A DNA stretch of 64,000 nucleotides from Corynebacterium cystitidis. GTDB lineage: Bacteria; Actinomycetota; Actinomycetes; Mycobacteriales; Mycobacteriaceae. The notes beneath the pieces are model-generated. The model was not told the origin of the DNA, ran no database searches, and saw only the letters and a program-made list of their open reading frames with translations. A program made the translations under genes and the position numbers. Of the stretch, positions 1 through 64,000 are shown piece after piece (within the stretch, counting starts at the first letter, position 1; each line of letters begins with the position of its first letter). The stretch spans positions 2,604,001-2,668,000 of the forward strand of contig NZ_LT906473.1 of assembly GCF_900187295.1 (NCBI RefSeq). The letters are read 5' to 3'.

Positions 1-557
1 AGTCGGTCGTCGATAAGCACAATCTGGAAGCTGTCGCCTACGGCGAAAATGCTGATGACGCAAAGCGCATCGACCGCCCCGGCGCGCGCGCTGCCACAGA
101 ACATGGGGTGCTACGCCCGCTTGCTGCTGCTGGCTTGACCAAGGCCGATGTGCGCGAGATTGCGCGCGGTTTTGGGTTGCCGGTGGCGGATAAGCCGGCG
201 GCACCATGTTTGGCGTCGCGGGTGCCGCATGGGTTGGAAGTGAACCGGGAGAAGCTCGCCCAGATTGAGGGCCTCGAACTGACCCTCTATGAGCTGGGCT
301 TTTCAGATTCGCGTGTGCGGCATCATGAGAAGATTGCGCGCATCGAGTTGTTGCCGGAAGAGATGGCGCGCGCCGCTGACCCGGCGGTGGCGATGCGCAT
401 TGTGGAGTCTGCCCGCGAGCTGGGCTTCACCTACGCCACGGTGGATTTGAAGGGGATTCAGTCCGGGGCTATGACGCTGGAGGCCATGAAGTCGCTCAAA
501 GACCAGCTGAAAGACAAACTAAAATACGTCGGCGCTGATGAGGAACGCAGGGACTAG
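1..557 (+). CDS. larE: LarE, ATP-dependent sacrificial sulfur transferase (3' part)
   Basis: This is the C-terminal part of LarE; the gene begins before the window and the open frame runs from base 3. LarE adenylates the carboxylates of the pyridinium bis-carboxylate precursor and converts them to thiocarboxylates, in most LarEs by giving up its own cysteine sulfur. The stretch KPAAPCLASRVPHG (about 199-240) carries the conserved cysteine in the position of the sacrificial residue, and it follows the 'DVREIARGFGLPVADK' segment typical of PP-loop/NAD-synthase-like sulfur transferases. larB and larC are nearby, which supports the call. The N-terminal PP-loop cannot be seen. larA may lie upstream, outside the window. 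Confidence 0.88.
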   Translation, partial: SVVDKHNLEAVAYGENADDAKRIDRPGARAATEHGVLRPLAAAGLTKADVREIARGFGLPVADKPAAPCLASRVPHGLEVNREKLAQIEGLELTLYELGFSDSRVRHHEKIARIELLPEEMARAADPAVAMRIVESARELGFTYATVDLKGIQSGAMTLEAMKSLKDQLKDKLKYVGADEERRD

Positions 558-561
558 CGGT

Positions 562-755
562 GTTCGCATTCCTCGGTTCGCATTCCTCGGTTCGCATTCC
601 TCGGTTCGCATTCTAGCTTTTCCGAGACGATTGCCTTTAAAGTTTATGCAGATAGACGAAGTGGGTAGGGGACTTCGAACTAAGGAATGCGAACTGAGGA
701 CTTCGAACTAAGGAATGCGATGTTCGACCTAGTTCGACCTAGTTCGATCTAGTTC
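562..755. repeat. Short tandem and inverted repeats between convergent genes
   Basis: This gene-free stretch lies between larE and fadE5, which converge. It holds three head-to-tail copies of TTCGCATTCCTCGG (563-604), two copies of a 28-bp unit beginning GACTTCGAACTAAGG (from 671 and 699), and three copies of TTCGACCTAG (723-752). GGAATGCGAA in the second family is the reverse complement of TTCGCATTCC in the first, so transcripts from either side can fold into long stems. It may work as a bidirectional terminator. Confidence 0.7.
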
Positions 756-757
756 TG

Positions 758-2653
758 CTACTGAACAAACGCTGAGTTGAGCCACTGTTCTGGTACGCCG
801 AGGCCATCGATGATGTCGTCGACGTTGACGGTGAGCTCCGCGCACAGGCGTTCCACGGTGGCGGTCAGCGCGCGGGAGCGTGCGCCGTCGATCTGTCCGC
901 GCTCGAGGAACCAGGACCGATGCTTACGGATCACGCTGAGCGCGTAGAGGTCACACAGCTTGATCAACAGGTCACGGGCGGGGCCCTCCGCAGTTTCATC
1001 AATACCACCGATGAATGCCTCCAGGATTACGCGATCCATGTGCGCCTTCGCCGCCGCGATGAGGTGGTTTTGGCAGGCGTTGAATCCGGTGAACTGCTCC
1101 TCCTTCGGCATTTTTAGCACGTCGCGCATGCGCAAGCCCAATGATTCGATGATGCGTTTTTCGCGGAACTCCAACATTTCGACATGCCAGCCACGGGCCA
1201 GCAGAATGTCATCACCCTTCTTGCCTTGAGCTGCGGTAACGAGGCGATCAATGGTGGCGGTAGCGGTGGTGCGTTCTAACAGGCGGTTGCCAACCAGAGC
1301 CGCGGAACGGCGTGCGGCCTCGATCATGTCTAAGTCTTTCCAGCTGGACTGGAACTCAGCAAGTAAGGAGCGGCCCACAAGCTGGAACAACACGGTGTTG
1401 TCGCCTTCGAATGTGGCAAACACGTCCGCGTCTCCACGCAGGGTGGTCAGCCCATTTTCTGCCATGTACCCGGCGCCGCCGCAGGCTTCTCGGCAGACCT
1501 GAATAGTGTCGTTGGCCCAGCGTGTCTGTACTGCTTTGAGTCCGGCGGCGCGGGCCTCGAGGGAACGGGTGGTTTTCTCGTCGGCGCCGTCGCGGACTTG
1601 TTGGAAGTGTTCCATCACACGGTTTTGCGCAAAGCCCATCGCGTAGGCGAATGCCAGTTGTGGGATGAGCTTTTTCTGGTGTGCTTGGTACTCCAGGATG
1701 GTCACCGGTTCGCCGGTACTCGTAGCAAATTGAGTGCGGCTCAACCCGTAGCGGGTGGCTATCACCAGTGCCCGCCGGGTAGCGGACGCAGCTGCCCCAC
1801 CCACCGAGATTCGGCCGCGCACCAGCGTAGACAGGGTGGTGTAAAAACGCTTTCCGCGGTTGTCGATGGGCGACTGGTACTGGCCGTTGACATCAACAGT
1901 GCCGTAGCGGTCCAGCAGGTTGAAGCGTGGAACGCGCACGTGATCGAAAGAGATGGTGCCGTTATCCACGCCAAGCAGGCCACCTTTCAGGCCGTGGTCG
2001 CCGAGGGTGACACCGGGCCTGGGCTGGCCGGACTCGTCGCGGACGGGCACGATGATGCAGTGCACCCCGTGGTTTTCGTCGCCTACGATGAGCTGGCCAA
2101 ATATGGCGGCTAGTTCGCCGTGGTTGGCGGCGTTGCCGATGTATGCTTTGCGGTCCTGTGGGGTGGGGGTGTGGATTTCAAACTCATCGTCGTCTGGCAT
2201 ATATGTGATCGTTGTGCCTAACGATTGCACATCGCTGCCCCGGCCAAGCTCAGTCATGCCATAGCAGCCCGGGATGGTACAGGCGATAATTCCCGGCATC
2301 CACTTCTCAATTTGCTGCTCATTGCCCAAGTTGAGCACCGCTCCTCCGAACAGGCCCTGCTGGACTCCGCTTTTTACAGTTAGTGAAAGATCGCCCATGG
2401 CGAGAATTTCGAAGGCGGCAATTGAGCTGGCCATGGGTGCCCCGTCACCCAAACCTTCGGGCATGCCCACTTTGCTGTAGCCGATCTTCGATAGTTTTTT
2501 CAGGGACTCAAATGTCCACTGGCGGGCTTGGTCCATCGTTTGGTCATAGGGCCGCACGACGATATCTGGGGTCAGTTCGGTGCGGAAGCGTTGCTTGGTG
2601 TCGTGGTGTGCTCCGTCGAGAGCCCGGCGGAGGGCGGGTCCGTGCATGCTCAT
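758..2653 (-). CDS. fadE5: FadE5-like acyl-CoA dehydrogenase
   Basis: This flavoprotein introduces the alpha-beta double bond into acyl-CoA in the first step of beta-oxidation. At about 631 residues it belongs to the long (about 600 aa) FadE5 class, with N-terminal, middle and two C-terminal helical domains. Visible marks are GCYGMTELGRGSDVQSL in the middle domain, and CREACGGAGYMAENGL followed by ATFEGDNTVLFQ, whose Glu is in the position of the catalytic base. I chose the start at 2653 because a good ribosome site (AGGAGAAGAAC) precedes that ATG; the frame stays open to 2671. The neighbouring fadA2, fabG4 and htdX homologues match the mycobacterial FadE5-FadA2-FabG4-HtdX set. It is divergent from them, with a TetR gene between. 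Confidence 0.9.
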   Translation of the reverse strand: MSMHGPALRRALDGAHHDTKQRFRTELTPDIVVRPYDQTMDQARQWTFESLKKLSKIGYSKVGMPEGLGDGAPMASSIAAFEILAMGDLSLTVKSGVQQGLFGGAVLNLGNEQQIEKWMPGIIACTIPGCYGMTELGRGSDVQSLGTTITYMPDDDEFEIHTPTPQDRKAYIGNAANHGELAAIFGQLIVGDENHGVHCIIVPVRDESGQPRPGVTLGDHGLKGGLLGVDNGTISFDHVRVPRFNLLDRYGTVDVNGQYQSPIDNRGKRFYTTLSTLVRGRISVGGAAASATRRALVIATRYGLSRTQFATSTGEPVTILEYQAHQKKLIPQLAFAYAMGFAQNRVMEHFQQVRDGADEKTTRSLEARAAGLKAVQTRWANDTIQVCREACGGAGYMAENGLTTLRGDADVFATFEGDNTVLFQLVGRSLLAEFQSSWKDLDMIEAARRSAALVGNRLLERTTATATIDRLVTAAQGKKGDDILLARGWHVEMLEFREKRIIESLGLRMRDVLKMPKEEQFTGFNACQNHLIAAAKAHMDRVILEAFIGGIDETAEGPARDLLIKLCDLYALSVIRKHRSWFLERGQIDGARSRALTATVERLCAELTVNVDDIIDGLGVPEQWLNSAFVQ

Positions 2654-2704
2654 TGTTCTTCTCCTTCTCACTCATTCTCACTGCTGGTGCTCAATTGCTG
2701 GTTT

Positions 2705-3322
2705 TCAATTGCTGGTTTCGGAATTTAGGTATGGGGTGAACAATTCGTCGAGGGCGGCAAGTATCTCGTCTTTGGGCTTGATCTGACCGGTGGCCACCCA
2801 ACGGTCTGTCACTGCCCAGATGGCGCCGACGATGGCTTGGGCGATGATGTCGCTGCGTTGCTCAAACCCATGCTCCCGCAGGAGTTGGGCCAACCGCTCT
2901 CCGATCAGGGCAGTGAGGGTGACTACAGGGTCTGCGCCGTCGCCGATAGCGGCATCAGGAGTTGTGGTGACAAAGGCGTAGACTGCGGGGTCCTTGTCGA
3001 CGAGCGTGAGGTACGTCTCTGCAAGATCATGAACGAGGCGGGGTAAAGGAGTGGTTGGGCGAGGCGCTAATGGCAGGTGGCGGTAAATATATTCGACCGT
3101 GCGGGCCACCACTGCGGACCAGAGCCCGGCGCGGTCGGTGAAGTGCCGGTAAAACACGGCCTTGGAGGTGCCGGCGGTGTCGGCGATGGCGTCCATGTGC
3201 ACGCTGGCGCCGTGCTTACGGAGGGCTCTAATTGTGTCCGCGAGCAGCTGTTCTCTCTTCTCTTGGCGGTGCTTTTCCCAGCGGGTGGAGCGCCCGTCTG
3301 GTGTCACCTTCATTTCGTTCAT
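2705..3322 (-). CDS. TetR-family transcriptional regulator
   Basis: TetR-type repressor of about 206 residues. The N-terminal helix-turn-helix is clear (about residues 15-60: ALRKHGASVHMDAIADTAGTS, then KAVFYRHFTDRAGLW), and the C-terminal helical ligand domain is variable. The start is uncertain: the ATG at 3322 gives MNEMKVTPDG, while the frame is open to 3373 through a sequence that overlaps the likely operator. It lies between fadE5 (same strand) and fadA2 (opposite strand), so by position it probably controls this lipid cluster in response to an acyl-CoA or fatty acid. The ligand is inferred. Confidence 0.85.
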   Translation of the reverse strand: MNEMKVTPDGRSTRWEKHRQEKREQLLADTIRALRKHGASVHMDAIADTAGTSKAVFYRHFTDRAGLWSAVVARTVEYIYRHLPLAPRPTTPLPRLVHDLAETYLTLVDKDPAVYAFVTTTPDAAIGDGADPVVTLTALIGERLAQLLREHGFEQRSDIIAQAIVGAIWAVTDRWVATGQIKPKDEILAALDELFTPYLNSETSN

Positions 3323-3335
3323 GAAACTGAGGGTA

Positions 3336-3364
3336 TCATATACTTTGAGTATCATGTAACATGA
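3336..3364. promoter_or_regulatory. Candidate TetR operator in divergent region
   Basis: In the short gap between the regulator and fadA2, ATACTTTGAGTAT forms an inverted repeat (ATACT-TTG-AGTAT) flanked by TATCAT and ATCATG. An AT-rich dyad just upstream of a TetR gene is the usual place for an autoregulatory operator. It has not been compared with a motif model. Confidence 0.45.
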
Positions 3365-3426
3365 GTCACACACAGTGAATAAGCGAGAAAAACACCCAAC
3401 TGATCTCCAAGAACAAAGGCAAAACC

Positions 3427-4677
3427 ATGACAGATTTCACCCACTCCCCCGTCATCATCGGGGGTAACCGCACCCCCTTCGCCCGCACGGGAACGGCATA
3501 CGCTGGATCGTCGGCAAGCGAACTGCTCACCGCCGCACTTGACGGTCTGGTAGCACGCTTCGGGCTGGCCGGCGAAACCCTCGACGAAGTCGCCGGCGGC
3601 GCCGTGCTCAAGCACTCCAAAGATTTCAATCTCACCCGCGAGGCCGTACTCGGCACCGCGCTGGATCCGCATACCCCGGCCGTGGACCTGGGCCAGGCCT
3701 GCGCGACCAGCCTGGAGGCCACCGTCTACCTGGCCAATAAGATTCGGCTCGGCCAGGCCGGGATTGGTATCGCCGCCGGCGTGGATTCGGCATCAGACGC
3801 CCCGATCGCCGTGTCCGACGGCCTACGCAAAGTCCTCCTGCGCGTCAGCCAGGCCAAAAAACCTCAGGACAAACTCAAAGCACTCACCGCACTGCGGCCG
3901 AGCCACCTCGCGCCGAATCCACCGAAGGTGGAAGAGCCGCGCACAGGGCTATCAATGGGTGCCTCTCAGGCCGCAACCACAGCCGCCCTCCAGATCTCCC
4001 GCGAGGCGCAAGATGAGCTCGCGTTAGCCAGCCACCAGCGCCTCGCCGCTACGTGGGATTCCGGCTTTTTCGATGACCTGGTCACGCCGTTTAAGGGCCT
4101 GACTCGCGACAACGTCGTGCGGCCCGACACAACCCTGGAGAAGTTAGCCTCGCTCAAGCCCGTCTTCGGCGAGACCATGACCGCCGGAAATTCCACAGCG
4201 CTGACCGACGGTGCCGCGGCAGTACTGCTTGCCGACGAGGCCTTGGCCAGATCGCGTGGCTGGCAACCGCTGGCCAAATTCGTCGATGCTCAAGTGGCAG
4301 CCGTCGATTTTGTAGGCGGTGATCCGAGGACTGACGGCCTGCTCATGGCCCCGGTTCGGGCTTTGCCGGTGCTGCTGGAACGCAACGGGTTAACCGCGGA
4401 TGACATCGCGGTATTCGAGTTCCACGAGGCGTTCGCCGCCACTGTTCTCAGCCATGTCTACGCCCTGAAGAAGCAGGGCATCACTATCGATCCTGACCGC
4501 ATTAACCCCGACGGCTCATCCCTGGCTGCCGGCCACCCGTTCGCCGCCACCGGTGCGCGCATCGTGGCCAGCCTGGCCAAGCGCCTGCATTCCACAGGTC
4601 CTGGCACCCGTGGCGTGATCTCCATCTGCGCTGCTGGCGGCCAAGGCGTCGTTGCACTTCTGGAGGCAACATCATGA
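3427..4677 (+). CDS. fadA2: Acetyl-CoA acyltransferase (thiolase), FadA2-like
   Basis: Thiolase of 416 residues that cleaves or condenses 3-ketoacyl-CoA. The catalytic elements are present: nucleophilic Cys in DLGQACATSLEA (about residue 92), His in FEFHEAFAAT, the GHPFAATGARI loop, and the C-terminal Cys in CAAGGQG. It opens the rightward operon fadA2-fabG4-htdX and overlaps fabG4 by 4 bp (ATGA), so the two are probably translationally coupled. The pairing with FadE5, FabG4 and HtdX homologues points to FadA2 rather than a housekeeping PhaA. Confidence 0.9.
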   Translation: MTDFTHSPVIIGGNRTPFARTGTAYAGSSASELLTAALDGLVARFGLAGETLDEVAGGAVLKHSKDFNLTREAVLGTALDPHTPAVDLGQACATSLEATVYLANKIRLGQAGIGIAAGVDSASDAPIAVSDGLRKVLLRVSQAKKPQDKLKALTALRPSHLAPNPPKVEEPRTGLSMGASQAATTAALQISREAQDELALASHQRLAATWDSGFFDDLVTPFKGLTRDNVVRPDTTLEKLASLKPVFGETMTAGNSTALTDGAAAVLLADEALARSRGWQPLAKFVDAQVAAVDFVGGDPRTDGLLMAPVRALPVLLERNGLTADDIAVFEFHEAFAATVLSHVYALKKQGITIDPDRINPDGSSLAAGHPFAATGARIVASLAKRLHSTGPGTRGVISICAAGGQGVVALLEATS

Positions 4678-6083
4678 ACATCCTAGAGACCATCCTCACC
4701 TCTGGCCCGGGCCGTCTGGCCACCAAACAGTTGGGCTTATCTGATCCGCCGAAGCTGCGCCGCGGCGACATCCTCCCCGCCGGCAAGGTAGTTCTAGCGG
4801 TGACAGGGGCTTCGTCGTTAAGCGCGCGCACGCTCGCACTATGCGGGATCACGCCCATCGATCCGCTTTTCGACGAGCCCGCCACCCGCACCACTGTCGA
4901 TAACGGGAAGGAAAAGGTAGCAAGCTACCCCACCCGCCCCGGCGTTGTGGTGGTGGATGCCACCGACATGGTCAAGCTTGACCAGCTGGAAAAGATTCGC
5001 AGCGTGCTGCGCCCAGCAATGCATGACCTGGAAAAATCGGGCCGTGTGATCCTGCTTGGCCCGGCACCGGGCGACGCTGAGGGCCATGAGGCACGTGCCG
5101 TGGCTACCGCACTTGATGGGCTGATGCGCACCATCGGCAAGGAGTTACGCGCAGGTTCTACCGCCAACCTGATCCGGGTGCGCCCCGAAACCACCGAGCA
5201 TGACCTTGCCTCTAGCATGAACTTTTTAATCAGTGGGCGCTCAGCGTTTGTGTCAGGCCAGACGTGGGAAGTGGGCGCCGCCCCTACGGAGGTGGCCGAT
5301 CAGCCACAACCTTTTGCCGGGCGCATCGTCGTGGTCACCGGCGCAGCACGCGGGATTGGTGAGGCCATTGCCCGCACCTTTGCCCGCGACGGCGCCACCG
5401 TGGTGGCCGTGGACCTGCCCGCCGCCGGCGAGGCCTTGGCCAAAGTGGCTGTGGAAATTGGTGGTTCCGCCCTCCAGTTAGACATCACGGCTGCGGGGGC
5501 AGCGAAGTCGATACGCAACCACATCCGCAGCGTACACGGGGACAACGCCCACTTATGGGCCATTGTGCACAACGCCGGTATCACCCGCGACAAGCTGCTG
5601 GCCAACCTCGATGAAGCCAAGTGGAAGCAAGTGATTGACATCAACCTCAAAGCCGAAATGGCGATCAACGCCGACCTGCTAGACGCCTACCATGCAGGTG
5701 ACAGTTCAGGCGATAATGCGGGCGGATTCGCCGATGGGGGCAGAATCATTGGGATTGCGTCGACAAGCGGAATTGCCGGGCAGAAAGGCCAAACCAACTA
5801 CGCAGCAAGTAAGGCCGGTGTGATCGGCTATACCCAATCGCTGGCGGCAACGCTCAGCGGCGACTTTACCGCCAACGCTGTGGCGCCCGGATTTATTGAG
5901 ACCGACATGACCGCCGCCATCCCCTATGTCAGCCGCGAAATTTTCCGCTGCACCAACAGCCTGAGCCAAGGTGGGCGCCCCGTGGACGTCGCCGAAACCA
6001 TCGCCTACCTTGCCCGGCCCGCATCCGGCGGCATCAATGGCCAGATCGTGCGCGTGTGTGGCCAAAACCTGATCGGACAGTAA
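4674..6083 (+). CDS. fabG4: High-molecular-weight 3-oxoacyl-ACP/CoA reductase, FabG4-like
   Basis: Short-chain dehydrogenase of 469 residues, nearly twice the usual FabG length. The N-terminal half (about 1-200) is the extra flavodoxin-like domain typical of FabG4. The C-terminal half has the cofactor motif VVTGAARGIGEAIARTF (about residue 220), NAG in VHNAGITRD, the catalytic Ser region IASTSGIAGQKG and the active-site NYAASKAGV (Tyr-x3-Lys). FabG4 reduces 3-ketoacyl-CoA with NADH. It is coupled to fadA2 by a 4-bp overlap and followed 10 bp later by htdX. Confidence 0.9.
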   Translation: MNILETILTSGPGRLATKQLGLSDPPKLRRGDILPAGKVVLAVTGASSLSARTLALCGITPIDPLFDEPATRTTVDNGKEKVASYPTRPGVVVVDATDMVKLDQLEKIRSVLRPAMHDLEKSGRVILLGPAPGDAEGHEARAVATALDGLMRTIGKELRAGSTANLIRVRPETTEHDLASSMNFLISGRSAFVSGQTWEVGAAPTEVADQPQPFAGRIVVVTGAARGIGEAIARTFARDGATVVAVDLPAAGEALAKVAVEIGGSALQLDITAAGAAKSIRNHIRSVHGDNAHLWAIVHNAGITRDKLLANLDEAKWKQVIDINLKAEMAINADLLDAYHAGDSSGDNAGGFADGGRIIGIASTSGIAGQKGQTNYAASKAGVIGYTQSLAATLSGDFTANAVAPGFIETDMTAAIPYVSREIFRCTNSLSQGGRPVDVAETIAYLARPASGGINGQIVRVCGQNLIGQ

Positions 6084-6093
6084 GGAGACAGCC

Positions 6094-7035
6094 ATGTTCA
6101 GCTCCACATCCCGCAGCGCTCCGGGCGCGCTGAAGAAAGTAGCAGGCCAGGCACGGTTCTTCGCCACAGCTTTGCGCCCCACCGCGAGCCGTAAACCAGC
6201 GTGGTCGGGCGCACCCGTGGCCGGCACCCGGATAGCTGGCTTCACCCAAGACAAGGCCAACTTGGCTGCCTACCAGGACCTTTGTGGGTTTGACCGTAGT
6301 GAGTACGTGCCGGCCACCTGGCTGCACGTGCAAACCTTCGCCCTGCAAACCGAGATCATGTCCAGCCGCGACTGGCCCTTCCCCGTCTTGGGCACGGTGC
6401 ACGTGGCTAACCTGATGCGGCAGTTCCGTCCCGTGCATATCGACGAAGAACTCAACATCGGTGTGCAGGTAGGCCAGCTGTATCCCCACGCCAAGGGCAC
6501 TATCACCACGATGTCGTGCACCGTCGAGACCGGACGCGAGCTGGTGTGGGCGGGCCACAGCGACTACCTCATCCCCCGCTACGACATCCCAGGCCAGCAT
6601 GTGCAGGTCGAGCGCGAAAATGTACCCGATGCCCAGCCGAGCGCCCGCCTCGAGGTTCCCGCGGGTTTGGGCAGGCAGTACGCCAAGGTCACCGGTGACT
6701 TTAACCCGATCCACCTCGGGGCCGCCAGCGCGAAACTCTTTGGATTTAAGTCTGCCATCGCCCACGGCATGTGGACGCACGCCTGGGCGCTCGCCCAGCA
6801 AGAAGACGTGCTGCCCGCGGCGTACGAGACACGCGTGCAGTTCACAAAGCCCGTGCCGCTTCCGTCGGCGGTGAACTTCGTGCGCGAGACCGCCACCGAT
6901 CATTCTGCTGCTGGAACTGCTGCTGGTACTGCTGCTGGTACTGTGCGCTACGGTGTGATCAACGATGAAGGAAACCCCCACCTGGCAGGGCATATCCGCC
7001 CACTTGATCCGCGTGAGATGGGCCGCCCGGCGTAG
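6094..7035 (+). CDS. htdX: MaoC-family 3-hydroxyacyl dehydratase/enoyl hydratase, HtdX-like
   Basis: Double-hotdog MaoC protein of 313 residues. The C-terminal hotdog carries the R-specific hydratase motif, seen as GDFNPIHLGAASAKLFGF followed by AIAHGMW. It interconverts enoyl-CoA/ACP and 3-hydroxyacyl-CoA/ACP and so completes the set with FadE5, FadA2 and FabG4. An oddity near the C-terminus is a 12-bp tandem repeat (GCTGCTGGAACT or GCTGCTGGTACT, three copies, 6907-6942) that encodes AAGT-AAGT-AAGT in frame; this looks like recent slippage in a surface loop. Confidence 0.88.
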   Translation: MFSSTSRSAPGALKKVAGQARFFATALRPTASRKPAWSGAPVAGTRIAGFTQDKANLAAYQDLCGFDRSEYVPATWLHVQTFALQTEIMSSRDWPFPVLGTVHVANLMRQFRPVHIDEELNIGVQVGQLYPHAKGTITTMSCTVETGRELVWAGHSDYLIPRYDIPGQHVQVERENVPDAQPSARLEVPAGLGRQYAKVTGDFNPIHLGAASAKLFGFKSAIAHGMWTHAWALAQQEDVLPAAYETRVQFTKPVPLPSAVNFVRETATDHSAAGTAAGTAAGTVRYGVINDEGNPHLAGHIRPLDPREMGRPA

Positions 7036-7078
7036 CGGTTAGACTAGTAGGGCCTATCCTCGCGCTGAAAGGATCCCC

Positions 7079-7744
7079 ATGTCGGAGCACACCCGCCCAG
7101 TCGGTGATTTCGCACGCCTAGACGTGGACCGCGTCCGCCGCCGTGGCTACCCCGAGGCCATCTTCTGCGAGGGCAAGACTGTCTCCCAGGTTGCGGCGAT
7201 CGCCGGAGCGCTTAACGACGACTACCCCACCCTATTCACCCGTATCTCCCAGGAGCAGGCCGAAGCTGTGCTTGGTGTGCTGCCCGACGCGCTCTACGAC
7301 GAGGTGGCCCGCATGGTGGTGTGGCCCCCGGCCGAACCGGAAGTCTCTGGTGTGTCGGTGCTGGTGGTGTGCGCTGGTTCCTCTGATTTGCCGGTGGCTC
7401 GCGAGGCCATGCTGACTGCCCGCTATCTGGGACGATCGGTGGAGCTGCTTGTCGACGTCGGTGTGGCCGGCATTCATCGCCTGCTGGAACATGAGCAGAA
7501 ACTGCACGACGCAGGCGTCATTATTGTGGCCGCCGGCATGGACGGTGCTTTGCCGTCGGTGGTGGGTGGCCTTGTGTCTGCGCCGGTGGTGGCTGTGCCA
7601 ACATCGGTGGGTTATGGGGCCGGCGCCGGAGGCGTTGCTCCTTTGTTGACCATGTTGAACTCGTGTGCGCCAGGTGTGGGCGTGGTCAATATTGATAACG
7701 GGTACGGCGCTGGCCACTTGGCAGCCCAGATCGCAGCACGGTAA
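7079..7744 (+). CDS. larB: LarB, nickel-pincer cofactor carboxylase/hydrolase
   Basis: LarB carboxylates and hydrolyses nicotinic acid adenine dinucleotide to give pyridine-3,5-biscarboxylic acid mononucleotide, the first step of nickel-pincer cofactor synthesis. The 221-residue protein has the LarB N-terminal segment (DFARLDVDRVRRRGYPEAIF, then CEGKT) and a PurE/AIR-carboxylase-like C-terminus (VLVVCAGSSDLPVAREA, AAGMDGALPSVVGGL, PTSVGYGAG). It sits 3' of the lipid operon, and its 3' end abuts the first copy of a 53-bp direct repeat. Confidence 0.93.
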   Translation: MSEHTRPVGDFARLDVDRVRRRGYPEAIFCEGKTVSQVAAIAGALNDDYPTLFTRISQEQAEAVLGVLPDALYDEVARMVVWPPAEPEVSGVSVLVVCAGSSDLPVAREAMLTARYLGRSVELLVDVGVAGIHRLLEHEQKLHDAGVIIVAAGMDGALPSVVGGLVSAPVVAVPTSVGYGAGAGGVAPLLTMLNSCAPGVGVVNIDNGYGAGHLAAQIAAR

Positions 7745-7751
7745 CTGAATC

Positions 7752-7804
7752 AACCACCGCTCTTTTGACCATGCGTGGCGTGCAGTGGCTGCGTCGACCA
7801 CATC
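7752..7804. repeat. 53-bp direct repeat, copy 1 (att-like)
   Basis: Identical to 8930-8982, from AACCACCGCTCTTTTGACC to CGACCACATC. Copy 2 encodes the last 17 codons of the leftward DUF1206 gene. Copy 1 is a stranded duplicate of that gene end and, read in the same frame, would end at TGA. The two copies bracket the toxin-antitoxin cassette. Confidence 0.95.
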
Positions 7805-7806
7805 CT

Positions 7807-7866
7807 ATCTTGCACTTATATCTGAAATACTGTTACAGTTGCATGTGTAAGATCATCACAGGAAGG
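7807..7866 (+). promoter_or_regulatory. Promoter/operator of the toxin-antitoxin cassette
   Basis: TTGCAC (about 7812-7817) is followed after about 17 bases by TTACAG. The dyad TGTTACAGTTGCATGTGTAAG overlaps this region and could bind the antitoxin itself. AGGAAGGA at about 7860 is the ribosome site for the ATG at 7874. The promoter therefore lies inside the cassette. Confidence 0.4.
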
Positions 7867-7873
7867 ACGGGCC

Positions 7874-8281
7874 ATGGCTACAACAGTGGCACCGGAAATT
7901 GAACTGACCCAGAAAATCCAAGAACAAGCTGATCACGTCGTTTCTAGTAACCGTTCCGTGCACGATCTAACGCACGGCGCTATCCCACACGAGCTCGCAA
8001 ACGTCATTGAGACAGTGCTTCGCGCTGCGGCAAACGGGGAAACGATCACTTTGTCACGCTTGCCAGAAGTCCTCACCACTACGGAGGCTGCTCGTCAGCT
8101 CGGCATTTCCCGCCCAACATTGATGAGGAAGATCAAAAAAGGCGAGATTGATTCGTTCAAGGTAGGCACCCATACCCGCATCAAAGCCGAGGCAGTATTC
8201 GACTACCGCCGTAAACGCCACACGGAAGCCAAGAAGGCTTTTGAGGAGATGCGCCTTCTCGATGACGACATCTTCGATTAG
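7874..8281 (+). CDS. Helix-turn-helix (excisionase/MerR-type) antitoxin
   Basis: Protein of 135 residues with a central-to-C-terminal excisionase-type winged helix: LTTTEAARQLGISRPTLMRK (about residues 60-80), IKKGEIDSFKVGTHTRI, then a basic tail. This architecture is common for the DNA-binding antitoxin encoded just upstream of PIN toxins in actinobacteria. The toxin gene starts 27 bp downstream. It probably represses its own promoter and neutralises the toxin (inferred from the family). Confidence 0.8.
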   Translation: MATTVAPEIELTQKIQEQADHVVSSNRSVHDLTHGAIPHELANVIETVLRAAANGETITLSRLPEVLTTTEAARQLGISRPTLMRKIKKGEIDSFKVGTHTRIKAEAVFDYRRKRHTEAKKAFEEMRLLDDDIFD

Positions 8282-8308
8282 TTCCCTCGGCAACCCGCGT
8301 GTATTGAC

Positions 8309-8931
8309 ATGTGGGTTGTGCCCGGTAACTACGTCCTTTTTGATGCTAACATCTGGTTTTCTCGAACTCTGACAGACTGGTTCTTCAAGCTGCACCCATC
8401 CTCCAGAGAGGATGGGGTTCCTCTTTTCTATCCCAGTGGGCTGAAGACATTCTGGCAGAAGCCCACTATAACCTCCGGCGAAAGTGCCCGGAACAGCCCT
8501 CTGGCTCGATTGATGCGCGTTTCGACCGAATTCGAAAGAGCTTGAAGGACTGGCGGATTACCGATTACAAGATCACTAACACCGACCACCACGATGGACA
8601 TGATTACCACATAGTCAATGCCGCGTTAGCTGGGCAGACGGATTACCTAGTCACCAACGACAAAGCATTTTCACGCGGACTTAACCTCGACGATTTTCCC
8701 TTCGAGATCTTAAGCTCCGATGAGTTCCTCTGCTTGGTGTACGAATCCGCACCAGAACTGTGCCTGCAGGTTTCTCATGATGAACTGCGCTACTGGCAAA
8801 CTAAGAAGCAGACTGACCCTTCGATCGCTGTGAATCTGCCGAAGACACTTCGCAATGCTGGTTGCCCTATTTTTGCCGAGAAGGTCAGGCACATGGTGCT
8901 GCAGATCAATGATGAGACCTACCGCTGCTAA
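8309..8931 (+). pseudogene. PIN-domain toxin (VapC-like), frameshifted
   Basis: PIN-domain ribonuclease partner of the preceding antitoxin. Frame one gives VLFDANIWFSRTLTDWFF with the first acidic residue of the PIN site, then LFYP. The continuation QWAEDILAEAHYNLRRK and, later, DGHDYHIVNAALAGQTDYLV and TNDKAF (further PIN residues) is in another frame. One extra C in the CCC run at 8432-8434 would restore YPQWAEDIL and a single protein of about 208 aa. It is either a real one-base deletion that inactivates the toxin or a homopolymer sequencing error. The stop codon TAA (8929-8931) overlaps the stop of the opposing DUF1206 gene. Confidence 0.82.
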
Positions 8932-9773
8932 CCACCGCTCTTTTGACCATGCGTGGCGTGCAGTGGCTGCGTCGACCACATCAGGCAGAACATCGCGAAG
9001 GACCAAAAACCCGCCGCCACCAGCGCACCCATCACTCGCCCCAGGGGCAGGCCCACAAGAAACCGCACCGCGTCATTCATCGTGCCGGCATATTCGGGCA
9101 CCGCGCTTATCGACGACCACGCCACCAACCCACCAATCAGAATCAGGGAGGAGCCCAGCATCGAGTACCCAATCATGCCGGCGACCACCACCCATTTCGC
9201 TACTGGCCCCCGAAATTCGTCCACAAAGATTCTGCCCAGTCCGCGACCAATCTGCCCGAACCCAATGCCCATCATCACAACACCAACGATCAGGACGGTG
9301 AGGCGGCCGCCGGGGCGGGACAGGGCTTCGTCGACAAGCCCTGGCCAATCCGCCCCGCGCAACGGCACTTGCAGGGCGATCATCACGGCGAAGGCACTTA
9401 ACGACGCATAAATGACGGCCCGACCAGTTGATGACATTCGCCGATTGAACCGCCGAATCCCTTTCAGGTGCGCGTATCCAACAAGCGCCTCAATGGCCTG
9501 CCACACCGCGATCACCCCGAGGCCTGATGCCGCCACAAGCAGCAACAAGTGACCGAATGGTTGGCGTGCCACTGCAGCCAGCACGGTGTGGAATGAGGCC
9601 GGGTTTTCCGACAGCCCTCCGCTAAACGCGATCTGCGCCACCAGGATTCCGAGCAGCCCGTAGACCAGCCCAAACGTAATGAGGCCCACCCGCACAAAAA
9701 GTAGGTAAAACCTATTTTGTTGCACATGGGTGCTCAGCCGCTGGAGGTTGTTCACCTGGTGGACAGTACTCAC
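8928..9773 (-). CDS. DUF1206 integral membrane protein
   Basis: Protein of 281 residues with about six hydrophobic segments, in three similar pairs (for example [20 protein letters not shown], then AVMIALQV and [13 protein letters not shown]), matching the DUF1206 pattern of three two-helix repeats. Function unknown. The last codons lie inside the second copy of the 53-bp repeat, so the cassette insertion rebuilt its C-terminus and changed its stop from TGA to TAG. It overlaps the start of larC by 4 bp, so it is probably co-transcribed after larC. Confidence 0.8.
8930..8982. repeat. 53-bp direct repeat, copy 2 (att-like)
   Basis: Second copy of the repeat at 7752-7804. It forms the 3' end of the DUF1206 coding region. 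The outer bases differ (CTGCT before this copy, TGAATC before the first), so the duplication ends exactly at the shared stop codons. Confidence 0.95.
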
Positions 9774-11098
9774 TGAAGCAACACTACCTGTGCACCCCTA
9801 CTTTCCGCCCGGCGCAGCACTTCTTTCACCGGCAACCCTAGTGCCTCGGCGGCAGCGCGTGCGTCGTCGAACTCGGGTTGACGGGTCATTTCCACTCCCC
9901 CACGCGTACCCACCTTTACTTTCACCTCATGTCCATCGACGTCGACCACCTCAAAGTGCCTGTCGAGCCCCTCACGCTCCACCTCCCACGACCGCACACC
10001 GAACGTTGTGGTGTGCGTAAACAACACGTCCTTGACGGCGGAAGGATCGTCGGTAAGCACATGAATTGTGTGCGCTGGCCTGCCCTTTTTCATCACTATC
10101 GGTGTCAGCCACGCATCATTCGCGCCTGCTTGCAGAAGCTTTTCGACGACCACTGGCCAGATTCGCGGGTCAAGATCATCAATATTGGCCTCCAGCTGGG
10201 TCAGTCGGCCTGTGTCGGGATTCGAGTTCGGGGTCGCCGGCTTCTCCTGTTCCGGCGCCTGCAAGACAACCAGGCGCACCATATTCGCTCGGCCCGGGGT
10301 ATCTTTGGTCCCTGCACCAATCCCAATCTTTTCGCTGACGCCACTAGGCAGAGGACCAAAGGTTGTAGCAAAGTGCTTCACCAGCGCGATCCCGGTGGGT
10401 GTTGCCAACTCACCAGGATTTTTAGAAACGGGATGCCCGTGGTGGTGTTCGTGGTCGTGGTCGTGACCGTGCTCATGACCGTGGTCATGACCGTGCGCGT
10501 GCTCTCCCCCCACCAAAATCTCGCCGGAGATGGTCGGGATCCCAAGCGCCAATTCCGCTACCGCAGGAACCGGCACCGGAATATCACCATGAGCTGCAGT
10601 AATGCGACCATAACCAAGAGCTACCGGGGACGACGCTACCGGAGCGCCAGCACGGCCAGAACAGTTAGAACCACTAGCAGCACCGAGCAGGCGCATGCCC
10701 TCGCACACGCCCACAACATCGGCGATAGAATCCCACGCTCCTACCTCATGAAAATGAATAGTTTCAGGGTCCACGCCGTGTACTTTCGCCTCGGCAACAG
10801 CGATCAGCTCGAATACACTCAGGGCGTTGGCGCGGGTATCGTCGTGAAGCGAAGCGGTGGCCAGAATTGCCTTGATGTCCCGCCAAGTGCGGTGGGGCTG
10901 GTCGTCGATAAGCGTGTCTACGTGCACTTTCACCCCGCGCTGCCCGGCGCGCGTGACCTCCTCGGCCCGCAGTACAACGGTGTCGGGGATTACTGCTTCG
11001 ATGGCGCGCTGCAAATCAGCGATGTCAACCCCTGCGTCCACGAGGGCGCCTAGCAGCATATCGCCGGCGACCCCGGCAGTGGCATCAATCCAGATCAT
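9770..11098 (-). CDS. larC: LarC, nickel-pincer cofactor nickel insertase (CTP-dependent cyclometallase)
   Basis: LarC inserts nickel into the thiocarboxylated pyridinium ligand using CTP. The 442-residue frame is intact and contains both halves that are split by a frameshift into LarC1/LarC2 in some lactobacilli. The N-terminus [20 protein letters not shown] is the family signature. A His-rich linker of alternating [13 protein letters not shown] type (about residues 210-235) is a likely nickel-binding store. The C-terminal half has [20 protein letters not shown] and KKGRPAHTI, typical of the family. It is the first gene of a leftward larC-DUF1206 unit. Confidence 0.93.
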
Positions 11099-11396
11099 AA
11101 CCTCGACTGTAGTGACTACCCATGCCTTCTAGCTATCCCGGGGCCGGACTCACTTCCCGCGATGACAGCAAGAGTGTGCTGCACGGAACGTCACAGCAAC
11201 TCGATGCTGCTGGTGGCCTTGGATGTTTTGGGCGCGAAGTGGCGGCTGTAATTTCGGCAATCACCTTCGGGGTGACTGTTCTGATTGGTTTTTGGCTGGT
11301 CCGCGACGCCAAAGATTTCTGGGTTCGAGCCATGTTCGACTCCTCGCACGTAGGCGACTTGGACAACCCCGGCTCTAAATCTGCACTGGCCATCTT

Positions 11397-11452
11397 GCAG
11401 GCACATTGCTAGCAGGCACATTGCTAGCAGGCACATTGCTAGCAGGCACATC
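11397..11452. repeat. 15-bp tandem repeat
   Basis: GCAGGCACATTGCTA is repeated three times exactly (11397-11441) and followed by a partial fourth copy, GCAGGCACATCG. It is non-coding and resembles the other short tandem duplications in this window. Confidence 0.9.
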
Positions 11453-11679
11453 GACCTTAACGAGCCCCTTTAGTGCATGCCTTAGCAACGCCGATTAAAA
11501 GAGAATTAGACGCTAGAAATACGTATCGAATCTCCTGCTTCAGGTGACTGAGGTGGTGGAAACGGCGATGGATAGTGAAACTAAGTATGAGCGTATGAGG
11601 AAGCCGACTCCGACGAGGTGAACCCGGGGCCGAGCCTTGACGTGCTGTTTGCGGCCTGCTCGGTGATGTGGGGGCCTCT

Positions 11680-11745
11680 GTTCTCTTCGGTCGTCAGTTT
11701 CTGTTTTTAGCGGAGAAAAACCACAAACTGGCAACCGAAGAGAAC
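11680..11745. repeat. Long inverted repeat
   Basis: Arms of 21 bases (11680-11700 and 11725-11745; GTTCTCTTCGGT.. against ..ACCGAAGAGAAC) pair with two mismatches around a 24-base loop that contains a T-run and an A-run. It could be a terminator, a small-RNA gene or the remains of a mobile element. Confidence 0.6.
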
Positions 11746-11807
11746 GAAGAGAACAGTGAAGCCGGAAGAACAGTGGCTGGCAGTGAAAAGAATGCGGGCA
11801 ATCAAAA

Positions 11808-11838
11808 GGAAAAATCGAGACACCATGGAGCGGTGTCT
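11808..11838 (-). terminator. Rho-independent terminator of tRNA-Leu
   Basis: On the minus strand, AGACACC-GCTCCAT-GGTGTCT forms a stem-loop followed by CGATTTTTCC. It lies just 3' of the leftward tRNA-Leu gene. Confidence 0.7.
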
Positions 11839-11854
11839 TGATTAGGATAATTAA

Positions 11855-11940
11855 TGGTGCCCGGGGGGGACTTGAACCCCCACGTTCTTGCGAACACTGG
11901 CACCTGAAGCCAGCGCGTCTGCCAATTCCGCCACCCGGGC
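11855..11940 (-). tRNA. tRNA-Leu (CAG)
   Basis: The minus strand folds as a class II tRNA: acceptor GCCCGGG with its complement CCCGGGC, long variable arm, T-loop GGTTCAAGTCC, anticodon loop TTCAGGT (CAG) and an encoded CCA at 11857-11855. A tRNA-Leu beyond fhaA is also conserved at this position in mycobacteria. Confidence 0.95.
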
Positions 11941-12161
11941 GGGCGACTTAAATAACCCTAGCTCAGCCCGAAATAACCGCCAAATCGCCAGCATGTTTCG
12001 TCGAAAAGCGAAGACTCTTCGGACGTTATCAGCCAATTCTGCAGCGACTGGGTAGGTAACGGGGAGGAAAGGGTTCTATACTGGCACAGAATACATCTGT
12101 CCACTATGTCCAATGTATCTATGTTCAATGCACAACTGACTTCAGGGAGGAGGTGCGGACG

Positions 12162-12995
12162 ATGGGGTTAATGGACCGCCTAGCCAAGTTTGATAGCAGT
12201 TTACAACGTGGCCTTGATAATGGTTTCGCTGCTATCTTCGGTGGCCGTGTTGTGCCTGCTGAGATTGAGGAACTGCTCAAGCAGGAGGCGCAGGACAATG
12301 TCACCGAAACGCAGGAGCAGCGTCTGATGGCCCCGAACGTGTTCGCGGTGGGTGTGTCGTCGAAGGACCTTGAGAATCTGTCGCAGGAACGCGAACTTCC
12401 GGAGCGCCTTGCGGACCAGTTGATGCGTTATATCCGTAACCAGGGTTGGGCTCTTGCTGGGTTTGGGGTGGTGCGGATTGCTGAGGAATCGGGCTTGCGT
12501 ACCGGCCAGCTCAGCGTCTCGTCGTATATCGATCCGGATCCAGACGTGGCTAGCGGGTTTGATGCCATCGTCGCGGAAGCAAAGAGAAATTCGGCGCAGC
12601 CGATCCCCGGTTCAACCAGTACTTCGCACAGTGAGGTCTCCAAGGAGGATGACATGTCCGAACCTAATTCTGTCAAGCCGGTTAGCGATGCCCACGGCCC
12701 AGCTGTCAGCTTGTTGTTGCAAGATGGATCCTCGCGCACCTACTTGGTGCATGAGGGTTCGAATATTATTGGCCGCTCCAATGATTCGGATTTCCGCCTG
12801 CCGGATACGGGTGTTTCACGCCAGCACGCTGAGATCACGTGGGATGGTCATGATGCGGTGTTGACGGATCTGCAGTCAACGAACGGCACTACCGTCAATG
12901 ATGAGAATGTGGATAACTGGTTGCTGCAAGACGGTGACGTAATCACCATTGGCCATTCGAATATTGAGGTCCGCATTGTCGGGCCGTCACGCTAA
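12162..12995 (+). CDS. fhaA: FhaA, DUF3662/FHA-domain protein
   Basis: Phosphothreonine-binding scaffold that in mycobacteria recognises phosphorylated MviN/MurJ pseudokinase and the PknB substrate network at the cell pole. The N-terminal DUF3662 domain (about 1-125) starts MGLMDRLAKFDSSLQRGLDN. A charged linker follows. The C-terminal FHA domain (about 185-277) has GRSNDSDFRL, VSRQHAEITWDG and STNGTTVN. I chose the ATG at 12162 because AGGGAGGAGG ends 8 bases upstream; an upstream GTG at 12153 falls inside that site. It is the first gene of the operon through pknB. Confidence 0.95.
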   Translation: MGLMDRLAKFDSSLQRGLDNGFAAIFGGRVVPAEIEELLKQEAQDNVTETQEQRLMAPNVFAVGVSSKDLENLSQERELPERLADQLMRYIRNQGWALAGFGVVRIAEESGLRTGQLSVSSYIDPDPDVASGFDAIVAEAKRNSAQPIPGSTSTSHSEVSKEDDMSEPNSVKPVSDAHGPAVSLLLQDGSSRTYLVHEGSNIIGRSNDSDFRLPDTGVSRQHAEITWDGHDAVLTDLQSTNGTTVNDENVDNWLLQDGDVITIGHSNIEVRIVGPSR

Positions 12996-13086
12996 AGTCC
13001 TGCTCGTGCGTTAGTAGGGTGACCGCGTTAGCTTCGCTTACTCTGTTAACTTCGTGCTCAACCGTTAAAGAAAGGCCGTTTATCTC

Positions 13087-13533
13087 GTGGACTCTGTAGT
13101 TCTTCTCTTGGTCCGGTTTGGTCTTCTGGTGCTGCTGTGGATCCTCATTATTATTGTGATCCTCGCCCTGCGCCGGGATGTTAAGAGGTCGAGTGGCACT
13201 CGCCACGCGGCTGTGTCATCAAACCCGATTCGGCGTGAGAAGGCCCGCGCCATCACTGTGGTTGAGGGCCCGCTGAAGGGCAGCCACATGAACATTGCGT
13301 CGATTGAGGCGTTTACGCTCGGCCGGTCGAATGAGAATGATTTTGTGCTTGGCGACGATTTCTCGTCGTCACGCCATGCTCGGTTGTTCCGCCGCGGAAG
13401 CGACTGGTTTGTGGAGGACTTGGATTCACGGAATGGCACGTTCGTGGGTGGTACACGGATTGAACAGCCCGAACGTGTGAGTGTGGGAACGGATATCAAA
13501 ATGGGTCGCACGATTGTGAGGTTGATCCCATGA
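13087..13533 (+). CDS. fhaB: FhaB (FipA-type) FHA-domain membrane protein
   Basis: Protein of 148 residues: one N-terminal membrane helix (about 3-25, ILIIIVILAL) and a C-terminal FHA domain with LGRSNENDFVLGDD, SSRHARLF and SRNGTFVGGTRI. The homologue links PknA/PknB phosphorylation to the division machinery. The start is GTG. The stop overlaps the pstP start (ATGA, 4 bp), which indicates coupling. Confidence 0.94.
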   Translation: MDSVVLLLVRFGLLVLLWILIIIVILALRRDVKRSSGTRHAAVSSNPIRREKARAITVVEGPLKGSHMNIASIEAFTLGRSNENDFVLGDDFSSSRHARLFRRGSDWFVEDLDSRNGTFVGGTRIEQPERVSVGTDIKMGRTIVRLIP

Positions 13534-14966
13534 GTTTGAAGTTGAATTATGTGGCTGTGTCTGACCGTGGCCTTGTGCGTGGTAATAATGAGGACTCTGC
13601 CTATGCGGGCCCGCACCTGCTGTTGCTTGCCGACGGCATGGGGGGCCACGCCGCGGGAGAGGTTGCGTCCCAGTTGATGGTAAGCCACATGGAACACCTC
13701 GACCAGGATCCTAAAGATAATGACATGCTGGCGCTACTTGGTGTCGCCGCAGATGATGCAAACGCGTCGATTGCGGATGCCATTCGGGAGAATCCGGAGC
13801 AAGACGGGATGGGTACTACCTTGACCGCTTTGCTGTTCAACGGCCGCGAGTTCGGCTTGATCCACGCTGGTGATTCACGTGGCTACCGCCTTCGGGACGG
13901 GAAGTTAGAGCAGATCACTATCGACGACACTTTCGTGCAGTCTCTGGTGGAGCAGGGCAAGCTGGACCCAGAGGACGTGTCGACGCACCCCCAGAAGTCG
14001 CTGATTTTGAAGGCTTTTACGGGCCGTCCTGTGGAGCCGGGTTTGGCCCATGTGGATGCTCGTGCAGGTGATCGCCTTTTGCTGTGTTCCGACGGTTTGT
14101 CGGACCCTGTTACGGCCTCCACCATTGAGGAGGCTCTCGGCCAGGGCACACCCGATGAGGCGGCGCACAAGCTGATTGAGCTTGCGTTGCGGTCCGGCGG
14201 CCCAGACAACATCACCATTGTGATTGCGGATATCGTCGATACGCACACTGATTCCGCAACCCGGGTGCCCACGAAACCTGCTGTGGCCGGCGCGTTAGCT
14301 CTGGAGCAGAAGGAGACACACCCGGACACGGCTGCGGGCCGTGCGGCGGCGCTGAACAAGAACCGCCAGGTCATCCCTCCTAATCAGGGTGGCCGCAACT
14401 CCGACGCTGGGGGAGCTAACAATGATAAATTGAAAGCAGCCGACAACCGTGACGATAAGGAGCCTCATTCCCGGCGTGGGAAGGGAAGCTGGGTGCTGAT
14501 TGTTAGCCTGCTTACCGTCTTGATTGTGGTTCTTGCGGGCGGGTTCTTCTTGGATAAGAAGCGAGATGAGTCTTTTTTCGTCTCGACGAACGAGCAGGGC
14601 GCGTTCGTCGTCGAGCACGGATTTGATTACGCAGTTTTTGGCAACGCCCTGCATGAGCCAATTCAACACACGTGTATTAATGACAAGAACGAACTGAAGT
14701 TCGTCGACATTGACGCGGTTCCAGAGGACTGCCAACTGTTTACTGTCGACGATTTACCGGAGTCGATTCGAGGCCAGGCTCAGGACCTGTCGGGCGGGTC
14801 GTTCGACGAGGTGTCGCAACAGATGAACAGGCTTGCCGACGAGGCGCTGCCGGTGTGCGTCGAAACACCCCACCAGCGTCAGCATGATAAGGCGGAGGCT
14901 GACAGTAAGGCTGAAAAGCCGAGCGAGTCTGCTGTCTCATCTGTGGAATGCCGGGAGGTGAAGTAA
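13530..14966 (+). CDS. pstP: PstP, PP2C-type Ser/Thr protein phosphatase
   Basis: The only Ser/Thr phosphatase usually encoded in this cluster; it dephosphorylates PknA, PknB and their substrates. The N-terminal PP2C domain (about 1-240) has the metal-site motifs RGNNEDSAYAG, LLADGMGGHAAGE, GDSRGYRLRDG, CSDGLSDPV and GGPDNITIVIADI. After a linker rich in charged residues comes one transmembrane helix (about 325-346), then an extracellular domain with four Cys that could form disulfides. It overlaps fhaB by 4 bp and is followed 1 bp later by rodA. Confidence 0.96.
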   Translation: MSLKLNYVAVSDRGLVRGNNEDSAYAGPHLLLLADGMGGHAAGEVASQLMVSHMEHLDQDPKDNDMLALLGVAADDANASIADAIRENPEQDGMGTTLTALLFNGREFGLIHAGDSRGYRLRDGKLEQITIDDTFVQSLVEQGKLDPEDVSTHPQKSLILKAFTGRPVEPGLAHVDARAGDRLLLCSDGLSDPVTASTIEEALGQGTPDEAAHKLIELALRSGGPDNITIVIADIVDTHTDSATRVPTKPAVAGALALEQKETHPDTAAGRAAALNKNRQVIPPNQGGRNSDAGGANNDKLKAADNRDDKEPHSRRGKGSWVLIVSLLTVLIVVLAGGFFLDKKRDESFFVSTNEQGAFVVEHGFDYAVFGNALHEPIQHTCINDKNELKFVDIDAVPEDCQLFTVDDLPESIRGQAQDLSGGSFDEVSQQMNRLADEALPVCVETPHQRQHDKAEADSKAEKPSESAVSSVECREVK

Positions 14967-14967
14967 C

Positions 14968-16356
14968 GTGAGCCGCATTTTTGGACGCAAGATTGAACTA
15001 GCGCTGTTGATTTTGGTGGCCGGTTTGCTTGCCTTGATGCTGATCAGTTTGGAGCTGTCGCAGGGCAATGCGCTGACCACGGACATGGCGTGGCTGATCG
15101 GTGGTTTCATCGGCGTGTTTGCGCTGGCCCATGTGGTGATTAGTTTTACTGCACCGTATTCTGACCAGATCCTGCTGCCCGTGGCTGCAACCCTTAATGC
15201 GATCGGGCTGGTGATGATTTACCGCATCGATATAGCCCGTGATACCGGGTTGGCTGCCCGCCAGGTCCTCTGGACTTTAGTGGGCATTATTTTGCTGGTG
15301 ATCACCCTGATTGTGATCAGTGACCATAAGACGCTGGCGCGTTTTTCCTACCTGCTGGGCCTCATTGGCTTGGTGCTGTTGGCGCTTCCTTTGGTGTGGC
15401 CTCAGCCAGAGGACGCAGAGGCTAAGATTTGGCTGACCATTGGCCCGTTTTCGGTGCAGCCAGGTGAGTTCTCGAAGATTTTGCTGCTGATGTTTTTCGC
15501 GCAGCTACTCACCCAGAAGCGCGCCCTGTTCACGGTAGCGGGGTACCGCTTCTTAGGCATGGAGTTCCCACGCCTGCGCGACCTCGCACCCATTCTTGTG
15601 GTGTGGGCCATCGCGATCTTGATTATGGGTGTGTCGAATGACTTTGGTCCTGCCCTGCTGCTGTTCGCCACTGTGCTGGGCATGATGTACTTCGCCACGG
15701 GCCGCGCCTCCTGGCTGATTATCGGTATCGGCCTGGTCTCTATCGGCGCAGTAGCTGTGTACAATGTGAGCTCCAAGATTCAGTCCCGTGTGGAAAACTT
15801 TATTGACCCGCTGGGCACCTACCATGGTGACGGCGGTGGCTACCAGCTATCTCAGGCACTATTTGGGATGAGCTGGGGTGGGATGACCGGCACCGGCTTA
15901 GGGATGGGGTACCCGCACCACGTCCCAGTGGCATGGACCGACTTCATTTTGTCTTCTATTGGTGAAGAACTCGGCCTGATCGGCCTGTCCGGTGTGATCG
16001 TGCTGTTCGCCATTTTCATCACCCGTGGATTTAACGCCGCGATGTCGGTTCGTGATTCATACGGCAAGCTGTTGGCGGCCGGCCTCTCGCTGACCATCGC
16101 TATCCAAGTGTTCGTGGTTGTTGGCGGGATCTCGGCAATGTTGCCGATGACAGGCCTGACCACACCGTTTATGTCTGCTGGTGGTTCCGCGTTGATGGCA
16201 AACTACATTCTTTTGGCAATGCTGTTGCGCATCTCGAATAGTGCACGCAAACCCATTGAGATAGACGAAGGCGCGAACTATTCCCCGCAGACTGGCGCCG
16301 GCACAAACTATTTCCCTGCCTCACGAAAGTCCGTCGGCGCGGAGGTGACACGATGA
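14968..16356 (+). CDS. rodA: RodA/FtsW-family SEDS peptidoglycan polymerase
   Basis: SEDS glycosyltransferase of 462 residues with about ten membrane helices. It polymerises lipid II with its partner class B PBP, encoded next (PbpA). Family signs are QPGEFSKILLLMFFAQ, NDFGPALL and the C-terminal GLTTPFMSAGGSALMAN (the last two are the FtsW/RodA signature). The start is GTG at 14968. The stop overlaps pbpA by 4 bp. Confidence 0.95.
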   Translation: MSRIFGRKIELALLILVAGLLALMLISLELSQGNALTTDMAWLIGGFIGVFALAHVVISFTAPYSDQILLPVAATLNAIGLVMIYRIDIARDTGLAARQVLWTLVGIILLVITLIVISDHKTLARFSYLLGLIGLVLLALPLVWPQPEDAEAKIWLTIGPFSVQPGEFSKILLLMFFAQLLTQKRALFTVAGYRFLGMEFPRLRDLAPILVVWAIAILIMGVSNDFGPALLLFATVLGMMYFATGRASWLIIGIGLVSIGAVAVYNVSSKIQSRVENFIDPLGTYHGDGGGYQLSQALFGMSWGGMTGTGLGMGYPHHVPVAWTDFILSSIGEELGLIGLSGVIVLFAIFITRGFNAAMSVRDSYGKLLAAGLSLTIAIQVFVVVGGISAMLPMTGLTTPFMSAGGSALMANYILLAMLLRISNSARKPIEIDEGANYSPQTGAGTNYFPASRKSVGAEVTR

Positions 16357-17789
16357 ATCGCAGTATCCGAATCGGTGCAATCTTCTCGCTGCTAATGATT
16401 GTGGCGCTGCTTTTGAACCTCACGTGGGTGCAGGCTTTCAACGAGGAAAAATACGCCCAGAACCCACTCAACCAGCGCGCCTTCATCAAGATGAAGGAAA
16501 CAGAGCGTGGCCAAATCAACGCCGGTGGGCAGATTTTGGCCCAATCGGTCCAGGGTGACGATGGTCTGTATCACCGCACGTATCCGACGATGCCGATTTC
16601 GTTCGCGCCCGTGGTGGGCTATTTGTCGGACCAGTACGGTGCGGCTGGCCTGGAGCAGGGTTTCAACGCCCAGCTCAACGGTGACACCACTACCTTGCTC
16701 AACTCTCGTTTCCTCGCCACCGGGACAGAAAACCGCAAGGGTGACTCAATTGAGTTGACCATTGATCCACAAACTCAGGCAACCGCCTACGAAGCTCTTG
16801 CCAACAATGGGTACGAGGGCGCTGCTGTAGCGATCCGCCCGTCGACAGGCGAGGTTGTGGCCATGGCGTCCGCACCGTCCTACAACCCCAACGAGATCAC
16901 CAACCCGGAGACCGCGGACGCGGCTTGGAAGGCCGTGAACAATAATCCAGGCCGGCCACTGCTCAATCATGCAACGCAAGAGCAGCTGCCCCCGGGTTCG
17001 ATCTTCAAGATCATCACTACAGCCGCGGGCCTTGAAGCAGGCTATACCCCTGATTCGCAGCTGACGGGTGATGCTTCCATCACGCTACCCGGCACTACTA
17101 CTGAGTTGACTAACTACGCGGGCCAAGCCTGCGCCGGTGGTGGACAGGTTTCACTGGAGACGGCTTTCGCCTTGTCCTGCAACACCGCTTTCGTGGAGTT
17201 AGGGCTGGGAGTGGGCGCGGATCAGTTGCGCCAGACAGCCGAAGCTTTCGGTGTGGGAGAAAGCTACGACATGGGGCTTCCTACCGCCGCGGGCTCATTG
17301 GGCGAGCTTGCCGACGATGCTTCCATCGGCCAGTCTTCCATCGGTCAGCGCGATGTCACCATGACGGCGCTGCAGTCTGCAATCATGGCGGCCACCGTGG
17401 CTAATGAGGGACGTCGCATGGAGCCCTATGTGGTTTCCCGTGTTCTGGGGCCAAATCTTGAGGTGCGTTCGGAGAAGTCTCCGAAGGAAATCACCCAGGC
17501 GGTCACCCCGGAACAGGCTGCGACTCTGACTGATTTGATGTACGCGTCGGAACGCAATACGGCCGGGTATAACGGCAATAACTATGCGTCGAAGACCGGT
17601 ACCGCCGAGCATGCCGACGATTTACCACCACACGTGTGGTATGTCGCATTCGACCCCGAAAAGGATGTGGCTGTGGGTGTCGTCGTAAAAAACGGTGGTG
17701 GTTACGGCTCGTCCGCAACAGGTGGGCAGGTGGCCGCCCCGATTGGCCGCACCATCTTGGGCGTGGCTCCGGCTGGAGGTGGCCAGTAA
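16353..17789 (+). CDS. pbpA: PbpA, class B penicillin-binding protein (transpeptidase)
   Basis: Peptidoglycan transpeptidase of 478 residues, anchored by one N-terminal helix (about 7-28). The PBP dimerisation domain is followed by the transpeptidase domain with the three active-site motifs: SIFK (serine nucleophile, in PPGSIFKI), SCN in LSCNTAFVE and KTGTAEH. It works with RodA and is overlapped by both neighbours (4 bp with rodA, 1 bp with pknA). Confidence 0.95.
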   Translation: MNRSIRIGAIFSLLMIVALLLNLTWVQAFNEEKYAQNPLNQRAFIKMKETERGQINAGGQILAQSVQGDDGLYHRTYPTMPISFAPVVGYLSDQYGAAGLEQGFNAQLNGDTTTLLNSRFLATGTENRKGDSIELTIDPQTQATAYEALANNGYEGAAVAIRPSTGEVVAMASAPSYNPNEITNPETADAAWKAVNNNPGRPLLNHATQEQLPPGSIFKIITTAAGLEAGYTPDSQLTGDASITLPGTTTELTNYAGQACAGGGQVSLETAFALSCNTAFVELGLGVGADQLRQTAEAFGVGESYDMGLPTAAGSLGELADDASIGQSSIGQRDVTMTALQSAIMAATVANEGRRMEPYVVSRVLGPNLEVRSEKSPKEITQAVTPEQAATLTDLMYASERNTAGYNGNNYASKTGTAEHADDLPPHVWYVAFDPEKDVAVGVVVKNGGGYGSSATGGQVAAPIGRTILGVAPAGGGQ

Positions 17790-19414
17790 TGCACCCTGAT
17801 AACCGCGACGGCCTGCAGCAGCTGATTGGCTCTGATTACCGCTTGCAGTGGATCATCGGCCACGGCGGCATGTCCACGGTGTGGCTTGCCGACGACACCC
17901 GCTTCGACCGCGAGGTTGCTATCAAGGTGCTCAAACCCGAGTTTTCGTCGCATGATGAATTTCTCACCCGCTTCCGCAACGAGGCCAAAGCTGCCGAGGG
18001 CATCGACTCTGACAATGTTGTGAAAACCTACGATTATCGGGAAGTGGAGGCTGACGCCGGGTACACGGTGTGCTTCATCGTCATGGAGTACATCCGTGGC
18101 GAATCGCTGGCAGACATGCTAGCCCGCGAAGGCAAACTCGATGAACCGCTGGCCCTGGAGGTGCTAGACCAGGCCGCCCACGGGCTGGCCGTGATCCACC
18201 GGATGGGGCTGGTTCACCGCGACATTAAGCCAGGCAACATCATGATCACGCAGAACGGCAAAGCGAAGATCACCGACTTCGGTATTGCCAAGGCGGCGGC
18301 CGCAGTCCCCCTAACGCGCACAGGCATGGTGGTTGGCACCGCACAATATGTGTCACCTGAGCAGGCCCAAGGCCGTGAAGTGACTGCTGCTTCTGACGTG
18401 TATTCGCTCGGCGTGGTGGGCTACGAAATGTTGGCCGGAAGCCGCCCGTTCACTGGTGATTCCTCTGTAAGCGTTGCTTTAGCACACGTCAATAATGAGC
18501 CACCAGCCCTCTCGACAGAAACCTCTGCCCCGGCGCGCGAACTGATCGGGATCGCGCTGCGGAAAGACCCGGCCACCCGCTTTGCCGATGGTAATGAGCT
18601 GGCCCTGGCCGTTGCCGCTGTTCGCGACGGTAACCGCCCACCACAACCGGCAAGTGCGGCGATGGCTCAAATCGCCGAGGAGCCTTCTCCTACGGCGTCT
18701 ACCAGGCAGTTGGCGGCAGTTGCTCAACCGACCACCTTGCATCCGGAAGCTCGTCGTCAAGCGCCTGCGGGACTGGTTGAACGCAAACCGGCCGCAGCGA
18801 CGCCACCAGTGCGCCGCGACGATGACAACGGCTCGAGTGCCACGTGGATTGTTGTAGGCCTTCTCGTACTTGCCGCTGTTGGCGCATTGATCTGGGCATT
18901 CGTGTCCGGGCCGTTCTCCTCCGGTGGGCGCGGTGAGGAAACCACCGGCACCTCAGTAATCACCGAATATGTCACGCCCACAGAAGACACGGACGACCCC
19001 GACACGGCCGAGCCCACAGCGGACCGGCAGGATTCCTCGGAACCACGCCGCCAGCCAATTCAGCGCCCCTCTGGGCCACGCCCCGCTGATCGGACGGTTG
19101 ATGAACCAGCACAGCAGCCACATGATCGTCGTGAAGCACCCGACGAACCGGGCGAACGCGACACCGAGCGCGGCAACCCGCAACCACCACTAGTCACCGA
19201 GCCTCTGCCCACGCAACAAGCCCCGGCAACCCAACAGCCAGCACAACCGGATCCACCGCAGCTCACCAGCGTGCCGCAGACACCGACCCAGCAGGCCCCG
19301 GCGGAGCAAGTACCATCCCAGGCGATTCAGAATAGTGGCGAGGCTGCCGAGGGCCGAAACCCCAACGCGGGAAATGGAATCACGCAAGGTCTTGAGAACA
19401 TGGGAGGTGTCTAA
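17789..19414 (+). CDS. pknA: PknA, Ser/Thr protein kinase
   Basis: Membrane-bound eukaryotic-like kinase of 541 residues. The kinase domain (about 10-270) shows GHGGMSTVWLA, VAIKVLK (catalytic Lys), HRDIKPGNIM and DFGIAKA. There is one transmembrane helix near residue 355. The extracellular tail is long, Pro/Gln/Thr-rich and has no PASTA domain, as expected for PknA. I chose the ATG at 17789, which overlaps the pbpA stop (TAATG). It controls cell shape, MurJ recruitment and division with PknB. Confidence 0.95.
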   Translation: MHPDNRDGLQQLIGSDYRLQWIIGHGGMSTVWLADDTRFDREVAIKVLKPEFSSHDEFLTRFRNEAKAAEGIDSDNVVKTYDYREVEADAGYTVCFIVMEYIRGESLADMLAREGKLDEPLALEVLDQAAHGLAVIHRMGLVHRDIKPGNIMITQNGKAKITDFGIAKAAAAVPLTRTGMVVGTAQYVSPEQAQGREVTAASDVYSLGVVGYEMLAGSRPFTGDSSVSVALAHVNNEPPALSTETSAPARELIGIALRKDPATRFADGNELALAVAAVRDGNRPPQPASAAMAQIAEEPSPTASTRQLAAVAQPTTLHPEARRQAPAGLVERKPAAATPPVRRDDDNGSSATWIVVGLLVLAAVGALIWAFVSGPFSSGGRGEETTGTSVITEYVTPTEDTDDPDTAEPTADRQDSSEPRRQPIQRPSGPRPADRTVDEPAQQPHDRREAPDEPGERDTERGNPQPPLVTEPLPTQQAPATQQPAQPDPPQLTSVPQTPTQQAPAEQVPSQAIQNSGEAAEGRNPNAGNGITQGLENMGGV

Positions 19415-21504
19415 TGTCGTTATTAGGTGACCGCTACCAGCTCGGTGAGAGCATCGGTACCGGCGGCATGAGCGACGTCTATTCGGCCACAGACACAATG
19501 CTTGGCCGGGAAATCGCGATCAAAATGCTCAAGGTTGACATGGCCCGGGACGAGATTTTCAGGGAGCGTTTCCGCCGTGAAGCCCAGAACTCGGCGCGCC
19601 TGAACCACCCCAATATTGTTGCTGTGTACGACACCGGCACCCATGTTGTGGACGGAGTCAACGTGCCGTATATCGTGATGGAACGCGTGATCGGACGCGA
19701 CCTGCGCGCCATTGTGCGCGACGAAGGCCCCCTGACCCCCGAGGCCGCCGCTGAACTTTTAGCACCTGTGACCGCTGCGCTGCAGGCCAGCCACAATGCT
19801 GGAATCATTCACCGCGACGTCAAACCCGCGAACATCATGGTCACCAACACCGGTGACGTCAAAGTGATGGACTTTGGTATCGCCCGCGCACTAGATGATT
19901 CGACGGCGCAGATGACTCAGACATCAGCGGTGATCGGCACCGCGCAATACCTGTCCCCCGAGCAGGCGCGTGGCAAACCCGTCGATGGGCGCAGCGACAT
20001 CTACGCCCTAGGCTGTGTGATGTACGAGGCCGTGACGGGACGGCCACCATTTGAGGGTGAAACCCCGTTCGCAGTTGCCTACCAGCACGTGCAGGACGAA
20101 GCCGAGGAGCCGAGCGCCCACATTTCGGGCCTGTCGCCACAGGCTGCGTTAAACGTGGACGCTGTGGTGCTAACTGCGATGGCGAAGCACCCGGCAGACC
20201 GCTACCAAACCGCCACCGAAATGGGCGAAGACCTGCAACGTTTGGCTCGTGGCGCAGTGACTTCCGCGGCGCGCAGCCACGTGGCACTGCCCGCTGCGCC
20301 GCCCGCTGATGCCGAAGGCGCCACCCAGATCATTGGGGTACCGGCGGCGGGTGCTGGTGCTGCTGGTGCTGGTGCTGCTGGTGCGGCGGGTGCTGCGGGT
20401 GCTGGTGCTGCGGGCGTCGGCAGGTACGACGACAGGTACGACGACGGTGATTCCACCCGCTACGCGCGCCACCGTGAGGAGAACTCCAGCAAAGGGACCA
20501 ACTGGCTGAAGTGGATCGCTGCCCTGTTGGCGCTGGTCGTGCTTGGTTTTGCTGTCGCGTTTGCGGCGGACTACTTCCGTACAGAAGAAGACCCCACAAT
20601 CACCGAGACCATGATCACGCTCCCCGATGTCACTGGTGTGGAGCGTGGCGAGGCAGTCTCCCAGCTCGAGGACATGGGCCTGCAGGTGCAGGTTAACGAG
20701 GAACCGAATCCGGATGTGCCACGTAACCATGTGATTCGCACCAACCCCACCGCTGGATCGCAGCTACGCGAAGGCACACTGGTTACCTTGACTGTTTCAT
20801 CTGGACGCGAAATCACCGACGTTCCAGACATTACGAATATGACCCCGCAGGAAGCCGCGCAGGCACTACAAGGGGCCGGCCTGGAGCTAGACCCGGAAGT
20901 CGATGAGGCAAACAGTGACTCCGTGAAGGAAGGCCACATCATCCGGCAGAGCCCCGTACCGGGGTCCCAGTTATCAAAGGGATCCACGGTGAAGGTTGTG
21001 GTGTCCGTCGGGCCTGAGCTTGTGCGTATTCCATCGCTCGTGGGAATGAACTCGGAGCAGGCCGAGTCCATTCTGAGCTCGTTGGGTTTAAGCAGCAAGG
21101 TTGAGGAGGTCGACTCTGAGCGCCCAGCCGGCGAAGTTCTCGCCGTGGCCGGTGAGGGTACCGAGGTAGCTCCGGGCACCACGGTGACCCTGCAGGTATC
21201 AAACGGCATGATGATGGAGATGATCGACATCACCCGCATGACTCCGGCGCAAGCCACCACCGCCTTGCAGGAATTGGGCTGGACCGGTACTTTCCGGGAA
21301 GGTCCGGCCGCTACGACGGGAGCGCTTATCGACGAAGGCCTCATCGCAAGCCAGCAACCGAAGGCGAACACCACCATCCGCAAAGACGCTACGGTGACGA
21401 TCAGCCTATGGAGGTTCGACGCACGCGAGCTCCTGCCCGCAGGCCCACTGGATCCGGGTGCTAGACTAGCACCAGATTCCGCGCCAAACCCGCCACGGCG
21501 CTAA
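19414..21504 (+). CDS. pknB: PknB, Ser/Thr protein kinase with PASTA domains
   Basis: Kinase of 696 residues. The kinase domain (about 8-270) has GTGGMSDVYSA, EIAIKML, HRDVKPANIM and DFGIARA. Between the kinase and the membrane helix (about 370-392) lies a Gly/Ala-only tract of about two dozen residues, encoded by GGTGCT-type repeats (20341-20415). The extracellular part holds four PASTA units that sense muropeptides or lipid II. The start overlaps the pknA stop by 1 bp. The last ~25 residues after PASTA 4 (PAGPLDPGARLAPDSAPNPP) are an unusual Pro-rich tail. Confidence 0.95.
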   Translation: MSLLGDRYQLGESIGTGGMSDVYSATDTMLGREIAIKMLKVDMARDEIFRERFRREAQNSARLNHPNIVAVYDTGTHVVDGVNVPYIVMERVIGRDLRAIVRDEGPLTPEAAAELLAPVTAALQASHNAGIIHRDVKPANIMVTNTGDVKVMDFGIARALDDSTAQMTQTSAVIGTAQYLSPEQARGKPVDGRSDIYALGCVMYEAVTGRPPFEGETPFAVAYQHVQDEAEEPSAHISGLSPQAALNVDAVVLTAMAKHPADRYQTATEMGEDLQRLARGAVTSAARSHVALPAAPPADAEGATQIIGVPAAGAGAAGAGAAGAAGAAGAGAAGVGRYDDRYDDGDSTRYARHREENSSKGTNWLKWIAALLALVVLGFAVAFAADYFRTEEDPTITETMITLPDVTGVERGEAVSQLEDMGLQVQVNEEPNPDVPRNHVIRTNPTAGSQLREGTLVTLTVSSGREITDVPDITNMTPQEAAQALQGAGLELDPEVDEANSDSVKEGHIIRQSPVPGSQLSKGSTVKVVVSVGPELVRIPSLVGMNSEQAESILSSLGLSSKVEEVDSERPAGEVLAVAGEGTEVAPGTTVTLQVSNGMMMEMIDITRMTPAQATTALQELGWTGTFREGPAATTGALIDEGLIASQQPKANTTIRKDATVTISLWRFDARELLPAGPLDPGARLAPDSAPNPPRR

Positions 21505-21563
21505 GCCGAATTGATGCACTATTGATGCATTATTGATGCAGTAGATACGAAGGAAGTAGACAA

Positions 21564-21833
21564 ATGCCCAAGGCGAAGGTTACGAAAACCCCTATTACCA
21601 CGACCACCAGCTCAGGTACCAGCCGCACTCCGGTGAAAATCAACACCGGGGGCACACCGATGTGGTACAAGGTGCTGATGTTCGGCTTCATGCTGTTTGG
21701 CCTCGCATGGCTGGTTGTGAACTACCTGGCGGGTGACCAGATCCAGTTCATGATGGAACTCGGCCCTTGGAACTACTTGATTGGCTTCGGTGGCCTGATC
21801 ATCGGCCTGCTGATGACTATGGGCTGGCGTTAA
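21564..21833 (+). CDS. crgA: CrgA, cell-division protein
   Basis: Small divisome membrane protein of 89 residues that interacts with FtsZ, FtsI and the PBPs in actinobacteria. It has a basic N-terminus ([10 protein letters not shown]), then [20 protein letters not shown] (helix 1) and a second helix, [18 protein letters not shown]. The ribosome site is AAGGAAG. Just upstream is a tandem repeat of ATTGATGCA (three copies, 21510-21541). In mycobacteria crgA is divergent from or antisense to the fhaA end, but here it continues the kinase operon in the same direction. Confidence 0.93.
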
Positions 21834-21873
21834 ACCTTTTCAGCCTTTACGCCCCTGACTCTGTCTCCTCCGC

Positions 21874-21909
21874 GCCCCTGGCTCTGCTTGTGCAGATCAG
21901 GGGCTTTTT
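21874..21909 (+). terminator. Rho-independent terminator after crgA
   Basis: GCCCCTGGCTCTGC and its partner GCAGATCAGGGGC form a long stem with a short loop, followed by TTTTT. It ends the fhaA-crgA operon. Confidence 0.85.
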
Positions 21910-22119
21910 CGTTCTGCAGTTGAGTATCGGTCTAGATGAGGTAAACCTGATGACATCGGCCAGTATGGCCCGAGGACTATACCGGTTTAGGTGTGGTGGC
22001 AGGACTGTGTGAGCAAACAGCAGTCCGGGAAACGCAGGGGGACCTACTCCCCGCAGTCGTGTGTACTTTAAACCTGGAACAATCGCGCTAATCCAAGACC
22101 GCTCTGAACAAAAAGAAGC

Positions 22120-22362
22120 AAAGTTATCCACAGCCTGTGGAAGAATCTGTGGAAAGTCTACTTTTGCGACTACTCCACAGGCTGTGGATGAACCTGTGCA
22201 CTACTTCCACAGTGGGTCTAGTTGTGCTGGTAAAAGTCGAAAGATGCTGTTCACAGCCCCACTTTTCGCTAACCTGTTCGGTAAATTACAAGAATGTAGT
22301 TATCCACAATGTGGACAACAATTGTGGATAACCCTCTCTTGGGGATAACCGGTGGATAACTT
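22120..22362. other. DnaA-box cluster
   Basis: Exact TTATCCACA boxes occur at 22124-22132 and 22300-22308, and the reverse TGTGGATAA at 22323-22331, with TGTGGACAA at 22310-22318 (three of them within 32 bp). Further near-matches (TGTGGAAGA, TGTGGAAAG, TGTGGATGA, GTGGATAAC) lie at 22136, 22148, 22183 and 22352. No gene covers 21834-22471. Density and phasing resemble a replication origin or a DnaA-titration locus. Confidence 0.75.
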
Positions 22363-22405
22363 GCCGGGTTGTACACAACGCACAGCCGAGCGGGTGGAGG
22401 GTTAG

Positions 22406-22442
22406 CAAAAAACCCACAACCGTCCGAATCCGGATGTGGGTT
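22406..22442 (-). terminator. Terminator of the rhomboid gene
   Basis: AACCCACA (22411-22418) pairs with TGTGGGTT (22435-22442), and on the minus strand the stem is followed by TTTTTTGC. It lies 30 bp beyond the rhomboid stop codon. Confidence 0.85.
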
Positions 22443-22471
22443 AGTTCCAGCTGGTGGAGGTTACTTATTCG

Positions 22472-23134
22472 TTACAGTGCAATGAACAACACAATCCCTA
22501 ATGCGACTATCCCCGTGACCACCGAGGCAAGTACACGGGTAGACGCACTGGGCCCGGTCAATGGCCACGCCATCACAGCACCAGCGGCCAGCCCACCCAA
22601 ATGACCCCACAGGCTCACACCTGAGGAGAGCAGCGAGTAGATAACGTTGACCCCCACCAGCACTAATGGACCGCGCAGGTCAGTGGAGCGTCGTGAAGCG
22701 ATCGCCACAAGCACGGCCATCAGGGCGTACAGTGCTCCGGAAGCCCCGGCAGTCGGTGTGCCAAAATCCATGAGCAGCACCGCGGCCGATCCGCCTAGGC
22801 CCCCAGCCACAAAAGCCACGGCGTAGGCCCGCGTGCCGACGAAGCGTTCAACCTCCGCGCCAACTAGAAGGAGAAAGAGGATGTTAAAAGCCAAGTGTCC
22901 GATGTCGAGGTGGAGGAAAACAGCACTCAGGGCCCGCAACGCGCCAAGCGGCTCGCCTTGGACGTAGGGGCCCCACAACACCATGCGGCTACCAAGTTCT
23001 GAACCCCACACGGAGTTGTCAAGCGATCGGGCTTGCACGGCGGTAACTAGGTACACCCCTATGCAGATCACGGCGAAGATGCTGGTGGCGGGGGCGGTGT
23101 GGCGTAAATCAGTCAGCCAGTTGTTGGTTTTCAT
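22472..23134 (-). CDS. Rhomboid-family intramembrane serine protease
   Basis: Protein of 220 residues with six or so membrane helices. The catalytic Ser lies in GASGALYALMAV (about residue 133) and the His in WGHLGGLAAG (about residue 181), the GxSx...H dyad of rhomboids. HLDIGHLAFNILFLL gives the N-terminal His/Asn oxyanion region. Rv0110-like rhomboids are related; no substrate is known for this subgroup. It is followed by its own terminator and sits between crgA and ppiA, as does Rv0010c-type DNA in mycobacteria. Confidence 0.88.
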   Translation of the reverse strand: MKTNNWLTDLRHTAPATSIFAVICIGVYLVTAVQARSLDNSVWGSELGSRMVLWGPYVQGEPLGALRALSAVFLHLDIGHLAFNILFLLLVGAEVERFVGTRAYAVAFVAGGLGGSAAVLLMDFGTPTAGASGALYALMAVLVAIASRRSTDLRGPLVLVGVNVIYSLLSSGVSLWGHLGGLAAGAVMAWPLTGPSASTRVLASVVTGIVALGIVLFIAL

Positions 23135-23178
23135 GTTAGTTTTCGTGGTTGGTCCTAGGTTGGTCCTAGAAATGGAAA

Positions 23179-23202
23179 CGCCCCCGCACGCTGGCGGGGG
23201 CG
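23179..23202 (-). terminator. Hairpin after ppiA
   Basis: CGCCCCCGC and GCGGGGGCG form a 9-bp stem, followed on the minus strand by TTTCC. It lies 16 bp beyond the ppiA stop. Confidence 0.7.
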
Positions 23203-23217
23203 AGAAGATAGGAAATC

Positions 23218-23745
23218 TTATGCTTCGACGACGTCGATGGACTGGATCACAACATCCTCGACTGGGCGGTCCATGCGGCCGGTCTGCACATTCGCCAGCT
23301 TGTCTACGACAGCCTTGGACTCCTCGTCGGTGACCTCACCGAAGATGGTGTGCTTGTTGTTCAGCCATGGGGTTGCGTCCACGGTGATGAAGAACTGAGA
23401 GCCGTTGGTACCTGGGCCAGCGTTTGCCATGGCCAGCAGGTATGGGCGGTCGAACTGCAGCTCTGGGTGGAATTCGTCAGCGAACTGGTAGCCTGGGCCG
23501 CCGGTGCCGGTTCCTGTTGGGTCACCACCTTGGATCATGAAACCAGGGATGATGCGGTGGAAGATGGCACCGTCGTAGAACGGGCCCTCGTTGGATCCGG
23601 ATGCGTTCCTGGTGGAGTAGTCTTTGGTGCCTTTTGCCAGGCCGACGAAATTCTCGACGGTCTGTGGAGCATGGTTGCCAAACAAGTCGATGACGATGTC
23701 ACCGAGGTTTGTGTGCAGAGTTGCAGTAGCAGTCTTCTGAGTCAT
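23218..23745 (-). CDS. ppiA: Peptidyl-prolyl cis-trans isomerase (cyclophilin)
   Basis: Cytosolic cyclophilin A-type isomerase of 175 residues without a signal peptide. Active-site motifs are [14 protein letters not shown] (catalytic Arg), [11 protein letters not shown] and [12 protein letters not shown]. The position next to the crgA/pknB cluster matches Rv0009 in mycobacteria, so this is the core copy. Beyond its 5' end the accessory region begins. Confidence 0.95.
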
Positions 23746-23768
23746 GCCTATCAGTCTAAAGAATTTCT

Positions 23769-24110
23769 TCAGGTTGTGCCGGGAACCGGTGCTGCCGTGT
23801 CCCCGTGTTCGCTTAGGGCGTGCAGGTGATCGTCGTTAAGCAGTTCGTTGGTGTCGCGAAGCTCCTGAACCTCTCGGCGTAGCCTGGCATTTTCTGCAGC
23901 CAGATCGTCGGGCAGGTGGTGAGGAAATTGTCCTTCGCCGAGAGCTTTCTGCACCCATTGGCGGGCTGTGTGCCACGATATTCCAAACTTCGGCGCAACA
24001 GCCTGACACGCGGCTTGCATAGAAAGATTCTCCGCCAGAATGCGTTCCTCTACCAGGCGCACAACACGATCTTTCGCATCCTGATCAAACGGAACAAAAC
24101 CTGGGGCAGT
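23769..24110 (-). pseudogene. IS3-family transposase OrfA remnant
   Basis: The frame RLVEERILAENLSMQAACQA, VAPKFGISWHTARQWVQKAL and ENARLRREVQELRDTNELL is the helix-turn-helix and leucine-zipper part of an IS3-family OrfA. The start is missing: the frame upstream of 24062 continues as FVPFDQDAKDRVV without an ATG. The normal C-terminus and the whole OrfB are gone. It marks the left edge of the accessory region. Confidence 0.75.
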
Positions 24111-24369
24111 TCACAGGGCGGTACGCTAGGTGCAGTTGCTTTACGACGAACACCTCGTTCGACATATCGGCCGTATTCCCAGCGACCACCTCCACGCTTA
24201 CTTTTCGACGGCTCTTTGAAGCCCTGGCAGTGGCGAAGATTACGCAGAATAGTTAGTCATTCCGTGCTAACATAACCATTAATCTATTATTCGATTGTTT
24301 AATTGATTGCTTGTTGGGCAAAACTAATCCTTGTCCATGAGCCCAACTCAGACGAAAGGTATGGCGGTA
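24111..24369. other. Gap upstream of the siderophore transporter
   Basis: The left part (to about 24230) is probably more transposon debris with no intact frame. The AT-rich right part (24250-24340) must hold the promoter of the ABC operon. I could not find a DtxR-type iron box that matches the consensus well. Confidence 0.4.
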
Positions 24370-25572
24370 ATGCTGTTATCAAGAAGAGCGCTTGCCGTAG
24401 TAATGACTGGCTTGCTCGCGCTTTCATCAGTAGCGTGCAGTTCCGACGATCCAGATGCGGTCTCCTCTACCTCGGGGACTTCAACTGTGGCAGACACCAC
24501 TGAAAAGGACGAAGCAACATCAGAAGCTGGTCCAGTTACTATTACCGACGTTACTGGCACAACTGTTGAGCTAGAAAAACCGTTTGAGAAGGCCGTTGTT
24601 CAGCTATCCGGCTCGGGTGGACCCCTTTTAACCATGGCGGCACTGGATCGGGAGAATTACACCTCCAAGATCGCTGCAATGGATGACGGGTTGAAGAAAA
24701 ACAGACACGATTTGTGGGAACTACTTGTTGAGGCGAACCCAGAGCTCGACGATATTCCGATCATCGGGGATGTGAATAAAGACGAGGTCACAGCGGAACA
24801 GCTACTGACATTAGGAGTGGACGGGATTATTGTTCCAGTGCGCCAAAAAGCCAAAATGGACATCATCGCCGAAAGAGCCGGCATCCCGGTCCTATACGTG
24901 GACTACCACGCGCAACAATTGGACACCCACATCCAGTCCACGAAGGTTATCGCAGAAGCCACCGGACTTACTAACAATGTCGAAGCTATAACCGATTTTT
25001 ATACCGATGTCGTCGGAGATATCGAAAAGCGGGCAGCCAACCTAGATCGCTCCACTACTGCCTATATCGAAATCGGCCACATAGGGCCGTCAGAAATGGG
25101 TAATTCATACGGCTCTGAAATGATGTGGGGTTCCATCCTGGATTCAGTAGGGGCTGACAACATTGCCACCGAATTCCTTGCCCCATCGGATGCAACTCCC
25201 CTCACCGAAGAACAAGTTTTGGTCAGCGACCCAGACACCATAATTCTCGCTGGCTCCATTTGGCCAGATAATCCAGAATCAGTCAAAATGGGTTTTGCGG
25301 TTAGTGAGCAAGAGGCTCTTGAGTCTCTGGCACCTTACCGGGAGCGGGAGGGCTGGGACAGACTCACAGCGATCCAAAATAATGAGCTTTACGGCATTGG
25401 GCACGCGTTAACCCGAGACATGTTGGATTTCTACTCCTACGCTGTGCTGGCCAAGCTTTTCCATCCCGAGGAATTCTCCGACATTGATCCCGAGGCCCTG
25501 ATGGAAGAGTACTTCGATAAGTTCATGCCCATCGACTACCAAGGCACCTGGTTTATCAAGTATGATGGATAG
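24370..25572 (+). CDS. Iron-siderophore ABC transporter, substrate-binding lipoprotein
   Basis: Periplasmic-binding-type protein (FecB/FhuD class) of about 400 residues. The signal peptide LLSRRALAVVMTGLLALSSV ends at Cys in VACSSDD, a lipoprotein cleavage site. The mature part starts PVTITDVTGTTVELEKPFEK and has the bilobed pattern of the class, with IVPVRQKAKMDIIAERAGIP and the closing EFSDIDPEALMEEYFDKF. I prefer the ATG at 24370, about 10 bases after AAAGG; earlier in-frame starts at 24337 and 24361 are possible. It overlaps the permease gene by 11 bp. The ligand (ferric siderophore or haem) is inferred from the family. Confidence 0.87.
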   Translation: MLLSRRALAVVMTGLLALSSVACSSDDPDAVSSTSGTSTVADTTEKDEATSEAGPVTITDVTGTTVELEKPFEKAVVQLSGSGGPLLTMAALDRENYTSKIAAMDDGLKKNRHDLWELLVEANPELDDIPIIGDVNKDEVTAEQLLTLGVDGIIVPVRQKAKMDIIAERAGIPVLYVDYHAQQLDTHIQSTKVIAEATGLTNNVEAITDFYTDVVGDIEKRAANLDRSTTAYIEIGHIGPSEMGNSYGSEMMWGSILDSVGADNIATEFLAPSDATPLTEEQVLVSDPDTIILAGSIWPDNPESVKMGFAVSEQEALESLAPYREREGWDRLTAIQNNELYGIGHALTRDMLDFYSYAVLAKLFHPEEFSDIDPEALMEEYFDKFMPIDYQGTWFIKYDG

Positions 25573-26596
25573 GTCTGATCACGAGTCGACCGTAGAGACT
25601 AGACGCAAGAATTGGCAAGTGCCTCGTGCAGGATGGGTGGCGCTTGCCGTCATAGCGTTGGTAGTTTTCTTTGTCGTCGATTTATTTGTTGGTCCCGCTA
25701 AAATCTCCCTGGACAACTTAGCTGTCATTTTTGATACCAACTCGGTTGAGCACGTCGCTTTCTTTCGCTTGCGCATGGTGGAATCCCTCATGGCAGTTGG
25801 GATAGGTCTGAGTTTGGGGCTTGCTGGCGGAGTGATGCAAACTATCCTCAACAACCCGCTAGCCAGCCCGTTCACTCTTGGGGTTTCGTCAGCCGCTAGT
25901 TTCGGTGCAGCATTGGCGTTTGTGATGGCGGTTCCTTTGGTGCTTGTCACAGGTGGCGCACTCGTCATGGCACTAATTGCGGTTCTGGTCATCTTCATGG
26001 CGGGCAATTATTTAAAGATGAGTAATTCTGCTCTCGTTTTGGCCGGAATCGCTTTGAACTTCTTTTTCGATGCCCTGTTGTCACTGATCCAGTATCGTGC
26101 TTCAGAAGAAAGCCTGTCATATATTGTTTTCTGGACAATGGGTAGCCTTTCACGCGGTTCATATCCGCAGGCCTGGACATTGTTGATCTGTTTCGCGATT
26201 GTTTTCGCCGTGATTATGCGCAATTCCTGGGGACTGACTGCGCTGAAGTTTGGTGACACCAGAGCTGCCGCCCTCGGGATCAAAGTGCAAAGCGTTAAAA
26301 TTGTGTCCTTGCTATTGGTGTCAGTTTTGACCGCGTTGGCGGTGAGTTTCGCCGGAAAAATTGGTTTCATCGGTCTGGCTGCTCCCCATTTGGCACGGCG
26401 GCTAGTGTCCGAAGACCAGCGGTACTATTTGACAACGTCCGCCCTCATCGGGGCAATGTTTCTCTTGTTGGCATCATCGCTGTCCAAAATTGTTGTACCG
26501 GGCGTTGTTGTACCGATTGGCATTATCAGTTCGCTCATCGGAATACCGTTCTTGGTTTACGCCCTGCTCAGCCAGCGGAAGCAAAGGGCTGCATAG
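25562..26596 (+). CDS. FecCD-family iron ABC transporter permease
   Basis: Permease of 344 residues with about ten membrane helices. FecCD signatures include RLRMVESLMAVGIGLSLGLA, NNPLASPFTLGVSSAASFGA, ALGIKVQS and AGKIGFIGLAAPHLARRLV (coupling helix). Only one permease gene is present, so it presumably forms a homodimer. It is coupled to the binding-protein gene (11-bp overlap) and followed 2 bp later by the ATPase. Confidence 0.92.
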   Translation: MMDRSDHESTVETRRKNWQVPRAGWVALAVIALVVFFVVDLFVGPAKISLDNLAVIFDTNSVEHVAFFRLRMVESLMAVGIGLSLGLAGGVMQTILNNPLASPFTLGVSSAASFGAALAFVMAVPLVLVTGGALVMALIAVLVIFMAGNYLKMSNSALVLAGIALNFFFDALLSLIQYRASEESLSYIVFWTMGSLSRGSYPQAWTLLICFAIVFAVIMRNSWGLTALKFGDTRAAALGIKVQSVKIVSLLLVSVLTALAVSFAGKIGFIGLAAPHLARRLVSEDQRYYLTTSALIGAMFLLLASSLSKIVVPGVVVPIGIISSLIGIPFLVYALLSQRKQRAA

Positions 26597-26598
26597 AT

Positions 26599-27336
26599 AT
26601 GATTAAGGTAAAGGATTTCTCCTTAAGCTACGGCAACCACGAAATTGTCAAAGGCGCAAGCTTCCAAGCGCACCCTGGTGAAGTAACCGCCCTCATCGGC
26701 AGAAACGGGGCAGGAAAAACCAGCTTGCTTAATCATATCGCTCATCCTTCTCGACGCCATCGCAATACTCACATCACTGGCCACATTGAATCAATTGGTG
26801 TGGTGTCCTATTTGAACCAGCACATCGAGGCAGACTTACCTTTCACTGTTTTTGAGACGATCTTGATTGGCAAGGCAGTGAAACTGGGTTTGCGCACCAG
26901 CCAGGAAGACATTGACGATGTCAACAAGATCGTCGACATGCTGGACCTTCACGAGTTGCAGCACGTCCCCATCGCACATCTCTCTGGTGGGCAACGCCAA
27001 AAAGTGTTCATTGGACAGGCGCTTGCCAAAAAGCCAGAGGTATTGCTTCTCGACGAGCCAACGGCAGCCCTCGATATTGAAAACCAATACCGGATCATGC
27101 ACCAGATCAAGGATCTCACTATCGAACACAACCTGACTACCTTAGTCTGCCTCCACCAGATTGATTTAGTGGAAAGATTCGCTGATCGGGTGATCGTTCT
27201 CCACAATGGCTCCATCTACAAAGAGGGCAACCCCAACGAGGTATTCACTAAAGAACTCTTTCACGAGGTCTATGCCGTGGACGCAACGATGGCTACCGTA
27301 GATGAGCGCCTCCTTTTCGGATTCGACGTCAGCTAA
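26599..27336 (+). CDS. Iron ABC transporter ATP-binding protein
   Basis: ATPase of 245 residues with Walker A LIGRNGAGKTSL (about residue 36), Q-loop around YLNQH, signature HLSGGQRQKVFIGQAL, Walker B VLLLDEPTAALD and switch His in LVCLHQIDL. The FecE/FhuC class energises FecCD permeases. It is the last gene of the three-gene operon; insertion-sequence debris starts about 40 bp later. Confidence 0.93.
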   Translation: MIKVKDFSLSYGNHEIVKGASFQAHPGEVTALIGRNGAGKTSLLNHIAHPSRRHRNTHITGHIESIGVVSYLNQHIEADLPFTVFETILIGKAVKLGLRTSQEDIDDVNKIVDMLDLHELQHVPIAHLSGGQRQKVFIGQALAKKPEVLLLDEPTAALDIENQYRIMHQIKDLTIEHNLTTLVCLHQIDLVERFADRVIVLHNGSIYKEGNPNEVFTKELFHEVYAVDATMATVDERLLFGFDVS

Positions 27337-27375
27337 CCTTTAGCAATCCCCCGCCCAGCCCGGCATCCGCGCGGC

Positions 27376-27496
27376 GTACCTTAAAGAAAATGAGCGCGAA
27401 AGGTGTGTGGTTCCTCAAATTTAAAGATCACGATTGTAATGGGTTAACGCCAGATGGCATCGTGCAAAGAAACTGCGTAAACTGCTTGCCCTGGCA
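27376..27496 (+). pseudogene. IS630-family transposase fragment (copy 1, 5' part)
   Basis: Bases 27376-27477 repeat 29083-29184 with few differences (KGVWFLKFKDHDCNGLTPDG when translated). The copy is broken here by an IS21-like insertion and resumes at 28355. Confidence 0.7.
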
Positions 27497-27645
27497 ACGA
27501 GTGTTTGCGGCTTAGGTTGGAAAGTGTATTTCTGGGGGTTGGAAAGGGGCAGGGCGTGCGGCGTGGGGCGGGGGTGATTTTCTAGTAGTTGACGGGTGCC
27601 TCGGTGTGTAAGGGGTACCCGCGTTACTAGAAAGGAGTCCGTTGC

Positions 27646-27949
27646 AATGGTGACGGATTATCGGGCGATTATGCTCGCAGTGTTGCGTGGGCATAGTTAT
27701 GCCACGATTCAGCAGAGTTATCAGTGCTCATCGAAAACTGTGCGGTTGGCTAAGGCGGTTGTGCATGACCATGGCTTGACTGAGGTAGATATCCAGGGTC
27801 TAGATCGTCAGCAGTTGGCAGAATTGTTTCCTGACCGGCGTTACGATCGCGACGAGTCGTATGCCGATATTGATATCGAGGGCGTTGATTCGACGCAAGC
27901 GGATTTTCGGGGCGAAGAATCCTGGCAGGAAGTTCAAGGTCAAGGTTGA
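27646..27949 (+). pseudogene. istA-like transposase, N-terminal remnant
   Basis: From MVTDYRAIMLAVLRGHSYAT the frame carries the IstA N-terminal helix-turn-helix (QQSYQCSSKTVRLAKAVV) and DRQQLAELFPDRRYDRDESY, then leaves the family sequence at about 27900 where the internal deletion joins. The DDE catalytic domain is absent. Family calls are from pattern recognition. Confidence 0.65.
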
Positions 27950-28024
27950 ACACGAACGTTACCAGCCGGAGTGTGTGGCACAGGGGCTCAAGCCTTACTC
28001 GTATAAGCACCACACGCAACCCGC

Positions 28025-28228
28025 GTGCTCTTCGAAATCATGGAAGCACGCACCGGCCAAGCAACCGCTATTGTCTCACAGCTCGGTGCCACAGACTGGG
28101 GCAAAGTGATGCTCAACAAAGTCACCGCAGAATCCCCCATCAACCGGATTCTGCACCCATCAACGACCGTGGTGCTCAACGGCGAAGAAAATCTACGCCA
28201 AACCCACCAACCACGAGAAGACCCATAG
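28025..28228 (+). pseudogene. istB-like helper ATPase, C-terminal remnant
   Basis: LFEIMEARTGQATAIVSQLG, ATDWGKVMLNKVTAES and INRILHPSTTVVLNGEENLR match the end of IstB (sensor/arginine-finger region). The P-loop part is deleted. It lies just inside the right end of the IS21-like element. Confidence 0.65.
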
Positions 28229-28354
28229 TCTTCGACACGTCCCCGCGCAACTCAATGTGCGGGGACTACCCCCAGACCCACACTTTCCAAACCCCAGAAT
28301 CACGCTTTCCAATCAACAGAAAAACACTTTCCAACAACCGCTGCGCACAACGAG

Positions 28355-28555
28355 TTTGCCCACATTTATTCTAGTGTGGATTTCACCGTACGCGCCTGAT
28401 CACAACCCGATTGAAAAAGTATCGAATGAAGCCAAGGCCGCAATTGCGAACCGACAATGCGATGACCTTGCAGTAACAACCATAGAGTTCCGTGTTCGCT
28501 TGGGGTGTTTTTCGCACCATTGCTTTCCAAAAGGTTCTTAGGCAGTACGATGGTT
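28355..28555 (+). pseudogene. IS630-family transposase fragment (copy 1, 3' part)
   Basis: Continues copy 1 after the IS21-like insertion. YAPDHNPIEKVSNEAKAAIA (28399-28458) is the DDE C-terminal signature of IS630 transposases. From 28386 on it is nearly identical to 29258 onward. Confidence 0.75.
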
Positions 28556-28556
28556 T

Positions 28557-28630
28557 GAGCGCCACGGCCTTTCATTCAGGCTCTCTCTATTTTTTGGAAA
28601 GTGTCTGGCTTATTCGGTTGCCGTGGCGCC
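28557..28630 (+). other. CRISPR-repeat-like element, copy 1
   Basis: GGCCTTTCATTCAGGC (28566-28581) equals the last 16 bases of the CRISPR repeat except for one base (C for G). A 35-base spacer-sized stretch (28582-28616) follows, then GTTGCC (28617-28622), which differs at one base from the repeat's first six. Outer GCGCCACGGC and GCCGTGGCGC are inverted repeats. The repeat's own hairpin is not kept. See the findings for the crRNA-like regulator hypothesis. Confidence 0.5.
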
Positions 28631-28682
28631 CCAAAAGCCTTATCTGTCTACTCTCTATATTTATTGGAGAGTACGAGAGGAG

Positions 28683-28710
28683 TTGCACTTTAATGTCTAA
28701 CGTGTATCAT
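28683..28710 (+). promoter_or_regulatory. Duplicated cas-type promoter (copy 1)
   Basis: TTGCAC (28683-28688), 16 bases, TATCAT (28705-28710). It is the counterpart of the csb1 promoter at 29555-29582 and faces the small ORF at 28824. Confidence 0.6.
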
Positions 28711-28823
28711 CAAGGTTAGCAGTGATGCATACAATCCGATTCTATGGATCGGTGGACAAAAGAATCAGCGCCATGCTCTATGCGCGGAGGCTTAGCACAC
28801 AACGAAGGGAGAGGAGGGCTGAG

Positions 28824-28973
28824 ATGGCTGGATCTACTCACGGTGATCACCGCCGCAAAGAAGAAACCCGCCTAGAAAAGCCAAGAGCTTTTGCTAGCCG
28901 GGTTCTGGCCGTAGTTACATCCAAACTTCTTGCGGATTTGATCAGCAAGAGCTGGGACTGGATGAACTCATAG
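28824..28973 (+). CDS. Small 49-residue protein of unknown function
   Basis: The ATG at 28824 follows a strong ribosome site (GGGAGAGGAGGGCTGAG). The product starts MAGSTHGDHRRKEETRLEKP, is basic in the first half and ends in an amphipathic helix rich in Leu/Val with two Trp (SWDWMNS). I recognise no family. It is the first frame downstream of the duplicated cas-type promoter and the repeat-like element, and a weak hairpin with a T-rich tail follows. It could be a small toxin or a chance frame. An upstream in-frame start at 28722 lacks a good ribosome site. Confidence 0.45.
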   Translation: MAGSTHGDHRRKEETRLEKPRAFASRVLAVVTSKLLADLISKSWDWMNS

Positions 28974-28984
28974 GTCAAAAGAAA

Positions 28985-29025
28985 GGATCACTCGTTGACG
29001 CCGGGTGACCTTCTTGCTTGTTTCT
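28985..29025 (+). terminator. Possible terminator after the small ORF
   Basis: GGATCACTCG and CGGGTGACC pair imperfectly and are followed by a T-rich tract (TTCTTGCTTGTTTCTC). Confidence 0.35.
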
Positions 29026-29082
29026 CTTTGCCCTAGGGCATCTCAAGTCTAACCCGCGAGCAGAAAGCTAGCAAGCAAACGG

Positions 29083-29425
29083 GTACCTTACAGAAAATGA
29101 GCGCGAAAGGTATGTGGTTCCTCAAATTTAAAGATCACGATTGTAATGGGTTAACGCCAGATGGCATCGTGCAAAGAAACTACGTGAGATTCTTGGCCAG
29201 ATCAGTCAGGAGTTTGCTCATATTCACCTCGTCTGGCTTCCACCTGTTTAGCTTCCCCCGTACGCGCCTGATCACAACCCGATTGAAAAAGTATCGAATG
29301 AAGCCAAGGCCGCAATTGCGAACCGACAACGCGATGACCTTGCAGCAACAACCATAGAGTCCCGTGTTCGCTTAGGGTGTTTTTCGCACCATTGCTTTCC
29401 ACAAGGTTCTTAGGCAGTACGATGG
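29083..29425 (+). pseudogene. IS630-family transposase fragment (copy 2)
   Basis: Reads KFKDHDCNGLTPDG, then (in frame) REILGQISQEFAHIHLVWLP and, after a 16-base interruption TGTTTAGCTTCCCC, YAPDHNPIEKVSNEAKAAIA. The interruption and a missing N-terminus make it a pseudogene. It is longer and less damaged than copy 1 and ends just before the second repeat-like element. Confidence 0.78.
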
Positions 29426-29430
29426 TTTGA

Positions 29431-29502
29431 GCGCCACGGCCTTTCATTCAGGCTCTCTCTATTTTTTGGAAAGTGTCTGGCTTATTCGGTTGCCGTGGCG
29501 CC
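29431..29502 (+). other. CRISPR-repeat-like element, copy 2 (upstream of csb1)
   Basis: Same structure as 28557-28630: repeat 3'-end match GGCCTTTCATTCAGGC (29438-29453), an identical 35-base stretch (29454-29488), then GTTGCCGTGGCGCC (29489-29502). CTCTCTAT at positions 2-9 of the stretch recurs at 29523-29530, about 25 bp upstream of the csb1 -35 box. Confidence 0.5.
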
Positions 29503-29554
29503 CCAAAAGCCTTATCTGTCTACTCTCTATATTTATTGGAGAGTACGAGAGGAC

Positions 29555-29582
29555 TTGCACTTTAGTTTTTTAAGTGTATTAT
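29555..29582 (+). promoter_or_regulatory. cas operon promoter
   Basis: TTGCAC (29555-29560), 16-base spacer, TATTAT (29577-29582). The predicted transcript starts about 29589, so the csb1 leader is about 85 bases. Confidence 0.65.
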
Positions 29583-29590
29583 CAAGTTCA

Positions 29591-29627
29591 GCACCGATCC
29601 ATACAATTCGATTCTATGGATTGGTGC
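29591..29627 (+). promoter_or_regulatory. Inverted repeat in the cas leader
   Basis: GCACCGATCCATA and TATGGATTGGTGC form 13-base arms (one G-T pair) around an 11-base loop, just downstream of the promoter. It may be a repressor operator or an RNA hairpin. The counterpart at 28722-28755 has degraded arms. Confidence 0.6.
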
Positions 29628-29672
29628 GACAACAAGATTCCGATTTTCAAACAAGAGTTCTAAGGAGATTTC

Positions 29673-30878
29673 ATGTTGAACTATCAAGATCTGCTTGATG
29701 CTTGCTCCCGGGGTGGCGCCAGTGTGCTTACCTCCGTCACCGAGATGGAACCGGCTGCAGGCCCCCACGCTTCTGTGGCACCAGCAAAGTTTGTCGAGCG
29801 GTCGAACTCAGTATTCGCATTCGAAACCCGTTACATCGACGGCGAACCACAAACCATTGCTCTACTCGACTCCAAGCAGTCGTCCCTCAACCGCGCAGAA
29901 CAAGCCATCCAGCAGGATATTGACGCAGGCTTTGCACCTATTTCGCAGGTCCCCCGCATTGTGGTGGATTACGGCGAAGGCGGGCAACTGACGGACATGG
30001 AGCTTCCCCACCGCTTCGCAGACGGCCATATCCGTGCCGGCACCATTGATGGCGAACCAGCCACTAAGAATGATTCATACCGGGCGGTGCGCAACTCCAC
30101 CCAGGGAAATATCACGGCACTTGTCCAAACAGCACCAGCAGCGGCAGTTTTTGGTGGTTGGGATTCTACCCGTGCGACCAACCAGCTCCGCCTTCCTAGC
30201 GCTTTGGTTGGTGAGGTTATAGGCGTCTTGGCAGATCAGGATGCCACTGGTGAAGAACAGCAGTCTAAGCGTGGTGGTGCGCGTGTCGATTCCCTAGCAA
30301 TGAGTGTCAAACTCACCGGCCCGCAGATGAAGGAGCTGCTAGATGCACAGCGTGAAGAGCTAAGCCCTACCAAGGTGGGCGAGATTGAAAAGAAAATTAA
30401 GTCCGAGAAGAAAGGCACAATCTCGGCTTCGTCGCTTGGGCTGGGAGGAATTCCACCAAAACTTGAGTCTTTAGGTGGCGTGTCCTGTAAACGAATCATT
30501 CGCACTTGGGTTTTGAGTTTTGCCGCTCTGCGTCAACTTCGTTTCGGGGGCAGCTATGAGCAAGATGTTGCTGGGCGCGCACTCCTTGCCGCATTTGGGT
30601 TAGCTGCGATGGCACGTGCGGAGGAGGAAAACTACTTGCGCGCAAACTGTCACCTCGTCGAAAAGAGCGCACCACAAGTGATCCTGGATCAGCGCCACGG
30701 AGAATCTAAGGAGTTTAGCGCTCTCACCGTAAAGGAGGCAGACAAGCTTCTAGCTACCGCTATTGAAGAAGCGCGCAAGCTCGGTGTTGTTGATTGGTCC
30801 GGGCAGGTTCTTGAAGTTCAGGGTAACCCCATTGTCCTTGGAGGGGCAGTCGAAGAGGCTGAGGATGAACAGAAATGA
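29673..30878 (+). CDS. csb1: Csb1 (Cas7 backbone subunit), type I-G
   Basis: Protein of 401 residues of the GSU0053/Csb1 family, the Cas7-type subunit that coats the crRNA spacer in type I-G (former I-U) Cascade. Recognisable parts are the start LLDACSRGGASVLTSVTEME, AVFGGWDSTR and RLPSALVGEVIGV, and ISASSLGLGGIPPKLESLGG before the C-terminal domain. AAGGAG precedes the ATG by 6 bases. It overlaps csb2 by 4 bp, and the six cas genes form one tightly coupled operon. Confidence 0.88.
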   Translation: MLNYQDLLDACSRGGASVLTSVTEMEPAAGPHASVAPAKFVERSNSVFAFETRYIDGEPQTIALLDSKQSSLNRAEQAIQQDIDAGFAPISQVPRIVVDYGEGGQLTDMELPHRFADGHIRAGTIDGEPATKNDSYRAVRNSTQGNITALVQTAPAAAVFGGWDSTRATNQLRLPSALVGEVIGVLADQDATGEEQQSKRGGARVDSLAMSVKLTGPQMKELLDAQREELSPTKVGEIEKKIKSEKKGTISASSLGLGGIPPKLESLGGVSCKRIIRTWVLSFAALRQLRFGGSYEQDVAGRALLAAFGLAAMARAEEENYLRANCHLVEKSAPQVILDQRHGESKEFSALTVKEADKLLATAIEEARKLGVVDWSGQVLEVQGNPIVLGGAVEEAEDEQK

Positions 30879-32425
30879 CCAAACTTGAACTACGGGTCCG
30901 ATTCCCCCTCTGGATATACCAGGCCCACAGAGACGACAAATCTCCCAGCTGGATGCCTGATCCTGCCCGGCTGCACAGCGCTTTTCTCAACGCAGCGGCG
31001 CAGGGTTCCCTCGCCGAACCTGATGGAGCCACTGCCCTCAAACCGTCGGAGGAGTCCCTCACAGCGCTACGTTGGCTTGAGGCCAACGCCCCCGATGGCA
31101 TTGAGGAGCCCCAGAAACGCTGGTGCGCTCCGAACTCCGGACGATTCGCGTACCGTAAAGTCACTTCTGGCACTAACTCCGAAATTCAACAGCGCCCCGT
31201 CTCAGACGGTGTGGCTGTAAACGGAAGTTACGGTTATCTGTGGAACGATGTTCCCGAAGCAGTTGCTAGTACTCTTACCGCGTTAAGCGAAGATATCGGC
31301 TACCTCGGGGAGGCATCAAGTGTCGCGATTGTAGAACCTGGGCCTGTCAACCCCACGTTAGTGAAAGACTCTTCAGCATCAGCCTTTGATAGCGGGGGCA
31401 GCTTTGTCCGTATTCCCCAACGAGGGCGCACGGACTATCTCATAGCTCGCCACAAGTCATACTATCCGGAGAAACCGCCCACGGTTGCCAAAGATAGATG
31501 GACTGCGAGTGAAAAACCTCGCGACAGGGAACCAGCGGAAGAATTCTTGTCTAAGGTGATGTACCGAGTACCGGCCGTTCAGCCGCCGGACACCCCCTGG
31601 TCTCATGTACTCCTTTTCCAAATCGACCGTCAGAACGTTCCGGTAAAACATCGGGTAGAGCTGTGTGTCACCATGCATAAGGCACTGATTAGCGCAATCG
31701 GTTTTGGTGCGTCGCCGATGGTGACGGGTAAGTATGAGCGCCAGGTGAAGCAACGCCCTGCTAACCGGCTGGCAATCCAGTATTTTGACAGCAGCTACGT
31801 ACAACGGCATGGGGTGCACGGTGCTGCCCTGGGCCTGATGATCCCACGGGATGCAGATGATCAGCAATTGGCGCAGATTGCGCAAGCTCTTTCCGCTATT
31901 TCAGTTTTGTGGTCGCGGAACTTGGGGCGGGTCCGAGTCACCTTCGATGGTGTTAGTGTGGCGGCTGATAAATTTTGGGCCGCCCCGGCTGATGGCCACG
32001 TACGGCTCTGGTCTGCAGATACAGCGATCATTCCAGAGACTCGACCAGTGTCGAAGAAAGCGCTAAATCGCCCATGGACCTTGGAAGACGCTGGTTTATT
32101 GTCGCTCGGTTTTGTGTGGCGTGATGAGTTCGAGATTGTAGGAAAAGGTGAGCACATGTACGCCCACCTACGCAATCAAGTAGCAGGTTCTCAGGCGCGT
32201 GTGTATAAGGCCTCAACGTTAGGCGATGCTGCTGCGTCATATGTGCACAGGACCCACACCAACGTGCCGGTTCAGCCGTGGAATGGATTACTGAGCCTGG
32301 GCAACCTTGCCAATGCGCAAACGCTTGTTGCTATCGGCCAATCACGCCATCTTGGTGGGGGATTACTCGTCCCGGTCGATCTTCCACGCCAGTTGCTCCA
32401 ATCGCTGAATAAGCAGGAGGTTTAG
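30875..32425 (+). CDS. csb2: Csb2 (Cas5-Cas6 fusion), type I-G
   Basis: Protein of 516 residues of the GSU0054/Csb2 family. The N-terminal part is Cas5-like and holds the crRNA 5' handle (PDPARLHSAFLNAAAQG near residue 28). The C-terminal part is Cas6-like and processes pre-crRNA: note HGVHGAALGLMIPRDADDQQ and the last third, with His residues that could be catalytic. No separate cas6 exists in the locus, which fits a fusion. It starts within the end of csb1 (ATGA) and ends 2 bp before cas3. Confidence 0.85.
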   Translation: MTKLELRVRFPLWIYQAHRDDKSPSWMPDPARLHSAFLNAAAQGSLAEPDGATALKPSEESLTALRWLEANAPDGIEEPQKRWCAPNSGRFAYRKVTSGTNSEIQQRPVSDGVAVNGSYGYLWNDVPEAVASTLTALSEDIGYLGEASSVAIVEPGPVNPTLVKDSSASAFDSGGSFVRIPQRGRTDYLIARHKSYYPEKPPTVAKDRWTASEKPRDREPAEEFLSKVMYRVPAVQPPDTPWSHVLLFQIDRQNVPVKHRVELCVTMHKALISAIGFGASPMVTGKYERQVKQRPANRLAIQYFDSSYVQRHGVHGAALGLMIPRDADDQQLAQIAQALSAISVLWSRNLGRVRVTFDGVSVAADKFWAAPADGHVRLWSADTAIIPETRPVSKKALNRPWTLEDAGLLSLGFVWRDEFEIVGKGEHMYAHLRNQVAGSQARVYKASTLGDAAASYVHRTHTNVPVQPWNGLLSLGNLANAQTLVAIGQSRHLGGGLLVPVDLPRQLLQSLNKQEV

Positions 32426-32427
32426 CC

Positions 32428-35100
32428 GTGGAAAAGTTAACTATTGATGATTTCGACGATTTTTTCCGAGCGCTTAACGACGATAATTTGCCCTTCACGT
32501 GGCAGCGTGATGTCGTAGAACATGTGCTAAATCATGGGCGCTGGCCGGACAGGATCACCGCCCCTACCGGATCTGGTAAGTCTTTTGTCACCGATGCTCA
32601 CGTTTTCGTTAACGCTGCACAGTCGACGTATGGTGTGCGTGTTCCTCGACGGCTTCATGCGGTTGTAAATAGGCGCGGTCTGGTGGATAGCCAAGCAATA
32701 AGGGCTGATTATATTAAAGACAGGCTAGAGGCTGCCCCAGCAGATTCGATCTTAGGTGCGGTGGCGGCTAACCTTCGTCTTTTGCGGAGCGATTCTGCCG
32801 ATACCCCTCTAGAGGTGGGACATCTTCGCGGCAATTTGGTTAATCGTACGCTTCCGGTTGATGATCCTACTGCGTGCGCTATCGTCGCCGCCACCCCGGA
32901 TATGTGGGGCTCTCGTCTTTTGTTCAGAGGATATGGTAGTTCGGTGCATGCCCGTCCGAGAGAAACTGCGTTGATTTCCATGGATTCAGTTTTAATCTTG
33001 GATGAAGCACATCTGAACAGACAGCTTCTGTTCACCGCGCGACGTGTAGCGGATCTTCAATCGCGTTACCCAACAATCGGCGTTCCTACGCTTCAGGTAG
33101 TGGAAACTACAGCTACTGCAAGCAGCGATCCAGGTAATGAAGCTGTGAGCATTGATGTCAATCCTGATCAGTTTGATCCTGAACGTGATGCAGCGCTCTC
33201 CGCTCGATTCTTCTCGGCGAAGCAGCTTGAGTTGGTGGAGTTTCAGAAGTGGAATGGTCGGCCAAAGAATAGTGGGCTTACCAAGCTCGTGGTTGAACAA
33301 GCTCTTGAACTGCACCAGGATGCTTCAGCGACGGTTGGTTGCATTGTTAACCATGTCGAAAATGCAACTCAAGTCGCACGGCAACTACAGAATAAAGGCT
33401 TTACTACGGTTTTGTTAGTGGGTCGCATGCGGCCTCATGACGTGACAGAAGTTCGCCGACAGCACCCACACTTATTTGCGTCGAAGACGGACTCTGAGGT
33501 GGATTTTGTGGTGGCAACCCAAACTCTCGAGGTTGGTGTTGATATGGACTTCCACAGCCTAGTTACTGAGCTTGCTCCGGCGTCATCACTTGCACAGCGT
33601 GTGGGCCGCACGAACCGTAACGGACGGTGGGAAAACTCCCAGGTGCGGGTTGTGGTACCCCCAACTGAAGAGGTGATCAAGAATGAACACCCTCCGTATT
33701 CCGGTGAGGATTTGGTAAACGGCTTACGCTGGCTGCACTCTTTGTCTGAATCTCAGTCGATTAATCCTGCTGCGGTTCGTGAGCTCCCGCCTCCTGTTTC
33801 TTCGCCGAAACGCGACTTATTTCAGAGAGTTGAACTATCGGATCTTGGTTTGCTGGCACGCACTAGCGAGAAGTTGTTGGTTCAGCCTGATCTCTCACTG
33901 TGGCTGCGCGACTCCTTGGAACCGGAAACGGCGATGGGTGGCGTTGTTGTTCGCGAGTTTCTTCCTTCCACAGATTCGGTTGCCTTGGAGCTGTTGAAGG
34001 CTCTGCCGCCGCTTGCTGATGAGGTTTTTCCCGCTTCGCTGAATATACTGAGCCAGATTAAACAGCAACTTGTGCTCGAACCTCGTGACAGGTTTAAAGC
34101 CGAGTTAAAGGATACGCTCAAACGTCGTTTGTTTTTGTATCGTGATAATGAAATGACATTGATGGATATTAATGATCATTTAAAACCCGGCGATATCGTG
34201 GTTCTTGATCCCGGGTTGCGGTTTACCTCAGAGAATGTCGCTGTCATTGAACCAACGGATACTCCTCCCGCTCAGGTCCCTCATCCTGACGTATCGCGGT
34301 TAGTTATCGCCGAGCATGCCGACGAGAGCGATGTAGCTTGGCTGCGTGACTTTGTTGGCCTTACCCCTGAAGAAGCCACTCAGGCGTTGAACGAAGAAGG
34401 CTATGAAGGAGAGGTGGTGCTTTCCGCAAGCACCACTGAGCGTGGAAGCTCTGAGGTTGTGAGCTGGTTTTTTGTTAAGCCACCTGCTTCAGAGCTTTCC
34501 GACGAAATCCGTCAGGAATGGTCTTCTTCACAGGGGCAAGTGCTTCTTTCGGATCATGCTGACGATGTGGCGCAACGTGCCCGATTGATGGCTGAAAAAC
34601 TTGATGTGATTGATGAGTTGGTCGATGTTGTTGCTGAGGTCGGTTTGCACCATGATGATGGCAAGGCTGACCCAAGGTTCCAGATCCGTTTGGGCAATAA
34701 TAGTGGCTCTGTAGTTTTGGCCAAAAGCAAGCGGCGTTCTCAACAACAAGTTCAACTGAGCCGGGCGCGCAGTGGTCTTCCTACTGGGTGGAGGCATGAG
34801 CAGCTGTCAGCTCTGATGTGTTTTGACCAGTCAACCGGTGACGGAAAGTATCGCGATTTGGTCACATACCTTGTTGGAACAAGCCATGGGCATGGTCGTT
34901 CATCGTTTAACCATGTCGCATCCGAGTTACTGGCGACGGAAGATTCTTCGCTTTACTCGAATGCTGAGCAACTTTTTTCGGTTGGTGACTGGGAGCACAT
35001 GGTCTCCAATTTGAATCATCAGTTTGGCCATCATAATTTGGCTTTCCTTGAAGCTGTGCAACGCGCTGCTGATGCCCAAGTATCAAAGGAGGGTAAGTAA
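32428..35100 (+). CDS. cas3: Cas3 helicase-nuclease, type I-G (C-terminal HD)
   Basis: Nuclease-helicase of 890 residues that degrades the displaced DNA strand after Cascade binding. The helicase part has Walker A APTGSGKSF (about residue 50), LILDEAH (DEAH box, about 195), VATQTLEVGVDMDF and VGRTNRNGR (motif VI). The HD nuclease is at the C-terminus, seen as AEVGLHHDDGKADPRFQ (about residue 735), with a later His-Gly-His in GTSHGHGRSSF. This domain order is typical for I-G and differs from the usual N-terminal HD. The start is GTG. Confidence 0.92.
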   Translation: MEKLTIDDFDDFFRALNDDNLPFTWQRDVVEHVLNHGRWPDRITAPTGSGKSFVTDAHVFVNAAQSTYGVRVPRRLHAVVNRRGLVDSQAIRADYIKDRLEAAPADSILGAVAANLRLLRSDSADTPLEVGHLRGNLVNRTLPVDDPTACAIVAATPDMWGSRLLFRGYGSSVHARPRETALISMDSVLILDEAHLNRQLLFTARRVADLQSRYPTIGVPTLQVVETTATASSDPGNEAVSIDVNPDQFDPERDAALSARFFSAKQLELVEFQKWNGRPKNSGLTKLVVEQALELHQDASATVGCIVNHVENATQVARQLQNKGFTTVLLVGRMRPHDVTEVRRQHPHLFASKTDSEVDFVVATQTLEVGVDMDFHSLVTELAPASSLAQRVGRTNRNGRWENSQVRVVVPPTEEVIKNEHPPYSGEDLVNGLRWLHSLSESQSINPAAVRELPPPVSSPKRDLFQRVELSDLGLLARTSEKLLVQPDLSLWLRDSLEPETAMGGVVVREFLPSTDSVALELLKALPPLADEVFPASLNILSQIKQQLVLEPRDRFKAELKDTLKRRLFLYRDNEMTLMDINDHLKPGDIVVLDPGLRFTSENVAVIEPTDTPPAQVPHPDVSRLVIAEHADESDVAWLRDFVGLTPEEATQALNEEGYEGEVVLSASTTERGSSEVVSWFFVKPPASELSDEIRQEWSSSQGQVLLSDHADDVAQRARLMAEKLDVIDELVDVVAEVGLHHDDGKADPRFQIRLGNNSGSVVLAKSKRRSQQQVQLSRARSGLPTGWRHEQLSALMCFDQSTGDGKYRDLVTYLVGTSHGHGRSSFNHVASELLATEDSSLYSNAEQLFSVGDWEHMVSNLNHQFGHHNLAFLEAVQRAADAQVSKEGK

Positions 35101-36140
35101 TGTATTCGATTCAGATTGCTGGTGATGCCCAGTCCACGTTGACCCACTTTGCCCTATACGGTCTTGCAGGCATTGTGCAGTATGAATTGAACCAGCCAGT
35201 GTTGGTTTCTTTCACGTCCGAGGTAGATCCAAAAGCAGTTCTCGAGACCACTGCCGGTGAAACTGAGGTGGCCGAAGCTGTTTTGCACGTGGCAAAGAGG
35301 TGGTCCGAACCGGGGTCCTGGGCTCAAGACACAATGGCTTATCCGGATAAGAAGAAAAGCGTAGAGCGCTCGCCTTTCTCGCCACGTATTCAGGTGATTG
35401 ACTCCCGTGACACTTGGATAGCCCACCAGGAGTTTCGCCACAGGCATATTGACCAATTGGAGCAAGCGGGTGATCGTCTGGCTTTGCGTCTGATCGCTGG
35501 TTTGGGTGAAGCGTCATATTGGCGGTTCCAGGGAAAGGATCGTAGGCCAGATCATGGAGCTTCCCGTTGGGAAATGAAGACCCGCAACCGTGGTGAAGAG
35601 TTCATTGTGCACCGGTTTGCACCGATGTGTTCAGAACTAAGCTCGTGGTCTTCTGAAGACATTCTTGCTGGAATTACAGGTACTCAGGTCAACGATACTC
35701 TGGGCAAGCAGAAAGCGGACTCGCGTACTGCTACCGGTCTTACTACGCCTCGAGCGACCGATGTGGCCTTAGCTTTTTGCGGTCTTGTCGGTTTAGGATG
35801 CTTTCCGGTTTTACACCAATCAACAGAGTTATCTGTCACTCCAGCTGCGTATCCACAAAATGTCTTACACACTAGGCACATGGTCCTTCCGGTTCCTGCA
35901 CAACCAATCACATTATCGCGGTTGGAAGCTGTGTTGGTGTCTGAGGCCCTTTCCCACGCATCGCAAAAGTATTCCGATGAAAGGGCTGAGGATGAGAACG
36001 AAACGTTAGAGGTAACTGCTGCGCAGGATTGGTTAAGAGCGCGTGGGATGGGCGCGTTAGTGCACTTCTCGGTGCTAAAGGCCGGGTCTGATAGTGCCCC
36101 AGAACGCCAGGTTCTCACCGGAAGGATTGAGGCGTTATGA
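35100..36140 (+). CDS. csb3: Csb3-like subunit, type I-G (Cas8-type large subunit)
   Basis: Protein of 346 residues in the slot where type I-G loci carry csb3 or the longer csx17. Length and position between cas3 and cas4-cas1 favour Csb3, which is taken as the large-subunit (PAM-recognition) component. No motif is decisive; GLVGLGCFPVLHQ and RDTWIAHQEFRHRH may be conserved. The ATG overlaps the cas3 stop (TAATG) and its own end overlaps cas4-cas1 by 4 bp. Confidence 0.75.
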   Translation: MYSIQIAGDAQSTLTHFALYGLAGIVQYELNQPVLVSFTSEVDPKAVLETTAGETEVAEAVLHVAKRWSEPGSWAQDTMAYPDKKKSVERSPFSPRIQVIDSRDTWIAHQEFRHRHIDQLEQAGDRLALRLIAGLGEASYWRFQGKDRRPDHGASRWEMKTRNRGEEFIVHRFAPMCSELSSWSSEDILAGITGTQVNDTLGKQKADSRTATGLTTPRATDVALAFCGLVGLGCFPVLHQSTELSVTPAAYPQNVLHTRHMVLPVPAQPITLSRLEAVLVSEALSHASQKYSDERAEDENETLEVTAAQDWLRARGMGALVHFSVLKAGSDSAPERQVLTGRIEAL

Positions 36141-37741
36141 GTACTCCCGTAGATGGGTCCGTCCCCATCAGTTTGGTACTACACACCAAGTTTTGCCCTC
36201 GTAGAACCTGGCTGGAGGCAAACGGGGAGGTTACTGACACCTACCAGATGCAGGCCGGGCATCAAGGCCACCGCCGTGTTGATGATCCAACTTCTTCACG
36301 TCCGCATCAGTTAAGGCAGCTTGCAATCAGTGATCCGGCTCTTGGCATTCACGGCCGTGCTGATGTCGCTGAACCTGAGTCTGATGGATCGATTCATGTT
36401 GTGGAGTACAAGACTGCTCCTCTGCGTGATGTTGTTGCCGCTACTCCTGCCCACAAGGTTCAGCTGGCTTTGCAAACCATGTGCCTTGAGTCTGCTGGTC
36501 ACCGTGTAAGTAGGGCGACTGTGCGGTTTGTGGATTCCCGCCTTTCGGAAGAGGTTCCGATTACGGATGAACTTCGCGCTCAGGCAGTGGAGCTTGTCGA
36601 CGAAACACGCCAGATAATTGCGTCGCCGACCGCTCCGGCTCCTCTGATTGATGATGCGCGCTGTAGTAAATGTTCTCATATGCCGGTGTGTCTTCCTGAT
36701 GAAAAGCAAGGAGTGCCTGTTCGCAGAAGGATCAATGCAAAGAAACCTGTTGGCAGCGTCATTCATCTCACGGAGCAGGGTTCGCGCTGCTCTGTGAAAA
36801 CGGGGCGACTCATTGTCAAGAAACGGGGTGAAGAGCTAGGTTCTGTTCCCTTGGGCCGAGTCGATGGCGTAACAGTGCATGGAAATGTCGATGTCTCTAG
36901 TGCTGCGATTAGGGAATTAAGCTGGCACCAGAAAGCGGTGGTGTGGTGCTCGTTTAGTGGCAGGGTGTATAGCTGGACGCAACCGGCGTCGAGCCCTAAT
37001 GGGTTATCTCGATCACGGCAGCATGAGCTTGCAAGTGATGATTTCCTGTCCCTGGCCAAGCAGATGATTGAAACCAAAATTTCTAATCAGCGGACTTTGC
37101 TTCGGCGCAATGGTGACTGCCCAAGGCCCGTTGAAGATCTAGCCATCCTGACACAACAGGTAGATGCGGCAATTTCGCGTAATGAACTTTTTGGTATTGA
37201 AGGGGCTGCAGCAAAAGCGTATTTTTCCGGATTTACGTCGATGCTAAAGCATGGTGCTAAGAACAAGTACCAGTTTGATTTCCCCGGGAGGGAGGGGCGT
37301 GGCTCTATCGATCCGATAAATGTTTTACTCAATTATGCGTATGGAATGCTGACTAGCGAATGCTTGCGGGCACTAGTTTCGATCGGTCTAGACCCTCATA
37401 TCGGTGTGCTCCACAGCAGCTATCGGAATAAGCCAGCGCTTGCTTTGGATCTCATGGAGGAGTTCCGACCTACTATCGCAGATTCTGCCATTATCAGTCT
37501 GCTGAACCGCAGAGAGTTTCCGCTGGACGGTTTTGTAAGTAATGATTTAGGCACCCGTCTGACTAAGGACGGCAGGAGGGCGGTAATTGAGGCGGTTGAA
37601 ACACGGCTCTCAACGGAGTTCAATCATCCCGTCTACGATTACAAAGTTACCTGGCGGCGTGCGATTGAGGTGCAAGCCCGACAGGTTTTAGCTCTACTTG
37701 AGGGTTCTCAAGAGCGTTACTTTGGGGTTCGGGTGAGATAG
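36137..37741 (+). CDS. cas4-cas1: Cas4-Cas1 fusion, CRISPR adaptation
   Basis: Fusion of 534 residues. The N-terminal Cas4 part (about 1-195) has the iron-sulfur cysteines (FCPRRTWLEANG and CSKCSHMPVC) and the RecB-type nuclease motif VVEYKTAP; it trims prespacers and selects the PAM side. The C-terminal Cas1 part (about 205-534) has metal-binding Glu in GIEGAAAKAYFSGF, His in GVLHSSYRNKPALALDLMEE and the trailing acidic residue. This fusion is a hallmark of type I-G/I-U. It overlaps csb3 by 4 bp and cas2 by 1 bp. Confidence 0.95.
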   Translation: MSTPVDGSVPISLVLHTKFCPRRTWLEANGEVTDTYQMQAGHQGHRRVDDPTSSRPHQLRQLAISDPALGIHGRADVAEPESDGSIHVVEYKTAPLRDVVAATPAHKVQLALQTMCLESAGHRVSRATVRFVDSRLSEEVPITDELRAQAVELVDETRQIIASPTAPAPLIDDARCSKCSHMPVCLPDEKQGVPVRRRINAKKPVGSVIHLTEQGSRCSVKTGRLIVKKRGEELGSVPLGRVDGVTVHGNVDVSSAAIRELSWHQKAVVWCSFSGRVYSWTQPASSPNGLSRSRQHELASDDFLSLAKQMIETKISNQRTLLRRNGDCPRPVEDLAILTQQVDAAISRNELFGIEGAAAKAYFSGFTSMLKHGAKNKYQFDFPGREGRGSIDPINVLLNYAYGMLTSECLRALVSIGLDPHIGVLHSSYRNKPALALDLMEEFRPTIADSAIISLLNRREFPLDGFVSNDLGTRLTKDGRRAVIEAVETRLSTEFNHPVYDYKVTWRRAIEVQARQVLALLEGSQERYFGVRVR

Positions 37742-38040
37742 TGAGGGACGATCTTCGACGAACTTTGGTCGCGTACGATATTCCACATGACCGTCGCCGT
37801 ACAAAAGCTGCCCAAACATTGTTGACCTACGGAGACCGAGTACAATATAGCGTGTTCATCGTCGACTGCATCCCCGCTCAGCTGCTGCGGCTCAAGGAGC
37901 AACTGCGGGAAATCATCAATACGGATGAAGACTCCGTGTTATTTTGCGATATCGGTTTGGTGGCAACTCTTCAAAAGACGAATTATTCTTACTTGGGGTT
38001 AGAACCTAAGTTAACTAGCGACGGGCCCCTGATCTTCTGA
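37741..38040 (+). CDS. cas2: Cas2, CRISPR adaptation
   Basis: Ferredoxin-fold protein of 99 residues that dimerises and bridges two Cas1 dimers during spacer integration. LVAYDIPHDRRRTKAAQTL holds the conserved Asp; YSVFIVDCIPAQLLRLKEQL follows. The start is GTG overlapping the Cas1 stop (TAGTG). It is the last cas gene; the leader follows. Confidence 0.95.
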   Translation: MRDDLRRTLVAYDIPHDRRRTKAAQTLLTYGDRVQYSVFIVDCIPAQLLRLKEQLREIINTDEDSVLFCDIGLVATLQKTNYSYLGLEPKLTSDGPLIF

Positions 38041-38237
38041 CTTGAGCCCCAAGCATATTGATGCGAGAGCCACACGATTGCAATTGAGTGCGGCACGCGC
38101 TCGCAGCTTAAAACAGCTGGTTACGCGCTGGATTTGCGATTTTCCACATCACTGATGTGCCAAAAACTCACCAAATTCTGCTTGCACTCGCAACTACCGA
38201 CATATACGCTGGAAGCGCCCCTATTTTATTCGGTGCT
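38041..38237 (+). promoter_or_regulatory. CRISPR leader
   Basis: About 197 bp between cas2 and the first repeat. Near the array, TTGCAC (about 38182) is followed by TATACG, which resembles the -35 of the cas promoter. The leader ends TTTTATTCGGTGCT before the first repeat; TTATTCGGT also ends the spacer-like stretch of the two elements upstream of csb1. It must be the integration end because the degenerate repeat is at the far end. Confidence 0.7.
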
Positions 38238-41200
38238 GTCGCCACTGTTTCGGCAGTGGCCTTTCATTGAGGCGGGCAGGTTAGATGGGCCTGGGGCGCA
38301 GTCGCATGGTGTCGCCACTGTTTCGGCAGTGGCCTTTCATTGAGGCGTTATTGACGGCAACACCATCTCTTTTACCGAAGTGTCGCCACTGTTTCGGCAG
38401 TGGCCTTTCATTGAGGCGGGATCTTCCACATCTTCCGGCCAATTCACATCACGTCGCCACTGTTTCGGCAGTGGCCTTTCATTGAGGCCCCAGCTCCCCA
38501 GATGGAGGAAGTGGCAAGTGCGCGTCGCCACTGTTTCGGCAGTGGCCTTTCATTGAGGCCCCATATCAGCAGTGCATGCACCATTTCGCGGTCAAAGTCG
38601 CCACTGTTTCGGCAGTGGCCTTTCATTGAGGCTTTTCAGCAGGTTCTGGTTTCGAAGCGCAATCGGGGTCGCCACTGTTTCGGCAGTGGCCTTTCATTGA
38701 GGCGAAGACTGTAATTCACACAGGCAGGGAAAACCACATGGTCGCCACTGTTTCGGCAGTGGCCTTTCATTGAGGCTGTCTCGAACAACCGGGGACGCCT
38801 TCGCTACCGGAGTGTCGCCACTGTTTCGGCAGTGGCCTTTCATTGAGGCGCCAGACGATCGCTGACGGCGACAGGTACGTGGCGGTCGCCACTGTTTCGG
38901 CAGTGGCCTTTCATTGAGGCCTCAAGTGTGGGCATGGACGAGGTTTATCTCTTGGGTCGCCACTGTTTCGGCAGTGGCCTTTCATTGAGGCCCTGCAGGC
39001 CTTGCGGGCCGGGCGGCCCCGCTGGGTCGCCACTGTTTCGGCAGTGGCCTTTCATTGAGGCGAGATCATCCTTCGATTCGCCGGGGTGTGGAACCAACGT
39101 CGCCACTGTTTCGGCAGTGGCCTTTCATTGAGGCCCGCGTGGCCTATGAGCGATGGAGAGTCGAAGACGATGTCGCCACTGTTTCGGCAGTGGCCTTTCA
39201 TTGAGGCAGACACCCGTGACCATTTATGTGACTCCTCTGACCAGTCGCCACTGTTTCGGCAGTGGCCTTTCATTGAGGCCGTTCACGCACAAACCCGCTA
39301 CGCGCGTGTCCCTGGGTCGCCACTGTTTCGGCAGTGGCCTTTCATTGAGGCATTTCGTACGTTTCCGGCGCGTAGACCTCCCCAGCGTCGCCACTGTTTC
39401 GGCAGTGGCCTTTCATTGAGGCCAGGGAATACGCCCCTCCTGGTCCCCCCAGCCGTTGTCGCCACTGTTTCGGCAGTGGCCTTTCATTGAGGCAACGGCA
39501 GCCACCTCCAACTACCCGGACTCGGCAACGTCGCCACTGTTTCGGCAGTGGCCTTTCATTGAGGCAGTGCGGAAGACCTTGAAAAGCTCAACGGAAAGCT
39601 GTCGCCACTGTTTCGGCAGTGGCCTTTCATTGAGGCCACGAACTTACCCATAGATTTGACTCGCGGTTTGATCGTCGCCACTGTTTCGGCAGTGGCCTTT
39701 CATTGAGGCTGCGTTGACCGCAGCGATTATGATCGAAGCCGAAGCGTCGCCACTGTTTCGGCAGTGGCCTTTCATTGAGGCTCGAAAATCTGCAGGAGGC
39801 GGTTGGTGACGAGCTGGTCGCCACTGTTTCGGCAGTGGCCTTTCATTGAGGCCTAGAACGAGCCGTCACACGCGCCGGGCTGGGAGTCGCCACTGTTTCG
39901 GCAGTGGCCTTTCATTGAGGCTAGTAGCGCGTCGAGTTTTTGGAGCGCGGGGATAAGTCGCCACTGTTTCGGCAGTGGCCTTTCATTGAGGCGTCAGCAA
40001 GTCAGTGACATGCTACCCGTGGTTGAGGTCGCCACTGTTTCGGCAGTGGCCTTTCATTGAGGCTCGAAGTGGTCGAAGATGGGACTGCGTGCGCCTAAGT
40101 CGCCACTGTTTCGGCAGTGGCCTTTCATTGAGGCCAGGTAGGAGGGGTGCGGTTCACGTCCAGGGCTTCCGTCGCCACTGTTTCGGCAGTGGCCTTTCAT
40201 TGAGGCTGGTGCAAGAAAGTCGCGGCTGGCGTTGTGTTGCGTCGCCACTGTTTCGGCAGTGGCCTTTCATTGAGGCTGGTGCAAGAAAGTCGCGGCTGGC
40301 GTTGTGTTGCGTCGCCACTGTTTCGGCAGTGGCCTTTCATTGAGGCCCCAACGTCGAGCCACTATGGGCCGACAAGAAAACAGTCGCCACTGTTTCGGCA
40401 GTGGCCTTTCATTGAGGCGTCCCACCGCGACAGGTTCGCCCCGGCTAGCTCGGTCGCCACTGTTTCGGCAGTGGCCTTTCATTGAGGCTTCTTGGATTTT
40501 GTCTCGGTCGATGATGACCCTTTGGTCGCCACTGTTTCGGCAGTGGCCTTTCATTGAGGCCAGGTAGGAGGGGTGCGGTTCACGTCCAGGGCTTCCGTCG
40601 CCACTGTTTCGGCAGTGGCCTTTCATTGAGGCTTTCGTCAATTGTGACGTTTCTTGCAAGTGCAGCAACGTCGCCACTGTTTCGGCAGTGGCCTTTCATT
40701 GAGGCCCACCCGATCACAACCCCGGTGGAGATTCGTAAGGAGGTCGCCACTGTTTCGGCAGTGGCCTTTCATTGAGGCACTGACGTGACTGGCACGTCTG
40801 CGCATACCTGGATGGGGTCGCCACTGTTTCGGCAGTGGCCTTTCATTGAGGCGGGAACAGGCCTACCGGCGCGCGTCAGCGATTCATCGTCGCCACTGTT
40901 TCGGCAGTGGCCTTTCATTGAGGCGCGCCTCGAGCCCATCAAGTGCCCGGGTCGCCGCAGTCGCCACTGTTTCGGCAGTGGCCTTTCATTGAGGCACTGA
41001 CGTGACTGGCACGTCTGCGCATACCTGGATGGGGTCGCCACTGTTTCGGCAGTGGCCTTTCATTGAGGCAACTCACTCGGCTACCATTCATGGTTCATGT
41101 CACGTCGCCACTGTTTCGGCAGTGGCCTTTCATTGAGGCCAGGTAGGAGGGGTGCGGTTCACGTCCAGGGCTTCCGTCGCCACTGTTTCGGCAGTGGCCT

Positions 41201-41354
41201 TTCATTGAGGCCAGGTAGGAGGGGTGCGGTTCACGTCCAGGGCTTCCGTCGCCACTGTTTCGGCAGTGGCCTTTCATTGAGGCTTCACAGCAGTTGATGA
41301 TCTTGCGCCGGAAGATAAGTTGCCACTGCTTTCGCAGTGGCCTTTCATTAAGGC
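38238..41354 (+). CRISPR. Type I-G CRISPR array, 44 repeats and 43 spacers
   Basis: The 36-bp repeat starts GTCGCCACTG and ends CCTTTCATTGAGGC; GCCACTG and CAGTGGC pair around TTTCGG. I count 44 repeats and 43 spacers of 33-38 bases. All repeats appear identical except the last (41319-41354), which has five or six changes and marks the leader-distal end. Some spacers occur more than once: 40135-40170 recurs at 40561, 41140 and 41212; 40207-40240 recurs at 40277; 40779-40816 recurs at 40996. This leaves 38 distinct spacers. Frames called inside the array are not genes. Confidence 0.98.
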
Positions 41355-41460
41355 AACGATGAAGTTGAAGCGTCATCGCTGTACGTGTTCGCGCACAGCG
41401 CGCCTGCGCCACCAGCACAGGGTGGTTGGCAGGCAGACGCGCAAGCGGTCCCGGTCGGTC

Positions 41461-42898
41461 TTAGGCTGCAGCCGCAGCTTGTTGGTCTTCCTCCTCTACC
41501 CGTGCGGGAGAAGGGATCAGGAAGGAAGCCACCAAAGCTAGCACGATAATAATCGCACCGGTGAGCATTCCTGCCTGGTAACCTGCAGCTTCGCCTTGAG
41601 CTGCTCCCACAGTGGTGTTAACCATGAACAGCAAGGCGAAAGATAGTCCTGCACCGATGTTGAAAGCGCCAGAGTTCATCCCGGGCAGATAGCCCTGGTT
41701 ATCTTTCGGCGAAAGCACAACACCTAAGCCGTTGAGCATGATGTTGCACACACCGGCGTAAGAGATACCAATCCACAGTGACACGATCAGCAATGTGATT
41801 GGCGTGGTATTAGTAACCACATACATGGCAAAGAAGATGCCCAACAACGTGACCACCAACCCGCCTCTCAACACAGATAGATAGCCCAACTTTCCTGCGA
41901 TCTTTCCTGCAATCGGCCCCATGATGAGTCCTGCCAAGGCATAAGGTGTCAGCGTAAACCAAGACACCGTGTCTGCTCCTAGGCCGGCGAACTCAGGTGA
42001 TTGGGCAAGGTTAGGAATCAGCCCATTCATAATGGCGAAAATCCCTGTCATCGTGAGCACTGTGGTGAGGAGCAAACCCCAAGTGCGACGTTGCTTCATA
42101 TAGGTCGTAGTAACCAAGGGGTGCTCGATAGTGGATTCGATCCTCCAGAAAATGAAGAATGCCACTACTCCGACAACCAGCAAGATCCCAACCAAAACGA
42201 AGTTCGCCTGATCTAGCTTGCCCAGCTCATTAAACGCAGTCAGGATTGCACCCAAAGAAACAACCAGGGCGAAAGCCCCACCCCAGTCCATCTTCTGAGA
42301 CTGTTCCCCACGTGTTTCCAGAGTGCCCAAGCGGACAAAGACAATTGCTAATACTGCGACAACAGCCATCGTCCAAAACACGGAACGGAACCCATAGTTC
42401 GCAGCTAGCCAACCACCAGCGAGAGCATCGACACCAGCAATACCGCCGTTGACAGAGGTTAACACCGCCATCCAGAACGCGTAACGCTTCTCATCAGGCA
42501 TTTGGGCGCGCAGCATGATTAAGGCCATGGGCACAATCGGGCCAGAGACACCCTGGATAATGCGGGCCACAAATAACATGTACACATTGACGGACAATGC
42601 GGCGGCTACAGAACCTAGCGCCGTGACCACCAGCATGCCAATCATGATTTTGCGGCGCCCGATAAGATCCCCCCAACGCGGCAACACCAGAGAAAATAGC
42701 GCCGCTGCGGTAAAGAACGCTGTTTGGCTCACACCGATTTGCACCGCTGTCGCGTTCAGCTCACGTTCCATGGTGGCAAGCACCGGCGATAGCATTGACG
42801 CGTTGAGCTGGAAGGCCAGAATGGCAGACAACAACGCCAGAACAAGACCAACAGTACCGGTAGTTCTACGAGTTGTTTCCATAACTTTTGTAGACATG
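41461..42898 (-). CDS. MFS transporter of the pseudouridine locus
   Basis: Major facilitator of about 478 residues with 12-14 membrane helices; motif A is GDLIGRRKIMIG after helix 2, and SQTAFFTAAALFSLVLPRWG precedes it. I chose the ATG at 42898 (MSTKVMETTRR), 3 bp after the psuK stop, because the longer frame runs into psuK. The co-directional psuG-psuK genes suggest that it brings in pseudouridine or another nucleoside, but the sequence resembles drug/H+ antiporters, so the substrate is inferred. Confidence 0.8.
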
Positions 42899-42901
42899 GT
42901 C

Positions 42902-43819
42902 CTAGCTCGCCTTCTCCGCATCAGAGTCTGACGGCTCAACGTCGGCAGGCTCAGTAGCACCTGGCGACACCAAAACCCGGCGCGCCAGGCGATGAGCGGC
43001 AAGAACGCTGGCTTCTAGGTCAGTTTCCCCGTTGGCGACACTGGCGAGGAAGCCCGCGTTAAAAGCATCCCCAGCACCGGTAAGATCCCGAATAGTGGTT
43101 GCCGGCTCTACGGGTACAACGTGTTGGAGTTGCCCGCCCACAAACACGCGTGTTGCTTCCGCCCCATTGCGTGCCAGCAGTGTTGCCTGCGGGAATTGCT
43201 CCAATCCGGGGCCGGGCTCGTCGTTAAGCGCAAGTTCAAGCAGCTCTGCCTCATCCCTGTTCGCGGAAATATAGTCCGGCGCGATCTCAGCCATGTACTT
43301 CAGATAGGTTTGCTTGCCTAAACTCTCGATGGTGTACACGCTGGAAATATCGAAAGAGATTTTTCCACCGTTGGCCCGCACTGCCTGCGCCGCAGCAATA
43401 GCCGAAGACCGAGTAGGTTCCACCTCAAGCGAATACGCGGTGAGATGCAACAGGGAGACGTCGGCAAGCCACTGCTGATCAATGGGTTGCAACATGCCAG
43501 ACGCGCCGCGCGAAGGGAACATATTCCTTTCACCACTTTGGTCAATCTGCACCACAATCGTGCCCGTTGTGCCCCGCACCTGCATCTTCACATCAACACC
43601 GAGGCTTTCAAGATCGCGGGTCAACGCCAAACCCGCCAAATCATCCCCTACACACCCGATAAACCGGGTTGGCGTGCGCGGGCCCGCAAACGCTGCAACA
43701 TTCGCGGCTGAACCGCCACGGGTGATAGTGATAGTTGATTTCGTGTCTGTAGCGTGGCGAATCTCTTCTTCTAGCCACACAACAATGTCTTGAACAATGT
43801 CACCGATAACACACAACAT
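42902..43819 (-). CDS. psuK: PfkB-family pseudouridine kinase
   Basis: Ribokinase-fold kinase of 305 residues. TRGGSAANVAAFAG is the N-terminal PfkB motif, and DLTGAGDAFNAGFL (about residue 250) holds the anion hole and catalytic Asp. The adjacent PsuG makes pseudouridine kinase the best call; PsuK forms pseudouridine 5'-phosphate. It overlaps the psuG stop by 1 bp. Confidence 0.85.
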   Translation of the reverse strand: MLCVIGDIVQDIVVWLEEEIRHATDTKSTITITRGGSAANVAAFAGPRTPTRFIGCVGDDLAGLALTRDLESLGVDVKMQVRGTTGTIVVQIDQSGERNMFPSRGASGMLQPIDQQWLADVSLLHLTAYSLEVEPTRSSAIAAAQAVRANGGKISFDISSVYTIESLGKQTYLKYMAEIAPDYISANRDEAELLELALNDEPGPGLEQFPQATLLARNGAEATRVFVGGQLQHVVPVEPATTIRDLTGAGDAFNAGFLASVANGETDLEASVLAAHRLARRVLVSPGATEPADVEPSDSDAEKAS

Positions 43820-44742
43820 TATTTCTCACCTCTTCGGATTGATCCCGCGATAGAAGCAGCAAGCGCGATGTTGTTCTTATACAGTGCAACGTTTGCTTCC
43901 AACGATTTCCCGTCGGTTGCCTGGCGGATATAGTCCAGCAAAAACGGAGTGGACTCCTGACCGGAGATCCCCTGGCGTTCAGCCTCATCCCAGGCCTGGC
44001 TAAGAATCTGATCGAGAAGCTCAGGATCAAGCTGATCTTTCATAGGCACCGGGTTACAAATATTGATCCCAGACTTCACGCCAAGATCACGCTGCACGCG
44101 CAGCATCTCTGCCACTTGCTCCGGGGTGTCTACCCTACGGTTCAGCGCATGGCCAGAATCTGCCACATAGAAGCCCGGATATTGATCAGTTTGGTAGCCG
44201 ATCACAGGAACATTGAGGGTTTCAAAACGTTCCAGCGTGGCAGGAATATCCAGGATTGCCTTCGCACCCGAAGACACCAGCACGAAAGATATCTGGCTCA
44301 TGGCAATTAAGTCAGCTGACTCGTCGAAAGTTTCGCTGGCACCGTGGTGAACTCCACCCAGCCCACCGGTAGCGAACACGTCGATGCCTGCCTGGTGTGC
44401 CAGGTGGGCGGTGGCTGCAATCGTCGTACCAGCAGAAAGCCCGTGAACATGGGCGTAACTCAGCTCACGCACCGAGGCTTTCAACATCTTGTCTTGTGCT
44501 GCCATCTCTTCGATCTGATCTGTAGTCAGACCCACCGTTGGCTGGCCTTTATACACGCCGATTGTGGCCGGTACCGCCCCGCTGTTGCTCACGATCTGTT
44601 CACCCTCCAGCGCAACACTGACGTTCATCGGCTGAGGCAAACCGTGGGTGAAAATGGTTGATTCAAGCGCGACAACAGGTGAACCTGAATCTAGCGCTTC
44701 TTGTACATGGTCCCCCACAAACAAATACTGTGACTTATTCAT
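43819..44742 (-). CDS. psuG: Pseudouridine-5'-phosphate glycosidase
   Basis: Enzyme of 307 residues that splits pseudouridine 5'-phosphate into uracil and ribose 5-phosphate. Family motifs are VVALESTIFTHGLPQPMN, GAVPATIGVYKG and FATGGLGGVHHGA. I chose the ATG at 44742 (MNKSQYLF) because AAGAAGGAGACAGT precedes it; the frame extends to 44805 across the likely operator. It is the first gene of psuG-psuK-MFS and divergent from a LysR regulator. Confidence 0.92.
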   Translation of the reverse strand: MNKSQYLFVGDHVQEALDSGSPVVALESTIFTHGLPQPMNVSVALEGEQIVSNSGAVPATIGVYKGQPTVGLTTDQIEEMAAQDKMLKASVRELSYAHVHGLSAGTTIAATAHLAHQAGIDVFATGGLGGVHHGASETFDESADLIAMSQISFVLVSSGAKAILDIPATLERFETLNVPVIGYQTDQYPGFYVADSGHALNRRVDTPEQVAEMLRVQRDLGVKSGINICNPVPMKDQLDPELLDQILSQAWDEAERQGISGQESTPFLLDYIRQATDGKSLEANVALYKNNIALAASIAGSIRRGEK

Positions 44743-44772
44743 CACTGTCTCCTTCTTGTTACTTATGTCATG

Positions 44773-44841
44773 CTTAACGTTAAGTAATGAAGACAAGACC
44801 GACAATAGCCCTAATGGAATATAGGCATAGCTAAACGCTAT
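44773..44841. promoter_or_regulatory. Operators between psuG and lysR
   Basis: A perfect 12-bp palindrome CTTAACGTTAAG (44773-44784) lies next to the psuG start. ATAGC-TAAAC-GCTAT (44827-44841) lies next to the regulator and has the T-N11-A layout of LysR boxes. The region would contain both divergent promoters. Confidence 0.5.
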
Positions 44842-44858
44842 GGGGAGGGTTCGCAGCC

Positions 44859-45770
44859 ATGACCAACAAAGCCACCTGTGAAATTACGCTCAAACAGTTA
44901 GAAGCCTTCGTCGCCACAGTAAACAAAGGGAGCTTCTCCGGCGCGGCAGCCGAACTATCACGCACACAACCAACAATCAGTAAAGAAATCCAGCGCCTGG
45001 AAGAAACCCTGGATGTGCAGCTCTTTGACCGCGACCAAGGGCCTGCCACCCTGACAGAAGAAGGCCACAGCTTGATCAAACACGCCCGCCGCATCGTGGC
45101 AGACGCACACCGATTCGTCGACTACGCAGCAAGCCTAGCCACCGGATTCCCCCACACAATCCACCTAGCGTGCTCCCCCAGCCTGGTGAACAACCTCATA
45201 CCTAAACTCCTGCAAAAAATGGAAACAACCTTCCCCCATGTCAAGCTAGCCGTCAAGGAAGTAGGCACCGGCGAAGTAGAAACAGTCCTAGAAGAACAAC
45301 AAGCAGACATTGGCGTGTGCCACTGCCCGCGCGAAATTCCCGGATTCACCGTGGTACCAATTGGGCACGACCCGTTGGTGCTGGTAGGAACCCAGGAAAT
45401 AATCGATCTCGTTCAGGACCCCGCTGATCTCAGCTCGCTAGAACGCACCCCACTGATGTCCTGGCCACGCGACCAGCACCCCGAATACTATGACGAGTTG
45501 ATTCGCTGCTGCCAGCAGCGCAACCTTGACCCCCTTGTGATTGTTGGAAGCGCACAACTGACAGGCTCAAAGCAGTACTTGCTTTCACAAGGGCGTGCTT
45601 TCGGCGTGCTACCACGAGACGCAATCCGCGGTTTTGACCCGAGCCTCACATTTATCACGCTAGGGCCTGACGCGACTGTGGAACTTGGCTGTTTGGTTCC
45701 TCAACGCCCTCACTCCGGCCTGGTACATATCTATGAAGCCCTGCGCGATCTTCATCAGACGCTCGGTTAA
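44859..45770 (+). CDS. LysR-family regulator of the psu locus
   Basis: LysR regulator of 303 residues. The N-terminal winged helix is ITLKQLEAFVATVNKGSFSG with AAAELSRTQPTISKEIQRLE, then a linker helix and a periplasmic-binding-type effector domain (about 90-300). Divergence from psuG suggests that it activates pseudouridine use, with the intergenic dyads as binding sites (inferred). Confidence 0.9.
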   Translation: MTNKATCEITLKQLEAFVATVNKGSFSGAAAELSRTQPTISKEIQRLEETLDVQLFDRDQGPATLTEEGHSLIKHARRIVADAHRFVDYAASLATGFPHTIHLACSPSLVNNLIPKLLQKMETTFPHVKLAVKEVGTGEVETVLEEQQADIGVCHCPREIPGFTVVPIGHDPLVLVGTQEIIDLVQDPADLSSLERTPLMSWPRDQHPEYYDELIRCCQQRNLDPLVIVGSAQLTGSKQYLLSQGRAFGVLPRDAIRGFDPSLTFITLGPDATVELGCLVPQRPHSGLVHIYEALRDLHQTLG

Positions 45771-45822
45771 GCATTGGATTGGCAAGCTACACTGGGCTAC
45801 TTAGACATTGACGGAGACTGCC

Positions 45823-46350
45823 ATGCGCCTAACCCAGCCGAACACTGCCTTCCACGCCTCCTGGCTAGAGGCCGCTCACGAGCTACAGCACGCAGACGGC
45901 CCTAACGAGGGCCACGGTATGAGCCTCGAGCTTGCCGACGGAGACCTTTCTGATCCCACCACCTTTGCCACATGGGTTTACGCGCTTAACGACGAGGCCG
46001 TCTCCCCGCGCTCCGGCCGTGTTCCTGCGACGAACTGGTGGATGGTGGAAGGCTCGGAGTACCTTGGTGCGATCCAACTGCGGCACACATTAGGTACCGA
46101 ATATTTGCGCACCCGTGGCGGGCACGTCGGATACACAGTCCGCCCGTCAGCGCGCGGACGCGGATTGGCTACTCAAGCGCTCACGTTGGTACTGACTCGT
46201 GCCCATGAATTCGGCCTGGAACAGGTTATGGTAACTTGCCTTGAGGCGAACCCAGCGTCGGCACGCGTCATCGAAAAAGCAGGTGGAATAATCGAGGGCA
46301 CCAGCGATGGTTTGATCCGCTACTGGATACCTACGCAAACAAAATCATAA
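45823..46350 (+). CDS. GNAT-family N-acetyltransferase
   Basis: Acetyltransferase of 175 residues. The acetyl-CoA motif A is GHVGYTVRPSARGRGLATQA (about residues 106-125), and ANPASARVIEKAGG is motif B. RimJ/RimL-like or antibiotic-type acetyl transfer is possible; the substrate is unknown. I chose the ATG at 45823 with GGAG 8 bases upstream over the TTG at 45808. Confidence 0.8.
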   Translation: MRLTQPNTAFHASWLEAAHELQHADGPNEGHGMSLELADGDLSDPTTFATWVYALNDEAVSPRSGRVPATNWWMVEGSEYLGAIQLRHTLGTEYLRTRGGHVGYTVRPSARGRGLATQALTLVLTRAHEFGLEQVMVTCLEANPASARVIEKAGGIIEGTSDGLIRYWIPTQTKS

Positions 46351-46356
46351 GCAAAA

Positions 46357-46383
46357 CGGCCCCGCATATCCATCACGGGGCCG
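46357..46383. terminator. Shared bidirectional terminator
   Basis: CGGCCCCG and CGGGGCCG form an 8-bp stem. On the minus strand it is followed by TTTTGC, so it can end both the rightward acetyltransferase and the leftward lipoprotein transcripts. Confidence 0.8.
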
Positions 46384-46415
46384 AATAGAAACTTTGCTGT
46401 GCTGTGTGTAGGCGT

Positions 46416-47168
46416 TTAGCGCCAGGAGATTGGATCAGATGGTGTTAGATCCGAGTTGGACGGAATGTCATATTCGAAGCTAGCTGCTGTCGCAGGGTTT
46501 CCACCCTCAGAAGTTACGTAGCTCAACGCAGCGTATTGGTAAGGGCGATCAATCTGGACGTCTTCAAGAGCGGTTGGCATGACATCAACCGCATCGATTC
46601 CGCAAACAATTTCTTCGCCACCACCGAACAACAAAAACTTATTCGCCTTGTAGCCACGATCATCCGTCAGGTTGATGTCAGGTTGTTCCACGCTGTATGG
46701 CTTTTCCTCGCCGACTTGTTCAACCTTCTTCAAAGTCATCGTGTACGGCACGCAAATAAACTTTTCAATCTGATCTTCAGGCTTTCCTATCTCCTGCCCA
46801 GCTGCCTCATGAACCTCTTCTACGGTCTTTTCAACAGGTTCATTGACGGCAAGTTCCCAGGTAAGAAGATTTCCATCGTAATCCTCTGTCATCACTGTCG
46901 CCGTCTCACCAAGCTTCAGAGTCGTGCCCGGTTCAGTCAGATCACCATCTACTTTTTTATCCTTTTTATCCTTGCTTTCCTCTGCCGAAGTCGTGGCACT
47001 CTCGGATGCAACAGAAGATTCAGAAGCAGCAGTCTCTTCTGTTTGAGAAGCACTGTTCTGATCATCAGATTCGGAACATCCTGCCAGGAAAAGGGCAGGT
47101 ACAGCGACTACAGCAACGATACCAGTCTTTAGCTTTTTGCTGAGAGATTCATGAAAGTAAAGGCTCAT
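46416..47168 (-). CDS. Secreted lipoprotein of unknown function
   Basis: Protein of 250 residues with a basic N-terminus (SKKLKTG), hydrophobic core IVAVVAVPALF and the lipobox LAGC (Cys at about 30), so it is exported and lipid-anchored. A Ser/Glu-rich linker (about 31-80) is followed by a globular domain (LTEPGTTLKLGETATVM and later CVPYTMTLKKVE, VCGIDAVDVM) with two Cys that may form a disulfide. I do not recognise a family. Confidence 0.75.
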   Translation of the reverse strand: MSLYFHESLSKKLKTGIVAVVAVPALFLAGCSESDDQNSASQTEETAASESSVASESATTSAEESKDKKDKKVDGDLTEPGTTLKLGETATVMTEDYDGNLLTWELAVNEPVEKTVEEVHEAAGQEIGKPEDQIEKFICVPYTMTLKKVEQVGEEKPYSVEQPDINLTDDRGYKANKFLLFGGGEEIVCGIDAVDVMPTALEDVQIDRPYQYAALSYVTSEGGNPATAASFEYDIPSNSDLTPSDPISWR

Positions 47169-47259
47169 GGATTCAAATATAGTGCAAAGAAACTGAATTT
47201 TCGATAATTACGGTAAATTCCGCCGTGTCACCTTCAGGCGATAATGTGGGCGACCAGAC

Positions 47260-47292
47260 ACCGCCCCGCCACATTTAAAGTAGCGGGGCGGT
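47260..47292 (-). terminator. Hairpin after metE
   Basis: ACCGCCCCGC and GCGGGGCGGT form a 10-bp stem with a 13-base loop, 14 bp beyond the metE stop. There is no T-run, so termination is less certain. Confidence 0.5.
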
Positions 47293-47305
47293 CTCCAGAT
47301 CGCTG

Positions 47306-49591
47306 CTACACTCCTGCAGCCACAACCTCGTCGCGGGCAAGCACGAGGTTACGCAGCGACGGCTCCACTTCGGCGTAGCCGCGGGTCTTCAAACCACAGT
47401 CAGGGTTGACCCAGAGGCGCTCAGTTGGCACGTTCTTCAACGCTGCGCGGATTAGCTCCGCCATCTCAGCCACTGACGGAACGCGCGGTGCGTGGATATC
47501 CCAGATACCTGGGCCGATCTCGGAGTGGAAGGTTTCGTCGATGTCCTCGAGCAGCTCCATCCGCGATCGCGCGGCCTCGATCGAGGTCACGTCCGCATCC
47601 AAGCCAGCAACAGCGTCGATGATCTGGCCGAACTCGGAATAGCACAGGTGGGTGTGGATCTGAGTGGTTGGCTTAGCGGTCAAAGACACCAGCCGGAAGG
47701 AGCGCACAGCCCACTTCAGGTACTCAGGGCGTGCATCCTCACGCAGTGGCAGCAGCTCGCGCAGTGCGGGCTCATCAATCTGAATCACCTGGATGCCGGC
47801 CTCCTCAAGGTCGCGGACCTCGTCGGCAAGTGCCACACCGATCTGGTCGGCGGATTCTGCCAAAGAGACATCATCACGCGGGAAAGACCAGGCCAGGATG
47901 GTCACTGGTCCGGTGAGCATGCCCTTGACCGGCTTATCGGACAGGCTCTGCGCATACTTCGCCCACTCCACAGTCATCGGCTCTGGGCGGGACACGTCGC
48001 CGACCACGATCGGTGGACGGGTGCAACGGGAACCGTACGACTGAACCCAACCATTATCGGTAGTAACAAATCCTTCCATCTGCTCGGCGAAGTACTGCAC
48101 CATGTCGTTGCGCTCCGGCTCGCCGTGCACCAGCACGTCCAGGCCGAGGCGCTCCTGCAGCTCGATAACGTCCTTGACTTCTTGCTTCAGGCGGTCGTTG
48201 TAATCCGCATCCGATAGCTCACCGGTGCGGTGCAGGGTGCGCGCGCGACGAATCTCTGCGGTCTGCGGGAAAGAACCGATGGTGGTGGTGGGCAGTGCAG
48301 GCAGGTTCAACTGGTCTTGCTGCGCCTTGATGCGCTCTTCGAAGGCAGGTTCGCGCTTGACTTCGCCTTCAGGGAGCTTGCCGACGCGCTCTGCCACCGC
48401 TTGGTTGTGCAACTTGGTGGATTCTGCGCGGGTGCGCACCGCGCGGTCGGAGCGAGCAAACGCCTCAGCCGCATCGATGGGGCCAGCCACCAGTGCCTGT
48501 GCCTCGCCGATCTTCTCGTCTGCAAACGAAAGCCAACCTGCCACGTCAACCGGCAAGTGCTTCTCATCTTCAAGCGTGTGCGGTACGTGCTGCAGGGACA
48601 CGGAGGTGGACACGGAAACGGAATCTTCGGAGCGTCCGTTATCTGCCGTGCTCGCGGAGCGAAGCGTAGCGAGCACCTCTTCCTTCTTACGCAGGTCACC
48701 GGCCCAAATATTGCGGCCGTCAATGAGGCCCGCAACCAGGTGGGTCTCAGGAGCAACGGCTGCAGCAACGCGGCGTGGGTAGTCCGGATCAGCCTCCAAG
48801 GTTGCAGGTGCCAAGTCCACGTGCAAGGCTTCCGGCTTGGCGTCGGCAAGTGCTTTCAGGCCCTCGCGCAGGGAACCATAAGGGGTGGTCAGGTAGACAT
48901 GTGGACGGTCCTCAGCGCCCAGTAGCTCAGTCCACGCCTCAGAAGCGTAGCGTGCCAGGTCTGCGTCAGGGTGGCCTGCGATATCAGCTGTAAGGATTGG
49001 CTCAGCAACCTGCACCCAGTCCACGCCCTCCTTGTGGAGAGCGGAAAATACGGTTGCGTAGGCGGCGGTCAGCTCATCAAGGCGCGAGAAATCAACCGGC
49101 TTCGACAATGCAAGCAAGGTGACAGGGCCCACCAGGTACGGGCGCACAGTATGGCCGGCGGCGCGGGCCTCCTCGACGATACGCACGATGCGCTCCGGAG
49201 CTGGGTCAAAAGCGTTCTCCGAGATCTCAGGAACCAAGTAGTGGTAGTTGGTGTCGAACCACTTTGTCATTTCCAGCGGGTTGCGGTCATCAGTACCGCG
49301 GCACAGGGCAAACTCCTCGTCCAGGTCAGCAGCCTCAAGCACACCGACAGTCAAAGCTGTTTCGAGCACCTGGTCGTAGTAGGCGACATCAGCAGGGATG
49401 GCGTAGTCGTCGTTAAGCCCCAAATCACGCAGGTGATTGTAGGTATCAATGCGCAGCGCATGCGTCGTGGACAGGAAGGTTTCCTGGTCGATGCGGCCGG
49501 CCCAGTAAGACTCGAGGGCGCGCTTGAGTTCACGGTTGCGGCCGATGCGAGGATAGCCCTCGATGGTGGCCTTGGGAAAAGAAGAAGTCAT
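47306..49591 (-). CDS. metE: Cobalamin-independent methionine synthase
   Basis: MetE (761 residues) transfers a methyl group from 5-methyltetrahydrofolate polyglutamate to homocysteine. It has two barrel domains. The N-terminal one starts IEGYPRIGRNRELKRALESY. The C-terminal one binds zinc through HTHLCYSEF (His, Cys) and VNPDCGLKTRG (Cys), with QIDEPALRE and WDIHAPRVPS in between. metF, which makes the methyl donor, lies directly upstream, so the pair completes methionine synthesis. Confidence 0.97.
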   Translation of the reverse strand: MTSSFPKATIEGYPRIGRNRELKRALESYWAGRIDQETFLSTTHALRIDTYNHLRDLGLNDDYAIPADVAYYDQVLETALTVGVLEAADLDEEFALCRGTDDRNPLEMTKWFDTNYHYLVPEISENAFDPAPERIVRIVEEARAAGHTVRPYLVGPVTLLALSKPVDFSRLDELTAAYATVFSALHKEGVDWVQVAEPILTADIAGHPDADLARYASEAWTELLGAEDRPHVYLTTPYGSLREGLKALADAKPEALHVDLAPATLEADPDYPRRVAAAVAPETHLVAGLIDGRNIWAGDLRKKEEVLATLRSASTADNGRSEDSVSVSTSVSLQHVPHTLEDEKHLPVDVAGWLSFADEKIGEAQALVAGPIDAAEAFARSDRAVRTRAESTKLHNQAVAERVGKLPEGEVKREPAFEERIKAQQDQLNLPALPTTTIGSFPQTAEIRRARTLHRTGELSDADYNDRLKQEVKDVIELQERLGLDVLVHGEPERNDMVQYFAEQMEGFVTTDNGWVQSYGSRCTRPPIVVGDVSRPEPMTVEWAKYAQSLSDKPVKGMLTGPVTILAWSFPRDDVSLAESADQIGVALADEVRDLEEAGIQVIQIDEPALRELLPLREDARPEYLKWAVRSFRLVSLTAKPTTQIHTHLCYSEFGQIIDAVAGLDADVTSIEAARSRMELLEDIDETFHSEIGPGIWDIHAPRVPSVAEMAELIRAALKNVPTERLWVNPDCGLKTRGYAEVEPSLRNLVLARDEVVAAGV

Positions 49592-49677
49592 AGGAAGATC
49601 CTTACGTCAGAATATGTCAGAAATTTTTCAGTTACTTCTGCAGCTCAGCGGAGGCTTCCGGCTTCTGCAGCGAGTTC

Positions 49678-50688
49678 CTAGCGCAGCGCGTCAGGGGTGG
49701 GTATACCGATCCGGTTCAACAGGTCCTGCGTCACCTCGGCATTGTTGTGCGTGTAGATATGCAACCCGCCTGTTCCTGCTTCCAGGATGGTGCGGGCGAG
49801 ATCGACGGTCATCTCCATGCCAATCTCGAACTCTTCCGCCTCATTCGAGGCCTGGCGCATTCGCTGATACACCCGGTCGGGGACACTGATCCCCGAAAGC
49901 ACACCCATGCGCTCAGCCCGCTTCAGGCTGGTCATGGGCATGATTCCAGGGATCAGCGGGATCCGCACACCGGCCAAACGAGCGCGCTGCTCGAAGCGCA
50001 GGAAGTCTTCCGCCTCGAAGAAAAGCTGGGTGATGGCAAAGTCGGCTCCAAGGCGCTGCTTGGCCAGCAGCACGTCCAAATCCTCGTCCGGGCTTGCGGA
50101 TTCCGCATGGCCAGAGGGGTAACAAGCCACAGACACTGCCAAGTTTCCGGCTGCCAGGCGGAACGCTTCTTGCTGCTCAATCTCGCGGATCAGCCGCACC
50201 AGGTCGGTAGCGTGCGGGAGGTGGTCGCCGTCAAGCTTGCTCACTCCTTCCGGCAAATCCCCACGAAGTGCCAAAAACCCGCGCACACCCGAATCAAGCA
50301 GGGTGTAGATCCATTCGGTGAGCTCATCGCGGGTGCCGGCGGTGCAGGCTAGGTGCGCGATGGTGCGGGCCTGGGTGTTGGCGCTGATGCGTTTGATGAA
50401 CTTCGTGGTGCCGGTCAGCCACTGGGAGCGTGCCGACGAGGTGACCGAAATGTAGTCCGGTTTGTAGGCATTCAGCGTGGCAAGCAGGTTATCGATCTTC
50501 GCCTCGTCAGCATCATGGCGCGGAGGAATCACCTCGAAGCTCAGCGCAAGGCGGCGCGGGCGGCGGGTTCTGAAGGCCGTACCTGGCACGCCGGAAGGCA
50601 TGGACTGGATGGTGTCGTCGAAACCATCCAGGGGTGCAGATGCAGAAAGCCGAGCGGATGGGCGCGACGACGAATTCTTCGCAGACAC
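49678..50688 (-). CDS. metF: 5,10-Methylenetetrahydrofolate reductase
   Basis: Flavoprotein of 336 residues that makes 5-methyltetrahydrofolate for MetE. LSFEVIPPRHDADE (active-site Glu), DYISVTSSARSQ, HLACTA, LALRGDLPEG and ADFAITQLFFEAEDFL are family landmarks. It lies 86 bp upstream of metE on the same strand. The N-terminus is about 40 residues longer than usual and Ser-rich, so a later start is possible. Confidence 0.93.
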   Translation of the reverse strand: MSAKNSSSRPSARLSASAPLDGFDDTIQSMPSGVPGTAFRTRRPRRLALSFEVIPPRHDADEAKIDNLLATLNAYKPDYISVTSSARSQWLTGTTKFIKRISANTQARTIAHLACTAGTRDELTEWIYTLLDSGVRGFLALRGDLPEGVSKLDGDHLPHATDLVRLIREIEQQEAFRLAAGNLAVSVACYPSGHAESASPDEDLDVLLAKQRLGADFAITQLFFEAEDFLRFEQRARLAGVRIPLIPGIMPMTSLKRAERMGVLSGISVPDRVYQRMRQASNEAEEFEIGMEMTVDLARTILEAGTGGLHIYTHNNAEVTQDLLNRIGIPTPDALR

Positions 50689-51008
50689 AAATGCGTCCTT
50701 TCATAAGTATCCGTGTCCGTAGAGGCACGGGGTTCGTCGTGAAAGATGTCGCGGCCGGGCTCGGCACTTGCGTTGAATTGAAAGTAGACCAAGCTGTTTC
50801 ACCGGTTCAAGCACAATAAAAATTTTGACCCGCAAAAATACCGATGACGTTGGCTTTTGCGATGAATATAATTCGCGGTAAAACAGGCACCGTGATCTCA
50901 GCAACCCAGCCGAAAACCTCACACCAAAGCACCCATCATGCATGTTCTTTCATGGGTATTCTTGTACTAAACCAACTAACGGAAAGACTTAGTGAAAGTA
51001 GGAACACC

Positions 51009-51743
51009 ATGAATCCATTACTGCTGAAGCAGGGATTTAGCCTTGCGCGTGACTTCGCCCAGCGCGTCAACGAGTACCGCCAAGAGAAGCAACGCGAGGC
51101 ATACGACGCTTTGGTCGCAGCCGCCGACGAATTCAATGCGGAATTTGAGGGCGACGATTTAGCCCGTCGTGGGCAGGCGCTTATCGACGAGTCCCGCCGC
51201 GAAGCCGGAAAACTCACCCAGGCCGCTCACCGCCGCCTCGACCAGGCCCGAGAGCAACTGGCTAACCGGGCGCAGGATGCCTCCAAACAAGTGGAGAAGC
51301 GTACAACGAACTTGGTAGATAAGGTGTCCGTCAAGAAGGCGAAGCGGAAACAGCGCCGCAAGACTCTGGGCCGCATCGCAGCGGGCACCGGCATCGTAGC
51401 CGTGCTGGCCGCTATCGCAGCAGCGGTGTATTACTTCGTCTTTGGTCCAGGAAAGAAAGAGGAGCCCCGCACCACCCCACCACGCGTGGAGGAACACTCC
51501 GGTGAAAAGGAGTCCACTTTGGTGTACTCCACCACAACCACCGATGGTGGAGAGTTTGCTGCTGGTTCGGTAGATGATTCGGTAGCTGGTTCCGCTGGCC
51601 CGCTGTCAGAAGAGCCCGCAGAGCGCGACGCTGAGCTGATGGATGACATCGACTCCCAGCTGGCAGAGTTCGACGCCGAAGGTGGTCAGCAGAAACCCCT
51701 TGCCGCCGATGACACATACGGTAAACACACCAAGGAGAACTAA
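51009..51743 (+). CDS. Coiled-coil membrane protein of unknown function
   Basis: Protein of about 244 residues. The first half is charged and helical (FAQRVNEYRQEKQREAYDAL, LTQAAHRRLDQAREQLANRA, a likely coiled coil). Then come a basic KKAKRKQRRK segment and one membrane helix (about 125-145, ending AAAVYYFVFG). The second half is acidic and Ser/Thr-rich and probably extracellular. I chose the ATG at 51009; the frame runs further upstream without a ribosome site. Similar proteins occur in corynebacteria, but the function is unknown. Confidence 0.75.
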   Translation: MNPLLLKQGFSLARDFAQRVNEYRQEKQREAYDALVAAADEFNAEFEGDDLARRGQALIDESRREAGKLTQAAHRRLDQAREQLANRAQDASKQVEKRTTNLVDKVSVKKAKRKQRRKTLGRIAAGTGIVAVLAAIAAAVYYFVFGPGKKEEPRTTPPRVEEHSGEKESTLVYSTTTTDGGEFAAGSVDDSVAGSAGPLSEEPAERDAELMDDIDSQLAEFDAEGGQQKPLAADDTYGKHTKEN

Positions 51744-52233
51744 GACCTTCTCACGTTCAGACATTACTAGCCCCCGACGGACCTCCAAGGTTCGTCGGTG
51801 ATTAAGCGATCGGCGCGGGCAAGACCATGGGACCCTGCTTTTCACCTATTTGTCAAAGCTCCTTTGCCAACCTTTCACTCGAACTATCTATCCGGGCCGA
51901 ATCCGTTGAATACCCCATAGGGCTACCCCCGGATACCCCCGCGATCAGGGCTTATGTATGCCAAGGACTATTTAAAGTAACTTTTAGCGGACTTTGCACT
52001 GTAAAGCATTGCGTGACTTGACCGTGCTTAAAATATTAGATATTGTTCAATTGATTGTTTGAGCCACAATCACTCTTATCTAGTTTGCGTATTTGCTGGC
52101 GGACCGCCCCACCGACTTTCTCCTTCGCGTGGGAACGGTCCGCCAGCATTTGCTTACCCCCGAACGCTTCTCAACCGGCTAGAGTAGTGGGAAAGTATCA
52201 CACTCAACAAAACCCGGGAGAAAGGTGCGGCTC
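51744..52233. other. Intergenic region with a large inverted repeat
   Basis: No convincing gene. TGCTGGCGGACCG (52094-52106) and CGGTCCGCCAGCA (52136-52148) are perfect 13-base inverted arms around a 29-base loop. The rest is AT-rich (51960-52080) and probably contains the promoter of the ArsR gene; GGGAGAAAGG at about 52217 is its ribosome site. Confidence 0.55.
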
Positions 52234-52563
52234 ATGACAGAACACGCGATGGAGCCACACGAAGAGCTCAACCGTAACCTCAAGCTTGCTGAGGAATGGG
52301 CAGGAACTTTCAAGATCCTCGGTGACCAAACCCGCCTGAAACTGCTGAGTTCCATCCATTTCGCCGGACAGTACCAATACACCGTCAGCGAATTGGCCAA
52401 GGCCACGGAAGTCCGGGTGGCCACGGCCTCCGCTGCTCTTCGAGCTATGGAGCTTAACGGAACTGTGAAGTCACAGCGCGACGGCCGCAGCATCCGTTAC
52501 GGAATCAGTGATGATAACGTACACGACCTGCTCCACTGGATCGGAGCAGGTCACCGCCATTAA
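52234..52563 (+). CDS. ArsR/SmtB-family regulator
   Basis: Winged-helix regulator of 109 residues: FKILGDQTRLKLLSSIHFAG, YTVSELAKATEVRVATASAA (recognition helix), LRAMELNGTVKSQRDGRSIR and a C-terminal GAGHRH with His residues. Proteins of this class often release DNA on binding Zn, Ni or other metals. It converges on ureD, so control of nickel or urease is possible but only inferred. Confidence 0.85.
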   Translation: MTEHAMEPHEELNRNLKLAEEWAGTFKILGDQTRLKLLSSIHFAGQYQYTVSELAKATEVRVATASAALRAMELNGTVKSQRDGRSIRYGISDDNVHDLLHWIGAGHRH

Positions 52564-52580
52564 GCACCACCAGTGACCAG

Positions 52581-53471
52581 TTAATACTGGCGCAGGTGGA
52601 TCTCCCCCTGGCCCCGCAGTGTCCCGCGCACACGGCTAGCCACCGCAATCACGAGGGCAAGCAGCTCCTCGGTGCGGTTGCCCAGCGCACGCAGCACAAA
52701 CCCTGGGCGGTCACACTCGGTGATGGCAGCAATCATCGACTCATCAGCGGCCTCATGCTCCTTGACCACAGCGCGAACCTCATCGAGGAGCTCGTCGTTA
52801 AGCCCTGGATTAAAGCAGATCGCCGTGGCCACGTGCGTGCGCCCCGCCATGAAGAAGTCCTTGTCTTCGCCGAAGTCACCGGCTAACGGGTTGATGCGCA
52901 TATTGTCGATGAGCACCGGCTCACCGTCCATAAACACCTCATTAAGCAGGTGGGCCTGCTCGTAGAGGAACTGGCCACCGTCCGGCGACCACCCAGGCGT
53001 AATGATGTCCGACAAGAACAGGGAACCCTGCGGATCCACATTCGCGGTGATGCGCTGCCGGAAATCAGCGTCACGGTACAGGATCAGCTGGTCCGGAATG
53101 TACTCGAGCACACCACCCGCACCCACGTTGAGCTCGATGTTCTGCACAACGAAGTCGCCCGGGGTGCGGTACACTTTCGCCGCCGACTGGTCCGTGATCA
53201 ACGCGGAAGCACCATCAGCAACGCTGATCTTCATCCGGTAGGCGTCGCCACCAACATAACCACCACCGGGGTTGACGATGATGTAGTACACCTGGCCAGA
53301 ATCATCCAAGTAGTGCGGGCGGATGATCTTTAGTGCGCGCGTGTGATACTGGGTGGTAGCGATGGACTTTCCGCCCGAAACGGCAATACCCAACTCAAGA
53401 TCACCCATGGGATGACGCGGTGGGTTATGTTCAAAAACACCTGCTGGAAGTTCCCACATATTCCTGGGCAT
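52581..53471 (-). CDS. ureD: Urease accessory protein UreD
   Basis: UreD (296 residues) forms the UreD-UreF-UreG complex that passes nickel into apo-urease. Landmarks are YYIIVNPGGGYVGGDAYRM, LITDQSAAKVYRTPGDF and LFLSDIITPGWSPDGGQF. It is the last gene of ureABCEFGD and begins 1 bp after the ureG stop. Confidence 0.93.
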   Translation of the reverse strand: MPRNMWELPAGVFEHNPPRHPMGDLELGIAVSGGKSIATTQYHTRALKIIRPHYLDDSGQVYYIIVNPGGGYVGGDAYRMKISVADGASALITDQSAAKVYRTPGDFVVQNIELNVGAGGVLEYIPDQLILYRDADFRQRITANVDPQGSLFLSDIITPGWSPDGGQFLYEQAHLLNEVFMDGEPVLIDNMRINPLAGDFGEDKDFFMAGRTHVATAICFNPGLNDELLDEVRAVVKEHEAADESMIAAITECDRPGFVLRALGNRTEELLALVIAVASRVRGTLRGQGEIHLRQY

Positions 53472-53472
53472 A

Positions 53473-54087
53473 TTATTTCGCGAGATCTAGCATCAGGACA
53501 TCGTGGCGGATCCACTCGACGATCTCATCTAAGCCCTCATCAGTCTTGAGGTTGGTCAACACGAAAGGTTTATCGCCGCGAAACTCCTTCGAGTCATCGG
53601 CCATCACCTGCAGGTCTGCGCCTACGTAAGGTGCAAGGTCCGTCTTGTTAATCACGAACATATCGGACTTAATCATGCCCTGGCCAGCCTTGCGCGGAAT
53701 CTTCTCACCCTGTGCTACGTCAATGATGTAAATGGAGAAATCCACCAGCTCAGGCGAGAAGGTTGCCGACAGGTTGTCGCCACCAGACTCCACAAATACC
53801 AACTCGAGATCGGGGTGGCGTGCCTGCAACTCCTCTATCGCTGCGTCATTCATGGAGGTATCCTCGCGGATTGCCGTGTGCGGGCAGCCGCCGGTCTCCA
53901 CACCGATGATGCGGTCTTCAGGCAGCAAACCTTCGCGCGCCAAGATCTTTGCATCCTCCGTGGTGTAAATATCGTTGGTAATTGCCGCCATGGACACCTC
54001 GCCGTCGAGTGCGCGGGTGATGCGTTCAATGAGGGCCGTCTTGCCGGAACCAACAGGTCCTCCGACACCAATCTTGATCAAGCTCAT
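53473..54087 (-). CDS. ureG: Urease accessory GTPase UreG
   Basis: GTPase of 204 residues that delivers nickel. P-loop [15 protein letters not shown] (about residue 10), metal motif CPH in [29 protein letters not shown] and the NKTD base-recognition motif ([13 protein letters not shown]). Unlike many UreG proteins it has no N-terminal His-rich extension. Confidence 0.96.
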
Positions 54088-54135
54088 TTTAAAATTCCTT
54101 TCGTTGTTACTTTCCTCTTAATTAAGTGCATGGGC

Positions 54136-54855
54136 TTAAGACATGAACATGCGCGAACGCAATGCCTCGTGCTGCATCTGCGCAATCTCAAGGCGGGGCG
54201 CTACTACACCCAAGTCTGCCACGGTGTGCTCCATGGTCATGTCGCCTGCCCGCTCTATGGCAGGGTAGGCGCCGACCAGCACGCGCTGGCCTGCATCCTG
54301 GCCGAGCGGAATGGCTCGAATGGCGTTTTGCGTCATCGAGTTTGCCATTTGCATCAAGTACGCATCCACGGCCTCACGCTGATCCACACCAGATGCGGCA
54401 AGTGCCAGGCCTGCAGCAATGCCCGGATTGCCGTGCATCTCACGTGCCGTGATCGCCTTTTCGTACTTATCGACGAGCACATCTTCCGGTGCCACAATAC
54501 TGGCAACACGAGCCATACGCTTGCCCATTGAATTCATGGAGACGCGGACCTGCTTCGGGGTCTGTGCCGCATGCAGCAGGGTGTCTAGCTGCTCAAGGCC
54601 TGCAAGCTTCTCATCCTCGCTTGCCGACGAAGTGTGCAACTCAACCGCAAGCTTCACGGCGAGCGCATCGTTGAAGCTGGCTTGGCGCAGGTAGCCGTGG
54701 AGCCACGCACCATAAGTCTCTGGGTTGTGGACGTCGTCAGCCTGTACGTAGGTTTCCAGACCTGCGGAATGGGCGAAGCCACCGGTGGGCAGAGCCGAGT
54801 CCGTGAGGTGCCAGACAACGAGCTGTGCGCGGCGACTAGTGGGAATGTTCTGCAT
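54136..54855 (-). CDS. ureF: Urease accessory protein UreF
   Basis: All-helical protein of about 240 residues that links UreD and UreG. DSALPTGGFAHSAGLETYVQ is the N-terminal signature and AIRAIPLGQDAGQRVL is near the C-terminus. I chose the ATG at 54855 (MQNIPTSRR), which overlaps ureE by 20 bp; an upstream start at 54888 is possible. Confidence 0.93.
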   Translation of the reverse strand: MQNIPTSRRAQLVVWHLTDSALPTGGFAHSAGLETYVQADDVHNPETYGAWLHGYLRQASFNDALAVKLAVELHTSSASEDEKLAGLEQLDTLLHAAQTPKQVRVSMNSMGKRMARVASIVAPEDVLVDKYEKAITAREMHGNPGIAAGLALAASGVDQREAVDAYLMQMANSMTQNAIRAIPLGQDAGQRVLVGAYPAIERAGDMTMEHTVADLGVVAPRLEIAQMQHEALRSRMFMS

Positions 54856-55312
54856 GACGGAAGGCCTCAGGCATAACGTGCTCACCACGGGTGTACGGAG
54901 CGCCGGCGTGATCTAGGTAGTGCTCCACAGTGTGGTCGTAGCGCACCACCATGACCTCCTTCCCAAATTCTGAGTCAACGTCGAAAAATTGTGCCTGGAG
55001 ATGGCGGTTACCCAAGGTGTGAGCTACTACCAAAGCCTCACGGATAGTCCGTGGAGCGATGACAAGAACGTCGGTGGGCTTCATCTTTGCCACAAAGACT
55101 TTGTCATCTGTGCGTTGGAGGATGTCGCCATCTTTGAGTTCGCGGAAGTCTGTCGGCAAGCGCAAGGCGATTTCCTCGCCGGATTCCGCGGCTACGCGCT
55201 GTACGCGCTTCAAGCGGGTCTCATTATCAAAGTAGACCGGGTCAATAGTGAGGTTCTCGCGTTCTGCTTCAGGCAGATCGGCGATATTTTCAGTGATGTC
55301 GGTAATGATCAT
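54836..55312 (-). CDS. ureE: Urease accessory nickel chaperone UreE
   Basis: UreE (158 residues) carries nickel to UreG. The N-terminal domain has RVQRVAAESGEEIALRLPTD. The C-terminal metal-binding domain has LGNRHLQAQFF and ends in HAEHSH, with a few His only, unlike the long His tails of enterobacterial UreE. It follows ureC after a 180-bp gap that may contain processing or promoter signals. Confidence 0.94.
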   Translation of the reverse strand: MIITDITENIADLPEAERENLTIDPVYFDNETRLKRVQRVAAESGEEIALRLPTDFRELKDGDILQRTDDKVFVAKMKPTDVLVIAPRTIREALVVAHTLGNRHLQAQFFDVDSEFGKEVMVVRYDHTVEHYLDHAGAPYTRGEHVMPEAFRHAEHSH

Positions 55313-55492
55313 TTTTTCTAACTTTCCCTAATTTCTTTTCTAACCTTAGATGGATGGTTTGTTGTTAAGAAAAACTCTACTAAATATGAGGAAAGGCGGG
55401 GCTAGTGTAGCAACACACCAGCTCCGCCTCCCTTCTTTCTCGACGCTATTTTACGAAGACGTCTCGATGTGAAACTTCTGTTCTGTGTGAAT

Positions 55493-57205
55493 CTAGAACA
55501 AGAAGTAACGCTGAGCCATCGGCAGGACTTCCGCTGGCTCCGAAGTGATCAATTCACCGTCGACATAAAGTTCATATGTTTCTGGGTCAACTTTAATGTC
55601 TGGGGTAGCGTCATTATGCTTCATGTCCTTCTTGGTAATGTTGCGCATATTCTTCGCCTCAACGAAGGTGCGGTTAATTCCAAGCTCTTCAGGCAAACCG
55701 GCTTCAAAAGCTGCGGTAGGCAAGAAGGTAACAGAAGTCTGGCCGGCAGCAGCACCTCGCGCACCGAACTGATAGCGCATGGTGCGTGGCTGTGGAGTAG
55801 GAATCGATGCGTTGGAGTCACCCATGATCGCTCGAGTAATAATTCCGGACTTCAAGACAAGCTTCGGCTTCACACCAAAGTAAGCAGGATCCCACACAAC
55901 AAGGTCCGCGATCTTGCCCTCTTCCACCGAACCAACCGCGTGAGAAATACCCGACGCAATTGCAGGGTTGATGGTGTACTTCGCAATGTAGCGCTTGATG
56001 CGGTTGTTGTCGTTGTTCTCGGAGTCACCTTCGAGCGGACCGAACTGTTCCTTCATGCGGTGAGCAACTTGCCAAGTCCGCAGCGCAACCTCACCGACAC
56101 GACCCATTGCTTGAGAGTCCGATGACGTAATCGACATGATGCCACGATCATGCAAAACGTCTTCAGCCGCAATGGTTTCCTTACGAATACGGGAGTCAGC
56201 GAACGCAACATCTTCCGGCAGGTCCGGATTGAGGTGGTGGCACACCATGATCATGTCAAGGTGCTCATCCATTGTGTTGGTCGTGTAAGGCAGCGTTGGG
56301 TTAGTCGATGCCGGGATCACATTGTTCAGGCCAGCGACCTTCAAAATGTCCGGGGCGTGCCCACCGCCAGCACCCTCGGTATGGAAGGTGTGAATGACGC
56401 GGTCCTTGAATGCGTCGATCGTGTTATCCGCAAATCCACCCTCGTTCAAAGTGTCAGTGTGGATAGCAACCTGGAAATCCATCTCATCCGCGACAGTCAA
56501 TGCCACGTCGATCGCGTTGTAGGTGGAACCCCAGTCCTCATGAATCTTCAGACCAACTGCACCAGCGCGGATCTGTTCACGTAGAGGCTCAGCCTCGGAA
56601 GCGTGCCCCTTACCTAAGAATCCCACGTTGATATTGAAGTCCTCAGAAGCCTTGATCATGGTCTTCATGTTCTGGGGACCAGAGGTGACAGTCGTAGCGT
56701 TTGTTGAATCGGTTGGTCCGGTTCCGCCTCCGATGAAGGTGGTTGTTCCATTGTCCAACGCAGATTCAATCTGGTCTGGCGAAATGTAGTGGATGTGCGT
56801 ATCAATCGCGCCAGCTGTGACAATTAGGCCCTCGCCACCAATGACCTCGGTAGCGACACCGACGGTGATGTCCACATTGTCTTGAGTATCAGGGTTACCA
56901 GCTTTACCGATCTTGAGGATCTTGCCGTCCTTAACCGCAATATCCGCCTTGTAAATGCCGGTGTAATCGATGATGATCGGGTTTGTGATCACCAGGTCTG
57001 GAATATCGTTTTCTGCGGTGAGACGCCCGTTCTGGCCCATGCCATCACGGATAACCTTGCCACCACCGAACGAGACTTCCTCGCCGTAGATGGACGAGTC
57101 AGACTCGATGACTGCCACGAGATTAGTATCTGCCAAACGGATGCCGTCGCCGGTGGTAGGACCGTTCAGCTCGGCATATTGGCGCCTATCCATTTCAAAA
57201 GACAT
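55493..57205 (-). CDS. ureC: Urease alpha subunit
   Basis: Catalytic subunit (570 residues) hydrolysing urea to ammonia and carbamate at a dinuclear nickel site. Nickel ligands and the active site are visible: [11 protein letters not shown] (His pair), [11 protein letters not shown] (carbamylated Lys), [24 protein letters not shown] and [20 protein letters not shown] (flap His region). The length is normal for bacterial UreC. Confidence 0.98.
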
Positions 57206-57257
57206 ATGCTTTTTCTCCTAAATCCTTGCTAGTTTGCTGTGTTTTGTGCGTAACGGA

Positions 57258-57569
57258 CTACTTGACCGCGCCGTTGACCTTGGCGTTAAAGCCGTAAACC
57301 TCGCGCTTGCCCCCGAAGTCAATCAGGTTGACGGTGCGGGAATCGCCCGGCTCCAGACGCACTGCAGTACCAGCAGGAATATCGAGACGCTTACCCTGCG
57401 CAGCCTCGCGGTCAAACTCCAGCTCGTCGTTCGCCTCTGCGAAGTGGAAGTGGGAACCGACCTGCACTGGGCGGTCGCCCTTGTTGGTCACCTCAATGGT
57501 GAGAGCTTCCTTACCCTCGTTGATGACGATCTTGTCATTGCCGTTGATGATGAGTTCACCAGGAATCAT
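57258..57569 (-). CDS. ureB: Urease beta subunit
   Basis: Structural subunit of 103 residues. [20 protein letters not shown] at the start, [16 protein letters not shown] and [20 protein letters not shown] are family signatures. It forms the trimer-of-trimers with UreA and UreC. Confidence 0.97.
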
Positions 57570-57595
57570 GTTTTTGTCTCCTTCGCGACGTGTGT

Positions 57596-57898
57596 TTAGC
57601 GGATCGGGTTGTGTACGGTGACCAGCTTGGTGCCGTCTGGGAATGTTGCCTCGACCTGCACGTCTGGGATCATCTCTGGAACACCTTCCATAACATCGTC
57701 ACGAGTCAGGTAGGTGACGCCTTCACTCATCAGATCTGCAACGCTCTTGCCGTCACGTGCTCCCTCGAGCAGTTCTGCGGTGATCAGTGCCTTAGCCTCT
57801 GGGTGGTTGAGCTTAACCCCGCGCTCCTTGCGCTTGCGAGCCAGGTCAGCTGCGACCACGATCATGAGCTTTTCTTGTTCACGCTGAGTCAGGTGCAT
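57596..57898 (-). CDS. ureA: Urease gamma subunit
   Basis: Small structural subunit of 100 residues: [40 protein letters not shown] and [20 protein letters not shown]. It is the first gene of the ureABCEFGD operon, preceded by GGAGGAG. The order equals that known for corynebacterial urease operons. Confidence 0.97.
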
Positions 57899-57954
57899 GA
57901 AACTCCTCCATCTAGTTTGATTTGGTTATCCACACGACTGTTGCGTTCAACCGT

Positions 57955-57991
57955 GTAAGTCTTATATGAGCATATGGGGGACATCTCCCAT
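57955..57991 (-). promoter_or_regulatory. Promoter region and dyad upstream of ureA
   Basis: On the minus strand TATAAG (57966-57961) is a good -10. The dyad ATGGGAGATGTCCCCCAT (57991-57974) covers the -35 zone and could be an operator for a nitrogen or metal regulator. No regulator is assigned. Confidence 0.45.
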
Positions 57992-58070
57992 CATGCCTTA
58001 ACTGAAACTTTTTTTCCGCCGGTTTTTACCTGCATAAAGGTTTACTGGAACCTATCCGTTTGGTTCGGCT

Positions 58071-58110
58071 GAAGCCGGGGTCAGAGCCTTTGCTCTGACG
58101 CACCGGCTTC
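58071..58110. terminator. Strong hairpin between ureA and the EamA gene
   Basis: GAAGCCGG and GTCAGAG pair with CTCTGAC and CCGGCTTC around CCTTTG. It lies just beyond the EamA stop on the minus strand. There is no clear T-run. Confidence 0.6.
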
Positions 58111-58130
58111 TATTAGTCGAGCTTCAGTTA

Positions 58131-59252
58131 TTAGTTTCTATTTTGCACGTTGGGTTCGGCTTCCACCGTGTCTGGGTCTGACTCTAGGTCTGGTTTATCC
58201 TTCTTTTTGCCAAATAGGCTGTCGAAGAGGCCGTTTTGATACATCACCGTACCCAGAATCATGGCGATACCGATCCACTGCAGAATCGATGGGATCTCAC
58301 CGAACAGTGGCCATGCGATAACCACGGACGACACAGGAGATAGCAGCAGGATACCTGCAGATAAGGTTGGATCCAGCCAGACCGAACCCCACTGGACGAA
58401 GGTCCATGCCACTGCCTGGCCGAGCGATGCCAGCATGAGCAGCCACAGCCAGTTCATACCGGTCAGGGGGTCACCGACAGTCGTCTCTGGGTTAACCATT
58501 GGGAGCTGACCATCGATCAAAACACCGTTCTGAAAATCGAATCCACCACGTGATGAGCCTGTGTAAGCCCAGAGCAACGGGGCTACCATCTGTGCAGCCG
58601 CCGTGTACATCATTGGCTGTACGTATAGGTCCTTACGTGGGGCGGTAGTACCCGCCTTGCGGGAGAAATACAGGTAGAACGAGTAGCAGATACCGGATGT
58701 CAGACCCAGCAGAGTCCCCAGAGTCGCAGTATTAATACCGTAGATCTGTGCCGGGCCGGTTGCCTCGGATGGCTCGAAAACACCACCGGTCAAGAGAACA
58801 CCAACAATCATGATCGGCACAAGAATCAGGAACACTGGCGGAATCTTGTACTTATCGAAAATTGCGGTCAGCATTGGCACGACGATAACCTGCAGGTTCA
58901 GCAGAATTGCGGCGATGCCTGCACCGACGTAGAAGATCGAGTAGTTCCACGCGGTGAAATCCACGCCGAGGAATAAACCAGCGACGACGGACATGATGAT
59001 TCCCTTTTTAGGCAGGGAACCCTTCTTCTTAATCTCCCACAGACCGATCGGCAGGAGAAGTAGGAAACCGATAGCCACACGCAGGAATGCCTGAGTCGCG
59101 GGGTCCATGTTCGAAGCCTTGACCCAGATTGGGGTAAACGCTAGGAACGCGGTACCTACAGCAAGAATCAGGACTGCCTTGCCGTGACTGACCGGTTTAA
59201 TGGGCAGATACTGGTTATTGGTGCTCACAGCACTCTCTGAAGTCTTATTCAC
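58131..59252 (-). CDS. EamA/DMT-family transporter
   Basis: Drug/metabolite transporter of 373 residues with ten membrane helices in two EamA repeats (FLAFTPIWVKASNMDPATQA at the start, WPLFGEIPSILQWIGIAMIL near the end). The C-terminal tail is acidic and cytoplasmic. It lies upstream of the urease operon on the same strand, but a hairpin separates them. The substrate is unknown; a role in urea or metal uptake is not shown by the sequence. Confidence 0.85.
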   Translation of the reverse strand: MNKTSESAVSTNNQYLPIKPVSHGKAVLILAVGTAFLAFTPIWVKASNMDPATQAFLRVAIGFLLLLPIGLWEIKKKGSLPKKGIIMSVVAGLFLGVDFTAWNYSIFYVGAGIAAILLNLQVIVVPMLTAIFDKYKIPPVFLILVPIMIVGVLLTGGVFEPSEATGPAQIYGINTATLGTLLGLTSGICYSFYLYFSRKAGTTAPRKDLYVQPMMYTAAAQMVAPLLWAYTGSSRGGFDFQNGVLIDGQLPMVNPETTVGDPLTGMNWLWLLMLASLGQAVAWTFVQWGSVWLDPTLSAGILLLSPVSSVVIAWPLFGEIPSILQWIGIAMILGTVMYQNGLFDSLFGKKKDKPDLESDPDTVEAEPNVQNRN

Positions 59253-59653
59253 AAATCAAACTTTAACTGAAATTTCTTTCAACTAGACCGCTTTGGTCTA
59301 AAAGGTACTACGTAGGAACCGGACAGGTCCACATACTGCAGAAATAGATATTACTTATCTCTGGGAGTAATTTATATCTACCCCTTATGGGGGGTAATAA
59401 TCTCCGCCCAAACAATATTCTCGTATGGATATATAGACCTTTGAACAGGCATTTTTCAACTCTTTTTCAGAGAGTCCGAAATTTTTCATTCAATCTTCCG
59501 GTTGAAAGTTGACAACTGCTCAAGAATTTGTTTAGGCAGCCACACCCGGCCAAAGAAACGATGCCCGAAAGAACGTCACAGCCCCCGGCCACGTGGACCG
59601 AGGGCTTCATCGTTTAAAGGCGATACTCTAGCGCGCAGCGTTAATTTGCAGCG
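59253..59653. other. Intergenic region upstream of the EamA gene
   Basis: AT-rich, no gene seen. TACCCCTTATGGGGGGTA (about 59379-59396) is a dyad in the likely promoter zone. AGCCCCCGG and CCGAGGGCT (about 59580-59607) form a hairpin just 3' of hsp20 and may terminate it. Confidence 0.45.
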
Positions 59654-60121
59654 TTACTGTGCATCGTCGTTAGTCTCAGCACTGTCGATAGTCTTCGAGT
59701 CACCTTCATCGATAGCAATTTTCTTCTTCCCACCGATTGCATCCGGAGTCGGGATGGACACCGTCAGCACACCGTCAGCCAAGTTTGCTTGGATTGCATC
59801 AGTGTCTACTCCCTCCGGCAGGGTAACGCGCCGCTGGAAGCTTGAGGAAGACTCACGAACAACATACTTCTTATCCGAATCTTCAGTTCGGCTGTGGCGA
59901 GTTGCACTAATGGTTAAGGTGCGACCTTCAACGTCAAGATCAATATCGTCCTTCTTAAAATTAGGCAGGTGCGCCTCAACGACGATCTCTCCATCGCGGG
60001 TGTACACGTCAGTAGTCATGTTATTAACGTTGCGAAAAGCTGGAGTCCAGTCATCGCCGAAGAACTCCTTCTGTAAAGAGTTCAGTTCAGCAAATGGGTT
60101 CCACCGTGAAATATCAGCCAT
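59654..60121 (-). CDS. Hsp20/alpha-crystallin small heat-shock protein
   Basis: ATP-independent holdase chaperone of 155 residues. The alpha-crystallin domain runs from TDVYTRDGEIVVEAHLPNFK to LADGVLTVSIPTPDAIGGKK; FKKDDIDLDVEGRTLTISAT and the FQRRVTLPEGVD region are typical. I chose the ATG at 60121 (MADISRWNPF) after AGGAGAATTGAT; the frame is open to 60148. The acidic C-terminal tail lacks the usual IXI at the end but has VSIPT. Confidence 0.92.
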   Translation of the reverse strand: MADISRWNPFAELNSLQKEFFGDDWTPAFRNVNNMTTDVYTRDGEIVVEAHLPNFKKDDIDLDVEGRTLTISATRHSRTEDSDKKYVVRESSSSFQRRVTLPEGVDTDAIQANLADGVLTVSIPTPDAIGGKKKIAIDEGDSKTIDSAETNDDAQ

Positions 60122-60329
60122 ATCAATTCTCCTATTCTTACTTTTCAATTACTAAGGAATTAGCCCTATTCGGCTTTCATCCTCTACCCCCATTATAGGT
60201 ATTATTTGACTTAGCTCAAGGCATCTGTTGTTTATTTAATATCAGGTTGCAGATTTAATAACTTATCTGGTGTATAGGCAGTTTAGTGCTCTATCAAAGG
60301 AGCAGACCAGCTCTAGGCCCGTAAGATTA

Positions 60330-60733
60330 TCGATGGTGATCAACTCAGCCTAGAGCTTGATGTCGGTCCTGCTGGTGGTCATGTTGGTGGTACAGGGTCG
60401 AAGGACAACCCGTTGCCGGTGTCGTCGCACAAAACAGGGTTTTACTTGATTGCATTGATCATTGTTACCGGCGGCTAGGGCTGGATGAAGCTACTGGGGG
60501 GTGATCAGGTGTTTGCTGATTTGGTTCGGGCAAGCATTATTTACCCTGGGTCGAAGCTCGACTCGATTGAAAAACTGGCAGAGGTTGGTGTTTCAAGTGC
60601 GAGTTATCGTACGATTCAACGTCATCTTCCTCGTTTTGCTCAGGATAGTTTCCGGGAAATCGTGTCTCAAACGTTGGCTCGTCATGCCGGTATCGGGCCG
60701 GATCCTGGGCTTAAGCCACATTTTGCTACTTAA
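60330..60733 (+). pseudogene. IS1634/IS4-type transposase fragment
   Basis: IDGDQLSLELDVGPAGGHVG is followed by a stop at about 60476. In the same region VFADLVRASIIYPGSKLDSI, EKLAEVGVSSASYRTIQRHL and PRFAQDSFREIVSQTLARHA match transposases of this type. Both ends and the catalytic domain are missing. It lies next to the tRNA-Ala genes. Confidence 0.65.
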
Positions 60734-60742
60734 CCCGGAAAA

Positions 60743-60774
60743 TGGCCCTGACCCGAATGATCGGGTCAGGGCCA
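60743..60774 (-). terminator. Terminator of tRNA-Ala
   Basis: TGGCCCTGACCCG and CGGGTCAGGGCCA form a 13-bp stem with a short loop; on the minus strand TTTTCC follows. Confidence 0.85.
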
Positions 60775-60781
60775 CTGACTG

Positions 60782-60854
60782 TGGAGGATAGGAGAATCGA
60801 ACTCCTGACATCCTGCTTGCAAAGCAGGTGCTCTACCAACTGAGCTAATCCCCC
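60782..60854 (-). tRNA. tRNA-Ala (TGC), copy 1
   Basis: On the minus strand GGGGGAT pairs with ATCCTCC including the G3-U70 pair that identifies tRNA-Ala; the anticodon loop is TTTGCAA (TGC). CCA is not encoded. Identical to 60999-61071. Confidence 0.95.
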
Positions 60855-60961
60855 GCTGGGTAGGTTCTACTGTACTCCCAGGCCCTCAATTTAAGAAATT
60901 GGGTGGTCAATACCTGTCTAGGCATTGGCAATAGCTTCAGCAGCAAGCAAGAAGAACGCAG

Positions 60962-60992
60962 AAACCCGGCCCATTACTGGACCGGGTTTTCG
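60962..60992. terminator. Hairpin between the tRNA-Ala copies
   Basis: AAACCCGG and CCGGGTTT form an 8-bp stem (loop CCCATTACTGGA) with T residues on both strands. Confidence 0.6.
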
Positions 60993-60998
60993 TTCCTG

Positions 60999-61071
60999 TG
61001 GAGGATAGGAGAATCGAACTCCTGACATCCTGCTTGCAAAGCAGGTGCTCTACCAACTGAGCTAATCCCCC
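60999..61071 (-). tRNA. tRNA-Ala (TGC), copy 2
   Basis: Same 73-base gene as copy 1, with identity from CTGTGGAGG (60996) to the acceptor end. It is one base from tRNA-Ile, as in the conserved gyrA-ileT-alaT arrangement, so this is probably the original copy. Confidence 0.95.
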
Positions 61072-61072
61072 A

Positions 61073-61149
61073 TGGTGCGCCCGGGAGGAATCGAACCTCC
61101 GACCTCATCGTTATCAGCGATGCGCTCTAACCGACTGAGCTACGGGCGC
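61073..61149 (-). tRNA. tRNA-Ile (GAT)
   Basis: The minus strand has acceptor GCGCCCG with CGGGCGC, anticodon loop CTGATAA (GAT), T-loop GGTTCGATTCC and an encoded CCA at 61075-61073. It lies next to gyrA as in mycobacteria. Confidence 0.96.
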
Positions 61150-61244
61150 TGGGAACGAGATAAAACATTACCCACGATTGAACACAACACCAAATTGCCT
61201 GCTCAAACAGGTTAAAAATCTCAGCATAGCGAGTAAGAGACGCT

Positions 61245-61338
61245 GCTGAGGGTGGAAGTCACACTGCGGTTTCTTGCGTGTTTTTGGCCCACGATAGTCC
61301 GACACGCCTAAAGCTGCATTGTGATTTCCACCCTCAGC
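61245..61338. repeat. 94-bp imperfect palindrome
   Basis: GCTGAGGGTGGAAGTCACA (61245-61263) and TGTGATTTCCACCCTCAGC (61320-61338) pair with one mismatch, and weaker pairing (GCGTG with CACGC) continues inward. It follows the DUF3566 gene and may terminate the gyrA operon or be a miniature mobile element. Confidence 0.7.
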
Positions 61339-61348
61339 GATGAAGAGT

Positions 61349-61702
61349 TTAGGATTTCTTCTTTCCGGTGTCGCTCAACGTGACGGTAAGGCCGCCGAGG
61401 AGATCAGCGATCGCGTTGTAGATCACCGCGATCAACGGCGACAGGACAGCAACCATGACGGTGCCAATCACACCTACTAAGCCCGCGGATGAGAAGACCA
61501 GGCCAAAGCCGATGCCTTGGTCGCCGCCAACACCACCAATCAGGTCGTTGACCTGGCCGACAATCCCTGCGCGGTCCATGGCGATGTACAGGATAGTCAC
61601 GGCGATCAGCCACACCACTAGGCCGAGCAGGCCCATAATTAGACCGATTTTGAAGGCCGAACCGGGAGAAACCCGGCTGACCTCGACGTTACGTGATGCC
61701 AT
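61349..61702 (-). CDS. DUF3566 membrane protein
   Basis: Protein of 117 residues with at least two membrane helices (LIMGLLGLVVWLIAVTILYI near residue 20 and a C-terminal one, VGVIGTVMVAVLSPLIAVIY). DUF3566 proteins follow gyrA in most corynebacteria and mycobacteria. Function unknown. It starts 2 bp after the gyrA stop. Confidence 0.9.
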   Translation of the reverse strand: MASRNVEVSRVSPGSAFKIGLIMGLLGLVVWLIAVTILYIAMDRAGIVGQVNDLIGGVGGDQGIGFGLVFSSAGLVGVIGTVMVAVLSPLIAVIYNAIADLLGGLTVTLSDTGKKKS

Positions 61703-61704
61703 TT

Positions 61705-64000
<2,296 letters not shown>

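Follow-up and report, generated by a model that had tools for sequence, protein, structure and literature searches.

The window, which is the whole 64-kb stretch of DNA analysed here, comes from a Corynebacterium genome held on a single contig of 3.01 Mb and carries a type I-G CRISPR-Cas operon at 29673-38040 together with its repeat array:

29673-30878, plus strand: csb1 (Cas7g), the first gene of the operon and the presumed regulated gene
30875-38040, plus strand: csb2 (Cas5-Cas6), cas3g, cas8g, cas4-cas1, and cas2
38238-41354, plus strand: CRISPR array of 44 repeats, the final repeat degenerate

Its placement in Corynebacterium comes from a csb1 search in 242 genomes of the genus and from a named relative, Corynebacterium amycolatum SK46. 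Csb1, Csb2, and Cas3g all passed their NCBIfam cut-offs (3/3), which together with the repeat array assigns the system to type I-G. Cas8g was identified by PADLOC as a 346-aa protein, and the Cas4g/Cas1g protein of the window scored below its own NCBIfam cut-off and passed the Cas1 and Cas4 models. Several spacers between 40136 and 41250 of the array are repeated, one of them being present four times, which suggests duplication inside the array. Its degenerate last repeat (41319-41354) starts with GTTGCC and resembles the second half-repeat of the element described below. When protospacers were sought as a guide to the PAM, the window array had no match in phages or plasmids, and the arrays of two relatives had weak phage matches only, which were left out of the PAM reasoning. 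Type I-G is the least well understood type I subtype according to the abstract of PMC9638904, and the type I-G PAM known from that paper is TTN, which differs from the TAC in front of the targets described below and speaks against the regulatory reading given there.

Upstream of the operon lie two copies of a crRNA-like element with the same layout:

28546-28551, plus strand: -10-like box TACGAT of element copy 1, from the TANNNT rule and the sequence
28557-28631, plus strand: crRNA-like element copy 1, made up of arm 1 (28557-28568), CTTTC (28569-28573), the 8-nt handle ATTCAGGC (28574-28581), the guide (28582-28619), and arm 2 (28620-28631)
29418-29423, plus strand: -10-like box TACGAT of element copy 2
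29429-29503, plus strand: crRNA-like element copy 2, made up of arm 1 (29429-29440), CTTTC (29441-29445), the handle (29446-29453), the guide (29454-29491), and arm 2 (29492-29503)

The original prediction had singled out GGCCTTTCATTCAGGC at 28566 and 29438 as the last 16 bases of the repeat with one change, an identical stretch followed by GTTGCC in both copies, and a second CTCTCTAT at 28651 and 29523, and the sequence bears out all three. No other 16-mer within 3 mismatches of the repeat end was found in the 64-kb window outside the array on either strand, and Rfam gave no match in 27300-41500 of the window. The element occurs only twice in its own genome, both times in the window. Because both copies lie within one duplication (300 nt, 97%), they are not independent, and evidence from relatives was therefore needed. 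Element and target together (28557-28675) are identical between the copies (0/119 differences), whereas the flanks have diverged, with 9/44 differences in the next 44 nt and 10/172 in 28374-28545 (Fisher p 4e-6 and 0.006, respectively); gene conversion is a possible alternative cause of such identity between diverged flanks.

A search for csb1 in 242 genomes of the genus gave 13 matches, 11 strong (own genome included) and 2 weak, and the locus stretches of the 12 other matching genomes served as the relatives' sample. As anticipated for related type I-G operons, a similar element was found upstream of csb1 in 11/11 genomes with a strong match, and the handle CTTTCATTGAGGC was present in all 11 with 0-2 changes, 232-345 bp ahead of where the csb1 match starts. 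The element was not found in either of the two genomes with a weak csb1 match. The window and G040 carry two copies each, so that 13 elements were available; 11 of the 13 copies are oriented toward the operon, and those of G059 and G126 lie on the minus strand. L016, apparently a G006 contig already counted, was excluded from these counts. In G040, the element and the promoter were duplicated independently (L021, 14962-15037 and 15967-16042, minus strand), and the interval between the duplicates holds a csb1-like N-terminal fragment.

The repeat hairpin, previously thought lost, turned out to be rearranged: covariation indicates pairing between the strand that precedes the handle and the one that follows the guide. 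In the window, arm 1 can pair with arm 2 across the guide in both copies (28557-28568 with 28620-28631; 29429-29440 with 29492-29503), and in all elements the pre-handle strand has a possible pairing partner 38-39 nt behind the handle, one G040 copy having 7 contiguous pairs only. The second, identical window copy was left out of the alignment, and in the 12-bp helix of the 12 distinct elements 94.4% of positions are paired, with both-side changes in 12/12 pairs. Its covariation is 0.71, against 0.27 for shuffled and at most 0.22 for slid alignments, in an alignment trimmed to the best-pairing place and thus biased in favor of the stem. The RNA fold of the window element has a z of -4.2. With the order running from the last strand of repeat 1 through handle and guide to the first strand of repeat 2, the element amounts to a circularly permuted repeat, and we regard the permuted stem as a near-certain pairing.

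A TANNNT box starts 10-15 nt before arm 1 in 13/13 elements, compared with 7.9% of random places. The RNA probably starts near arm 1, judging by this -10-like box, and such a start would probably leave the customary 5′ half of repeat 1 untranscribed. We did not find the mini-CRISPR anatomy of a guide between two pseudo-repeats that each have the repeat hairpin. What remains is two half-repeats, 3′ from repeat 1 and 5′ from repeat 2, paired across the guide, and in sequence the element looks like a two-repeat mini-CRISPR reduced to just these halves. Csb2 of Thioalkalivibrio is described as cutting 4 nt past the stem, leaving 8 nt (PMC9638904), and in the window element CTTTC stands between the stem and the final 8 nt. 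We infer that Csb2 could also cut the permuted form, possibly 5 nt past the stem, in which case the 8-nt handle, guide, and stem may be kept as a nicked crRNA. Many guides, including those of L018, L020, L022, and L099, have a small stem-loop at approximately positions 14-31, mildly enriched in 19 guides over 155 array spacers (p 0.0026). Its position varies, however, and in most guides it is no better than in shuffles, so that we make no claim for it.

The sites facing the two guides are as follows:

28649-28675, plus strand: PAM TAC (28649-28651) and target positions 1-24, at promoter 1
28683-28710, plus strand: promoter 1 as read by eye, TTGCAC, 16 nt, TATCAT
29521-29547, plus strand: PAM TAC (29521-29523) and target positions 1-24, at the csb1 promoter
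29555-29582, plus strand: csb1 promoter as read by eye, TTGCAC, 16 nt, TATTAT

The gapped match proposed at these promoters was off in its register. The guide matches its target without gaps, mismatched only at positions 6, 12, and 18 in the first 21 nt and then from 22 on, and these positions fit the structure of the type I-G Cascade, in which a kink takes one base in six out of the pairing (PMC9638904). The elements were scored by a target rule of a TA[CA] PAM plus identity at guide positions 1-5 and 7, TAA having been added after its sighting in G040. The elements' own guides passed this rule at their own promoters in 13/13 cases (TAC 12, TAA 1), against 8/2015 tests with array spacers, 83/26000 with shuffled guides, and 0/150 with the guides of other species. 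At the level of sequence, this co-change of guide and target strongly supports the proposal that a crRNA-like RNA may guide Cascade to the csb1 promoter and to a second promoter.

When sites were instead ranked by identity over 24 nt, with neither PAM nor seed rule, 12 of the 13 best matches were the same sites on the plus strand, behind TAC (11) or TAA (1). Relative to csb1, these 12 sites stand at -146 to -183, or else they belong to the duplicate promoters, and positions 1-5 and 7 are never mismatched in them. In this ranking, shuffled guides equalled the match in 42, 24, and 314 of 500 cases for L023, L025, and L020, respectively; the best 24-nt site for L020 was a wrong one and was rejected, the correct site being recovered by the PAM-plus-seed rule. 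Position 6 is mismatched in 12/13. This mismatch could arise by chance, and the signal is the absence of mismatches at 1-5 and 7. The seed of CreA is given as positions 1-5 and 7-11 (PMC8501985).

The target pattern TACTCTCTNTATTTNTT occurs exactly in the 3.01-Mb genome at the two promoters only, and with 2 mismatches at four more sites, two of which are the guides themselves. By our reading of the promoters, the guide footprint covers the -35-like TTGCAC, and the -10-like box stands 16 nt further on. Neither of these promoters was listed by a consensus promoter scan, which returned 2 promoter-like sites against 1.5 expected, its own candidate for csb1 being TTATCA-17-TACAAT at 29579-29607.

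The element model, R1, was then run over the 242 genomes at E < 1e-5 with stricter filters. Besides the 11 genomes already known, it picked up one more copy in G051 and a solitary copy each in G218, G109, and G017. Matches with E > 1e-4 are mostly array repeats; of the rest, the two examined, L102 and L103, look like chance. The additional copies are:

6637-6711, minus strand, of L099 (G051 contig 37): extra copy in G051
252-326, minus strand, of the IMG/VR virus L105: the same stretch
5850-5924, plus strand, of L098; 6155-6229, minus strand, of L100; 5899-5970, minus strand, of L101: solitary copies in three Corynebacterium genomes

The extra copy of G051, on a prophage or virus contig, sits among genes that we read by eye as lysis-type. 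Its guide shares its first 8 nt with the host element, and of the 13 regions just 1, the csb1 promoter of its host, satisfies the PAM and seed rule, with an overall match of only 12/24 there. Pattern scans of IMG/VR returned 13 different loci, of which L105 is real and 12 look like chance by model and eye. The solitary copies of G218, G109, and G017 have similar guides, lie near a gene that we take to be gluQRS-like, and belong to genomes with no csb1 family match. G218 has a single exact PAM-plus-seed site genome-wide, which lies on the opposite strand, 52-65 bp upstream of the G218 element itself; no such exact site was found in the G017 genome or within the 12 kb scanned in G109.

Taken together, these patterns lead us to read the element as a putative CreR-like autorepressor gene for type I-G, to which we assign a probability of about 0.88. 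Covariation shows that arms 1 and 2 form a duplex across handle and guide, standing at the usual distance before the handle and taking its partner strand from behind the guide. By analogy with CreA and CreR, Cascade (Csb1, Csb2, and Cas8g) carrying the guide would bind TAC and the partly matching site at the csb1 promoter, blocking transcription there without cutting. The operon would thus be silenced by its own idle Cascade in a negative feedback and released when crRNAs or anti-CRISPRs occupy Cascade. Judging by its arrangement, the duplicate copy would subject a peptide gene to this control as well.

As far as is known, CreRs have complete repeats, and Liu et al. 2023 reportedly found CreR in types I-B, I-E, and V-A. 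Shmakov et al. 2023 are said to have described CRISPR repeat-like elements and phage mini-arrays, including standalone repeats with guides against cas promoters; our element resembles these in being a standalone repeat with a cas-promoter guide that also occurs in phages. In the literature searched, we found CreR for other types and none for type I-G, and no repeat hairpin paired across the guide; an earlier mention of type I-G may exist in Liu 2023 or Shmakov 2023. CreR is presented in two reviews as a cas-regulating crRNA-like RNA (PMC12737573, PMC12948488). The window shares with it a crRNA-like element by the cas genes, with a repeat-derived handle and a guide partly complementary to the cas promoter at PAM and seed, and a presumed autorepression. 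It departs from CreR in its type I-G setting, the hairpin permuted across the guide, TAC before the targets, and a duplicate facing a peptide gene. CreTA/CreA is likewise described with degenerate repeat(s), a seed at 1-5 and 7-11, a promoter target, and Cascade-guided repression (PMC8501985, PMC9458426), the last being predicted here, and the passages concerned do not bring up a stem that spans the guide. CreA stands guard over an RNA toxin; in our elements csb1 is the target that recurs throughout, and a possible toxin, in this case a peptide, is faced by copy 1 of the window only. The prophage copy (L099/L105) resembles the Racr phage RNA anti-CRISPRs, described as solitary crRNA-like units in phages behind a promoter (PMC10651486). 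RacrIF1 is reported there to compete via an aberrant Cas subcomplex; L099/L105 in addition matches the csb1 promoter of its host in PAM and seed.

The inverted arms might instead serve as a DNA operator bound by a protein or form a hairpin in the leader of the csb1 mRNA, the likeness to the repeat being a fossil with no guide function. Their position upstream of csb1 and the orientation of 11/13 elements toward the operon would suit such a role, and no T-run was seen after the window stem, so that transcription may continue into csb1. This account leaves unexplained why the handle is retained and why guide and promoter share PAM and seed in 13/13 cases despite the sequence differences between species. 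Moreover, the arm sequences vary freely while their pairing is kept, unlike a protein operator, and the elements of G059 and G126 lie on the opposite strand. We consider this reading improbable. Even less credit goes to a former mini-array or an anti-CRISPR-like decoy that only competes for Cascade, with the promoter match as a by-product of spacer uptake from its own locus. The prophage copy and the solitary copies in csb1-free genomes are what one would expect of mobile or decaying pieces, but a decoy requires no target, and the guide-target match is kept in 11 genomes with mostly different guides.

We give almost no weight to an IS630 terminal repeat or a chance likeness, even though both copies come after IS630-like transposase remains (DDE_3 below its cut-off) within the duplication. 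The original prediction had allowed that the stretch might be the terminal inverted repeat of IS630 copies elsewhere; the own genome holds only the two in the window rather than copies at multiple IS ends, and ten other genomes carry the same element with different arms and guides, so this candidate was rejected. Separately, the first IS630-like remnant is interrupted by a decayed insertion at 27516-28335, bounded by 31-nt ends that are 87% complementary (GTTGGAAAGTGT...).

Returning to the putative CreR-like autorepressor, its two window copies differ in what they face. Copy 2 faces csb1, and copy 1 faces a small peptide gene that lies behind promoter 1 and part of the csb1 leader and has relatives in the same genome:

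28824-28973, plus strand: 49-aa peptide gene behind promoter 1
406489, 483710, 2446863, and 2778211 of the own genome (G000:C1): further members of the peptide family

The four further members are 50-63% identical, making five in the own genome, and the other 241 genomes gave two doubtful matches only. The 3′ part of the coding sequence is common to 5/5 members and the ribosome site to 4/5. The window gene keeps its start and ribosome site and is followed by a terminator-like hairpin. The peptides, of approximately 50 aa, have conserved 3′ ends and a C-terminal half that looks amphipathic. No family model matched the 49-aa peptide, and one family member had no match in plasmids or phages. The peptide may be a membrane-active toxin, in which case its gene and copy 1 might together form an addiction module. 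We nevertheless lean toward a meaningless tandem duplication at this place, a view that concerns the toxin part only. The similar duplication in G040 leaves merely a csb1-like fragment behind copy 1, which argues for an accident; the peptide lacks a family match, and its toxicity is a reading of sequence alone. On the other hand, copy 1 keeps its element and target intact and identical to copy 2 despite the diverged flanks, which gene conversion could also bring about, and the peptide gene has kept its start, ribosome site, and terminator-like hairpin and has its four relatives.

A broader combination of these ideas seems to us rather doubtful as a whole: that type I-G uses circularly permuted crRNAs as regulators, with Csb2 accepting guide-flanking strands and the nicked guide RNA binding promoters without triggering Cas3; that the RNA also holds down a toxic peptide, so that loss of Cascade would derepress cas and poison the cell; and that a prophage of a related species captured the RNA to shut the host operon. 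If the regulatory reading is true, RNA-guided CRISPR self-control would extend to type I-G. The permuted stem would yield a sharp biochemical prediction, namely, cleavage by Csb2 of a hairpin formed by strands on either side of the guide. The TAC that recurs in front of the targets suggests a PAM that this type I-G branch can use. The elements would also provide endogenous type I-G systems with natural, species-specific switches and would bear on whether phages copy such switches.

Outside the genus, PF09617 matched 18 of 397 genomes of the order (own included), and the other 17 provided 19 loci. A handle-independent scan of these gave one convincing case, L061 (TAC, 20/24), a suggestive one, L058 (TAC, 17/24), and a weaker one, L054 (TTC, 17/24); the latter two are not proof because other loci reach 16-17/24 with no such PAM or handle. 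Benchmarked on the 11 known Corynebacterium loci, the scan ranked the right pair top in 6 and gave nothing or a wrong pair in 4, with the true pair of the window outside the top 3, and its silence at the remaining 16 loci therefore means little. An array-like run of R1 matches was also seen at G232:C1:2380332-2380693, in a genome with no csb1 match.
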